DNA of 41,571 bases from Deltaproteobacteria bacterium (GTDB lineage: Bacteria > Myxococcota_A > UBA796 > SXON01): NCBI GenBank assembly GCA_016875435.1, contig VGRE01000007.1, positions 1-41,571 of the forward strand, in the 5' to 3' direction. Shown piece by piece: positions 1-41,571 of this stretch; position 1 is the first letter of the stretch; each line of letters opens with the position of its first letter. The translations under genes were made by a program, and so were the position numbers. Under the pieces are notes generated by a model. It made no database searches. It saw only the letters and a list, made by a program, of their open reading frames with translations, and had not been told where the DNA came from.

Positions 1-369
1 CGGATCGCCGTACACCTCGGAGGTCGACGCGAGGAGGAAACGCGCGCCGTCGGCGCGGGCCCGGTCGAGACCGAGGCGGGTGGCGTCGCTGCCGGCGTAG
101 AGCGTGGCGAAGGGCAGCTCCACGTAGTCGATGGGGCTGGCCGGCGAGGCCATGTGGTAGACGCGGTCGAGCCTCCCGGGCACCGGCAGCTCGCGGGTGA
201 CGTCGGCCTCGACGAAGCTGAACCGCGGGTGGTTCGCGCAGGCCGCGATGTTGCGCCGGTGGCCGGTTACGAAATTGTCGACCGCCACCACCTCGTGGCC
301 CTCGTGGAGCAATCGCTCGCAGAGGTGGCTCGGGACGAAGCCGGCGCCGCCGGTGACCAGGATCCGCAT
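1..369 (-). CDS. NAD-dependent epimerase/dehydratase, UDP-glucuronate decarboxylase-like (partial)
   Basis: The 5' 123 codons of a short-chain dehydrogenase-fold sugar-nucleotide enzyme; the 3' part lies beyond the window edge. Translation of the minus strand from the ATG at 369 begins [20 protein letters not shown], the N-terminal Rossmann fold of the family. It continues with ASPASPIDY and STSEVYGDP, which closely resemble the ACPASP and STSEVYGDP segments of UDP-glucuronate decarboxylase (UXS, which makes UDP-xylose from UDP-glucuronate with bound NAD). The Ser-Thr-Ser preceding Glu is a catalytic-site segment; the YxxxK would lie past the edge. An oddity is that the usual GxxGxxG reads GGAGFVP, so the third glycine is proline. 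The gene is divergent from alanine racemase with 51 bp between them. The exact substrate is inferred; another UDP-sugar epimerase is possible. Confidence 0.85.
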
Positions 370-394
370 CGGCGGCGCCTAGCACGCGAGGTTG

Positions 395-422
395 ACCGGC
401 GCTGCGATAAGCGCTCGCCGGT
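395..422. promoter_or_regulatory. Imperfect palindrome spanning the alr start
   Basis: ACCGGCG at 395-401 is the inverted complement of CGCCGGT at 416-422, with a 14-nt loop. An alternative nested stem pairs GCGCT (399-403) with AGCGC (410-414). The right arm reaches into the proposed GTG start codon (421-423). It could be an operator in the 51-bp divergent intergenic space or an mRNA hairpin over the alr start. GC-rich DNA yields such repeats by chance, so this is tentative. Confidence 0.3.
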
Positions 423-1539
423 GACCCAGCTCCGCCCCACGACCGTGATCGTCGACCTCGAGGCCCTCCGGCGAAACTTCGTCGCGACGCGGCAGTTCGT
501 GGGCCCGCGCGTGCGCGTGCTGGCCGCGGTGAAGGGCGACGCCTACGGGCACGGGGCGGTGGCCTCGGCGCGAGCGCTGGCCACTGCAGGTTGCGACGCG
601 TTCGGCGTGGCGTTGGTGGAGGAGGGCGCGCAGCTACGCGACGCGGGCGTGGGTGGGATGGTCTTGTGCATGGGCGGCGTGGGGCGCTTCGGGGCGGAGG
701 AGGCGGTGGGACGCCAGCTCACGCCGGTGCTCTACGACGAGGGCGACGCCGAGCGGCTCGACGCCGCCGCCCGCGACTCGGGACGGCGCCTCGCGGTACA
801 CGTCAAGGTCGACGCCGGCATGGGTCGACTCGGGGTCCCGCTCCACCACTACCCCCGCTTCCTCGATCGGCTCGCGCACTTCGACGCCCTCGACGTGGAG
901 GGCCTCATGACCCATTTCGCCGAGAGCGAGGCCGACGATCCGACCTTCACCCGCGAGCAGTTGCGCCGGTTCAGGCAGGCGGTCGCGACCACGCGAGCCC
1001 GCGGCTACCACCCCCAGGTGCTCCACGCGGCGAACTCGGGCGCGGTGCTCCGGCAGCCCGACGCCCACCTCGACATGGTGCGCCCGGGGATCATGCTCTA
1101 CGGCGAGCCGCCTGCGCCGGGAGTGGCGGTGGAGCCGGTGATGCGCGTGGTCACCCGCGTGCTCTTCGTCAAGGACCTGCCGCGCGGGGCCTCGGTCAGC
1201 TACGGTCGCCGCTTCGTGACTGCCCGGCCCTCGCGCATCGCCACCCTTCCCCTGGGCTACGCCGACGGGCTACCGCGCGCGGTGAGCGGGCGGGCGCAGG
1301 TGATCGTCAACGGCCGGCGTTGCGACGTGGTCGGCACGGTGTGCATGGACTTGTGCATGGTCGACGTCACCGACCTGGCCGAGCCGGTGGAGAGCGGCGA
1401 CGAGGTGGTCATCATCGGCAAGGTCGGCGCCGTCGAGGTGCGCGCGGCGGAGGTGGCCAGCTGGGCGGGGACCATCCCCTACGAGATCCTCTGCGGCTTC
1501 TCGGAGCGCGTGCCGCGTCGTCACGAGGGGGGAACATGA
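421..1539 (+). CDS. alr: Alanine racemase
   Basis: A PLP-dependent racemase interconverting L- and D-alanine for peptidoglycan, cytoplasmic. From the GTG at 421 the product is 372 aa, the usual Alr length. An N-terminal TIM barrel starts TTVIVDLEALRRNF. The PLP lysine is K38 in AAVKGDAYGHG, and the opposite catalytic tyrosine is Y261 in SVSYGRRF. The C-terminal beta domain contains LPLGYADG and VGTVCMDLCMVDV. The frame is open upstream to 154, but homology begins at the GTG and the upstream stretch is antisense to the neighbouring epimerase gene, so the longer start is rejected. The stop overlaps the next ATG as ATGA (1536-1539), indicating translational coupling with the lipid transporter permease. 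Confidence 0.95.
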   Translation: MTQLRPTTVIVDLEALRRNFVATRQFVGPRVRVLAAVKGDAYGHGAVASARALATAGCDAFGVALVEEGAQLRDAGVGGMVLCMGGVGRFGAEEAVGRQLTPVLYDEGDAERLDAAARDSGRRLAVHVKVDAGMGRLGVPLHHYPRFLDRLAHFDALDVEGLMTHFAESEADDPTFTREQLRRFRQAVATTRARGYHPQVLHAANSGAVLRQPDAHLDMVRPGIMLYGEPPAPGVAVEPVMRVVTRVLFVKDLPRGASVSYGRRFVTARPSRIATLPLGYADGLPRAVSGRAQVIVNGRRCDVVGTVCMDLCMVDVTDLAEPVESGDEVVIIGKVGAVEVRAAEVASWAGTIPYEILCGFSERVPRRHEGGT

Positions 1540-2324
1540 ACCCCATCGAGAGGCTCGGCGCCTGGGTGATCGCGAGCATCGAGGACCTCGGCGGCTACAC
1601 GCGCTTCACCGCGCGGGCGACGTGGGGCATGATCCGCCCGCCTTACCGGTTCCGGCTGCTGTTCAAGCAGATGGAGTTCGTGGGCAACCAGTCCTTGTCG
1701 ATCGTGATGCTCACCGGCGCCTTCACCGGGATGGTCTTCGCGGTCCAGAGCGACTTTGCCTTCGGGCGCTTCGGCGCTCGCGGGCTCCTCGGCAGCACCG
1801 TCACCCTCGCGCTCACGCGCGAGCTCGGTCCCATCCTCACCTCGTTGATGGTCAACGGGCGCGTGGGATCGGCGATGGCCGCCGAGCTCGGCACCATGCG
1901 GGTGACCGAGCAGATCGACGCCATCGAGTCGATGTCGGTCGACCCGGTGCAGTACCTCGCGTCGCCGCGCATCGCCGCGTCGATCCTCATGGTGCCGATC
2001 CTGTGCGCGATGTTCGACCTCGTGGGCGTCATCGGCGTCTCGTACGTGGCCACGCAGATGCTCGGCGTGAACCCGGGGCCCTTCTACAACCGCATGGAGT
2101 GGTTCGTCGATCCCGACGACATCTGGGGCGGGATGATGAAGTCGGCGATCTTCGGCTACATCCTCGCGTCGGTGGGTTGCTACCGGGGCTTCTACGCGCG
2201 CGGCGGGGCCGAGGGCGTGGGCCAGGCCACCACCCGGGCGGTGGTGGCGAGCGGGGTGGCGATCCTCGTCATCGACTACTTCATCACCTTGATCCTCGCG
2301 CCGATGAGCGTGAACCGGGCATGA
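1536..2324 (+). CDS. MlaE/YrbE-family ABC transporter permease
   Basis: A 262-aa polytopic inner-membrane protein of the MlaE (YrbE, DUF140) family, the permease of phospholipid/lipid ABC importers or exporters such as Mla and the Mce systems. Family signatures are visible: an N-terminal amphipathic stretch, the hydrophobic segment after LSIVMLTGAFTGMVFAVQ, and the strongly conserved ALTRELGPILTSLMVNGRVG followed by AAELGTMRVTEQIDAIESM. Several membrane helices fill the C-terminal half. It starts by ATGA overlap with alr and ends by ATGA overlap with the ATPase gene, so the three are probably one operon. No substrate-binding MlaD/MCE gene follows in the window. The substrate is unknown; a lipid is inferred from family membership. 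Confidence 0.93.
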   Translation: MNPIERLGAWVIASIEDLGGYTRFTARATWGMIRPPYRFRLLFKQMEFVGNQSLSIVMLTGAFTGMVFAVQSDFAFGRFGARGLLGSTVTLALTRELGPILTSLMVNGRVGSAMAAELGTMRVTEQIDAIESMSVDPVQYLASPRIAASILMVPILCAMFDLVGVIGVSYVATQMLGVNPGPFYNRMEWFVDPDDIWGGMMKSAIFGYILASVGCYRGFYARGGAEGVGQATTRAVVASGVAILVIDYFITLILAPMSVNRA

Positions 2325-3073
2325 GCGACATCCGCCTCGTGGGCCTGCGCAAGGCCTTCGGCAAGCAGGAGGTGCTGCGCGGCCTCGATCTCGTGGTGCC
2401 CTTCGGCAAGATCACGGTGATCATCGGGCGCTCCGGCACCGGCAAGTCGGTGCTGCTCAAGCAGTTGATGGGCCTCTTGCGTCCCGACTCGGGGAGCATC
2501 TTCATCGGCGACACCGACATCACGCGCTTGCCCGAGGGCGAGTTCCGCAAGGTGCGCAACCGCTTCGGGATGGTATTCCAGAACGCGGCCCTCTTCGACT
2601 CGATGACCGTCTACGAGAACGTGGCCTTTCCGCTGCGCGAGCACACGCGGCTGCGCGAGCGGGAGATCCGCGAGCGCGTCGTCGCCTCGCTCGCCAGCGT
2701 GGGCCTCGCCGATGCCATCGACAAGGATCCCCACCAGATCTCGGGCGGGATGAAGAAGCGGGTGGCGGTGGCGCGGGCGCTCATCCGCAAGCCCGAGTTC
2801 CTGCTCTTCGACGAGCCCACCACCGGGCTCGACCCCATCATGACCGCGCATGTCGACGAGCTGATCCGGCACACGCAGGACACCTCGCCCGGGCTCACCT
2901 CGCTGGTGATCAGCCACGACATGGAGGCCACCCTGCGCATCGCCGACAAGATCGCGATGCTCTTCGAGGGTCGGGTGATCTTCGAGGGCACCGCCGACGA
3001 CGTGCGCAGCACCGATCACCCGGTGGTGCGCCAGTTCGTCGAGGGGCGGCTCGAGGGCCCCATCAAGGTGTGA
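2321..3073 (+). CDS. MlaF-type ABC transporter ATP-binding protein
   Basis: A 250-aa ATPase that powers the preceding MlaE-like permease. The nucleotide-binding domain is complete: Walker A is GRSGTGKS (residues 36-43), the Q-loop is MVFQNAALFDSMTV, the signature is ISGGMKKRVAVARAL, Walker B with the catalytic Glu is FLLFDEPTTGLDP, and the switch His is in LVISHDMEAT. The signature GGMKKR and Q-loop NAALFDSMTV are typical of the MlaF/Mkl branch. The start overlaps the permease stop (ATGA, 2321-2324). The next gene is on the other strand, so the MCE-domain subunit normally encoded downstream is absent here. Confidence 0.93.
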   Translation: MSDIRLVGLRKAFGKQEVLRGLDLVVPFGKITVIIGRSGTGKSVLLKQLMGLLRPDSGSIFIGDTDITRLPEGEFRKVRNRFGMVFQNAALFDSMTVYENVAFPLREHTRLREREIRERVVASLASVGLADAIDKDPHQISGGMKKRVAVARALIRKPEFLLFDEPTTGLDPIMTAHVDELIRHTQDTSPGLTSLVISHDMEATLRIADKIAMLFEGRVIFEGTADDVRSTDHPVVRQFVEGRLEGPIKV

Positions 3074-3199
3074 GGCCTACCCGTCGAACTGCTCGGCCTC
3101 GGTGCTCTCCCTGGGCGCGGTGGTGGAGGAGAGTCCACCGGGGCAGTCCCCGTTCCACGTCGAGCGCGAGCATGTGCGGGGTGAGGCAGGTGGGGAACG

Positions 3200-3596
3200 T
3201 CAGAGCTCGCTGTCGCGGATGCGTTCGCGCACGGTGGCGGGGAGTGGAGACAGCTTGTTGTCGCGGTTGACGCACACGAGCTGGACGGTGCCTTCGACCA
3301 TGGCTTGCTTGCCGCCGGGCCGCCACACCGACTGGTGGAACACCGCCCGGTAGTCGGACTCCATCTTCGCGCGGGTGCGCACTTCCAGGTGATCGCCGAG
3401 GCCGGCGGGCTCGCGGAAGGAGAGCTCGCAGCGGTACACCACGAAGCCGATGCCCTCGTCTTTCCAGAGGCGCACCAGCTCGGCCGGGCCGAGGAGGTGC
3501 TCGCGGGCGCGCTCGAAGTAGCGCAGGTAGTTGGCGTGGTAGACGGCACCGGAGAGGTCGGTGTCCTCGTAGTAGATCTGCAAGGGGACGACGTGG

Positions 3597-3607
<11 letters not shown>
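3200..3607 (-). CDS. YbgC-like acyl-CoA thioesterase
   Basis: A 135-aa single hot-dog-fold protein of the YbgC/4-hydroxybenzoyl-CoA thioesterase family, which hydrolyses acyl-CoA thioesters in the cytoplasm. The diagnostic N-terminal motif YYEDTDLSGAVYHANYLRYF is present, with D17 at the catalytic Asp position, followed by FERARE. The length is normal. Its ATG at 3607 lies inside the last codons of the upstream response-regulator gene (11-bp overlap), so the two are cotranscribed. In many Proteobacteria ybgC heads the tol-pal operon; here no tol or pal gene is adjacent, so a Tol-Pal link is not supported. The 126 bp between its stop and the ABC ATPase stop shows no convincing gene. Confidence 0.9.
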
Positions 3608-5000
<1,393 letters not shown>

Positions 5001-5025
5001 GGGCCCGCCTGCTAACCCTCCCGCG

Positions 5026-5035
5026 CAAAGCTTTG
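5026..5035. promoter_or_regulatory. Perfect palindrome CAAAGCTTTG in a divergent intergenic region
   Basis: A 10-bp perfect palindrome in the 102-bp gap between the divergent response regulator gene (start at 5000) and the thioredoxin gene (start at 5103). It stands out as an AT-containing island in very GC-rich DNA. Its position suits an operator for either gene, but no protein can be assigned. Confidence 0.3.
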
Positions 5036-5102
5036 GTTGCGAACCGTGACGAAGAAGCCCGCCCCCGGCTCGTCCCTGCTATACCGGCGCCCCGGGAGCC
5101 CC

Positions 5103-5594
5103 ATGCGATCCTTCCTCGCTCTTGCCCTCGCGTTCATGCTCGCCGCCGTTCCCGTGGTGGCTCACGCGGGCGCGGCCACCGACTTCTCGCTTCGCGACCT
5201 CAACGGCACCTCGCACACGCTGTCGCAGTACCGGGGGAAGGTGGTGCTGGTGAACTTCTGGGCCACCTGGTGCGGCCCCTGCCAGGTGGAGATGCCGCAC
5301 CTCCAGGCCATGCACGCCGAGCTGGGACCCAAGGGTCTGGTCATCCTCGGCATCAGCGCCGACGACGCCAAGCTCGACGCCGCAGTGAAGCCGCTGGTGA
5401 AGTCCAAGGGATTGACCTACACTATCCTCCGCGACCCTACCACGACGGTGGTGTCGCAATACAACCCCGGCAAGACGCTGCCCTTCAACGTCCTGGTGGC
5501 GAGGGACGGCAGCGTGGCCAAGGTCCACTCCGGCTACAACCCGGGGGACGAGGTGACGCTCAAGGCCGAGCTCGTCGAGCTTCTGGCGAAGTAG
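5103..5594 (+). CDS. TlpA/ResA-like thiol-disulfide oxidoreductase
   Basis: A 163-aa exported thioredoxin-fold protein. From the ATG at 5103 it has a Sec signal peptide (MRSFLALALAFMLAAVPVVA, cleaved near HAGA) and then a TlpA-like domain with the active site NFWATWCGPC (C57 and C60) and the cis-proline segment KTLPFNVLV. It probably reduces or exchanges disulfides in the periplasm. The frame extends upstream to a TTG at 5037, but that would bury the signal peptide, so 5103 is preferred. The stop is TAG (5592-5594). The beta-barrel ORF follows in the same reading frame after one further codon, suggesting a tightly coupled pair. Confidence 0.92.
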   Translation: MRSFLALALAFMLAAVPVVAHAGAATDFSLRDLNGTSHTLSQYRGKVVLVNFWATWCGPCQVEMPHLQAMHAELGPKGLVILGISADDAKLDAAVKPLVKSKGLTYTILRDPTTTVVSQYNPGKTLPFNVLVARDGSVAKVHSGYNPGDEVTLKAELVELLAK

Positions 5595-5597
5595 TCG

Positions 5598-7310
5598 ATG
5601 GAGCTAGCCGACGACCCGCTCGCGACGGAAGATCTCGCCCCCTTGATGGGCGAGGCTCTCGACCTGGGCGACACCGTGGCGGTGCCGACCCCGGTGCGCC
5701 CGTACGACCTGGCCGGTGGGGCCACGCACGGGCTGGAGGAGTTCCGCTTCCGCTACTACACCGTCGACGATCGCCTCGTCGGCTTCGAGGACAACCCCGT
5801 CCTCGACTACCAGGAGGCGGTGCAACGCCTCCTGGTGGTGGGCGGCAACTCGGCGCTCACGCTCGGCGCGCAGCTCGACGCAGTGGCGCTGTTCTCCAAC
5901 GCCTACAAGCTCGACGGCGTGCTCACCTACGAGCGCGACCTCTACACCGGCGGGATGATGAGTTTCCATCCCAACTGGTGGTTTAACCTTGAGAAGGTAT
6001 GGTTGCAGGGCCGCTCCGGAGGCGTCGACTGGACGGTGGGCGACAGCTACGCCGCCTTCGGCCGCGGCTACGCGCTCAACGTGGTGAAGAACACCGACAT
6101 CGACCTCGACACGTCGCTGCGCGGGGTGCACGTGGGGCTTTCGTCGGGGGCTTTCGAGCTGCGACTGGTCGAGGCCACCACCAACCCGCAGCAGATCCGC
6201 CTCGAGAACCCGAACGTGTCGATGGTGCCCGACTACGCGCACGTGGTGCACGGGGTTCGCGCCGACGTCTACGGGCGGGTCCACGCGGGCGTACACGGGA
6301 CGGCCTTCCAGCTGGTGCAAGGGGCCGACCCAACCGGCGACGGCTGGGCCGGCTACGGGCAGCCGGTGGGCGCGGGGATCGTGGGCGGCACGCTGGAGGT
6401 GTCGAGCCTCGGGCCCTTCGACGTGGGTCTCGAGGGCGACTACTTCGCCTACGACCCGTCGGTGTCCGACTCGCCCGGCTACGCCGCCTACGGCTCGCTC
6501 AGCGCCTACCCCGGGGTGGCGATCGTGCTCGTCGAGGGCAAGATCAGTCGCGACACTGAGCACGTCAACGCGTACTCGGCGCTCCACGGCTACGAGCTGT
6601 CTACCGGCCCTTCGCTCGAGTACGAGCGGGTGATCACCGAGGACAGCTCCGCCGCGGTCAACAGCAACGACATCAAGGGCGGGCGCGTTCGCGTCGACGT
6701 GAACGTGGGCAAGAACGGCGCCATCGTCACCCCGTACGTGTCGGCGGCGGCCTTCCGCGACGAGGACCTCGGCGGCGTCCATTTCAACGACACCCCGGAG
6801 ACCATCGTGCACGGCGTGGGTGGGGCCGTTGTCATCAAGGGCGAGTTCCACGCCCTGGTCAACGGCGGCTACCGCATGGACATGCGTGACGACGCACCGA
6901 CCGGCAACGCGGGCGACACCACCGCGCACCTCGACGCGGCCGTGACCATCCCGCTGGGGCGCTCGCTCTCTCTCGAATTGGCGCCCTCGGTGCTGGCCTA
7001 CCACTGGGGCGACAACCCCATCCAGCAGACCGACTACCTCGACGCTAGCAACGCGCTCGCGCTGAAGATCGGCGCCCCCTGGGCGCTGATCCTCTACACC
7101 GACTACTCCGACAACCCGCTGATCAACAGCACCGGCAACCTCACCGATGAGCTGTACGCCGCGGGCGAATTGCAGTGGATGCCGAGCACCGCCACCACGC
7201 TGAAGGCCTTCTACGGCGCCTACCGGGCGGGCATCCGCTGCGCCGGGGGCCAGTGCCGCTCGTTGCCCGGCTTCGAGGGCGGGCGCGTTTCCGTCACCTC
7301 CAACTTCTAG
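5598..7310 (+). CDS. Outer-membrane beta-barrel-like protein (DUF6029-like)
   Basis: 570 aa made of alternating amphipathic strands, many aromatic and Gly residues, and a C-terminal phenylalanine (VTSNF), as expected of an outer-membrane barrel. The C-terminal pattern of two Cys residues (IRCAGGQCRSLPGFEGGRV) resembles the DUF6029-type proteins I recall from deltaproteobacterial relatives; this family call is from memory. The ATG at 5598 gives no signal peptide, which is odd for a barrel. The frame is continuous with the upstream thioredoxin except for a single TAG (5592-5594), so readthrough, a nonsense mutation or a sequence error could join the thioredoxin and its signal peptide to the barrel. 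The discoidin gene follows 12 bp downstream. Confidence 0.75.
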   Translation: MELADDPLATEDLAPLMGEALDLGDTVAVPTPVRPYDLAGGATHGLEEFRFRYYTVDDRLVGFEDNPVLDYQEAVQRLLVVGGNSALTLGAQLDAVALFSNAYKLDGVLTYERDLYTGGMMSFHPNWWFNLEKVWLQGRSGGVDWTVGDSYAAFGRGYALNVVKNTDIDLDTSLRGVHVGLSSGAFELRLVEATTNPQQIRLENPNVSMVPDYAHVVHGVRADVYGRVHAGVHGTAFQLVQGADPTGDGWAGYGQPVGAGIVGGTLEVSSLGPFDVGLEGDYFAYDPSVSDSPGYAAYGSLSAYPGVAIVLVEGKISRDTEHVNAYSALHGYELSTGPSLEYERVITEDSSAAVNSNDIKGGRVRVDVNVGKNGAIVTPYVSAAAFRDEDLGGVHFNDTPETIVHGVGGAVVIKGEFHALVNGGYRMDMRDDAPTGNAGDTTAHLDAAVTIPLGRSLSLELAPSVLAYHWGDNPIQQTDYLDASNALALKIGAPWALILYTDYSDNPLINSTGNLTDELYAAGELQWMPSTATTLKAFYGAYRAGIRCAGGQCRSLPGFEGGRVSVTSNF

Positions 7311-7322
7311 GGATCGTCCACG

Positions 7323-8216
7323 ATGATGCTGATTCTCGCCTCGCTCACCCTCGCCGGCCCGGTCAAGGTTGCCGCGTGGACCGCCTCGTCCACGGCGGCA
7401 AACACCGACACCGCCGCCTACGACGCCTCGAAACTGGGCGACGGCAAGCAGTCCACCGCCTGGGTGGAGGGCGACGACGGCGCCGGCCTCGGGGCGTGGG
7501 TGCTCTTCGAGTTCGGCGGCGACAAGTCGATCTCGCAGGTGCAGGTGTGGGGGGGCAACTGGTACAACACCGAGTACTGGGGCCACTACAACCGTCCCAA
7601 GAACATCGTGCTCGAGTTCGCCGACGGCAGCACCGAGGAGCACACCCTCGCCGACGAGCAGGTCCCGCAGCTCATCAACTTGAAGGCGCCGAAATCCACG
7701 TCGACGGTCAAGTTGCGCGTGAAGGGCATCCACTCGGGCAAGGGCGTCGACACGGCGATCGCCGAGGTGAAGTTCTTCGACGGAGGCGCGACCGTGTCGA
7801 GCGCCACCGCATCGAGCACCGCGCCCGCCGACACCGACGGCAACTACAACGCGAGCAACCTCGTCGACGGCCTCTCCGACTCGATGTGGTGCGAGGGGAA
7901 CAAGAAGTCCGACGGCACCGGCGAGTGGGTGGAGTTGCGGCTGGCCAGGAGCGCCTCGCTCACCGGGCTCAAGATCCGCAACGGCGCCGGTTTCTCCACC
8001 GACCTCTTCAAGCAGGTCAATCGCGCCGCCACGGCGAGGGTGAGCTTCTCCGACGGTTCCAGCGAGGAGATTACCCTGAAGGACCTGCCGATGGAGCTGC
8101 CGCTGAGCTTCGCCTCGCCGCGCACCACGTCGAGCGTCAGGCTGAGCTTCACCTCGGCCAAGAAGGGCACCGACTACGACGACCTGTGCGTGTCGGAGAT
8201 CACCCTGGTGCCTTGA
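7323..8216 (+). CDS. Secreted protein with two discoidin-like (galactose-binding-like) domains
   Basis: A 297-aa protein with a short hydrophobic N-terminus (MMLILASLTLAGPVKVAA) and two tandem beta-sandwich repeats, residues about 16-150 and 155-297. Each carries the discoidin/F5-8C hallmarks: a WTASST or ATASST opening, LGDGKQSTAWVEG and LVDGLSDSMWCEG segments, and a closing I-A-E-V or V-S-E-I strand. The two halves are clearly related, for example in FADGSTEEHTL and FSDGSSEEITL. Such domains bind glycans or membranes. No catalytic domain is present, so this is a binding or adhesive protein. It is 12 bp after the barrel gene, probably in the same operon. The ligand is unknown. Confidence 0.82.
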   Translation: MMLILASLTLAGPVKVAAWTASSTAANTDTAAYDASKLGDGKQSTAWVEGDDGAGLGAWVLFEFGGDKSISQVQVWGGNWYNTEYWGHYNRPKNIVLEFADGSTEEHTLADEQVPQLINLKAPKSTSTVKLRVKGIHSGKGVDTAIAEVKFFDGGATVSSATASSTAPADTDGNYNASNLVDGLSDSMWCEGNKKSDGTGEWVELRLARSASLTGLKIRNGAGFSTDLFKQVNRAATARVSFSDGSSEEITLKDLPMELPLSFASPRTTSSVRLSFTSAKKGTDYDDLCVSEITLVP

Positions 8217-8240
8217 GGCGCGCGGTGGTTTCGCACGCAG

Positions 8241-8272
8241 TTGACGACGCTGCGGGGCAGATCCGCTACACT
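8241..8272 (+). promoter_or_regulatory. Candidate promoter for the VWA lipoprotein gene
   Basis: TTGACG at 8241-8246 and TACACT at 8267-8272 resemble -35 and -10 boxes but are separated by 20 bp, longer than ideal. They lie in the 74-bp gap between the discoidin gene and the ATG at 8291. Weak evidence. Confidence 0.3.
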
Positions 8273-8290
8273 CCGCAGCGGAGTTTGCCC

Positions 8291-9385
8291 ATGCGCCGTG
8301 CCCTGCTGCTGCTCGTTCCGTGCGTCATCGGGTGTGAAAACGACCGTAATCTGAACCGCATCCGCCAGACCGACGAGTTCGACCAGGCGCCCTCGAACAA
8401 GGTCGACATCCTCTGGGTGATCGACGACTCCACGTCGATGCAGGAGGAGCAGGCGGCGGTGGTGGCGGCGGCCGAAGACTTCCTCACCCAGCTCGAGACG
8501 GAAGACATGGACTTCCAGCTCGGCGTCATCACCACCGACATGGAGAGTACCAACCAGATGGCGGGACGACTCCTCGGCAACCCGCCCTACCTCACCTCGG
8601 AGTGCCGCTTCGACGGCGACCCGAGCGACTGCACCTACGGCGAGCAGTTCAAGGAGAACGTGCAGCAGGGCACCGGCGGATCCGACCAGGAAAAGGGCCT
8701 CGAGGCGGCCCTCGCCGCCGTCACCGTGCCGCTGGTGGAAACCTTCAACGCCGGCTTCGTGCGCGACGGCGCGATGCTGATGGTCGTCTACCTCACCGAC
8801 GAGAACGACTGCTCCGACGGCGGGCGCTTTGGCACCTCCGCCACCGGCGAGGACTGCTACACGCGGTACGACGATCTGATGCCGGTGCCCGACCTCGTGC
8901 GCTCCCTGAAAGACGCGAAGGCTGGCACCGGCGACGAGGTGGTGATGTCGGGCATCATCGGTCCCGACGCCGAGGTGGGCTGCCAGACGGCCGTCCCCGG
9001 CAAGCGTTACCAGCAGGCCATCCAGCTGCTGTCCGGGGTCGAGGCGAATATTTGCCTCTCGGACTACGCGCCGGTCATGGAGTCGCTCGGCCTCGCCGCC
9101 ACCGGCATCCTCACCAAGTTCCAGCTCACCAACGCCGCCGACGCCACCGAGGAAGGCGACATGACGGTGACGGTGACCGACCCCGACGGCACCAGCACCG
9201 AGGTGACCAAGGACGATACCGAGGGCTGGAGCTACGTCGAGGACTACGCGCAGGTGCAGTTCAACGGGAGCACCGTCCCGGTGCGCGAGGCCCACATCGA
9301 GGTGGAGTACTACGTCACCGGGCCGGTCCCCAACGGCGCGGGCGACGAACCCGAGGCCGCCGACACCGCCACCACCACGCCCTAG
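8291..9385 (+). CDS. VWA-domain lipoprotein
   Basis: A 364-aa lipoprotein. The signal is MRRALLLLVPCVIGC with a lipobox ending at C15. A von Willebrand factor A domain then starts at VDILWVIDDSTSM, where DDSTS matches the MIDAS DxSxS metal-binding motif. The domain continues through VVYLTDENDCSDGG to about residue 270. It has several Cys pairs (SECRFDGDPSDC, GEDCYTR, GCQT) that may form disulfides, and an acidic/Thr-rich tail ending EAADTATTTP. VWA lipoproteins of this form are frequent in Myxococcota. The role is probably metal-dependent protein binding at the cell surface or in the periplasm. The in-frame ORF extends far upstream, but that part is antisense-like noise; the ATG next to the signal peptide is the start. 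Confidence 0.9.
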   Translation: MRRALLLLVPCVIGCENDRNLNRIRQTDEFDQAPSNKVDILWVIDDSTSMQEEQAAVVAAAEDFLTQLETEDMDFQLGVITTDMESTNQMAGRLLGNPPYLTSECRFDGDPSDCTYGEQFKENVQQGTGGSDQEKGLEAALAAVTVPLVETFNAGFVRDGAMLMVVYLTDENDCSDGGRFGTSATGEDCYTRYDDLMPVPDLVRSLKDAKAGTGDEVVMSGIIGPDAEVGCQTAVPGKRYQQAIQLLSGVEANICLSDYAPVMESLGLAATGILTKFQLTNAADATEEGDMTVTVTDPDGTSTEVTKDDTEGWSYVEDYAQVQFNGSTVPVREAHIEVEYYVTGPVPNGAGDEPEAADTATTTP

Positions 9386-9390
9386 CCGCC

Positions 9391-9780
9391 ATGTCGGTGC
9401 GCGTCGTCTGCGCCTGCATCCGCCGCGGGGCCACCGTGCTCGTGGCGCGCCGGGGCCCCCAGATGGAGCACGCCGGTACCTGGGAGTTCCCCGGGGGCAA
9501 GGTGGAGCCGGGCGAGGACGACCGCGACGCGCTCGCGCGGGAGATCGCCGAGGAACTCGGTTGCCGGGTGAGGGTGGGGCCGCTGGCGGGCGAGGGGACC
9601 ACCGGGCGCATACATCTCGTCGGCTACTGGTGCGAGGCGGTGGAGGAGCCCGTCGCCACCGAGCACGACCGCCTGGAGTGGGCGGAGATTCGCGCGCTCG
9701 GCGAGCTCCGCTGGGCACCGGCCGACGGGCCGATCATCGCGGCGATCCAGTCCGCGGCGCCCTACTCGACGACCGGGTGA
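9391..9780 (+). CDS. Nudix hydrolase, MutT-like
   Basis: A 129-aa Nudix pyrophosphohydrolase of MutT size. The Nudix box is intact: GGKVEPGEDD followed by REIAEELG fits GX5EX7REUXEEXGU. The N-terminal RVVCACIRRGATVLVARR and the TWEFPGG segment are typical of 8-oxo-dGTP diphosphatase MutT/CTP pyrophosphohydrolase NudG. It likely cleanses oxidised or other nucleotides; the exact substrate cannot be read from sequence. It begins 5 bp after the VWA gene and overlaps the convergent fxsA end by 19 bp. Confidence 0.92.
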   Translation: MSVRVVCACIRRGATVLVARRGPQMEHAGTWEFPGGKVEPGEDDRDALAREIAEELGCRVRVGPLAGEGTTGRIHLVGYWCEAVEEPVATEHDRLEWAEIRALGELRWAPADGPIIAAIQSAAPYSTTG

Positions 9781-10226
9781 TCGAACTTCTTCTCGGCCTC
9801 CTGTCGCGCGCGCATCGCGGGGCCGGGGGCGCCGTCCCCGACAAACGTGAATCCTCGTCGCGACAGGTACGCCCACGCCCGGTCTTTCACCCGCGGCGCG
9901 AGCCAGCGACGCGCCGGTGCCCAGAGGAGCACAATGCCGACGACGTCGGAGAGGTAGCCCGGGGTGACGAGCAGAACCGCGCCCACGAGCGCGAGGAGGC
10001 CCTCGACCAGCTTCACCGCCGGCGGCTCGCCGCGGCGCAGGCCCTCGAAGATCTCGCGAAGCACGGTGCCGCCGGCGCGCTTGCCTAGCCACGCGCCCAG
10101 GAGCCCCGCGAGCACGAGGGTACCCACCGTCTCCAGCGCCCCGAGCCGCGAGCCCACCTCGATGATCAGGTAGGTCTCCACCACCGGGACCACGGTGAAG
10201 AGCAAGAAGAGGACGGCCGCGATCAT
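9762..10226 (-). CDS. fxsA: FxsA family membrane protein
   Basis: A 154-aa cytoplasmic-membrane protein of the FxsA family, named for suppression of F-plasmid exclusion of phage T7 in E. coli; its normal cellular role is poorly known. Family hallmarks are the N-terminal helix FLLFTVVPVVETYLIIEVG, the glycine-rich TLVLAGLLGAWLGKRAG, and ALVGAVLLVTPGYLSDVVG, followed by a polar C-terminal tail. The ATG at 10226 overlaps the mazG stop (ATGA on the minus strand), so the two are translationally coupled. Its 3' end overlaps the convergent Nudix gene by 19 bp. Confidence 0.92.
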   Translation of the reverse strand: MIAAVLFLLFTVVPVVETYLIIEVGSRLGALETVGTLVLAGLLGAWLGKRAGGTVLREIFEGLRRGEPPAVKLVEGLLALVGAVLLVTPGYLSDVVGIVLLWAPARRWLAPRVKDRAWAYLSRRGFTFVGDGAPGPAMRARQEAEKKFDHPVVE

Positions 10227-10975
10227 TCCTCCTCCCGCTTGGCCGCTTGCCACCACGCTTCCAGCCGCTCCATGCCCGCCTCGGCGGGGTCGACGCCAAG
10301 AGCGGCCGCGCGCGCTTCCACGCTGCGGAAGCGCCTCTCGAAGCGCACGTTGGCCATGCGCAGCGCGTCTTCGCCGCTCACGCCCACCCAGCGGCCCAGG
10401 TTGCTCGCGGCGAGCAGCAAGTCGCCGTACTCGTGCGCCACGCGGGTGTTGTCGCCCTGGGCGAGGGCCTCGGCCAGCTCGCGGCGCTCCTCGTCGATCT
10501 TGTCGACCACGCCGCGCATGTCTGGCCAGTCGAAACCCACGGCGGCGACCTTCTCGGCAACCCGGTGGGCGCGCACCAGGGCGGGGAGGGAGGCGGGCAC
10601 GCCGTCGATGCGCGACCGTCCCGCGCGCGCCTTGCGACGCTCCCAGGCGGCGATGCCGCCGGGCTCCGGCTGCGCCTCGGTCGCGAACACGTGTGGATGT
10701 CGCGATACCATCTTGTCGACGATGGCGCTCTCCACGTCTTCGATGGAGAACTCGCCTCGCTCCTCGGCGAGGCGCGCGAGGAAGTACACCTGGAAGAGCA
10801 GGTCGCCGAGCTCCTCCTTGAGCTGGGTCGGCTCGCCCTCGTCGAGGGCCCCGAGCACCTCGTGGCACTCCTCCAGGAGGTAGGGCCGCATCGAGGCCTC
10901 GTCCTGGGCGCGGTCCCAGGGGCAGTCGCGGCGCAGGCGAGCCACGAGCGCGCGCAGGTCGGGAGTATCGGGCAC
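10223..10975 (-). CDS. mazG: Nucleoside triphosphate pyrophosphohydrolase MazG
   Basis: A 250-aa all-alpha NTP pyrophosphohydrolase that converts NTPs/dNTPs to monophosphates. The N-terminal signature CPWDRAQ (residues 18-24), the metal-binding EECHE and EELGDLL (ExxD), and a second MazG repeat with DEERRELAEAL and HEYGDLLLAA show the canonical tandem architecture. The RHPHVF segment is also characteristic. The length is close to E. coli MazG (263 aa). No ATG fits; the GTG at 10975 begins directly before the conserved region. It is coupled to fxsA by an ATGA overlap. Confidence 0.94.
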   Translation of the reverse strand: MPDTPDLRALVARLRRDCPWDRAQDEASMRPYLLEECHEVLGALDEGEPTQLKEELGDLLFQVYFLARLAEERGEFSIEDVESAIVDKMVSRHPHVFATEAQPEPGGIAAWERRKARAGRSRIDGVPASLPALVRAHRVAEKVAAVGFDWPDMRGVVDKIDEERRELAEALAQGDNTRVAHEYGDLLLAASNLGRWVGVSGEDALRMANVRFERRFRSVEARAAALGVDPAEAGMERLEAWWQAAKREEE

Positions 10976-11017
10976 GCCGCCAGAGTAAGCATCTCCGCGG
11001 CAGTTGGCCGTCATCGT

Positions 11018-11046
11018 TTGTGGTGGCGCTTCGCAGCAAGTAGACT
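11018..11046 (+). promoter_or_regulatory. Candidate promoter for the first membrane-protein gene
   Basis: TTGTGG (11018-11023) and TAGACT (11041-11046) are separated by 17 bp. The GTG start at 11055 lies 8 nt after the -10 box, so transcription would begin at or next to the start codon and the mRNA would be nearly leaderless. It sits in the gap between divergent mazG and this gene. Confidence 0.4.
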
Positions 11047-11054
11047 CCGCCACC

Positions 11055-12782
11055 GTGACCACGCCCGACGAAACGGCACCTCCCCCGTCGCGGGCCTTGC
11101 GCGAGGTGCTCGTGGCCGATGGGTGGGCAGCGGCGGCCGTCGTGGTCGCGACCGCACTACTGCACGGGTCGCTGCTGCTCTCGCCGGCCACGCGGATCAC
11201 CCACACGCAGTTCGCGGGCACGCATGGCTGGGCCCTTGACCGCATGGCGGCGCTGCTGGCGGGCGCCGCAACCTGGAGCAGTTGGACCCCGGCCGTGTCC
11301 TTCCCCGACGTCACATACGTGGCGCACATCGCCTGGGTGCCGGGGCTCGTCGCGGCGCCCTTCAACTGGGCCTTCGGGCCCGTGGTCGGCCTGAACGCTG
11401 CCACCGTGCTCTCGCCCGCCCTCGCCGTGCCGGTGGTGTCGGCCCTCGCTCGCCACTGGAGGCGGGCCACGCCTGCCTCGGCCGCGCTCGCTGGGGCCCT
11501 GTTCGCACTCTCGCCGCAGGCGATCGGGGCGCTCGCCAACGGGCAGCTGTGCAAGGCGCAGCTCTGGGCGGTGGCGATAGTGCCGCTCGCGATCAGCCTA
11601 GGCGGCCGGAGCTGGACCGGACTCCTCGCCGCCCCCCTGCTGGCGGCGTCGAGCGTGTACACGGAGCCAACCTACGCGCTCCTCGGCGCTTTGCTTGTCG
11701 TGCCCGTTGGCGCCTGGGAAGCCTGGCGCGAGCGGCGCCTCGTCGTCGCCGCTCGGCTGCTCCTGGCGGCGGCCGCCGTGGGCGCTGTCGACCTCGTGGC
11801 CAAGCGGTACTACGGCGTGGCCACCGGGGCCCTGTACGTACCTGCCCACCCGGTGCCGATCAACTGGTTCGAACATTACCTGCTTCAGGTCGCGACACCG
11901 GTAACGCTTGTCACCGGGCGAGCCTACGAGGCTCGGCTCGATCTCGTCGGGCACGTGGACTACGTCGGCCCGGGCGCGCTGGCCGTGCTCGCCGTCGCGC
12001 TGGTCTGCCGTGGGACGGGGCGCGGGCTGGTGGCCCTGGCTGCGGCGCTGGGGCTGGTGCTCGCGCTGGGCGAGTGGCTCGTCACGCTCGATGGGCCGGT
12101 GCGAGTCGGGGGTCGTGAGCTGGCCCTGCCCGCGCGGGCGCTCGCCGCCGTCGGCTTTCCACTCGCGGATTCGGGCCAGTACTACCGCGCGCTGGTGCTG
12201 GCGTGGCTGGCCGTGGCGCTCGCCGTCGCCAGCGCCCGTCCGCGGGTGGCGGCCCTGCTCGCGCTGGTGCTCGTGGGCGACGGGCTCCGGGCCACGCGAA
12301 ACCTGTGGCCGGTGCCTGCGGCCGACTACTCCGCCGCGCACTGCTTCACGCCGCTCTCGCGCAACCCGGGGAAGGTGGGCCAGCGGTTGCGACGATGCCA
12401 GCAACTGGTGGAGGAGTGTGCCACCTGGGTGCCCATCGTCACCGAGGGGGGCTCGTGGCGACTCGACCTGCCTCGGAAGCCCGGCCTGTACGAGGCGGGC
12501 CGCCGCGAGCTTGCCACGGCCCTCGACGGCTTGCCAACCTCCGATCCCCCCGCGGCCCACTTCGACAGCCGCCCCGCCGATTTCCTCGTCTCCACCTACG
12601 CCCATATCGAGCCCTCCGCGCTCCTGGAGCAGCTGCAGCGAGATGGAGTGCGCCGGGTGGCCGCGTGGGGCGTGCTCGAGGCGGGCGATGCCGCGCTCGT
12701 GGCGAGTATGCTGGGGGCTCCCACCTGTAGCGGCGGCGGGGTGAGCACCTGGGACATCCCCCTCGCGACGGGTGCACGGTGA
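11055..12782 (+). CDS. Large polytopic membrane protein, GT-C-like
   Basis: A 575-aa protein of roughly a dozen hydrophobic helices (for example AAAVVVATALLHGSLLLSPA and GLVALAAALGLVLALGEWLV), with a soluble C-terminal region of about 170 aa rich in Cys (HCFTPLSRNPGKVG, RCQQLVEEC). Size, helix pattern and context resemble lipid-linked-sugar glycosyltransferases of the GT-C superfamily, but I see no diagnostic motif, so the function is inferred. The GTG at 11055 is preferred over an in-frame TTG at 11004 because the candidate -10 box at 11041-11046 lies between them. It couples to the next membrane protein by a GTGA overlap. Confidence 0.7.
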   Translation: MTTPDETAPPPSRALREVLVADGWAAAAVVVATALLHGSLLLSPATRITHTQFAGTHGWALDRMAALLAGAATWSSWTPAVSFPDVTYVAHIAWVPGLVAAPFNWAFGPVVGLNAATVLSPALAVPVVSALARHWRRATPASAALAGALFALSPQAIGALANGQLCKAQLWAVAIVPLAISLGGRSWTGLLAAPLLAASSVYTEPTYALLGALLVVPVGAWEAWRERRLVVAARLLLAAAAVGAVDLVAKRYYGVATGALYVPAHPVPINWFEHYLLQVATPVTLVTGRAYEARLDLVGHVDYVGPGALAVLAVALVCRGTGRGLVALAAALGLVLALGEWLVTLDGPVRVGGRELALPARALAAVGFPLADSGQYYRALVLAWLAVALAVASARPRVAALLALVLVGDGLRATRNLWPVPAADYSAAHCFTPLSRNPGKVGQRLRRCQQLVEECATWVPIVTEGGSWRLDLPRKPGLYEAGRRELATALDGLPTSDPPAAHFDSRPADFLVSTYAHIEPSALLEQLQRDGVRRVAAWGVLEAGDAALVASMLGAPTCSGGGVSTWDIPLATGAR

Positions 12783-14503
12783 ATCGGGGAGGCATCCCAA
12801 CGACGCTGGCGCTCTTGATGATCCTGGTGGGCGCCCTGGCCGCGATTCGTTTCGCGCTGGGGGAGGGGCCCGACATCGAGTCGGATGGCAACGGCCTGCG
12901 TCTCGCCCGCGCCTTGGCCTTCCTGGAGTCGGGGCGTGCCGAGTTCCTCGAGCGCTGGGGCGAGCCCATCTGGGATTACGCCGTGCCCCTCCCGGAGGGT
13001 GCGCCCTCGCCCTACCCGCCGCTGCCGTCGCTGGTGCTCGCGCCGGCGCTGCTGTTCGCGGGGCCCGGGGCGACAGGCCAGCGACTCGCCGCGGTCACCG
13101 CGCTGGTCCTGCTCGGCCTCGGTACGCTCCGCGCGGGCCGGGCCACCGGGGGGCCGTGGGGTGGTGTCATCGCGACAGCACTCGCACTCGGTTCGCCGGT
13201 CGTCGTGGCCACGAGCCGATTGCCTTGCGGCGAGATCGTCGCCGCCGCGGCGATGGCCTGGGCCGTTGGGGCGATCGTCGACCTGGCCGCCGGAAGGGGC
13301 GAGGGCTGGGAAGCCGGCCTTGCCCTCGGCGCCGCCTTGCTCGCGAAGTGGACGAACGCGCCGCTCCTTGCCGCGCCGGCGCTGGTGCTCGCGGTCGCGG
13401 CGTCCCGGGGCGCCGGGTGGCGCTGGGGCCTGGCGACGGTGGGCCTTGGCCTCCTGGAGGTGGGCCTGCTGGCGGGGGCCGCCAAGGGCGCGGTGGCGGC
13501 CCACGTGCCGGGGATCGTCGCGGTGCTCGGGGGCGCGCTCATCGTGGGCGCGAGCCGCGCCGTTCGCGGCCAGCCCGGGGTGGCAGCGGCGCGAGTCCTG
13601 GCTGTCGGCAACGCCCTCGCCGCGCCCTGGTACGGCTACGCCGCCACTGCGATCCTCGCGCACGTGGAGGGGCACGTGGCCGCCTCGGTACCGGCCGCGC
13701 CCCAGCAAGCGGAGGTCTTCGCCCTGCTCGCGGTCTACGCCTGCACCCCGGGGGCCAGCAGCTTCCTCTTGCTCGGGCTCCTGGGCGTGGCATGGGTGCC
13801 CGGCCGGCTTGCGCCGCTCGGTGTGGCCGCCGCCGCGCTGGTGGGCCTCTGGGGGGCCTTCGCAGCGGGCCGTGTCCACGGCTTCTTCACCGGGCAGGCG
13901 CAGGATCGACTGCTGGTGGCGTACGCCGTGCTCGCCGCGTGCTTCGCGGCGCGCGGCGCGCTGGTCTGGCGGCTGGGTCCCCTCGTGGGCACCGCTGCCC
14001 TGGCCGTCGGCCTCGTCGCCACGCTCGCCCCGCACCTGGGCGCAGGGGGCCAGCCTCTGCGCCAGTTCCACGGGGCACGCAGCTGCGGCGTGAGCGCCGA
14101 TCCCGCGGAGCGAGGGTATCGCTGGCTCGTCCCCGGGCTGGCCATCGCATCCGGTCCTCGAGTCGGCCAGGCCGACCCGGCGCTCGAGGCGCTGGTGGCG
14201 GTCCTCCCCCGTCGTGACGCACCGATGCTGACCGGGCTCCTCTTCGACGCCGACGACTGCGAGCTGGGCGAGGGGCGCCTGCTGCGGCTGGCCGAGACCG
14301 GCCGCGTGGTGAGCGTGGGACCGCGCGCCGACGCCGAGGTGATCCGGGCCTGGCTGCGCGACCGGGCGGCGCGAGTGGACGAGTTCGTGGCCTGGGGCGG
14401 GCGGTCGAGCGACGTGCTCTCGGCGGTGGCGGCGGCCGAGGGCTGGCCCGCGCCCGTGAGGCAAGGCGCGGTTGCTGTCGCCGTTCCCGGGCGAGCACCA
14501 TAG
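12779..14503 (+). CDS. Second large polytopic membrane protein, GT-C-like
   Basis: A 574-aa multi-helix membrane protein. After an N-terminal helix (TTLALLMILVGALAAIRFAL) comes a loop with SDGNGLRLARALAFLE and a PSPYPPLPSLVLAPALL segment, a layout seen in GT-C dolichol/undecaprenol-sugar transferases and PMT-like proteins where the first loop carries acidic residues (GPDIESD). A stretch LALGAALLAKWTNAPLLAAP resembles the 'surviving-K-W-T' region of ArnT/PMT-type enzymes. The C-terminal ~120 aa are soluble. The start is GTG overlapping the upstream stop (GTGA, 12779-12782). The SGNH gene follows 13 bp after. Glycosyl transfer is an inference. Confidence 0.72.
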   Translation: MNRGGIPTTLALLMILVGALAAIRFALGEGPDIESDGNGLRLARALAFLESGRAEFLERWGEPIWDYAVPLPEGAPSPYPPLPSLVLAPALLFAGPGATGQRLAAVTALVLLGLGTLRAGRATGGPWGGVIATALALGSPVVVATSRLPCGEIVAAAAMAWAVGAIVDLAAGRGEGWEAGLALGAALLAKWTNAPLLAAPALVLAVAASRGAGWRWGLATVGLGLLEVGLLAGAAKGAVAAHVPGIVAVLGGALIVGASRAVRGQPGVAAARVLAVGNALAAPWYGYAATAILAHVEGHVAASVPAAPQQAEVFALLAVYACTPGASSFLLLGLLGVAWVPGRLAPLGVAAAALVGLWGAFAAGRVHGFFTGQAQDRLLVAYAVLAACFAARGALVWRLGPLVGTAALAVGLVATLAPHLGAGGQPLRQFHGARSCGVSADPAERGYRWLVPGLAIASGPRVGQADPALEALVAVLPRRDAPMLTGLLFDADDCELGEGRLLRLAETGRVVSVGPRADAEVIRAWLRDRAARVDEFVAWGGRSSDVLSAVAAAEGWPAPVRQGAVAVAVPGRAP

Positions 14504-14516
14504 GACCGGGTGAACC

Positions 14517-16148
14517 GTGGCTCGCTGGACTCGTCGTTTCCTTCTCCTCCTCGGCAGCAGCCTGCTTGGGCTCGTGGCGCTCGAGCTTGGCGTGCGGCTC
14601 AGCTGGGACAACATGCCCGACGCCGTGTACCCCAACGACACGGGCTGCTGCGGGGGCTACACGCTCCGCAAGAACGTGGACGGCCACGACCTCTTCCACC
14701 GTTTCCACCACAACTCGCTCGGCTACCGCGGTCCCGAGTACGCGCCGCGCCCGCAGGGCAAGCTGCGGGTGGCGGTGGTGGGCGACTCCTTCGTGTACGG
14801 CGTGGCGGTGTCCGGGGCCGATGCCATTCCTGGGAGGCTGGAAGCCCGGCTCCTCGACCGGGGGCTGGAGGCCGAGGTGGTCAACGCGGGCATGCCAGGC
14901 AACAACCTCGAGTACGACCTCGCGCGAGTGCGTGGCACGGTCCGCGACTACCATCCCGACATCGTCTCGCTGGTGCTGCTGTACAACGACTTCGAGGAGG
15001 CGAAATCCCAGCTCGGTCGCGGCGGCGGTTTCGATAGCGCGCGGGTGAAGCCCACCGGCGAGCGCAACCGCATGGGCGACCTCGCGGAGTGGATGTTGCC
15101 CCGGGTCGACGCGGGCGACCCGCGTTTCGGCCCCCGCGCCACGCAACCCGCCCCCTACGAGTGGCGCTACGGCCTGGCCCGGTGGTGGCGCACTTACATG
15201 TTCCTCGGCCTGAACTTCCGCAAGCTGGGGACGGACTGGGGGCTGGCCGAGCGAGAGTTCACCCTGCTCCACGTCGACAGCCGCCAGGTGGAGGCCGTGG
15301 CCTGGAGCCGGCTACGCGACACGCTGGCCGAGGTGGTGGCGCTTGGCAAGACCGAGGGTTTCCGGCTGGTTGTGAGTATCTTCATGGATGGCCCGATCGA
15401 GGGAATCCCCGCGCTCAAGCTCCGCGAGGCGATCACCGCGTCGGGCGCCGCCCACATCGATCTCGCCCCCTTGTGGGGCGATCTCAGCAACTACAACCGT
15501 GAGTTCTCGTTTCGATTCGACAACCACCCCAACCGACGGGCCAACGACATGGCTGCCGAGGTGATCGAGCACGGCCTCGGGGCGCTCGGCTGGCTGCCGG
15601 GCAGCCCGTTGCCCGACGACTCGGCGTTCATGGCCCAGCACCAGCAAGCCGAGGCGAGCTACCTCGCGCGACAGGAAACCATTGCCGCTGAGCAAAGAGC
15701 GCAGCTCGACGCGTGGCGCGAGGGTTTCAGCGCCTGGCTCGCCGGGGAGGAGCGCGACGACCAACTGCGGCGCCGCCAGGCGAACCAGTGGCTTTTCGGC
15801 TGGGTCGATCCCACGCTCGACATGCGCGTTCGTGGCAAGCTCCTCTCGGCGGAGGGCGGCTTCTTCCTGCGTGCCGCCGAGGTGTCGGCCAGCCTCCGCG
15901 TGCAGGGCACTCGGCTCGCCGCTGGCGGCATCGAGCTCCGGGCCGAGTGCGATGGTGTCGCGACATCGCCACCCCAATCCGAGCTTCCAGCCGAGTTCGA
16001 CATCGCGCTCGCGCTCGCGCGCCCGGTGCGGCCGGGCGAGGTGGTGGAATGTGTGCTCCGCGTCGAGGGCCGGGGGCCCACGTCGCCTCATGGCTCGCAG
16101 GCACAGGTGGCGATATCGCGCCTCGAGCTCGCGGCTGCGATACCCTGA
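14517..16148 (+). CDS. Membrane-anchored SGNH-fold protein with extra C-terminal domain (SGNH-1)
   Basis: 543 aa. An N-terminal helix (FLLLLGSSLLGLVALELGV) anchors or exports the protein. The SGNH hydrolase fold follows: block I VAVVGDSFVYG with S91, block II NAGMPGNNLEYD, LLYNDFEE near block III, and block V FDNHPN with D335 and H337. This is the set of residues expected for an acyl esterase or acyltransferase acting on glycans. Beyond residue ~360 is an additional ~180 aa: a charged helix (RQETIAAEQRAQLDAWREGF) and a beta-rich end, possibly a carbohydrate-binding module. The GTG at 14517 is chosen because it precedes the anchor. It is the first of four SGNH-type genes. Confidence 0.85.
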   Translation: MARWTRRFLLLLGSSLLGLVALELGVRLSWDNMPDAVYPNDTGCCGGYTLRKNVDGHDLFHRFHHNSLGYRGPEYAPRPQGKLRVAVVGDSFVYGVAVSGADAIPGRLEARLLDRGLEAEVVNAGMPGNNLEYDLARVRGTVRDYHPDIVSLVLLYNDFEEAKSQLGRGGGFDSARVKPTGERNRMGDLAEWMLPRVDAGDPRFGPRATQPAPYEWRYGLARWWRTYMFLGLNFRKLGTDWGLAEREFTLLHVDSRQVEAVAWSRLRDTLAEVVALGKTEGFRLVVSIFMDGPIEGIPALKLREAITASGAAHIDLAPLWGDLSNYNREFSFRFDNHPNRRANDMAAEVIEHGLGALGWLPGSPLPDDSAFMAQHQQAEASYLARQETIAAEQRAQLDAWREGFSAWLAGEERDDQLRRRQANQWLFGWVDPTLDMRVRGKLLSAEGGFFLRAAEVSASLRVQGTRLAAGGIELRAECDGVATSPPQSELPAEFDIALALARPVRPGEVVECVLRVEGRGPTSPHGSQAQVAISRLELAAAIP

Positions 16149-16166
16149 CGTCGGCTAGGGATCGCG

Positions 16167-17216
16167 ATGCGCCGCGCTCGTCTCTTGGCGTTCTCCTTGC
16201 TGGTCCTCGCCCTGGTGGTGGCGGCGGGCGAGGGTGTTTGCCGCGCCCTTTGGACCGAGCAACAGGTGGCGCCGCTCGACCCTGCCAACGTCATATTCCG
16301 CGATCATCCCACGTTGTTCTGGGTGCAGCGCCCCTTCCTCGACGAGAAGATGCGGCCCCACGGCAGGCTCCGCACCAACAGCCTCGGGCTGCGCAACGAG
16401 GAAGTGGCACTCCCGCGCCCGCCGGGCGTCTACCGCATCCTCTCGCTGGGGGAGTCGAGCACCTGGGGCGCCTCGGTGGACCTCCAGGACACCTACAGCA
16501 AACGATTCCAGCAGCTGCTCAACCAAGACCGCCACGTCCGCGGCGGGCCCACCTACGAGGTGATCAACGCCGGCGTCGGCGCCTACTCGTCCTGGCAGTC
16601 GAGCGTCTACCTGCGCGAGTCCGGCCTCGCGCTCGACCCGCAGATGGTGCTGGTCTACCACCTGAAGAACGACCGGCTGCCTCGTGGCGTGGTCGACCGG
16701 CACAATTACCTGTACTCGGTGAGCAGCACCGACCGGCGCCTCTACGAGCGGCGTCGCCTGATGGCGCCTGCGCTGAACGTACTCTACGAGTCGCGACTAT
16801 ACTTCGCTCTTCGACGGTGGGGGATGCTGACGTTCTTCCGCCAGTCGGCCCAGGTGCCGCCGGGCCAGTCGATCCCCGGGCTCGGCGCGCGGGTGCCCGA
16901 CGAGGACCGGCTCGCTGCCCTCTCCTCGATGGCCGAGGTGTGCAAGGCCAGGGGCGTCCGGATGGTCGTGATCAAGCCGGTGTACGGCACCGCCGAGCCC
17001 GACGAACTGCTCGCCGCCTTCGCGGCCGATCACCAGCTTCCGTTCATCGACCTCGCCGCCGTGAAGGACAGTGGCGCCTGGGGAACGAACAACACCGCCC
17101 TCTTTAACGACCTGGTGCACCCCTCCGCGGACGGTCACCGACTCATCGCCCGAGCGATCTACGCGGCGCTGGATACGCAAGGCATACTGGCGAGGATGAC
17201 CCCACCCGGGAAGTAG
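16167..17216 (+). CDS. SGNH-fold hydrolase/acyltransferase-like protein (SGNH-2)
   Basis: 349 aa with an N-terminal membrane helix (LLAFSLLVLALVVAAGEGV). Block I is ILSLGESSTWGAS, with GES instead of GDS and nucleophile S97; block II is VINAGVGAYSSWQS; the conserved block V pair is DLVHP with D315 and H318. An intervening TNSLGLRNEE motif, common to this subfamily, precedes block I. It begins 18 bp after SGNH-1 in the same operon and ends 24 bp before the convergent lipoprotein stop. Extracytoplasmic de-acylation or acyl transfer on a glycan is inferred from the fold. Confidence 0.86.
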   Translation: MRRARLLAFSLLVLALVVAAGEGVCRALWTEQQVAPLDPANVIFRDHPTLFWVQRPFLDEKMRPHGRLRTNSLGLRNEEVALPRPPGVYRILSLGESSTWGASVDLQDTYSKRFQQLLNQDRHVRGGPTYEVINAGVGAYSSWQSSVYLRESGLALDPQMVLVYHLKNDRLPRGVVDRHNYLYSVSSTDRRLYERRRLMAPALNVLYESRLYFALRRWGMLTFFRQSAQVPPGQSIPGLGARVPDEDRLAALSSMAEVCKARGVRMVVIKPVYGTAEPDELLAAFAADHQLPFIDLAAVKDSGAWGTNNTALFNDLVHPSADGHRLIARAIYAALDTQGILARMTPPGK

Positions 17217-17240
17217 CCCACGGGCTTGCTGACGGACGGG

Positions 17241-18008
17241 CTAGCCGGGCGCGCCGCCGCCGGCCGCCGGGGCGCTTCCACCCGCCGGCTTCTTCGGCGT
17301 GGCGCCGGGAGACGGTTGCTGGCCCCCCATCTCGTCGGGCTCGGTGGGGTCGGGCTGCGGCCCGGAGAGCGTGTTGGCGCTCTCGGTGGCAGCGGGCGCG
17401 GCGCCCGAGCCATCCTTCAGGGTGACGTTGACGCCGGTGACCGGGACCTGCGCCACGGTGACCGTGACTTCGCCGGCGGGCTCGTAGGTGGAGGGCCCGT
17501 TGTTGTCGGAGTCGATGAAGGCCGAAACACGCACTTCGCCGAGGTCTTTCGGAGCCTCGACCTCCCAGGGCCCCACCTTGTCGAGCGAGAGCACGTGGAG
17601 AATCTGGTTTTCCTTGTTGAGCAGGTCGACCCGGAGCTTGCCAGAAATCTTGCCACTGTAGGCGATGGTGCCGCTCAGCTTCACACCCGTGCCGGGCGTG
17701 ACCTTGAACGACTGCGGCCCACCCGCGTTCGGCATGACTGGCCCCGACGGCGCGGCCCCGGCCTGGCCGCCGGCTGGCGCCGCGCCCATCCCCCCCGAGG
17801 CACCCATTGCAGGATCGGCCGCCGGGGGCGGCGCGCCCTCGGCACCCTCGGGTGGCGCGGCACCGTTGGGCGCCCCCGGACCACCGCCCTGGTTGACGGG
17901 AGGCGGCGGGAGGGCGACAGGGGCGTCGGAGGGACAACCGGCGAGCAGGGAAAGGGTCAGTGACAGCAACAAAGAGCACCTCGTGGGTTGGCACCTAACC
18001 TCTCTCAC
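17241..18008 (-). CDS. Pro/Gly/Ala-rich lipoprotein with a transthyretin-like beta domain
   Basis: 255 aa from the GTG at 18008. A lipoprotein signal (LLLSLTLSLLAGC) leads into ~80 residues of low-complexity Pro/Gly/Ala. A beta-sandwich then starts near KVTPGTGVKLSGTIAYSG and contains ISGKLRVDLL and VRVSAFIDSDNNGPST, resembling carboxypeptidase-regulatory/transthyretin-like domains. It ends in another Pro/Gly/Ala-rich tail. The start is uncertain: a TTG at 17972 has a better GAGG ribosome-binding site but would leave no basic residues before the lipobox. The gene sits on the opposite strand inside the SGNH block. Function is unknown; surface or periplasmic location is inferred. Confidence 0.8.
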   Translation of the reverse strand: MREVRCQPTRCSLLLSLTLSLLAGCPSDAPVALPPPPVNQGGGPGAPNGAAPPEGAEGAPPPAADPAMGASGGMGAAPAGGQAGAAPSGPVMPNAGGPQSFKVTPGTGVKLSGTIAYSGKISGKLRVDLLNKENQILHVLSLDKVGPWEVEAPKDLGEVRVSAFIDSDNNGPSTYEPAGEVTVTVAQVPVTGVNVTLKDGSGAAPAATESANTLSGPQPDPTEPDEMGGQQPSPGATPKKPAGGSAPAAGGGAPG

Positions 18009-18057
18009 GCGTCCGGGGAAGGCAACAGGGCGCGGACGGCGATATCGGGCGGGTGGG

Positions 18058-19038
18058 ATGTCTTCGAAGTTTCGCCGCGCTCTGTTTGCCCTCGTCACCC
18101 TCGTGGGGGTGCTCGCCCTAGCGGAGGTCGGCGCCCGGACCTACGGCGGGGTCGTGCGGGCCATGTCGCGCGAGGGAAGCAGCACCGGGGCGGGCGGCCT
18201 GGCCGTGGTGTGCGTGGGGGATAGCTGGGTGAACGGCTACGGGGTGAGGCCCGGCGAGTCCTGGCCCGCCGTGCTCGCGAGCGCCGTCGCGGCGGCGGGC
18301 GGGCCACCGATCACCGTGGAAAACCTTGGCGCCTCGGGCACCAACCCGCTCGAGGCCGCCCAGGCCCTCGCGCGCCGCGTGGAGTCCGCAGGGCCGATCG
18401 ACCTCGTGTTCGCGCTGGTGGGGATGAACCCCGGACTCGAGTACCCGGGCGAGGCCCGCGCCGGCGGGGTGTTGCGCGCCGCGCGGCCCTATCTCTCGCA
18501 CTCCGCCGTTTACCGGCTGCTCACCCAGGTGGTGTGGCGGGCCGAGCTGGGCGCCGACGCCGTGCTCGCCGGGAGCGTGCAGGGCACGTACCGTCACGTG
18601 AAGGGCGGCCTCGTCGAATCGCGCGAGGAGGCCGCCCGGCACGAGCAGCTCGAGTCCGAGCGCCTCGCCACCGACGTCGCGCGCATGGACGCGCTCGCGA
18701 CCATAGCGGGGGGCAGCCTGGTGTTGCTCAACTATGCGCTGCCGCCCATCTTGCTGGCCGACCCAAACTTCGTGGCGCCGGTGGTGAACCGCCGGATCGA
18801 AGTGGCAGCGACGCAGAACGCGGTGCCGCTGATCGACATGCAGGCGGAGTACCTCCGGCGCGGTGTGCAAGGCCCCGAGGTGGTGATCGGGGGCGCTGCG
18901 GGCCTCCGACCGTCGTTGCCCGGGGGACGGGCGGGCGCGTCTGGCGACGCGAGGTCTGGCGGCTACGAGCTTCACCCCAACGTCCAGGGCCACGCCATCT
19001 ACGCCGACGCGGTCGCGCGCTACGTCGTCGCCCGCTAG
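18058..19038 (+). CDS. SGNH-fold hydrolase-like protein (SGNH-3)
   Basis: 326 aa with an N-terminal helix (LFALVTLVGVLALAEVGART). Block I is VVCVGDSWVNGYGV with S56 and block II is VENLGASGTNPLEA. The block III Asn position reads ALVGMNPGLEYPG rather than GxND. Block V is GGYELHPNVQGH, with H306 and Glu304 where Asp is usual. The catalytic Ser and His are therefore kept, but other residues depart from the canonical set, so activity is less certain than for its neighbours. The ATG at 18058 is used; the in-frame extension upstream lies over the divergent lipoprotein gene. SGNH-4 starts 7 bp downstream. Confidence 0.84.
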   Translation: MSSKFRRALFALVTLVGVLALAEVGARTYGGVVRAMSREGSSTGAGGLAVVCVGDSWVNGYGVRPGESWPAVLASAVAAAGGPPITVENLGASGTNPLEAAQALARRVESAGPIDLVFALVGMNPGLEYPGEARAGGVLRAARPYLSHSAVYRLLTQVVWRAELGADAVLAGSVQGTYRHVKGGLVESREEAARHEQLESERLATDVARMDALATIAGGSLVLLNYALPPILLADPNFVAPVVNRRIEVAATQNAVPLIDMQAEYLRRGVQGPEVVIGGAAGLRPSLPGGRAGASGDARSGGYELHPNVQGHAIYADAVARYVVAR

Positions 19039-19045
19039 TCTCGCG

Positions 19046-20215
19046 ATGCGCATGTCCACCTCGCGCTGGCCTCGCCGTGCTGCCGCCCTCGCGCTCGGGC
19101 TGCTGCTCGCCCCGTGCGTCGGCGAGGTGGGAGCGCGGGTCTACCCACCCGACGCGGGCGCCGCGTTGTTGTACAACGCCCCCGCCGGCACGCCGCCCGA
19201 CATGTTCCGCTACGACAGCGCCGGCCGGCTGGTGCCCAACCCGGGCTTCGACGGCCACTACGAGTGGCTCGACCACTCCGTCAGCGTGCGGTTCGACAGC
19301 CGGGGCTTGCGCGGTCCTGAAACCCTTCCACCGGCCCCGCGCTGGCTCTCGGTGGGTGACTCTTTCGTGCTGGCGCGGCAGGTGGACGAAGCCGACACAT
19401 TCATGGCCCTGGCCAGCCCGGGCCTCGGCGCCAACCTGATCAACGCGGGCATGGACGGCTACGCCACCTGGGACTACCTGGCCCGCTACCTGGCGCTCGA
19501 CCCGGTGGTGGAGGCCGAAGCCGTGCTGGTGACGCTCTTCGTGGGCAACGATCCCGCGCAGGACGACGGCCCGAGCGCCATTCCCCGCGGGGGCGATCCC
19601 TTCGCTCGGGTGCCGCTCGCGCCCCACGCCGACACCGCCGACAACGCGTTCGCGCTGTTCCGGATCGCGCACGAGTCGCCGACGCCCACCGAGGCTTTCC
19701 TATTTCGGCACAGCGCGCTCTTCGCGTGGTGGCGCGTGTTCGACGCGCTGGCCGCGCGCGACCCGCTCGACCAGCAACGGCAAGCTCGGTTCCGCCAGGA
19801 GCTGCTACCGTTCAGCGAGGAGGGGGCGTCGAAGGTGCAGCGGCTCGCCGGGGCCACGGGCAACGCGCTCGACGCCTTCAAGAGGTTGGCCAGCGCCCGG
19901 GGCGACCGCCTGCTGGTGGCGGTGGCCCCCGCCAGCTTCGCGCTCGACGCCGCCAGCACCTCGGCCACCCTCCACACTTTTGGGCTCGATGCGTCTCGAC
20001 CGGCCCCCACGAGCCTGCACGACGCGATCGTGGCCCGTGCTCGCGACCAGCGCATCGACACCTGCGACCTCCGCCCGGCGCTGGTGGCCGCGCGGCAGGG
20101 AGGCGAGGAGCCCTACTTCCGCTTCGAGGGGCACTGGAACCAGGCCGGCCACCGCGCCGTGGCCGAGGCCCTCGTCCGCTGTTTCGCAGGCTCGACCGGC
20201 GCTACGGGCTGGTGA
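19046..20215 (+). CDS. SGNH/AlgX-like acyltransferase-type protein (SGNH-4)
   Basis: 389 aa with a short N-terminal hydrophobic signal (AAALALGLLLAPCVGEVG). Block I is WLSVGDSFVLA with S106, block II is NAGMDGYATWDY, block III is FVGNDPAQD, and the C-terminal motif is FEGHWNQAGH with E361 and H363. The H-W-N-x-x-G-H arrangement resembles the HW motif of AlgX/AlgJ-like O-acetyltransferases, with Glu in place of the usual Asp. It is probably cotranscribed with SGNH-3 and overlaps the convergent lipoprotein gene by 14 bp. The substrate is unknown. Confidence 0.85.
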   Translation: MRMSTSRWPRRAAALALGLLLAPCVGEVGARVYPPDAGAALLYNAPAGTPPDMFRYDSAGRLVPNPGFDGHYEWLDHSVSVRFDSRGLRGPETLPPAPRWLSVGDSFVLARQVDEADTFMALASPGLGANLINAGMDGYATWDYLARYLALDPVVEAEAVLVTLFVGNDPAQDDGPSAIPRGGDPFARVPLAPHADTADNAFALFRIAHESPTPTEAFLFRHSALFAWWRVFDALAARDPLDQQRQARFRQELLPFSEEGASKVQRLAGATGNALDAFKRLASARGDRLLVAVAPASFALDAASTSATLHTFGLDASRPAPTSLHDAIVARARDQRIDTCDLRPALVAARQGGEEPYFRFEGHWNQAGHRAVAEALVRCFAGSTGATGW

Positions 20216-20975
20216 ACATCAACGTGGTGAAGGCATCGAGGCTGGCGTCGCCGGTGTAGCCGGTGGCGGCCTCGTCGATCGTGAGCGTGCCGCCGAGCAC
20301 CCACCCCGACTCGATGGGCTCGGCCGCGTACCAGGCGTTGACGGTGCTGCCGGCGGCGAGCCCCCAGGTGCTGGACGGGGTGACGGTGGCGCTGCCGTGG
20401 GCCTCGAAGGGGGCGAGGTAGTACACGGCGAGCACCGTCTCGCTCGTCTCGAGCGGTGGGCGCGTGCCCTCGGGCGCCTCGGTCACCGTCACCGAGGTGA
20501 TGGGGTCGTCGTAGATGTCCATCACGTCGCCCTCGCCGAACTCGATGTGCAGTCCGCCCACGTCGTAGCTGCCGCTGCCGTTGGTGCTGGTGCTGTCGCC
20601 GAGTTCGAGGAGCTGGATGTCGATGGTCACCACGTCGTCGACCACCCACGTGATCGGCGCGTACGGGGTGGCGTAGCCGAGGGTCTCGTCGCCTTGCACG
20701 TAGTAGCTCGCCACCTCGGGGCTGATGCCGGCCAGCGTGTAGCTGCCGTCGGCGCCGGTGCGCGCCGTCATGCACAGGCTGCGACACACGTTGACGCGGA
20801 AGTCGGGGAGGGGGGCGCCGTCGGGGTCGGTGACGACGCCGTTGACCTCGGCGCCTGCGTAGTCGCCGGTCTCACCCGTTTCCTGCGTGTCGGTGGTGCC
20901 GGTGTCGCCGGAGTCGGTGGTCTTGGAGGTGTCGGCGGTGTCGTCGCCGCACGCGAGCAGGAGCGCGAGGATCAT
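20202..20975 (-). CDS. Lipoprotein with carboxypeptidase-regulatory-like domain
   Basis: 257 aa. The signal peptide is very short, MILALLLAC, with lipid-anchored C9, followed by an Asp/Thr/Glu-rich spacer (GDDTADTSKTTDSGDTGTTD). A beta domain then reads VNGVVTDPDGAPLPDFRV and ARTGADGSYTLAGI, the hallmark of carboxypeptidase-regulatory (CarboxypepD_reg/TonB-plug-like) domains. The rest is beta-rich and without known motifs. The acidic Thr spacer is a frequent lipoprotein linker in Myxococcota. It is divergent from the kinase gene and convergent with SGNH-4 (14-bp overlap). No enzymatic residues are seen. Confidence 0.85.
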   Translation of the reverse strand: MILALLLACGDDTADTSKTTDSGDTGTTDTQETGETGDYAGAEVNGVVTDPDGAPLPDFRVNVCRSLCMTARTGADGSYTLAGISPEVASYYVQGDETLGYATPYAPITWVVDDVVTIDIQLLELGDSTSTNGSGSYDVGGLHIEFGEGDVMDIYDDPITSVTVTEAPEGTRPPLETSETVLAVYYLAPFEAHGSATVTPSSTWGLAAGSTVNAWYAAEPIESGWVLGGTLTIDEAATGYTGDASLDAFTTLMFTSP

Positions 20976-21042
20976 GGCGCCCTCATAGACGATGCGCGGC
21001 CGATCCACAAGCCGGACGGTTAGCGGGGTCGCGGAGGACCGC

Positions 21043-22533
21043 GTGTCCAACCCGCCCATCGCACCGCCCGCGCCGGAGGCCTTCGGCAAGTACCAGTTGC
21101 TCGAGCGCATCGCTCAGGGCGGCATGGCCGAGGTGTTCCGCGCCCGCTCGCACGGCGCCATGGGCTTCGAGAAGATCCTCGTGGTCAAGCGCATCCTCGA
21201 CACGCTGGCGAAAGACGAGGAGTTTCGCGACCTGTTCACCAACGAGGCGCGCATTGCCGCCGAGCTGAGCCACGTGAACATCGTGCAGGTGTTCGAGTTG
21301 GGCAAGGAGAACGAGCACCTCTACATCGCGATGGAGTACGTGCACGGCCTCGACCTGGCCCGGCTCTCCTCTCGCTCGCGGACCCTCGGCGACTTCCCCG
21401 TCAACCTCGCCCTGTTCGTCGTCGGCGAGGTGCTCAAGGCGCTGGCCTACGCGCATGCCGCCCACGACGCCGACGGCGAGGCGATGAACATCGTCCACTG
21501 CGACATCAGCCCGCAGAACGTGCTCATCAGCTTCTCGGGCGAGGTGAAGCTCACCGACTTCGGCATCAGCCGCGCCGCCATCCAGCGCGGCAACGAGAAC
21601 GTCATCCGCGGCAAGTACAGTTACATGTCGCCCGAGCAGGCCGAGTCGCGACACCTCGACGGGCGCTCGGACCTCTTCTCGCTCGGCACGATGCTCTACG
21701 AGATTCTCACCGGGAGGCGGCTGTTCAAGGCGGCCTCGCGCGACGAGACCCTCGCCCGCGTGCGCCGCGCCGAGGTCCCGAGCCCGCGACCCTACCGCAA
21801 GGAAATCAGCGAAGACCTCGAGGGCTTCATCCTGCGCACGCTGTCGCGACTCCCGGACGACCGATTCGCCGACGCGCACGAGATGTACGAGGCGCTCAGC
21901 AAGATCATCGTCTCGGAAGGCCACCGGGCCACGAACAACGACCTTGCCCAGTACCTGCGCGAGGTGATCGACGCGGCCACCGCGGCCGCCGCCGGGCACG
22001 TCGCGGCGAAGTCTCCGAAGTCACTCAAGACCGTCCCGCCGCAGCCGCTCGTGGCGCTGGCGCTCGAGGCCTCGCCGCCGCCGCGCTCGATCGCCTCGCC
22101 GCGCACCTCGATCGCCACGCTCTCGCAGGAATGGTTGTCGGTGATCGGCGACCAGGGGGGCGAGGTGTGGGAGCGCGGGGATGGGAGCCTTCTCGTCGTG
22201 TGGCAGGCGGGCACCGGTTTCAAGGAGACGGTTGGCCGGGCGGTGCGCACGGCGGTGGCCCTGCAGCGTCTCACCGCCCAGGCCGGCTACCGGCTCTCGG
22301 CCGGCATCGCGCCCGGCGTGGCGCGGGTGCGCCCCGACACGCACCGCCCGTCGGAGGGCTGGGAGCTCGCCGGCCCCTTCTACCTGGCGCGGTGGATGAT
22401 GAACCTGTCAGCTCACCGTGGCCGCGTGTTGCTCACCGAGGTGGGGGCCAAGCAGATCGACCAGCCGACGGTGATGCTCGGCCGCATCCCCATCCAGGGC
22501 AACCGGTACATCAACCTGCACGAGGTTGCCTAG
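21043..22533 (+). CDS. Ser/Thr protein kinase with a C-terminal cyclase-like domain
   Basis: 496 aa, apparently cytoplasmic (no membrane helix). Residues ~17-285 form a eukaryotic-like kinase: glycine loop IAQGGMAEVF, ATP lysine K49, catalytic loop VHCDISPQNV (D154) and metal-binding LTDFGIS (D172), then YMSPEQ. The catalytic loop is HCD rather than HRD, so activation-loop phosphorylation may not be required. After a linker, residues ~360-496 read like a class III nucleotide cyclase fold without its metal Asp pair: VWERGDGSLLVVW, a helix with AVRTAVALQRL, then LSAGIAPGV and RGRVLLTE. The start is the GTG at 21043, preceded by GGAGG at 6 nt; an in-frame ATG at 20992 is less likely. The last 4 bp overlap the convergent exonuclease gene. 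Confidence 0.88.
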   Translation: MSNPPIAPPAPEAFGKYQLLERIAQGGMAEVFRARSHGAMGFEKILVVKRILDTLAKDEEFRDLFTNEARIAAELSHVNIVQVFELGKENEHLYIAMEYVHGLDLARLSSRSRTLGDFPVNLALFVVGEVLKALAYAHAAHDADGEAMNIVHCDISPQNVLISFSGEVKLTDFGISRAAIQRGNENVIRGKYSYMSPEQAESRHLDGRSDLFSLGTMLYEILTGRRLFKAASRDETLARVRRAEVPSPRPYRKEISEDLEGFILRTLSRLPDDRFADAHEMYEALSKIIVSEGHRATNNDLAQYLREVIDAATAAAAGHVAAKSPKSLKTVPPQPLVALALEASPPPRSIASPRTSIATLSQEWLSVIGDQGGEVWERGDGSLLVVWQAGTGFKETVGRAVRTAVALQRLTAQAGYRLSAGIAPGVARVRPDTHRPSEGWELAGPFYLARWMMNLSAHRGRVLLTEVGAKQIDQPTVMLGRIPIQGNRYINLHEVA

Positions 22534-23306
22534 TCGACCAGCCTGAGGCGGTCGAGGCGGAAGGTGCGCGAGGCCCGCCGCAGGTGGCAGTGGGCCACCA
22601 CCCGGGAACGTCCGAGCTTCACCACGGTGATCTCGCGGCGGCTCGCGGCTCCGCTGTCGCCCGACACGTAGTCGACGAGCAGCCGCTCGCCGCTCTGCTG
22701 GGCGGCGGCGAGGCGCTGGCGCACGCGTTCGAGTTCGCCCTTGTCGCGGGGCTGGCACAAGTCGAGCAGGCCGGGCAGGTCGAGATCGCCCGCGGGGTCG
22801 GCGGCAGCCACGAGGCGCCGGGCGAGGAGAAAGGTGGCGTGGGCATCGTCGAGGGCCCGGTGTTCCACCTCGCGAGGCAGGTCGAAGCGTTCCCGCAGGG
22901 CCGAGAGGCGGTGGTCGCCCACGGCGAGCAGGCGCCGGGCAAGGAGCAAGGTGTCGACCACCGGCTGCTCCGGTCGCGACACGCCGGCGCGGGCGCACTC
23001 CATGTCGAGGAAGCCGATATCGAAGTCGGCGTTGTGACAGGCGAGCACCGCGCCCTCGATACGCCGGAGCAGCTCGGGCAACACCGAGGCAAAGCGCGGT
23101 GCCGTGGCCACCATCGCGGCGGTGATGCCGTGCACCCCGGTGGCCGCCATGGCTCGGTCGGGATGCACCAGGGTGCTCCACCGGCTGGGCTCCGCGTCGA
23201 GTGGCCCGCGCACCACGGCAACCTCCACCACCCGGTCGCCCTCGTCGGGATCGAGGCCGGTGGTCTCGAAGTCGAGCGCGGCGTAGTCGAGATCGAGCAG
23301 GCGCAC
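22530..23306 (-). CDS. DnaQ-like 3'-5' exonuclease with WYL-like C-terminal domain
   Basis: 258 aa. The N-terminal ~170 residues are a DEDDh exonuclease: LDFETTGLD (D12, E14), HNADFDIGF (D94 or D96), and HRALDDAHA (H149, D154). This is the proofreading fold of DNA polymerase III epsilon and many stand-alone exonucleases. After a linker with ERVRQRLAAA comes residues ~205-258, with GERLLVDYVSGD, then REITVVKLGRSRVVAHCHLR and TFRLDRLRLV, which closely follow the WYL-domain pattern (nucleic-acid or ligand-sensing fold). The start is GTG at 23306. It may act in DNA repair or RNA turnover; the fusion suggests ligand-controlled activity. The WYL-like call is by eye. Confidence 0.85.
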   Translation of the reverse strand: MRLLDLDYAALDFETTGLDPDEGDRVVEVAVVRGPLDAEPSRWSTLVHPDRAMAATGVHGITAAMVATAPRFASVLPELLRRIEGAVLACHNADFDIGFLDMECARAGVSRPEQPVVDTLLLARRLLAVGDHRLSALRERFDLPREVEHRALDDAHATFLLARRLVAAADPAGDLDLPGLLDLCQPRDKGELERVRQRLAAAQQSGERLLVDYVSGDSGAASRREITVVKLGRSRVVAHCHLRRASRTFRLDRLRLVD

Positions 23307-23348
23307 CAGGGCCTCCTACCCGCGCGGCGCCCTGCGAGCCGTAGCCCA

Positions 23349-24629
23349 CTACTCGAAGCTCTCGAAGCCCTCGACCTGCCCCAGCACGTGCAGGGGCTCC
23401 ACGTCCACGCGCCAGGACAGGGTGTCGTCGGCCTCGGCGTAGATGATCTCGCCGAGGGTGCCCCAGGAGGAGAGGTGACTGCCGTCGTCGAGGCGGTCGA
23501 AGTCGCCGAGCACGGCGGTCACGTAGCCGCCAGGGTGTTGCCACTGCCAGCTCAGCGTCGCCTCGCCGCCAGCAAGGGTGTACTCGGCCAGTCGCGACAC
23601 GCCGAGGTCGTAGCCGTTGTCGAAGATCGACAGGCCGTCGGCGGTCCACCCCGGGGCGTGCTGCGGCCCGAAGGCGTCGTCCACCGCGTAGTCGGAGTCG
23701 GGCCCGCCGACGATGAAGTCGATGTCGCCCGTCGCGCGCTCGACGGCGACGACGCAGGTGCAGCGGAGGATCGACACGAGGTAGCGGTCGGTGGCCTCGT
23801 CGTAGGCCAGGCCGTTGGCGTGGTTCCAGTCGGCGCCCTCGGGGTAGGCCTGCACCCCCCAGCCCTCGTTCTCCTCCACCTCGAAGTGGTCGAAGGCGTT
23901 CCATATGGTGCGCTGCGTGCCGTCCTCGGCCACCTCGACGATGGTGTCGCCCACCACGTCCTCGCCGTCGATCTGTCGCGCCTCGCCCACCAGCGTGGCG
24001 AAGCCGCCGCCGGGCAGCGGCAGGACCTCGTGGTGGGCCATGGGCAGGGGGTAGGTCACCCGGTCGCGCCCGTCATCGGACAGGAACACCGCGTGCGCGT
24101 CGGGCAGGTAACTATGAGTCGCGACGAGATACAGCACGCCACCGTCGACCTTGTGCAGGAAGGCCACCGTGCCCAGGCCTTCGACGAGGTCGTACCACAC
24201 CACTTGCCCGGCCGCGTCGAGCACCACCACGCCGCTGCCCTCGTCGGGGGCCTCGAGCCAGCTCGCGAGGATGAAGCGCGGCGCGAGCGGGCCGTCGTCG
24301 ACGACGGTGAAGGGCGGTATCTCGACGGGGAGGGGACCCGTCTGCGCGGCGAGCGGCTCGCTCACCCAGTCGCCCACGTGCACGGTGAGCTCGAGCGTGG
24401 CTTCGGCCCCGGCGCCGTACACCACCGCGCGCCCCTCGGCGCCGTCGAAGCGCTGCCCCTCCCACTCCACCCAGGCCTCGGCCTCGGGCGGCGAGTAGCT
24501 CACCTCCACCAGCGTCGAGATCTCCTCGCTGGTCGCGACGCTGGCCGTGTAGCTGGGATCGGAGGCGCAGGCGGGGAGAAGCCACACGGGTCGGCACCAT
24601 AGCACCGGGAGTCGCCGGGCCGATCGCAT
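23349..24629 (-). CDS. Arylsulfotransferase-like lipoprotein
   Basis: 426 aa. The N-terminus (RLPVLWCRPVWLLPAC) ends in a plausible lipobox. After an Ig-like strand-rich region (~30-110) comes a beta-propeller-like body with repeated short strands, containing HHEVLPLPGGGFATLV, ADWNHANGLAYDEATDRYLV and FGPQHAPGWTADG. The HANGL and QHxP segments are typical of the arylsulfotransferase (ASST) family, which moves sulfate between phenolic compounds. Whether the catalytic histidines are all present cannot be judged by eye. The ATG at 24629 is used; a GTG seven codons later is also possible. It lies 107 bp downstream of the MopE operon, on the same strand. Confidence 0.78.
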   Translation of the reverse strand: MRSARRLPVLWCRPVWLLPACASDPSYTASVATSEEISTLVEVSYSPPEAEAWVEWEGQRFDGAEGRAVVYGAGAEATLELTVHVGDWVSEPLAAQTGPLPVEIPPFTVVDDGPLAPRFILASWLEAPDEGSGVVVLDAAGQVVWYDLVEGLGTVAFLHKVDGGVLYLVATHSYLPDAHAVFLSDDGRDRVTYPLPMAHHEVLPLPGGGFATLVGEARQIDGEDVVGDTIVEVAEDGTQRTIWNAFDHFEVEENEGWGVQAYPEGADWNHANGLAYDEATDRYLVSILRCTCVVAVERATGDIDFIVGGPDSDYAVDDAFGPQHAPGWTADGLSIFDNGYDLGVSRLAEYTLAGGEATLSWQWQHPGGYVTAVLGDFDRLDDGSHLSSWGTLGEIIYAEADDTLSWRVDVEPLHVLGQVEGFESFE

Positions 24630-24736
24630 CGAGGTGGCGACCGGCCTCGACGAGATCCCGGGTACGAGCTCAACCCGGGCGACGCCCCGGGAATCGTGTC
24701 CCCTCCCATCGAGCAAGCGGAGTTCTGGGCCGCGTT
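24630..24736. other. Intergenic stretch with three CCCGGG palindromes
   Basis: Three CCCGGG hexamers fall within about 40 bp (around 24657-24693). They could fold alternative hairpins in the minus-strand transcript between the MopE gene and the arylsulfotransferase-like gene, such as a terminator or attenuator, but no U-tract follows. No gene is visible. Confidence 0.3.
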
Positions 24737-26974
24737 CTAGCGACGGCGCCTGCGCGCCACGATGAGCGCCAAGGCCATTGCGCCCGCCCCCGCCGGGGGC
24801 ACGGCGCCGCAACCACACTCGGCGCTGCCGCCTCCGCCCGACTTGTCTTCCTCGCAGTCCTCGTCGACGGTGCCGTCGCAGTTGTTGTCGACGTAGTCGC
24901 ACATCTCGTCGAGGCCCGGGTTCACCCAGCCGGCGGCGTCGTCGCAGTCGCCGTCGTCGACGGTGTAGCCGTCCTGGTCGAGGTCGCTCACGCCCTCGTC
25001 CACCTGGTCGTCGCAGTCGTTGTCGACACCGTCTTCCACCTCGCCGCCCGGGTGGACGCTGTCGTCGGCGTCGTCGCAGTCGCCGGCTTCCTCGGTGTAG
25101 CCGTCGCCGTCGTCGTCGGTGTAGCGGGTGCCCTCGTCCACGTCGCCGTCGCAGTCGTTGTCGACGCCGTCGACCACCTCCGCGGCGCCGGTGTAGGTGG
25201 CCACGCTGCCGTCGTCGCAGTCGCCGTCGCGCTCGCTCTGGCCGTCGCCGTCGTCGTCGACGTTCGCCGTGCCCTCGTCGACCAGCCCGTCGCAGTCGTT
25301 GTCGACGCCGTCGGCCAGTTCCGTGCCCCCGGGCAGGGCGGTGGCGTCGTGGTCGTCGCAGTCGCCACCCCCGCCTTCGTCCACCGCGCCGGGGCTGTAG
25401 CCGTCGCCGTCCACGTCGGTGGCGGAGGCGTCGACCTGGCCGTCGCAGTCGTCGTCGATGCCGTTGTCTTCCACCTCGGTGGCGCCGGGGCTCGCGGCCG
25501 CGTCGCCGTCGTTGCAGTCGCCGGCGTCTTCCGAGAAGCCATCGCCGTCGTCGTCGTAGGCGCGGGTGCCCTCGTCGACCACGCCGTCGCAGTCCTCGTC
25601 GGTCCCGTCGGCCGTCTCCGTGCCGGTGGGGCTGGCGCTGGCGCTCGCGTCGTCGCAGTCGCCGCCGCTCTCGGAGAAGCCGTCGCCGTCGTCGTCGGCG
25701 TAGATCGTGCCCTCGTCGATGGTGCCGTCGCAGTCCTCGTCGACCCCGTCGGCGCTCTCGGTGGCGCCGGTGTACACGCTGGCGTCGCCGTCGGCGCAGT
25801 CGGTGCCGCCGGCGGCCTCGGCGTCCTCGCCGTCGCCGTCGACGTCGCTGAGGTCGCTGCCGGTGCAGTCCTGGTCGATGCCGTCGTAGGGGATCTCGCT
25901 GGTGCCGGGGCTGCGGCCGCTGTCGCTGTCGTCGCAGTCGTCGTCGTTGCTGACATAGCCACTGGGTTGCGCGCAGTCGCTGTCGGTGGTGGCGGCGGTG
26001 CCGTAGCCGTCGCCGTCGGCGTCGAGGTACCAGGTGACGGACAGGCCCTCGTCGATGCTCGAGTCGCAGTCGTCGTCGATGCCGTTGCAGGCCTCGGCCT
26101 CGCCGGGGTTGACGTCGGCGTCGGTGTCGTCGCAGTCGCGGCTGTTGGTGACGTAGCCGCTGGGGCGGCTGCACGCGGCGGTGGTGGTGGACAGGTCGCC
26201 GTAGTTGTCGCCGTCGTCGTCGGCGTAGTAGGTGGTGGTGACCCCGTCGTCGACCGTGCCGTCGCAGTCGTCGTCGACCGAGTTGCACGTCTCGCGCTCG
26301 CCGGGGTTCACCGTGTCGTCGGTGTCGTCGCAGTCGCTGCCGCCACAGGAGGTGGCGTCGTAACCGTCGCCGTCCTCGTCGCAGGCGCAGTAGGGGTCGC
26401 TGCTGCAGTCGCTGTCGTCGCAGTCGATGTCGCGGTCGTAGTCGTTGTCGCTGCCGTCGTCGCAGTCCTCCGGGCAGCCGGTGCCGGCCGACACGTCGAA
26501 GGAGAGCGTGTAGTCGCCGGCGGCGCTGCCCACGCAGCGCCCGGCGCCGGTCGTGCCCCAGCCGTAGCCTTCCACCACCACGTAGTAGGTGGCGCCGGCG
26601 GTGCAGGTGAAGCTGACACTGTCGGTGGTGGTGCTCGCCGCGGTGCTCCCGGCCTCGCAGTCGGAGTAGGGGTTGCAGGTGTCGCCGAGCACGTAGATGT
26701 CGAGGTCGCAGTCGAGTCCCGACACCTCCAGCGTGACGCTGCCGGTGCGCTGGCAGGTGAAGCTGTAGGTGTGGTCGCCCCGGGTTTGTGACAGGGGCGC
26801 GTAGGGGGTGCCACAACTGTAGTAGTTGGGGGCGGTGGTGCCGCCGAGCTCGGAGGGGTCGGTGCTGGTGATGCGGTCGCTCACCGTGGAGGAGCAGGTG
26901 AGCTCTTCCAGGACGGTGGCGCCGCAGGTGCTGGCCTCGGCGGGGGCGGCAAGGGCAAGGAAGAGCAGGTTCAT
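24737..26974 (-). CDS. MopE-repeat surface protein with MYXO-CTERM-like tail
   Basis: 745 aa. The signal peptide is MNLLFLALAAPAEA. Residues ~20-160 form a Cys-containing beta domain (DCDLDIYVLGDTCNPYSDCE, YYVVVEGYGWGTTGAG) of pre-peptidase/adhesin type. Then come about ten MopE-type units of ~43 aa with the pattern DDDGDGxxxxxGDCDD...PG...DGxDxDCDGxxDEG. These acidic repeats resemble MopE metal-binding and thrombospondin-3-like Ca-binding motifs. The C-terminus, AECGCGAVPPAGAGAMALAL then a run of Arg, fits MYXO-CTERM surface-anchoring. The start overlaps the preceding gene's stop (ATGA). Ca or Cu binding at the cell surface is inferred. Confidence 0.9.
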   Translation of the reverse strand: MNLLFLALAAPAEASTCGATVLEELTCSSTVSDRITSTDPSELGGTTAPNYYSCGTPYAPLSQTRGDHTYSFTCQRTGSVTLEVSGLDCDLDIYVLGDTCNPYSDCEAGSTAASTTTDSVSFTCTAGATYYVVVEGYGWGTTGAGRCVGSAAGDYTLSFDVSAGTGCPEDCDDGSDNDYDRDIDCDDSDCSSDPYCACDEDGDGYDATSCGGSDCDDTDDTVNPGERETCNSVDDDCDGTVDDGVTTTYYADDDGDNYGDLSTTTAACSRPSGYVTNSRDCDDTDADVNPGEAEACNGIDDDCDSSIDEGLSVTWYLDADGDGYGTAATTDSDCAQPSGYVSNDDDCDDSDSGRSPGTSEIPYDGIDQDCTGSDLSDVDGDGEDAEAAGGTDCADGDASVYTGATESADGVDEDCDGTIDEGTIYADDDGDGFSESGGDCDDASASASPTGTETADGTDEDCDGVVDEGTRAYDDDGDGFSEDAGDCNDGDAAASPGATEVEDNGIDDDCDGQVDASATDVDGDGYSPGAVDEGGGGDCDDHDATALPGGTELADGVDNDCDGLVDEGTANVDDDGDGQSERDGDCDDGSVATYTGAAEVVDGVDNDCDGDVDEGTRYTDDDGDGYTEEAGDCDDADDSVHPGGEVEDGVDNDCDDQVDEGVSDLDQDGYTVDDGDCDDAAGWVNPGLDEMCDYVDNNCDGTVDEDCEEDKSGGGGSAECGCGAVPPAGAGAMALALIVARRRRR
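24850..26390 (-). repeat. MopE-type coding repeats, about ten ~129-bp units
   Basis: DNA of the MopE units is highly repetitive on the minus strand, dominated by GAC/GGC/GAT codon runs; variants of the 15-mer GTCGTCGCAGTCGCC recur on the plus strand. Unit lengths vary by a few codons (40-60 aa), so it is a protein repeat array, not a perfect DNA tandem array. Confidence 0.85.
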
Positions 26975-28368
26975 TCTGTCACCCCGTCGCAATCGTTGTC
27001 GATGCCGTCGCCTGCGATCTCCACGCCACCGGGGTAGGCGCCGGCATCGGCATCGTCGCAGTCGCCGCCGCGCTCGCTGGCGCCGTCGCCGTCGTCGTCG
27101 GCATAGGCCGTGCCCTCGTCGACGGCGCCGTCGCAGTCGTCGTCGACGCCGTTGGCCAGCTCGGCGGCGCCGGGGCCGCGATCCGCGCTGCCGTCGTCGC
27201 AGTCGCCGGCATCCTCGCTGAGCCCGTCGCCGTCGTCATCGAGGGCGGTGGTGCCCTCGTCGGTGGCACCGTCGCAGTCGTTGTCGGCGCCGTCGGCCAC
27301 CTCGGCGGCCCCCGGGAAGCTCGTGGCGTCGGCGTCGTCACAGTCGCCGGCGGTGCTGTCGTAGCCGTCGCCGTCGCCGTCCATGGCGCCGTCGTCGGCC
27401 ACGCCGTCGCAGTCGTCGTCGATGCCGTTGCCGTACTCCTCGGCGAGCAATGGGCTGCGCGCCGGGTCGTTGTCGTTGCAGTCGCCCTCGTCTTCGCTGG
27501 CGCCGTCGCCGTCGTCGTCGACGCAGCTCGTGCCCTCGTCGATGGCGCCGTCGCAGTCCTGGTCGATGCCGTCGCATGCTTCCGGCGCGCCCGGGTAGAC
27601 GGTGTCGAGGCGGTCGTCGCAGTCGATGTCACAGGCGGAGTAGCCGTCGGCGTCGACGTCGTAGAGGGATCCGCCGCCCTGGCTGCAGGCGTTGGCGCGC
27701 AGGGTGACGACCGGCAGGCTCGCGGCGGGGCTGACGGTGAGCTGCAGGGTGGAGGACACCTCCTCGGCGTCGGCCGCCGCGTAGACCAGCGGGATGGTGA
27801 GCGACTCGCCCACGCCCACCTCGCCGGGGAGCGACAAACCCGAGGTGAACCGGCTGTCGCCGAAGCTCAGCGCGTCGAGGGACAGGGCGGCCGCGCCGGT
27901 GTTGACCAGCTCCACGCTCGACTCGGCCTCGCGCCCCGCGGGGACGGCGCCGAAATCTAGGATGGAGGGGAGTAGCTCCGCCGTGCCCTGGACGCCCTGG
28001 CCGCGAAGCGTGAGCGTGTGCTCCGGCTCCCGCTGGGCGTTGGTGACGATCGTCACCTGCGTCAGGAAGTAGTCGGCGTGGTCCGGGCTGAAGCGGAAGC
28101 TGAGGTCGGTGCGGTCGCCCGAGGCGAGCGAGACGAAAGGGTCGCCCTGGACGACGAAGGCGTCGCCGCTCAGGCCCAGCGTCTCCACCGCGAGGATCTT
28201 CACCGTGCCGCCGCTGGCGTGGGCCACGCTCACCAGCACGCTCGTCTCGTCGCCCACGGCCACGGCGCCGGCATCGACGAGACCGGGGCTCACCACCACC
28301 GCCCCGGTGCCCTCGGACACCGCGTAGTCCTGGCCGCAGGCGGTCACCGCGAGCAGAAAAATCGTCAT
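26971..28368 (-). CDS. MopE-repeat lipoprotein with Ig-like (ASH/HYDIN-type) domains
   Basis: 465 aa. The lipobox follows a short signal, MTIFLLAVTAC (C11). Two Ig-like beta domains, residues ~25-235, show the 'choice-of-anchor-D' pattern (DAGAVAVGDETSVLVSVAH; DFGAVPAGREAESSVELVN). The last ~220 residues are about five MopE units, ending abruptly within a unit at DNDCDGVTE with no tail. The ATG at 28368 overlaps the PHP gene's stop and the TGA overlaps the next gene's ATG, both ATGA, so all three are translationally coupled. The missing anchor suggests display by the N-terminal lipid. Metal binding is inferred from the repeats. Confidence 0.88.
   Translation of the reverse strand: MTIFLLAVTACGQDYAVSEGTGAVVVSPGLVDAGAVAVGDETSVLVSVAHASGGTVKILAVETLGLSGDAFVVQGDPFVSLASGDRTDLSFRFSPDHADYFLTQVTIVTNAQREPEHTLTLRGQGVQGTAELLPSILDFGAVPAGREAESSVELVNTGAAALSLDALSFGDSRFTSGLSLPGEVGVGESLTIPLVYAAADAEEVSSTLQLTVSPAASLPVVTLRANACSQGGGSLYDVDADGYSACDIDCDDRLDTVYPGAPEACDGIDQDCDGAIDEGTSCVDDDGDGASEDEGDCNDNDPARSPLLAEEYGNGIDDDCDGVADDGAMDGDGDGYDSTAGDCDDADATSFPGAAEVADGADNDCDGATDEGTTALDDDGDGLSEDAGDCDDGSADRGPGAAELANGVDDDCDGAVDEGTAYADDDGDGASERGGDCDDADAGAYPGGVEIAGDGIDNDCDGVTE
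26974..27665 (-). repeat. MopE-type coding repeats, about five units
   Basis: A second array of ~43-aa acidic units in the upstream gene of the same operon. The sequences are close to those of the 24850-26390 array, so recombination between the two arrays is possible. Confidence 0.85.
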
Positions 28369-31316
28369 TCGGGCTCCACGGGGGAGCGCATGAACTCGGG
28401 GATGCCCGGCGGCGCGATCTCGCCGTCGCCATCGACATCCACCCAGATGGGGTTGGTGAGCGCGAAGGGGAGCACGGGGCCGTCGCGAGGGATGGGCACC
28501 GCGGGCGACACGAAGGCGCCCACGCTGGGCACCGACGAGAGCGCCTCCACCACCACGTCTTGCAGCTGCACCGGGGGAATGTCCACCGGGCTGAAGAGCG
28601 GCCCGAGGTCGTCGTCGCCCATGGCGATGACCACGAACCACGAGTCCTTGTCGACGTCGATGGCCAGCTCCTGCGAGAACTTGAGCACGTCGGGGTCGAG
28701 ACCCTCCCACTCGTGGATGAGCACGCCGTTCTGGTAGAGCTCCACCCGATCGACGCTCATCCAGCTCGGCGCTTCCACCTCGATGTGCAGGTCGACGCGG
28801 CCGTCGGACACCGGCACCACGTCGCCGATCATGTAGTCGCTGTCGGCGGTGAAACGGACGAAAGGACCGTAGCTGGCCACCACCCGCCCGGCCTTCACCG
28901 CGTCGGCCACCGCCTGCTCGTCGAGCGAGGGGATGTCGTCTTCCTCGCCCACGAACACGTAGTTGCGCGGGCAGCCGGCCTCGATGCTGAACTTGCTGTG
29001 GGTGTCGCTGTTGCCCAGGGCCACGAGCGGGTGCCCCGTGTTGAGCAGGGAGAACCAGTCGTCGATCTGCCCCTCGTGCCCGTACCCGAGGCGGTACACG
29101 TCGGCGGCGAGGTCGAGCTGTTCCTTGCCGGTGCGCTCCACCATGTCGTACCCGCTGAGCTGACCGGTGGCGGCGTAGCTGTCGAGCTCGGGTTGCGTGG
29201 GGGTGCGGAGGATCTCGAAACGCTTGGCGTTGAACAGTTCCAGAGCCTCGAAGTCGAGGGTCATCTTGCTCGGGTCTTTGAGGATGGCGTTGGCGATCGA
29301 AAATGTCGGCGTGGACACCTCGCCGGTGTAGGGGTCGAAGCCGTACTGGTCGAAGTAGCCGAGGATGCCGTCGCGGGGGTGGGCGACAAGACGCACCGGC
29401 GAGTAGCCGGCTTCCACGCCCAGCGTTTCCAGCTCGGCGAGGATGTCGGCCGGGGGCATGCCGGTCCAGTCGAAGGCGCCGCCTTGCTCCTTGATGGTGT
29501 CGTGGCCCAGCGGGAAGGCGAGGAAGTGACCAATCTCCAGCGTGGTGGTCTCGAGGCCCACCGCCGTCTTGACCCAGGGCTCCAGGTCGAGGTCCTGCAC
29601 CACCGGGGCGAAGTCGGTCAGGTAGTCGTGGTCGGAGCTGGCGAAAAAGTCGACGCCCTCGGCGGCGAAGGAGATGACGCGGCTCTCGAGGCTCACGCCG
29701 CTGTCGAAGCTGTTGGCGGCGTGAACGTGGAAGTCGGCGCTGATCCAGCCGTCGGTGTCGACGCTGTGGACCACCTGGAGGTTGAGCTTGCCCACGCCGC
29801 TGTCAGACACGGTGAAGGTGTCGCTCTCGCCCACCTCGTACTCGGTGCCGCGCGTGGCGACGGCGCGGTACTTGCCCGGCGGCAGCGTGATCGTCCCCTC
29901 GCCGTGTGACAGGAACACCGCCTCGGCGGCGTTGCCGGTGAGGTCGGTGTCGCCGTAGTCGGGCACGAGCGGGCTTTCGCCCTCGGCGGGGAAGATCGTC
30001 ACCTTCGAGGGTACGAGGCGACCGGTCTCGTCGACGACAGAGACATCGACTTGCCCGGGACGGTGCGCCACCAGCACCGTCTCCAGCACTTGTCCCTCGG
30101 CGAGGCTGAAGCTTACCTTCTCCCCGTCGGGACGGCCCTGCATGTGCACGAGGAGCTCCCAGTCGCCCGGCGGCAGGGAGCCGCCCCAGGAGCCGTCGAT
30201 CTGCGTGTCGTCGCCGACGTCGCTCTCCCACTGCATGTAGGGCTTGTCGTTGCCTTTCTCGAAGGCGAGCACGCTCGCGCCCGAGACCGGCACGCCGGTG
30301 CCGCTCTCCACCACGAAGCCGCGCACCGTGCCGTGCGACAGACCGCGCGCCTCGACGAGCGCGTCGTAGGCCGAGCCCACGTCGCCCTTGCCCACGGCGA
30401 ACCAGCGGGTGTACTGGTAGGTCTTCCCGCCGTTGAAGCGGTCGTAGTCGCCGGTGCCGTCGTCGGTGCCCGGCTGGCCGGCGCCGAAGGCGGCCGTTTG
30501 CGAGGAGGTGAACAGGGGCACGTAGAGGCTGCCGCCGTCGGCCATGAGCGCGTAGCTCACGCCGTTGCCCACGCCGGCGAGGAAGTCGAACTCGAAGGGA
30601 TCGACGAAAGTGTTCTTGCCCCCGTTGACCGCGTCGGCCACGAGGCGATCCTCGTCGAAGCCGCCGCCGGGAGAGAAAACGTCGATGCTGCCGCCCTGGA
30701 GGTAGAAGTCGCCGAAGGCGAGGCCGCTCACCATGGCGTAGTCGAGGATGGGCAGCGCCCCCTCGCCGGTGGCGCCCACCACCTCCTCGGCCTGGCTGAA
30801 CTCGGCGCTGAGCGAGGCGGTGGTGACGACCTTCAGGGCCGGGGACCCCGCCTCGAGCACGTAGTCGGTGGTGATCTGGAACTCGGGCTGGCCCACCAGC
30901 GCCCAGAGCAAGTCGAGCATGGTGAGGAAGGGCTCGGCCTGGCCGGTGGCGCGCACGATCGCGGTGCCGTCGCTGCCATCGGCGAGGATCGTCACCTCGC
31001 CGGGCTCGTCGGCGCCGACGAGGTTCATGTTGACGGTGGCGAACATCTCGGCGAGATGGTCGTTGCCGTGGCCCGCGCCGTAGCTGGGGTCGGCGCGCTG
31101 GAGGTCGGCGTCGGCGAGGGTGCCGCCGAAGGGGGAGGGACCCATCGAGTAACGCGCGTCGAGGATGGTAAATCGCACCCGGTCGTTCTCGAGCAGGAAG
31201 TCGCCTTCGCGCGCCGTGGCCTTGGGCCCGCCGATGGTGCCGGCAAGCGAGTCGATCTGCCGGGCCGAGGCCCATTCGGAGGAGGTGGAGCAGCCGAGGA
31301 TGGCGAGAAGGAGCAT
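28365..31316 (-). CDS. CehA/McbA-like PHP metallohydrolase lipoprotein
   Basis: 983 aa, lipid-anchored at MLLLAILGC. The long N-terminal part is beta-rich and includes carboxypeptidase-regulatory-like segments (TVRGFVVESGTGVPVSGASV). The PHP hydrolase domain begins near residue 525: ADFHVHAANSFDSG (H530, H532), FASSDHDYL (D562, H563, D564), a later VAHPRDGILG, and LGNSDTHSK (D771, H773). These match the metal ligands of the CehA/McbA family, whose best-known members hydrolyse the carbamate ester of carbaryl. The substrate here is unknown. It starts the minus-strand operon and is coupled to the first MopE gene (ATGA). It is divergent from the porin gene, with only 36 bp between starts. Confidence 0.88.
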   Translation of the reverse strand: MLLLAILGCSTSSEWASARQIDSLAGTIGGPKATAREGDFLLENDRVRFTILDARYSMGPSPFGGTLADADLQRADPSYGAGHGNDHLAEMFATVNMNLVGADEPGEVTILADGSDGTAIVRATGQAEPFLTMLDLLWALVGQPEFQITTDYVLEAGSPALKVVTTASLSAEFSQAEEVVGATGEGALPILDYAMVSGLAFGDFYLQGGSIDVFSPGGGFDEDRLVADAVNGGKNTFVDPFEFDFLAGVGNGVSYALMADGGSLYVPLFTSSQTAAFGAGQPGTDDGTGDYDRFNGGKTYQYTRWFAVGKGDVGSAYDALVEARGLSHGTVRGFVVESGTGVPVSGASVLAFEKGNDKPYMQWESDVGDDTQIDGSWGGSLPPGDWELLVHMQGRPDGEKVSFSLAEGQVLETVLVAHRPGQVDVSVVDETGRLVPSKVTIFPAEGESPLVPDYGDTDLTGNAAEAVFLSHGEGTITLPPGKYRAVATRGTEYEVGESDTFTVSDSGVGKLNLQVVHSVDTDGWISADFHVHAANSFDSGVSLESRVISFAAEGVDFFASSDHDYLTDFAPVVQDLDLEPWVKTAVGLETTTLEIGHFLAFPLGHDTIKEQGGAFDWTGMPPADILAELETLGVEAGYSPVRLVAHPRDGILGYFDQYGFDPYTGEVSTPTFSIANAILKDPSKMTLDFEALELFNAKRFEILRTPTQPELDSYAATGQLSGYDMVERTGKEQLDLAADVYRLGYGHEGQIDDWFSLLNTGHPLVALGNSDTHSKFSIEAGCPRNYVFVGEEDDIPSLDEQAVADAVKAGRVVASYGPFVRFTADSDYMIGDVVPVSDGRVDLHIEVEAPSWMSVDRVELYQNGVLIHEWEGLDPDVLKFSQELAIDVDKDSWFVVIAMGDDDLGPLFSPVDIPPVQLQDVVVEALSSVPSVGAFVSPAVPIPRDGPVLPFALTNPIWVDVDGDGEIAPPGIPEFMRSPVEPE

Positions 31317-31352
31317 GGCGTGGTGTAGGATAGCCTGCGGAACGCTCCTACC

Positions 31353-32429
31353 ATGATCATGCTCCTCGCCACCGCGCTTTCTTCCACCGCCCTCGCCGAC
31401 GATTCCAAGCACGGGGAGGGGGGTTGCGAGGGCTGCAAGATGAAGGGCCTGAGCGCGAGCATCGAGCCGGTCGCGATGGCTCAGGTGTGGGTGACCGCCT
31501 ACGACATGGACCAGGACGCGCAAGCCGATGCCACCGGCTACGGCGACCCGGAAGATGACCCCGGCGTGAAGCTGAAGCGTTTGCGGCTCGGGCTCACCGG
31601 CGAGGCCCACAAGTGGAACTACCGCCTCGTCGTCGGGACGGCGGCGCCCTACGACGGGCTCGAGCGCGGCGAGGAAGACCTCGGCGTGGTCGACGCCTGG
31701 ATCGGGGTGCAGCCGGTGAAGGGGCTCGACATCCGCGTGGGCCAGGACAAGGTGCCCTTCTCCCGCGACCAGCTCATGGGCTCGGGTCACCTCGTTTTCA
31801 CCGAGCGCGGCATCGGCAGCGAGCACATCGCGCCCGACCGTGCGCCCGGCCTCTCGGTGGCCTACGGTCGCTCGGGCGGCAAGTTCACCGCGGGCGCCTA
31901 CAACGCCGGCGGCGACCTGTTCGGCGACGAGGCCAGCGGCAAGACGCTGGCTGGGCGCCTCGAGTGGGACATCGGCAAGGCCAACACCTACCAGACCTGG
32001 GGCGACCGGGACGCGTTCGGCATCGGCATTGGCGGCAACGGCTTTTACACGATGGGTGTCGCGACCGATACCTGGGCGGCCGGCGGCGACATCATGGTGC
32101 GAGCCAAGGGACTGTCGCTCCTGGTCGACGGCGCCGTGAGCCACGTCACGCCCACCAACACCGACATCGACAGCAGCGAGGTGTTCGCCGAGACCGACCT
32201 GTTCGGCCTCACCGCGCAGATCAGCTACCAGGTGCGCGCCTTCGAGCCGGCGGTGCGCTACTCGATGTTCAACGACAGCACCCTCGGCGACTACAAGCAG
32301 GTGCTGGTGGGCGGCGAGTGGCACACCGCCGAAGACCACGTTCGAATCGGCGCGGGCTACCAGCTCCGCCTGGAGGAGCCGGCCGTCGACAACGACACCG
32401 CCCGCATGTGGGCGCAGTTCCGGTTGTAG
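31353..32429 (+). CDS. Phosphate-selective-type (OprO/OprP-like) porin
   Basis: 358 aa. Signal peptide MIMLLATALSSTALA, then a beta-barrel with alternating strands and a C-terminal RMWAQFRL ending in leucine. Family signatures are visible: LKRLRLGLTGEAHKWNYRLV near residue 75 and VRVGQDKVPFSRDQLMGSGHLVFTERG (abbreviated; residues ~130-155), the stretch used to recognise porin O/P. Ion selectivity cannot be read directly. A second in-frame ATG two codons later is also possible. It is divergent from the PHP gene with a 36-bp gap and is followed 1 bp after its stop by a small gene. Confidence 0.86.
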   Translation: MIMLLATALSSTALADDSKHGEGGCEGCKMKGLSASIEPVAMAQVWVTAYDMDQDAQADATGYGDPEDDPGVKLKRLRLGLTGEAHKWNYRLVVGTAAPYDGLERGEEDLGVVDAWIGVQPVKGLDIRVGQDKVPFSRDQLMGSGHLVFTERGIGSEHIAPDRAPGLSVAYGRSGGKFTAGAYNAGGDLFGDEASGKTLAGRLEWDIGKANTYQTWGDRDAFGIGIGGNGFYTMGVATDTWAAGGDIMVRAKGLSLLVDGAVSHVTPTNTDIDSSEVFAETDLFGLTAQISYQVRAFEPAVRYSMFNDSTLGDYKQVLVGGEWHTAEDHVRIGAGYQLRLEEPAVDNDTARMWAQFRL

Positions 32430-32430
32430 C

Positions 32431-32778
32431 GTGCGCCGCTACCAGGGCATCGACGGTCTGAGCGAGCCGACCTTCCGGACGGGCGACGACCAGTGGGTTT
32501 CCCTGGACACGGTGGTGTGGAGGGTGGTGCGGGCGCTGGGGGGCGGCGTGTCGCCGCTGGTGGCCAAGTGTACCATCCAGTTGTCGCGACATGCGGTGTC
32601 GGGACTGGAGCACGTGGACATCGGGCGCCTTGCCCGGGACGTGTCGATGGCGCTCCGTCCCGAGCGCATCGTGGTGACGCCCCCCGTCGTACACGCGATC
32701 TTGCTCGCCTACGTGACGGAGGTGGAGGAGCTCGGGGTGGTGCAGGTGGCGGAGGGTTACGAGCCCATGCGGGCGTAG
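32431..32778 (+). CDS. Hypothetical protein, 115 aa
   Basis: An uncharacterised 115-aa protein starting with a GTG 1 bp after the porin stop and ending 10 bp before the MBOAT gene. It is probably cotranscribed with both. It has no signal peptide or clear membrane helix and no family I recognise; it seems alpha/beta with a hydrophobic C-terminal helix (VVHAILLAYVTEVEEL). Its tight spacing supports it being real. No function is proposed. Confidence 0.65.
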   Translation: MRRYQGIDGLSEPTFRTGDDQWVSLDTVVWRVVRALGGGVSPLVAKCTIQLSRHAVSGLEHVDIGRLARDVSMALRPERIVVTPPVVHAILLAYVTEVEELGVVQVAEGYEPMRA

Positions 32779-32788
32779 CTGACGACGC

Positions 32789-34189
32789 ATGGTCTTTTCT
32801 TCGAACCTGTTCCTGTTCCTGTTCCTGCCCGTGTTCCTGGCGGTGTACTACGCGCTGCCCTTCCGCTACCGCACGCGCTGGATCCTCGTCGGTAGCTACA
32901 CTTTCGCCGCCTGGTGGAAGCCCTACCTGATCCTCTTGTTCCTCGCCGTGCAGGCCTGGGACTACGTCATCTCGCACCGGGTGTACCAGGCCCACGAGCG
33001 GGGCGACCCGCGCGCGGCGCTGCGCTGGGTGACGCTCGGCATCTGCGGCGATCTCGCCGCGATCGGCTATTTCAAGTACTTCAACTTCTTCATGCACAAC
33101 GTCAACGCGGTGGTGACCGCGTCGGGCGGGGCCGCCTACGTTTTCGAGGAGGTGATCCTGCCGATCGGGATCTCCTTCTACACCTTCCAGGAGATGTCCT
33201 ACCTCATCGACGTGTACCGTCGCGACGAGAAGCCCGCGCCCACCTTCTGGGACTTCGCTGCCTTCATCGCCTTGTTCCCCCAGCTCATCGCCGGGCCCAT
33301 CCTCCGCTACAAGGACGTGGCCAACCAGTTCGCCGAGCGCACCCACACCCTCGACAAGTTCAGCCGGGGGGCGGTGCGGCTCATGGGCGGCTTCGCCAAG
33401 AAGGTGCTCCTCGCCGACAGCATCGCGCCCATCGTCGATGCCTGCTTCGCGCTCGAGTCGCCGACCATGGCCGACGCATGGCTGGGGACGGTCGCGTACA
33501 CGCTCCAACTCTATTTCGACTTCTCCGCCTACTCCGACATGGCCATCGGCCTCGGCCTGATGATGGGTTTCGAGTTCATGGAGAACTTCAACCACCCCTA
33601 CATCAGCAAGAGCATCACCGAGTTCTGGCGGCGCTGGCACATCTCCCTGAGCACCTGGCTTCGCGACTACCTGTACATCCCGCTCGGGGGCAATCGAAAG
33701 GGCCCGCGGCGCACCTACGTCAACCTCGGCCTGACGATGCTGCTCGGCGGCATCTGGCATGGCGCCAACTGGACTTTCGTGGCCTGGGGCATGTGGCACG
33801 GTAGCCTTCTGGCGCTAGAGAAGCGGCTCGGCGGCCCGAAGCTGGGCATCCCGCTCACCATGCTGCTGGTGATGATCGGCTGGATCGTGTTCCGCGCGCC
33901 CGACCTGGAGACGGCGCTGGACTTCTACACCGCGATGCTCGGCGCCAACGGCCTCGCCCTGTCCGACGTGCTGCGCTGGCAACTCAGCGGCTTCCAGGTG
34001 GTGATGCTGGGACTCGGCATCGTCGTGGTCTACGCGGCGCCCTACTGGCGACAGTGGAAGCAGAAGCTTCACGGCGCCGAGGCGGCGCGTTGGCGTCACA
34101 CGTCGCTGGCCTACATCCCGCTGTTCGTCCTGGCCGTGATGCGGCTCTCCGCACAATCCTACTCCCCCTTTCTCTACTTCCAGTTCTGA
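32789..34189 (+). CDS. MBOAT-family O-acyltransferase, AlgI-like
   Basis: A 466-aa multi-pass membrane acyltransferase of the AlgI/PatA/DltB branch, which passes acyl groups from a cytoplasmic donor to an extracytoplasmic partner. Diagnostic stretches are PIGISFYTFQEMSYLIDVYR, FPQLIAGPILRYKDV, FDFSAYSDMAIGLG and LGGIWHGANWTF, the last holding the catalytic histidine H324, close to the position known for AlgI. The N-terminus MVFSSNLFLFLFLPVFLAVYY is typical of the family. It overlaps its partner by ATG/TGA (34187-34191), the standard MBOAT plus SGNH arrangement for O-acetylating exopolysaccharides. The target glycan is unknown. Confidence 0.94.
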   Translation: MVFSSNLFLFLFLPVFLAVYYALPFRYRTRWILVGSYTFAAWWKPYLILLFLAVQAWDYVISHRVYQAHERGDPRAALRWVTLGICGDLAAIGYFKYFNFFMHNVNAVVTASGGAAYVFEEVILPIGISFYTFQEMSYLIDVYRRDEKPAPTFWDFAAFIALFPQLIAGPILRYKDVANQFAERTHTLDKFSRGAVRLMGGFAKKVLLADSIAPIVDACFALESPTMADAWLGTVAYTLQLYFDFSAYSDMAIGLGLMMGFEFMENFNHPYISKSITEFWRRWHISLSTWLRDYLYIPLGGNRKGPRRTYVNLGLTMLLGGIWHGANWTFVAWGMWHGSLLALEKRLGGPKLGIPLTMLLVMIGWIVFRAPDLETALDFYTAMLGANGLALSDVLRWQLSGFQVVMLGLGIVVVYAAPYWRQWKQKLHGAEAARWRHTSLAYIPLFVLAVMRLSAQSYSPFLYFQF

Positions 34190-35229
34190 TGTCGCGACCA
34201 CTCGTCGACGTGCTCCCCGGTGTCGCCGTCATCACCGTGCTCGGTGGTGGTCTCGTGGGCCTGTGTTTCAACGAGTCGCTCCTGGTGTCGCCCGGCAAGA
34301 CGTGGTGGAACGGCGACTGGGGCGTGGCCTACGAGGACGCGCTCGACGAGGAGTTCCTCGTGCGCGAGCCAAGCATCGACCTCTTCGGGATCGTGGAGTG
34401 GTGGCTGTTCGGCGAGGGACGGCGCGGCGTGGTGGTGGGCGAGGATGGCTGGCTGTTCACCGCCGAGGAGTTCGAGCTCTACCCGGGCGCCCTCGAGCGG
34501 GCCGAGACGCGGGCGCGGCGCGTGGCCGAGGTGCAAACCGAGATGGCGAAGCGTGGCACGGCCTTGCTCGTGGCCTACCTGCCCTCGAAGGCGCGCGTGC
34601 AGGCCGATCACCTCGGTGGCCATCGCGTGCCCGCCGAGGTGGCGGCCGTGGGCCCGCGCTTCGTGCAGGGGCTCCGGGCCGCGGGGGTGGATGTGCTGGA
34701 GCTGGAGGGGGCGCTCGAGTCGGTAGAGGGCGACGCGTTCCTGCACACCGACACCCACTGGACGCCCGCCGGGGCGCGGGCGGTGGCCGCGATGCTGGCG
34801 GAGCACGTGAAGGAGGGCGGCGCCGACTGGGTGGGCGGCGCCACGGTCACCCTCGGCGAGGGCGCGCCGGGGCCCCACGAGGGCGACCTCTTGCGCTACA
34901 TCCCGCTCGGGCCCTTGCAGGCGCAGCTCGGGCCTCCGCTCGACACGCTCGCCACCCCCACGGCCACCGTCGAGAGCGGCGGCGGCCTGCTCGGCAACGC
35001 CGCCATCCCCGTCGCGGTGGTGGGCACCAGCTACTCGGAAGACAAGCGCTGGGGCTTCGTCGCTGGTCTCCAGGCGGAACTGCAAGCCGACGTGCTCAAC
35101 GCGGCGAGACAGGGACAGGGCCCCTTCGTGGCGATGGACGAGTACCTGGCCGACGAGGCATGGACCGAGTCGCCGCCGCGGCTGGTGATCTGGGAGATCC
35201 CGGAGCGCTACGTGGGGATGGAGGAGTAG
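34189..35229 (+). CDS. AlgJ/AlgX-like SGNH partner of the MBOAT acyltransferase
   Basis: 346 aa with an N-terminal helix (VAVITVLGGGLVGLCF) and extracytoplasmic SGNH-like fold. The AlgX/AlgJ triad is visible: the DxH motif HTDTHWTPAG with D188 and H190, and the GTSYS nucleophile segment VVGTSYSED with S281. The WLF segment VGEDGWLFTAEEF is also typical. It likely transfers acyl groups from the MBOAT to polymer. The start at 34189 is set by overlap with the MBOAT stop (TGATG); an in-frame ORF to 34054 is inside the MBOAT gene and is rejected. It is followed by the toxin-antitoxin promoter. Confidence 0.92.
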   Translation: MSRPLVDVLPGVAVITVLGGGLVGLCFNESLLVSPGKTWWNGDWGVAYEDALDEEFLVREPSIDLFGIVEWWLFGEGRRGVVVGEDGWLFTAEEFELYPGALERAETRARRVAEVQTEMAKRGTALLVAYLPSKARVQADHLGGHRVPAEVAAVGPRFVQGLRAAGVDVLELEGALESVEGDAFLHTDTHWTPAGARAVAAMLAEHVKEGGADWVGGATVTLGEGAPGPHEGDLLRYIPLGPLQAQLGPPLDTLATPTATVESGGGLLGNAAIPVAVVGTSYSEDKRWGFVAGLQAELQADVLNAARQGQGPFVAMDEYLADEAWTESPPRLVIWEIPERYVGMEE

Positions 35230-35260
35230 CCGCTGTCGGCGCGGCGAGGCCGGGCGTGGG

Positions 35261-35289
35261 TTGACGTGTTGGTCCAACTGACCTAGTCT
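35261..35289 (+). promoter_or_regulatory. Sigma-70-like promoter of the toxin-antitoxin operon
   Basis: TTGACG (35261-35266) and TAGTCT (35284-35289) are separated by exactly 17 bp. This is the best promoter match in the window. The ATG at 35297 is 7 nt after the -10 box, so a start at or near that codon would give a leaderless mRNA. Confidence 0.6.
35268..35278. promoter_or_regulatory. Palindrome GTTGGTCCAAC between the -35 and -10 boxes
   Basis: Perfect 5-bp arms (GTTGG and CCAAC) around a single T, placed in the promoter spacer. This is where an antitoxin/toxin complex of the Phd/VapBC type would block transcription. Autoregulation is an inference. Confidence 0.5.
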
Positions 35290-35296
35290 GATGGTC

Positions 35297-35539
35297 ATGG
35301 CGTCGTCCCCACCCACCCCCGTGCACATCGCCAAGGCGCAGCTCTCGCGGCTGATCGAGCGCGCGCTGGCGGGCGAGGATGTCGTGATCTCGCGCGGATC
35401 AAAGGCGGTGGTACGCCTGGTGCCCGTGGGCGGGCCCGCGGTCCGCAGCCCGGGTCGCTACGCCGCCCTCATCGGCGACTGCGCGACCATCGACGAGCCA
35501 CTTCCACCGGAGGAACTCGCGGGTTGGAGCGGCGAGTGA
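35297..35539 (+). CDS. Phd/YefM-type antitoxin
   Basis: 80 aa from the ATG at 35297 (82 from the ATG at 35291). The N-terminal HIAKAQLSRLIERALAGEDVVISRGSKAVVRLVP (~residues 11-44; abbreviated) is the beta-alpha-alpha-beta DNA-binding fold of Phd/YefM/VapB antitoxins; the C-terminus (ATIDEPLPPEELAGWSGE) is acidic and would wrap the toxin. I prefer 35297 because the -10 box ends at 35289, so a transcript from it could not include the 35291 ATG. It overlaps the toxin gene by GTGA (35536-35539). Confidence 0.9.
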   Translation: MASSPPTPVHIAKAQLSRLIERALAGEDVVISRGSKAVVRLVPVGGPAVRSPGRYAALIGDCATIDEPLPPEELAGWSGE

Positions 35540-35922
35540 CCGTCTTGCTCGACACGCACGCGCTGCTCTGGTGGCTGAAAGACAGCCCGAGGCTCGGCCG
35601 CACCGCCCGCGCGTTGATGGTGGACCGCCAAAACACCGTTCTCGTGAGCGCCGCGAGCATCTGGGAGATCACCACGAAGTACCGCATCGGGAAGCTGTCC
35701 GACATCGAGGCCATCGTGCATGACCTGCCCGCCGTGGTGCGGGCCGAGGGCTTCTCGCTCCTGGCGATTGCCGCCGAGCACGCGGCACGGGCGGGACTCC
35801 TCGCCAGCGACCACCGCGACCCCTTCGATCGAGTGCTCGCCGCCCAGTCGCTGGCCGATGGGCTCACGCTGCTGAGCTACGACGAGGTCTTCGACTCCAT
35901 GGGCGTCACGCGGCTCTGGTAG
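35536..35922 (+). CDS. PIN-domain toxin, VapC family
   Basis: A 128-aa PIN-fold ribonuclease, the toxic partner of the preceding antitoxin. Active-site acidic residues are evident: D6 in VTVLLDTHALLWWL, E44 in ASIWEITTK, and D95 with D98 in DHRDPFDRVLAAQ; a LLSYDEVF segment near the end is also typical. It likely cleaves RNA with Mg2+. Start GTG at 35536 overlapping the antitoxin stop is favoured; an in-frame TTG at 35524 would lie inside the antitoxin gene. It ends 3 bp before the convergent kinase stop. Confidence 0.92.
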   Translation: MTVLLDTHALLWWLKDSPRLGRTARALMVDRQNTVLVSAASIWEITTKYRIGKLSDIEAIVHDLPAVVRAEGFSLLAIAAEHAARAGLLASDHRDPFDRVLAAQSLADGLTLLSYDEVFDSMGVTRLW

Positions 35923-35925
35923 TCC

Positions 35926-37641
35926 CTACGGCGTGACGCTGATTCGCTTCGGCGACATCGCGCTCCCATCCTTGACGATCTTGCCCGAGGGGTCGGTGGA
36001 CTGGACAAACCACTGCAGGCCGGTGGTCATCGTCTCGTCGACCTTCACCGAGGCGGCGTAGCGGCCGTTGCTGCCGCTCATCGCCTTCTCGCTGAAAGCG
36101 CCGCTCCCCACGCCCCGGTAGTAGAGCTTCACCGTCTGCTTGCCGCTGATGGTGGCGGAGAAGCTGAGGGTGTCGCCCACGCGGGCCTCGGAGGGGCCGC
36201 TGGTGGAGAGCGAGCCGGTGTTCACCTTGGTGACGACCACTGTCGACTCGCTGGGCGGGGGGACCACGACCGGCTCGGGCGGGGGCTTCGCGACCTCGGG
36301 TTGCCTCGCCACCTCGGGCTGCCTTGCCACCTCGGGTGGCTTGGCCACCGGCTGCTTCACCGGCGCCGCCTCCACCGGAGGCGCGTCGATCGACGCCGGC
36401 GCCGCCTCCACCGGGGCGGGCTCCACGGCCTGGGGCTCGACGGTGACGGGCTCGACCGCGGGGTCGGCGGCGGGCTCCTCGGGCAACTGCCCGCCCGTGA
36501 AGCTCGGCGACACCACCCACACCACCGTGCCGGCGACGAGCAGCGCCACCGCGCCGGCCACCAGCGGGACGAGCTTGCGCAGGCGGCTGGACTGCGGGTC
36601 GTCGAGCTCGAAGCTGGCGCGTTCCGGGGGACCGTGGGGCCGGTGGGAACTGCCCTCGCCGTTGCTCGTCCCGCCGCCGTCGGGCCCCGCTTTCTCGGGG
36701 ACCATCGTGCCCTCCGCTGGGAGCGGCCGGCTGGTGGTGCCGCCGATGAGCTGCGCCAGCGTGTCGAATCTCTTGGGATCCGACGGGCGTTCGGGGAGCC
36801 TGGGCACCAGCGAGGGCGTGTCGTCGGGGTCGTCGGGCAACAGGGGCAGCACCAGCCGCAGCGCGTCGGCCATCGAGCGCGAGGTGGGGAAGCGTTCCTC
36901 CCGGCGGTAGCGCGTGGCCTTGCGGATCACCTCGACCAGGGGCTCGGGGATGCCCTCGAACCACTCGGGCCCGGCCTCCGACACGAACAACTCGGGCGGC
37001 GTGTCGTTCTTCAGCAGCGACCACAGCGTGGCGCCGCACGAGTAGATGTCGGCGCGAGCATCCACCTGCCTCGCGCTGGACTTCTGCTCCGGCGCCATGA
37101 AGCCCCAGGTGCCGAGGACGGCGCCGGTGCGCGTCATGCCGGGCTCGTTCTCGTGCCGCACCTGGGCGATGCCGAAGTCGGTGATGCGGATGTCGCCATT
37201 GCGGGTGAGCAACACGTTGCCCGGCTTGATGTCGCGATGGATCACGCTGTGGTCGTGCGCACCCTGGAGCGACTCGCACAGCGAGATGACCACCTCGGCG
37301 GCCATCCGCGGGGTGAGGGGGCCGTGCGCATTCAGCCGGTCGACCAGCGAGCCGCCCTCGACCAGTTCCATCACGATGAACACGCGGTCGCCGTCTTCGC
37401 CCATGTCGAAAACGCGGACGACGTGTGTTTCCTCCAGGTTGGCCATGGTCTGGGCCTCGCTGAGGAAACGGCGGCGCTGCGCGGGCCGCTGCGAGAAGGC
37501 CGGGGACAGGACCTTGATCGCTCGCGGGCGCTGTAGGCGCTGGTCGAACGCACGATAGACCGTGGCCATCCCGCCCTCGCCGATCACCTCGAGGAGCTGG
37601 AATCTTCCCTCCGCGAGGGGCTGCGGCCGAATGCTCGTCAT
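35926..37641 (-). CDS. Membrane Ser/Thr protein kinase with extracytoplasmic Ig-like domain
   Basis: 571 aa. Residues ~14-280 are a Hanks-type kinase with VIGEGGMATVY, K43, VIHRDIKPGNVLL, ITDFGIA and FMAPEQ; unlike the other kinase in this window it has a canonical HRD. After a ~75-aa linker, a transmembrane helix (LVPLVAGAVALLVAGTVVWV, around residue 360-380) leads to a Pro/Ala/Val/Glu-rich outer linker that includes three PEVA(R/K) repeats. The C-terminal ~100 residues (NTGSLSTSGPSEARVGDTLS) look like an Ig-like beta-sandwich that could sense a ligand. The ATG at 37641 is used. Such architecture, with the sensor outside and the kinase inside, is common in Myxococcota. Confidence 0.92.
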   Translation of the reverse strand: MTSIRPQPLAEGRFQLLEVIGEGGMATVYRAFDQRLQRPRAIKVLSPAFSQRPAQRRRFLSEAQTMANLEETHVVRVFDMGEDGDRVFIVMELVEGGSLVDRLNAHGPLTPRMAAEVVISLCESLQGAHDHSVIHRDIKPGNVLLTRNGDIRITDFGIAQVRHENEPGMTRTGAVLGTWGFMAPEQKSSARQVDARADIYSCGATLWSLLKNDTPPELFVSEAGPEWFEGIPEPLVEVIRKATRYRREERFPTSRSMADALRLVLPLLPDDPDDTPSLVPRLPERPSDPKRFDTLAQLIGGTTSRPLPAEGTMVPEKAGPDGGGTSNGEGSSHRPHGPPERASFELDDPQSSRLRKLVPLVAGAVALLVAGTVVWVVSPSFTGGQLPEEPAADPAVEPVTVEPQAVEPAPVEAAPASIDAPPVEAAPVKQPVAKPPEVARQPEVARQPEVAKPPPEPVVVPPPSESTVVVTKVNTGSLSTSGPSEARVGDTLSFSATISGKQTVKLYYRGVGSGAFSEKAMSGSNGRYAASVKVDETMTTGLQWFVQSTDPSGKIVKDGSAMSPKRISVTP

Positions 37642-37693
37642 CCGTCCCGCTCCATAGCACGCTGCGTCAAGAGCTTCGCCGACGGCCGGGCTT

Positions 37694-38191
37694 TCAACGC
37701 CGCGCCAGTAGCCCCGCGCAAAGGGCGTCGAGCTTCTCCGCGAAGGCGGCAGCCCGCTCCGGTCCCCCGGCAGTCGGGCCCATCGCCGTCACCCGCGCGG
37801 CGTGGTCACGCAGGGCCGGTGCTAGCTCCGGCATCTCCATCACCACGATCACCCGGTCGGCGATGCGCCGCGCGAAGCGGCACTGGTGGTCGTCCACGTG
37901 CTCGCCGTGGCGGCTCTGCCGGGGCACGACCACCGGCACCTTCCCCAGCGCCAGCGCCTGCATGATCGAGGCTGGGCCGCCGTGGGTGACCACCACCCGG
38001 GCGGCCCTCATCGCCGCCTGCATCGCGTCGAAGCCGATCATCTTGTCGTGACGGCAATGCGCGGGGACGACCGTGGAGTAGCCGGTCTGGACGTAGGCCT
38101 CGTCGACCTCGCCGGTGGCGACGAGCCGGTCGACCTCGGCCACGAGGCGGTCGAAGGGATCCTCGTGCGTGCCCACGGTGACGAACACCAT
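37694..38191 (-). CDS. PssE-like glycosyltransferase subunit
   Basis: 165 aa, C-terminal-type half of a GT-B glycosyltransferase (family 28; ALG13/PssE/Cps14G-like). The opening MVFVTVGTHEDPFDRLV and the donor-binding VVVTHGGPASIMQALALGKVPVVVPR are signatures of the nucleotide-sugar-binding half. It shares one base with the stop of the PssD-like gene (TGATG), so the two halves are made together, as in other split transferases. It probably adds the second sugar to a lipid-linked exopolysaccharide repeat unit; which sugar is unknown. Confidence 0.9.
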   Translation of the reverse strand: MVFVTVGTHEDPFDRLVAEVDRLVATGEVDEAYVQTGYSTVVPAHCRHDKMIGFDAMQAAMRAARVVVTHGGPASIMQALALGKVPVVVPRQSRHGEHVDDHQCRFARRIADRVIVVMEMPELAPALRDHAARVTAMGPTAGGPERAAAFAEKLDALCAGLLARR

Positions 38192-38661
38192 CAGAGCACG
38201 CCGCCGAGGTTGACACCCTCGGGGTAGAACGCCTTCTGTTCCTCCCATTGCACCACCATGCGGTCGAGCACGGGCCGCACCAGCCGCGCGGTGACGGTGG
38301 GGGAGTCGATGCGGTCGTACACCTCCACGAAGACCGTCTTGCAGCCGAAGAGCAGCTTGCCCACGTAGAAGAAGGGCACGGCGATGCCGGCCCCGTTGCT
38401 CACCAGCACGTCGGGACGCTCTCGCGCCAGCGTCTTCAGCGCCAGCACGGTGTTGCGGGCGAGGTTCTTCAGGCTGCGGTTGGTGGGGTGGTGCCCCCAC
38501 ACCACGCGCTCCCCGGCGAGGAGCGAGACGGCATCGGGCTTGTCGAAGGTCACCCAGAAGCGATCGTGTCGCGACCACCATGCGTCCAGGCAGTGGAGCT
38601 GCGCGAGGTGCCCGCCCGAGGAGCAGACGATGCCGACCTTGTAGCGGGGCGGGCTGCTCAT
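38191..38661 (-). CDS. PssD-like glycosyltransferase subunit (ALG14-like)
   Basis: 156 aa, the acceptor/membrane half of the split GT. The N-terminal VGIVCSSGGHLAQLHCLDAW is the ALG14/PssD/Cps14F hallmark; LVSNGAGIAVPFFYVGKLLFG supplies a membrane-associated helix, and KTVFVEVYDRIDSPT follows. It precedes pssE and is divergent from the flippase gene, which is 88 bp away. Together the two subunits form one transferase at the inner face of the membrane. Confidence 0.9.
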   Translation of the reverse strand: MSSPPRYKVGIVCSSGGHLAQLHCLDAWWSRHDRFWVTFDKPDAVSLLAGERVVWGHHPTNRSLKNLARNTVLALKTLARERPDVLVSNGAGIAVPFFYVGKLLFGCKTVFVEVYDRIDSPTVTARLVRPVLDRMVVQWEEQKAFYPEGVNLGGVL

Positions 38662-38718
38662 CGCGCGAACCGCTAACCGACTCGCGCGCTACGTTCCGGC
38701 CGCGTGCCGACGCTCGCC

Positions 38719-38735
38719 CGGCGGCTGATCCGCCG
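38719..38735. promoter_or_regulatory. Inverted repeat upstream of the flippase gene
   Basis: CGGCGG and CCGCCG flank CTGAT (6-bp arms, 5-nt loop) in the 88-bp gap between the divergent PssD-like and flippase genes. It may be an operator or chance GC palindrome. Confidence 0.25.
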
Positions 38736-38749
38736 CGATAGGCCGCGTC

Positions 38750-40219
38750 GTGCCCGGACCCGACACCAAGACGCTCGTCCGCGGAGCGAGCGTGATGCTA
38801 CCGGCCACCCTGCTCGGCAATGCCCTGCTGCTGGGCCTCGACACCTACCTCAACGGGGTGTTGCCGCTCGCGGAGTACGGGATGTACGGCGCGGTGAAGC
38901 GCCTGCTCCAGATCCTCGGCTTCGTGGGGCTCCTCGGCATGGAGAACGCGGTGATCCGGGTGGTGGCCAGAGCGCCGGGGGCGGCGAGCGCGCAGGCGGG
39001 CCTCCGGGCCGCCCTCGTGGCCACGCTGGCGGCGTCCTCGCTGCTCGCGCTGGGAATTTACGCCCTCGCCGATCTCGTGGCGACCTGGGTCGACGACGCG
39101 CCGGGAACCGCCACCGCCCTGCGCCTCGGCGCGCTCTCCCTGCCCTTCGCCGCGGTGCGCCTGCTCGCGGTGGCCGCCGCGCAGGGCTGGGGCACCCTCG
39201 TGCCGCGCGCGGTGGTCACCTTCCTCGCGTGGCCCGTGCTGCAGTTCCTCGGCTTCTTCGCCCTGGCGCGGGCCTACGGCGACACCGGGATCGCGGCGGT
39301 TGGCGGCTACACGCTCGCCATGGCCGTCGGCGCCGGGCACGCGTGGTGGTCGCTGGGACGAGTGCGGCCGCCCGGAGCCGAGGGCGAGGCAGGCGAGGGG
39401 AGTCTCGCCGGGATGTTCGCCGTGGCCTGGCCGCTGTGGGCTCAGGGCATGGGCATGGCGCTCTACACCTGGGCCGATCAGGTGGTGCTGGCGGGGCTCC
39501 GCGGCGCCGAGGCGGCGGGGACCTACGGTCCGGTGGCGACCATCGCGCCCCTGTTCGGGCTCGGGCTCGGCGCGCTCAACACCGCCTTCGCACCGGTGAT
39601 CGCGCGGAAACACGCCGAGGGCGACAAGGCGGGCTTGCAGGCGATGTACCGGCTCGTCACCCGGTGGGCGGTGTTGCTCGCGGTGCCGCCGGCGGCGGTG
39701 GCGCTGGTCGCGCCGATGACCGCGTTGGCACCCTGGCCCAACGCGTCGGCGGAAGCGGCCACCGCGCTCCGGGTGACGGCCATCGCTCAGCTCGCCTGCA
39801 CCGCCGTGGGCAGCGTGAACTACCTGCTCATCATGTGCGGGCGGCAGCGCGACACCCTCTACAACGCCGTCCCTGCCGTACTCATCAACCTCTCGCTGTC
39901 GGTGCTGCTGGTGCCGCGCCTGGGCGTGACCGGCGCGGCCCTGGCCAACGGCACCGCCATGGTGGTTGCCAACGTCGCCGGGCTGGTCCAGGTGTGGCGA
40001 CACCTGCGCATTCACCCCTTCGCCCCGGGACTGCTGCGCGCCCTGCTCGCCGGCCTCGCGCCCGCCGCTGTGGCCTACCTCGCGCCGGGTGGCTGGCTCG
40101 GCGTGGGCATCGTCGCGGTGGCGGGCGGCGCCGGCTTCGTGGCCTCCGTGCGGGCGCTTGGGCTCGACGAGTTTGACCGGCTGCTGGTCGATACCTTCCG
40201 CAAGAGGTTCCGCGCGTGA
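38750..40219 (+). CDS. Polysaccharide flippase (Wzx/MATE-like)
   Basis: A 489-aa integral membrane protein with about 12-14 hydrophobic helices and the opening VRGASVMLPATLLGNALLLG, typical of oligosaccharide flippases of the MOP superfamily. Short charged loops such as PLAEYGMYGAVKRL are also family-like. It would flip lipid-linked repeat units to the periplasmic face. The start is GTG at 38750. It ends in a GTGA overlap with the glycoside hydrolase gene. Confidence 0.88.
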   Translation: MPGPDTKTLVRGASVMLPATLLGNALLLGLDTYLNGVLPLAEYGMYGAVKRLLQILGFVGLLGMENAVIRVVARAPGAASAQAGLRAALVATLAASSLLALGIYALADLVATWVDDAPGTATALRLGALSLPFAAVRLLAVAAAQGWGTLVPRAVVTFLAWPVLQFLGFFALARAYGDTGIAAVGGYTLAMAVGAGHAWWSLGRVRPPGAEGEAGEGSLAGMFAVAWPLWAQGMGMALYTWADQVVLAGLRGAEAAGTYGPVATIAPLFGLGLGALNTAFAPVIARKHAEGDKAGLQAMYRLVTRWAVLLAVPPAAVALVAPMTALAPWPNASAEAATALRVTAIAQLACTAVGSVNYLLIMCGRQRDTLYNAVPAVLINLSLSVLLVPRLGVTGAALANGTAMVVANVAGLVQVWRHLRIHPFAPGLLRALLAGLAPAAVAYLAPGGWLGVGIVAVAGGAGFVASVRALGLDEFDRLLVDTFRKRFRA

Positions 40220-41571
40220 TCCTCCTCGGGCTCGCCCTCGCCGCCGATGTCGACTTCCCGCGCGACCACGACCTCTTCGTGGTCGAGGCCGGGCAGGGCG
40301 CTCACTTCCGCATGACGGAGTTCACGCCGGTCACGACGCCGGTGCGCATCGACCCGGCCGCCAGTCCCGACGCGCTCCATGTCGATGGCGTCGAGACCAT
40401 CGATGTGAACGCCACCGGCCGCGTGCTTTACATCGCGACGGCAGGCTACGGGCGCATGGACAGTAAGGGGGTGGCCGCCGAGGCCGAGGTCGTCTACGCC
40501 GACGGTCGCACGCAGTCCGTGCGCTGGCTCGTGGGGGAGCACGCGTGGCCGGCCTGGGCGGGGGCCACGGGTCGGCTCGCCGACCCCTTGCCGCTGGGGA
40601 CCAACGTCGCCGGGAACACGATGATGGCGTCGCTGCGGGTGGTGCCGCTCTCGTATCCGGATACGGAGGTGTCGCGACTCGTCGTGCGTCCGCGCGGCGG
40701 GATCGACCTCTACCTGCTCGCCGTCGCGGTGGGCGAGGAGTGGCCCCTGGGGCACAGCGATCCCGTCGCCTCGGCCCCGGAGGGCTACCCCTTCGCCGTG
40801 CCGCTGGGGATCGACCTCGGCCGCTTCGCGCCCCCGGGCTTGCCGAGCGCTCCCATCGGCGCCGAGGGGGCCATCGTCGCCGTGGGCGAGAAGCTGGTGC
40901 GTCGCGACAGCTCGGAGGCGCGGCTGTGGGGCGTCAACCTCGTGGGATCCCTGCCGGCGCCCGAGGTGGCGGGTGGCCTCGCGGCGCGTGGTTTCGACCT
41001 CGTGCGCTTGCACCACGTCGACACGCCCGCCCTGCTCGCTAGTCCCGACCGCGCCGCGGGCCTCGCCCGTCCCGAGATGCTCGACCGCCTCGACCGCTTC
41101 CACGCCGCCCTCCGCGCGCAGGGGATCTACCAGTGGCTGTCGATCTGGACGCAGCTCGCGCCGGTGGCCGCCGACGGGGTGGAAGGTCCCGAGGGCCTGC
41201 CCGTGGGTCACAAGTACGCGGCGATGATGTGGCCGAGCTGGCGCGAGCTCCAGAAACGCTGGTTCACCGCCGTGTGGGGCCGGGTGAACCCCTACACCGG
41301 ACAACGCTACGCCGACGACCCGGCGATCGCCGTCGTCGAGCTGTCCAACGAGGACGGCTTGCTCATCGGCTGGCAGTCGGGCGCGCTGGAGAAGCTGCCC
41401 GCCGTGCACCGGCGGCGCCTCGACGAGCTGTGGATCGGCTTCCTCCGCCAGAAGTACAGCACCGACGCCGCGCTGGTGGCGGCCTGGCAGGGGGGAAACC
41501 GCCCCGGCCTGCAAGACGGGGAAACGCTGGCGATCGGCTACGTGGCGCGCGAGCCCTCGTCGCGGGCGCGC
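40216..41571 (+). CDS. GH5-like glycoside hydrolase (partial, runs off the window)
   Basis: The first 452 codons, open to the window end. From the GTG at 40216 (GTGA overlap with the flippase stop) there is a short signal-like N-terminus (VILLGLALAADVDFP) and a beta-rich leader of ~230 aa. A TIM-barrel-like part follows with LWGVNLVGSLPAPEV, AARGFDLVRLHHVDTP and IAVVELSNEDG, as in GH5-type cellulase/mannanase families; E379 in NED is the likely acid/base. The nucleophile would lie beyond the window edge. In a capsule gene cluster this enzyme probably trims or releases its own polymer, but the substrate is unknown. Confidence 0.78.
   Translation, partial: MILLGLALAADVDFPRDHDLFVVEAGQGAHFRMTEFTPVTTPVRIDPAASPDALHVDGVETIDVNATGRVLYIATAGYGRMDSKGVAAEAEVVYADGRTQSVRWLVGEHAWPAWAGATGRLADPLPLGTNVAGNTMMASLRVVPLSYPDTEVSRLVVRPRGGIDLYLLAVAVGEEWPLGHSDPVASAPEGYPFAVPLGIDLGRFAPPGLPSAPIGAEGAIVAVGEKLVRRDSSEARLWGVNLVGSLPAPEVAGGLAARGFDLVRLHHVDTPALLASPDRAAGLARPEMLDRLDRFHAALRAQGIYQWLSIWTQLAPVAADGVEGPEGLPVGHKYAAMMWPSWRELQKRWFTAVWGRVNPYTGQRYADDPAIAVVELSNEDGLLIGWQSGALEKLPAVHRRRLDELWIGFLRQKYSTDAALVAAWQGGNRPGLQDGETLAIGYVAREPSSRAR

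What the first reader, a model, noticed from the sequence alone, without database searches (positions are those of the whole stretch)
14517..20215. Four consecutive SGNH-fold genes downstream of two GT-C-like membrane proteins
SGNH-1 to SGNH-4 each show block I GDS/GES and a C-terminal His, but no two are close copies: SGNH-1 has an extra C-terminal domain, SGNH-2 uses GES, SGNH-3 has a Glu where the catalytic Asp is usual, and SGNH-4 has an AlgX-like HW motif. They follow two large membrane proteins of GT-C type. No MBOAT is in the block; the only one lies 12.6 kb away with its own AlgX-like partner. This looks like a glycan-decorating system with several dedicated acyl-transfer or esterase subunits, which I have not seen described in this form.
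Basis: partly seen in the sequence, partly recalled or inferred. Interest (0 to 1): 0.7.

Follow-up and report, generated by a model that had tools for sequence, protein, structure and literature searches.

The report
GT-C and SGNH glycan-editing gene island
A stretch of an uncultured myxobacterium-like genome holds two membrane sugar-transferase-like genes followed by four different membrane-anchored esterase-fold genes, a pairing that recurs in relatives and probably edits sugars on the cell surface.

Summary
The four SGNH genes at 14517-20215 are real: S2 and S3 pass Pfam's GDSL cut-off, S1 models as SGNH, and all four carry Ser-Gly-Asn-His in canonical order behind an N-terminal anchor. 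GT1 upstream models as GT-C; GT2 looks weakly PMT-like. Corrections: a minus-strand lipoprotein-like ORF splits the set into GT1-GT2-S1-S2 and S3-S4; S4 also has Glu; S4 is not AlgX-like (AlgX is permuted, S4 is not). The MBOAT 12.6 kb away and its AlgX neighbour form a canonical pair. The six-gene order was seen nowhere else, but S4-GT1-GT2 is contiguous in one congener, a contig from another family holds two GT1-type genes and at least four SGNHs, and SGNHs lie within 6 kb of 14 of 31 GT1 relatives (23 SGNHs, about 0.7 expected). The genome shows about 21 SGNHs, 3 MBOATs, no AT3. Best reading: a periplasmic glycan-maturation neighbourhood in which GT-C enzymes add sugars and SGNHs edit O-acyl groups; substrate and chemistry are inferred. 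Against: only 7 of those 23 share GT1's strand, GT1-type genes are numerous, and window GT1 lacks both loop aspartates kept by 10 of 17 aligned members.

The parts
11004..12782 (+). GT1: GT-C-fold membrane protein (start may be 11106)
   Evidence: fold model pLDDT 84.9, best PDB hits OST, AftA, AftD, PglB, ArnT; profile A1 matched 23 of 376 other phylum genomes, all of the same order, with at most 3 candidates scored per genome
12779..14503 (+). GT2: PMT-like GT-C candidate; overlaps GT1 by 4 bases; E34-x-D36 kept in the congener
   Evidence: PMT_2 16.4 bits, congener ortholog 25.7 (cut-off 26.1); alignment A2
14517..16148 (+). S1 (SGNH-1): anchored SGNH with a C-terminal helix and beta domain; S91, G125, N157, D335/H337
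   Evidence: C-terminal homolog next to an S4-like SGNH and GT1 in G034
16167..17216 (+). S2 (SGNH-2): anchored SGNH, block I GES, block V DxxH
   Evidence: PF13472 33.8 bits over cut-off; best relatives near GT1 in L097, L100, L101
17241..18008 (-). Lipoprotein-like ORF (LLAGC, lipobox recalled; GTG start at 18008, a TTG further in possible) between S2 and S3, opposite strand
   Evidence: the gene caller kept only 17241-17735; no Pfam family
18058..19038 (+). S3 (SGNH-3): S56, G91, N124, H306 with E304 in the Asp position
   Evidence: PF13472 47.2 bits; relatives in L055 and L115
19046..20215 (+). S4 (SGNH-4): anchored SGNH, S106, G135, N168, E361/H363 (FEGHW), canonical order, not AlgX-permuted
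   Evidence: PF16822 partial hit, profile 28-128 of 268; 64% ortholog next to GT1-GT2 in L053
32789..34189 (+). MBOAT (context), C-terminal FLYFQF acyl-shuttle motif
   Evidence: PF03062 108.8 bits; motif from PMC12148441
34189..35229 (+). AlgX-like partner of the MBOAT (context): DTHW before GTSYS, i.e. His before Ser (searches used the longer frame from 34054; residue numbers are of that frame)
   Evidence: PF16822 258.6 bits, profile 1-268

Best explanation
A periplasmic glycan-maturation island. GT2, and possibly GT1, are GT-C transferases that add sugars from polyprenyl-phosphate donors made elsewhere to a surface glycan or glycolipid. S1-S4 are inner-membrane-anchored periplasmic SGNH enzymes that set the O-acyl pattern of the same glycan. 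They probably work mainly as esterases or trans-esterases, since the block has no acyl exporter and the genome has far more SGNHs than MBOAT or AT3 proteins; some may draw acyl groups from one of the genome's three MBOATs. Shown: SGNH and GT-C folds or families, catalytic residues in order, N-terminal anchor sequence, recurrence of the association. Inferred: periplasmic location, glycan substrate, acyl chemistry, physical coupling.
For: SGNH family, fold and catalytic order. GT-C fold of GT1; GT2 orthologs below but near the PMT_2 cut-off. Contiguous S4-GT1-GT2 in a congener. 14 of 31 GT1 relatives have at least one SGNH within 6 kb: 23 SGNHs against 0.66 expected (density). A wider test on the first 100 listed GT1-type genes and first 100 listed SGNHs of 23 genomes: 24 pairs within 6 kb against 1.03 expected (lists). 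Reverse anchor: a GT1-type gene in 12 of 30 S4-like loci after removing six query members, where about 1.4 such genes are expected (401,949 bases times 520 matches in 145.3 Mb). Contig G013:C30 has two GT1-type genes and four SGNHs; L147 has GT1, three SGNHs over a Pfam cut-off and a fourth at 22 bits. 3 MBOATs and 0 AT3 against about 21 SGNHs in the genome.
Against: 16 of the 23 neighbouring SGNHs are on the strand opposite to GT1 (strands), and 13 of 24, so no fixed operon. 17 of 31 GT1 loci have none within 6 kb (some cut by contig ends). GT1-type genes are numerous (520 matches in 23 genomes), and 81 of the 100 listed have no listed SGNH within 6 kb. The six-gene order was seen nowhere else. 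S3's best relative (L055) has no GT1 in its 19 kb by phmmer. Window GT1 lacks both loop aspartates that 10 of 17 aligned members keep. No PF00535 glycosyltransferase lies on this contig. The models were trained on some of the counted genes, and the genomes are related, so the p values are nominal.
Confidence: 0.5

Rival explanations
1. S1-S4 are acyltransferases fed in trans by the MBOAT at 32789 (or the genome's other two), as PatA-PatB or AlgI-AlgJ/X.
For: MBOAT with C-terminal FLYFQF shuttle on the same contig; S1, S3 and S4 use an acid-x-His block V as AlgX does.
Against: That MBOAT has its own adjacent permuted AlgX partner; a protein similar to the window MBOAT was seen in only 1 of the 32 other GT1 loci (L094).
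Confidence: 0.2
2. The SGNHs are lipid, thioester or general esterases with no functional tie to GT-C; the cluster reflects local duplication or regional drift.
For: Closest solved structures include TesA-type thioesterases; mixed strand orientation.
Against: SGNH density near GT1 relatives about 35 times background; S1-S4 are not close duplicates; S1-, S2- and S4-like types recur near GT1-type genes.
Confidence: 0.2
3. GT1/GT2 are protein glycosyltransferases (OST/PMT-like) and the SGNHs edit acylated protein-linked glycans.
For: Foldseek ranks OST, AglB, PglB and Pmt among GT1's best hits.
Against: AftA, AftD and ArnT rank among them too; similarity of fold does not give the acceptor; no acceptor protein was identified.
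Confidence: 0.1

Closest known systems
MBOAT-SGNH acyltransferase pairs (PatA/PatB, AlgI/AlgJ-AlgX, DltB/DltD)
   Same: SGNH proteins that modify envelope polymers; one canonical pair is on this contig.
   Different: S1-S4 have no adjacent MBOAT, no FXYXXF shuttle, and canonical S-G-N-H order rather than AlgX's permuted order.
AT3-SGNH fusions (OatA, OafB)
   Same: Membrane part plus SGNH part; relatives hold membrane-SGNH fusions.
   Different: S1-S4 have a single N-terminal anchor; no AT3 match in 8 of 9 genomes searched, the own one included; the fused membrane regions had no Pfam match at E<=0.05 in the three proteins scanned.
Three-component extracytoplasmic glycosylation systems (GtrA/GtrB/Gtr; the GT136 system of PMC11127046)
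   Same: GT-C enzyme that decorates a glycan outside the cytoplasm.
   Different: No PF00535 donor synthase on the contig, no flippase family among the block's genes (a Wzx/MatE-like gene lies 18 kb away); SGNHs instead.
Membrane-anchored GDSL esterases (PF13472; NCBIfam LA_2490 family)
   Same: S1, S2 and S4 share the anchor, the ExxxR after it and (N/D)SxGxR before block I.
   Different: All far below the LA_2490 cut-off of 325 bits (14-26 bits); here found beside GT-C genes.

Membership tests
SGNH hydrolase superfamily | Ser, Gly, Asn, His of blocks I, II, III, V in that order | tested here: met
   All four by motif scan; definition from PMC9487903 section 4, part 1
SGNH hydrolase superfamily | SGNH fold | tested here: met
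   S1 by model and Foldseek; S2 and S3 by Pfam over cut-off; S4 only by a partial PF16822 match over cut-off, not modelled
SGNH hydrolase superfamily | Catalytic triad geometry | not testable with these tools
   Tool answers give no coordinates of the models
AlgX family (S4) | Circularly permuted H-S-G-N order with GTSYS block I | tested here: not met
   S4: GDS at 106 before H363; window AlgX: DTHW at 234 before GTSYS at 326; definition from PMC9487903 passages
MBOAT-SGNH system (S1-S4) | Adjacent MBOAT with C-terminal FXYXXF, or a DltX-like shuttle | tested here: not met
   In six frames of the window only FKYFNF and FLYFQF, both in the MBOAT at 32789-34189
MBOAT-SGNH system (32789-35229) | MBOAT with C-terminal FXYXXF beside a permuted SGNH | tested here: met
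GT-C glycosyltransferase (GT1) | GT-C fold | tested here: met
   Foldseek ranks 1-16: 15 titled OST, AftA, AftD, AglB, PglB, ArnT or Pmt, one a secretory translocon; 4 of them with E<=0.001; query TM-scores only 0.27-0.46
GT-C glycosyltransferase (GT1) | Acidic residue(s) in the first external loop | tested here: inconclusive
   Window GT1 lacks Asp in both columns kept by 10 of 17; Asp79 present instead; the alignment has a gap there; role of these residues recalled
GT-C glycosyltransferase (GT2) | PMT_2 family over cut-off or GT-C fold | tested here: inconclusive
   16.4 and 25.7 bits against 26.1; not modelled
Three-component glycosylation system | Polyprenyl-P-sugar synthase, flippase and GT-C together | tested here: not met
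   None of the 18 PF00535 matches lies on contig C7; no flippase family in the block

The most novel reading that the evidence does not exclude
A lineage-specific GT-C/SGNH machine that edits glycan acylation without any membrane acyl exporter: each anchored SGNH moves acyl groups between periplasmic glycans or lipid-linked sugars delivered by its GT-C partner, with the ExxxR next to the anchor as a possible contact site.
Probability: 0.12. Interest if true: 0.75.

Novelty: new variant of a known kind. Interest (0 to 1): 0.45.

Why it matters
The bacterial envelope-acylation systems described in the papers seen here pair an SGNH with an MBOAT or AT3 protein. Here SGNHs far outnumber such partners and some keep company with GT-C enzymes instead. 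If the link is functional, it offers a testable route to many orphan anchored SGNH genes and to how these uncultured bacteria build surface glycans.

Tried and rejected
S4 as an AlgX relative: rejected, because its PF16822 hit covers profile 28-128 of 268 and its residues are not permuted. A conserved six-gene operon: rejected for the genomes searched. GT1 and GT2 as one sequence family: no support (hhalign probability 2%, E=0.022, with only two GT2 sequences), whereas the partner GTp of six other loci is a GT1 relative (E=6.9e-29) and GT2 is not like GTp. The membrane part of the membrane-SGNH fusions as GT1-like: no support. A DltX-like microprotein beside S1-S4: none with FXYXXF. Plasmid carriage of GT1: no match. 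A genome-contig scan with S1 found no relative. My first expectation for the reverse test (0.09) used too narrow a GT1 count; one search gave 520 matches and the expectation became about 1.4. Literature: searches; others returned no paper; among the 16, 3, 1 and 12 (of 33) papers listed by the others, no title or shown start of abstract describes a GT-C/SGNH association.
Full report
WHAT IS THERE. The window is the whole contig C7 of a 4.78 Mb, 90.5% complete assembly. Gene order: GT1 11004-12782, GT2 12779-14503, S1 14517-16148, S2 16167-17216, all on +; then a minus-strand ORF 17241-18008 that begins like a lipoprotein (LSLLAGC); then S3 18058-19038 and S4 19046-20215 on +. So the four SGNH genes form at least two units, GT1-GT2-S1-S2 and S3-S4, with a gene of the other strand between them.

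ARE THEY SGNH? Pfam: S1 PF13472 30.1 bits (cut-off 32.9), S2 33.8, S3 47.2, S4 PF16822 41.8 and PF13472 18.2. In the genome search S1 passed 'with its neighbours in the frame' (34 bits). S1, the weakest, was modelled (pLDDT 70.8, pTM 0.66); the 46 PDB hits with E<=0.001 are titled esterase, thioesterase, lipase/acylhydrolase or GDSL-type, two chains of 5jd3 'alpha/beta hydrolase'. It adds a long helix (366-409) and a beta domain (~449-539, pLDDT mostly about 80). A motif scan finds Ser, Gly, Asn and His in canonical order in all four: S1 S91/G125/N157/H337, S2 S97/G136/N168 and the His of DLVHP, S3 S56/G91/N124/H306, S4 S106/G135/N168/H363. The block V acid is Asp in S1 and S2, Glu in S3 and, contrary to the finding, also in S4. 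FEGHW is kept in S4's 64% ortholog, while five more distant relatives in A7 have FDGHW.

S4 IS NOT ALGX-LIKE. AlgX and AlgJ are circularly permuted (H-S-G-N), with block I GTSYS and block V DXH (PMC9487903, passages seen). The window's AlgX protein (34189-35229) shows this: DTHW at 234, GTSYS at 326 of the frame from 34054, full-length PF16822 hit of 258.6 bits. S4 has GDS first and HW last, and its PF16822 hit covers profile positions 28-128 only. The MBOAT before that AlgX protein ends in FLYFQF, matching the FXYXXF acyl shuttle of PMC12148441 (abstract, start of the introduction and passages seen). That pair fits a canonical MBOAT-SGNH system; no such motif lies near S1-S4.

THE GT-C PROTEINS. 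GT1 has no Pfam family over cut-off. With 16 relatives its model reached pLDDT 84.9 and pTM 0.88. Of Foldseek ranks 1-16, 15 are by title OST, AftA, AftD, AglB, PglB, ArnT or Pmt structures and one a secretory translocon; 4 have E<=0.001, and TM-scores on the query are only 0.27-0.46. GT2 shows no profile relation to GT1 and has a weak PMT_2 match. Two aspartates of GT1's first external loop are both kept in 10 of 17 aligned members; window GT1 and five others lack both, one lacks one; Asp79 is present in 7 of 17, the window included; H74 and R395 are invariant. The alignment has a gap there. Whether GT1 is catalytic is open.

CONSERVATION. S1 matched 15 of 57 other genomes of the order at E<=1e-10, but only in G034 does the match cover the C-terminal half. 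GT2 matched 1 of 62 others, S3 3 of 62, both at E<=1e-8. Profile A1 of GT1 matched 23 of 376 other phylum genomes at E<=1e-12, all of the same order; only 3 candidates per genome were scored, so copies were missed. The broader profile A9 gave 520 matches at E<=1e-8 in the 23 genomes that had A1 matches, so GT1 belongs to a large GT-C family in this order. In the congener G061 the order is S4-GT1-GT2 (64/52/42% identity), without S1-S3. In G034 an S1-like C-terminal piece and an S4-like gene converge on GT1. The six-gene order itself was seen nowhere else.

ASSOCIATION. I fetched the surroundings of all 32 other GT1 genes (33 rows, one gene in two pieces). Leaving out G061:C124, which defined the query, 14 of 31 have an SGNH (A6 model, 60 bits or more) within 6 kb: 23 SGNHs against 0.66 expected from 358 matches of the same model at E<=1e-15 in the 23 genomes, about 145.3 Mb (rounded sizes as printed). 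A6 was built partly from these SGNHs and the genomes are related, so the Poisson p of 1.7e-27 is nominal. A less selected test took the first 100 listed matches of A9 and of A6: 24 pairs within 6 kb against 1.03 expected; 19 of the 100 GT1-type genes have such a neighbour, 81 do not. Anchored on S4-like SGNHs in named genome contigs (62 loci, of which the 36 best, L120-L155, were used), a GT1-type gene is found in 18 of 36, or 12 of 30 after removing six query members, where about 1.4 genes are expected from the density. Record titles name Deltaproteobacteria, Proteobacteria, Myxococcota and other MAGs. Against a fixed operon: 7 of the 23 SGNHs and 11 of the 24 pairs lie on GT1's strand. The closest parallels: contig G013:C30 (L182), of another family, with GT1-type genes at both sides of four SGNHs (S4-, S2-, S1- and S4-like) and a further PF13472 match at 9045-9677; and L147, GT1 with three SGNHs over a Pfam cut-off and a fourth at 22 bits.

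HOW IT MAY WORK. S1-S4 begin with a hydrophobic anchor followed by E-x3-R. In the 20 aligned SGNHs of A6 (S1, S2, S4 and relatives; S3 not included) the Glu is in 20 of 20 and the Arg in 19 of 20; S3 shows it too. This points to inner-membrane-anchored periplasmic enzymes (inference). GT-C enzymes use lipid-linked donors outside the cytoplasm (PMC11127046, passages seen). About 21 SGNH genes face 3 MBOATs and no AT3 match here; 8 of 9 genomes searched had no AT3 match. So most SGNHs cannot each have a dedicated exporter of these two kinds, and esterase or trans-esterase action on a shared glycan is the simplest reading. The assembly is incomplete, so absences are provisional. Substrate and chemistry are not shown.

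VERDICT. Real genes, a recurrent association, known folds, unproven function. The order is not a conserved operon. I rate it a new variant of a known kind.

Noticed in passing
L147:3825-6071, L149:7936-9942, L150:8646-10772, L142:15311-16816 (cut by contig end): Natural fusions of a several-helix membrane region with a C-terminal SGNH domain (Pfam run on three of the four: 47-56 bits), three of them near GT1-type genes; the membrane part has no Pfam match in those three.
   Followed up: partly
L134, L135, L137, L139, L140, L143 (and L131 in part): A second recurrent context of S4-like SGNHs: a 412-418 aa protein upstream and a 1119-1197 aa protein downstream; in L135 the latter has MopE motifs and beta-helix repeats.
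   Followed up: partly
L182 (G013:C30) 1240-14155: A 15 kb contig with GT1-type genes at both sides of four SGNH genes, and a further PF13472 match; the closest parallel to the window.
   Followed up: partly
L097:11920-12921: The S2-like SGNH beside GT1 has Ala in place of the block I serine (GGA), so it may be non-catalytic.
   Followed up: no
window 11004-12782, residues 62-120: GT1 lacks both first-loop aspartates kept by 10 of 17 aligned members and has Asp79 instead.
   Followed up: partly
window 37694-40219: Alg13/Alg14-like split glycosyltransferase (GT28 C-terminal domain and Alg14) and a Wzx-like flippase, a second glycan locus on the contig.
   Followed up: partly
window 35291-35922: Small ORF followed by a PIN-domain gene, looks like a toxin-antitoxin pair.
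   Followed up: no
L140, L142, L146: Record titles say Klebsiella pneumoniae, but the contigs carry genes like those of this Myxococcota-type group; the titles look mislabelled.
   Followed up: no
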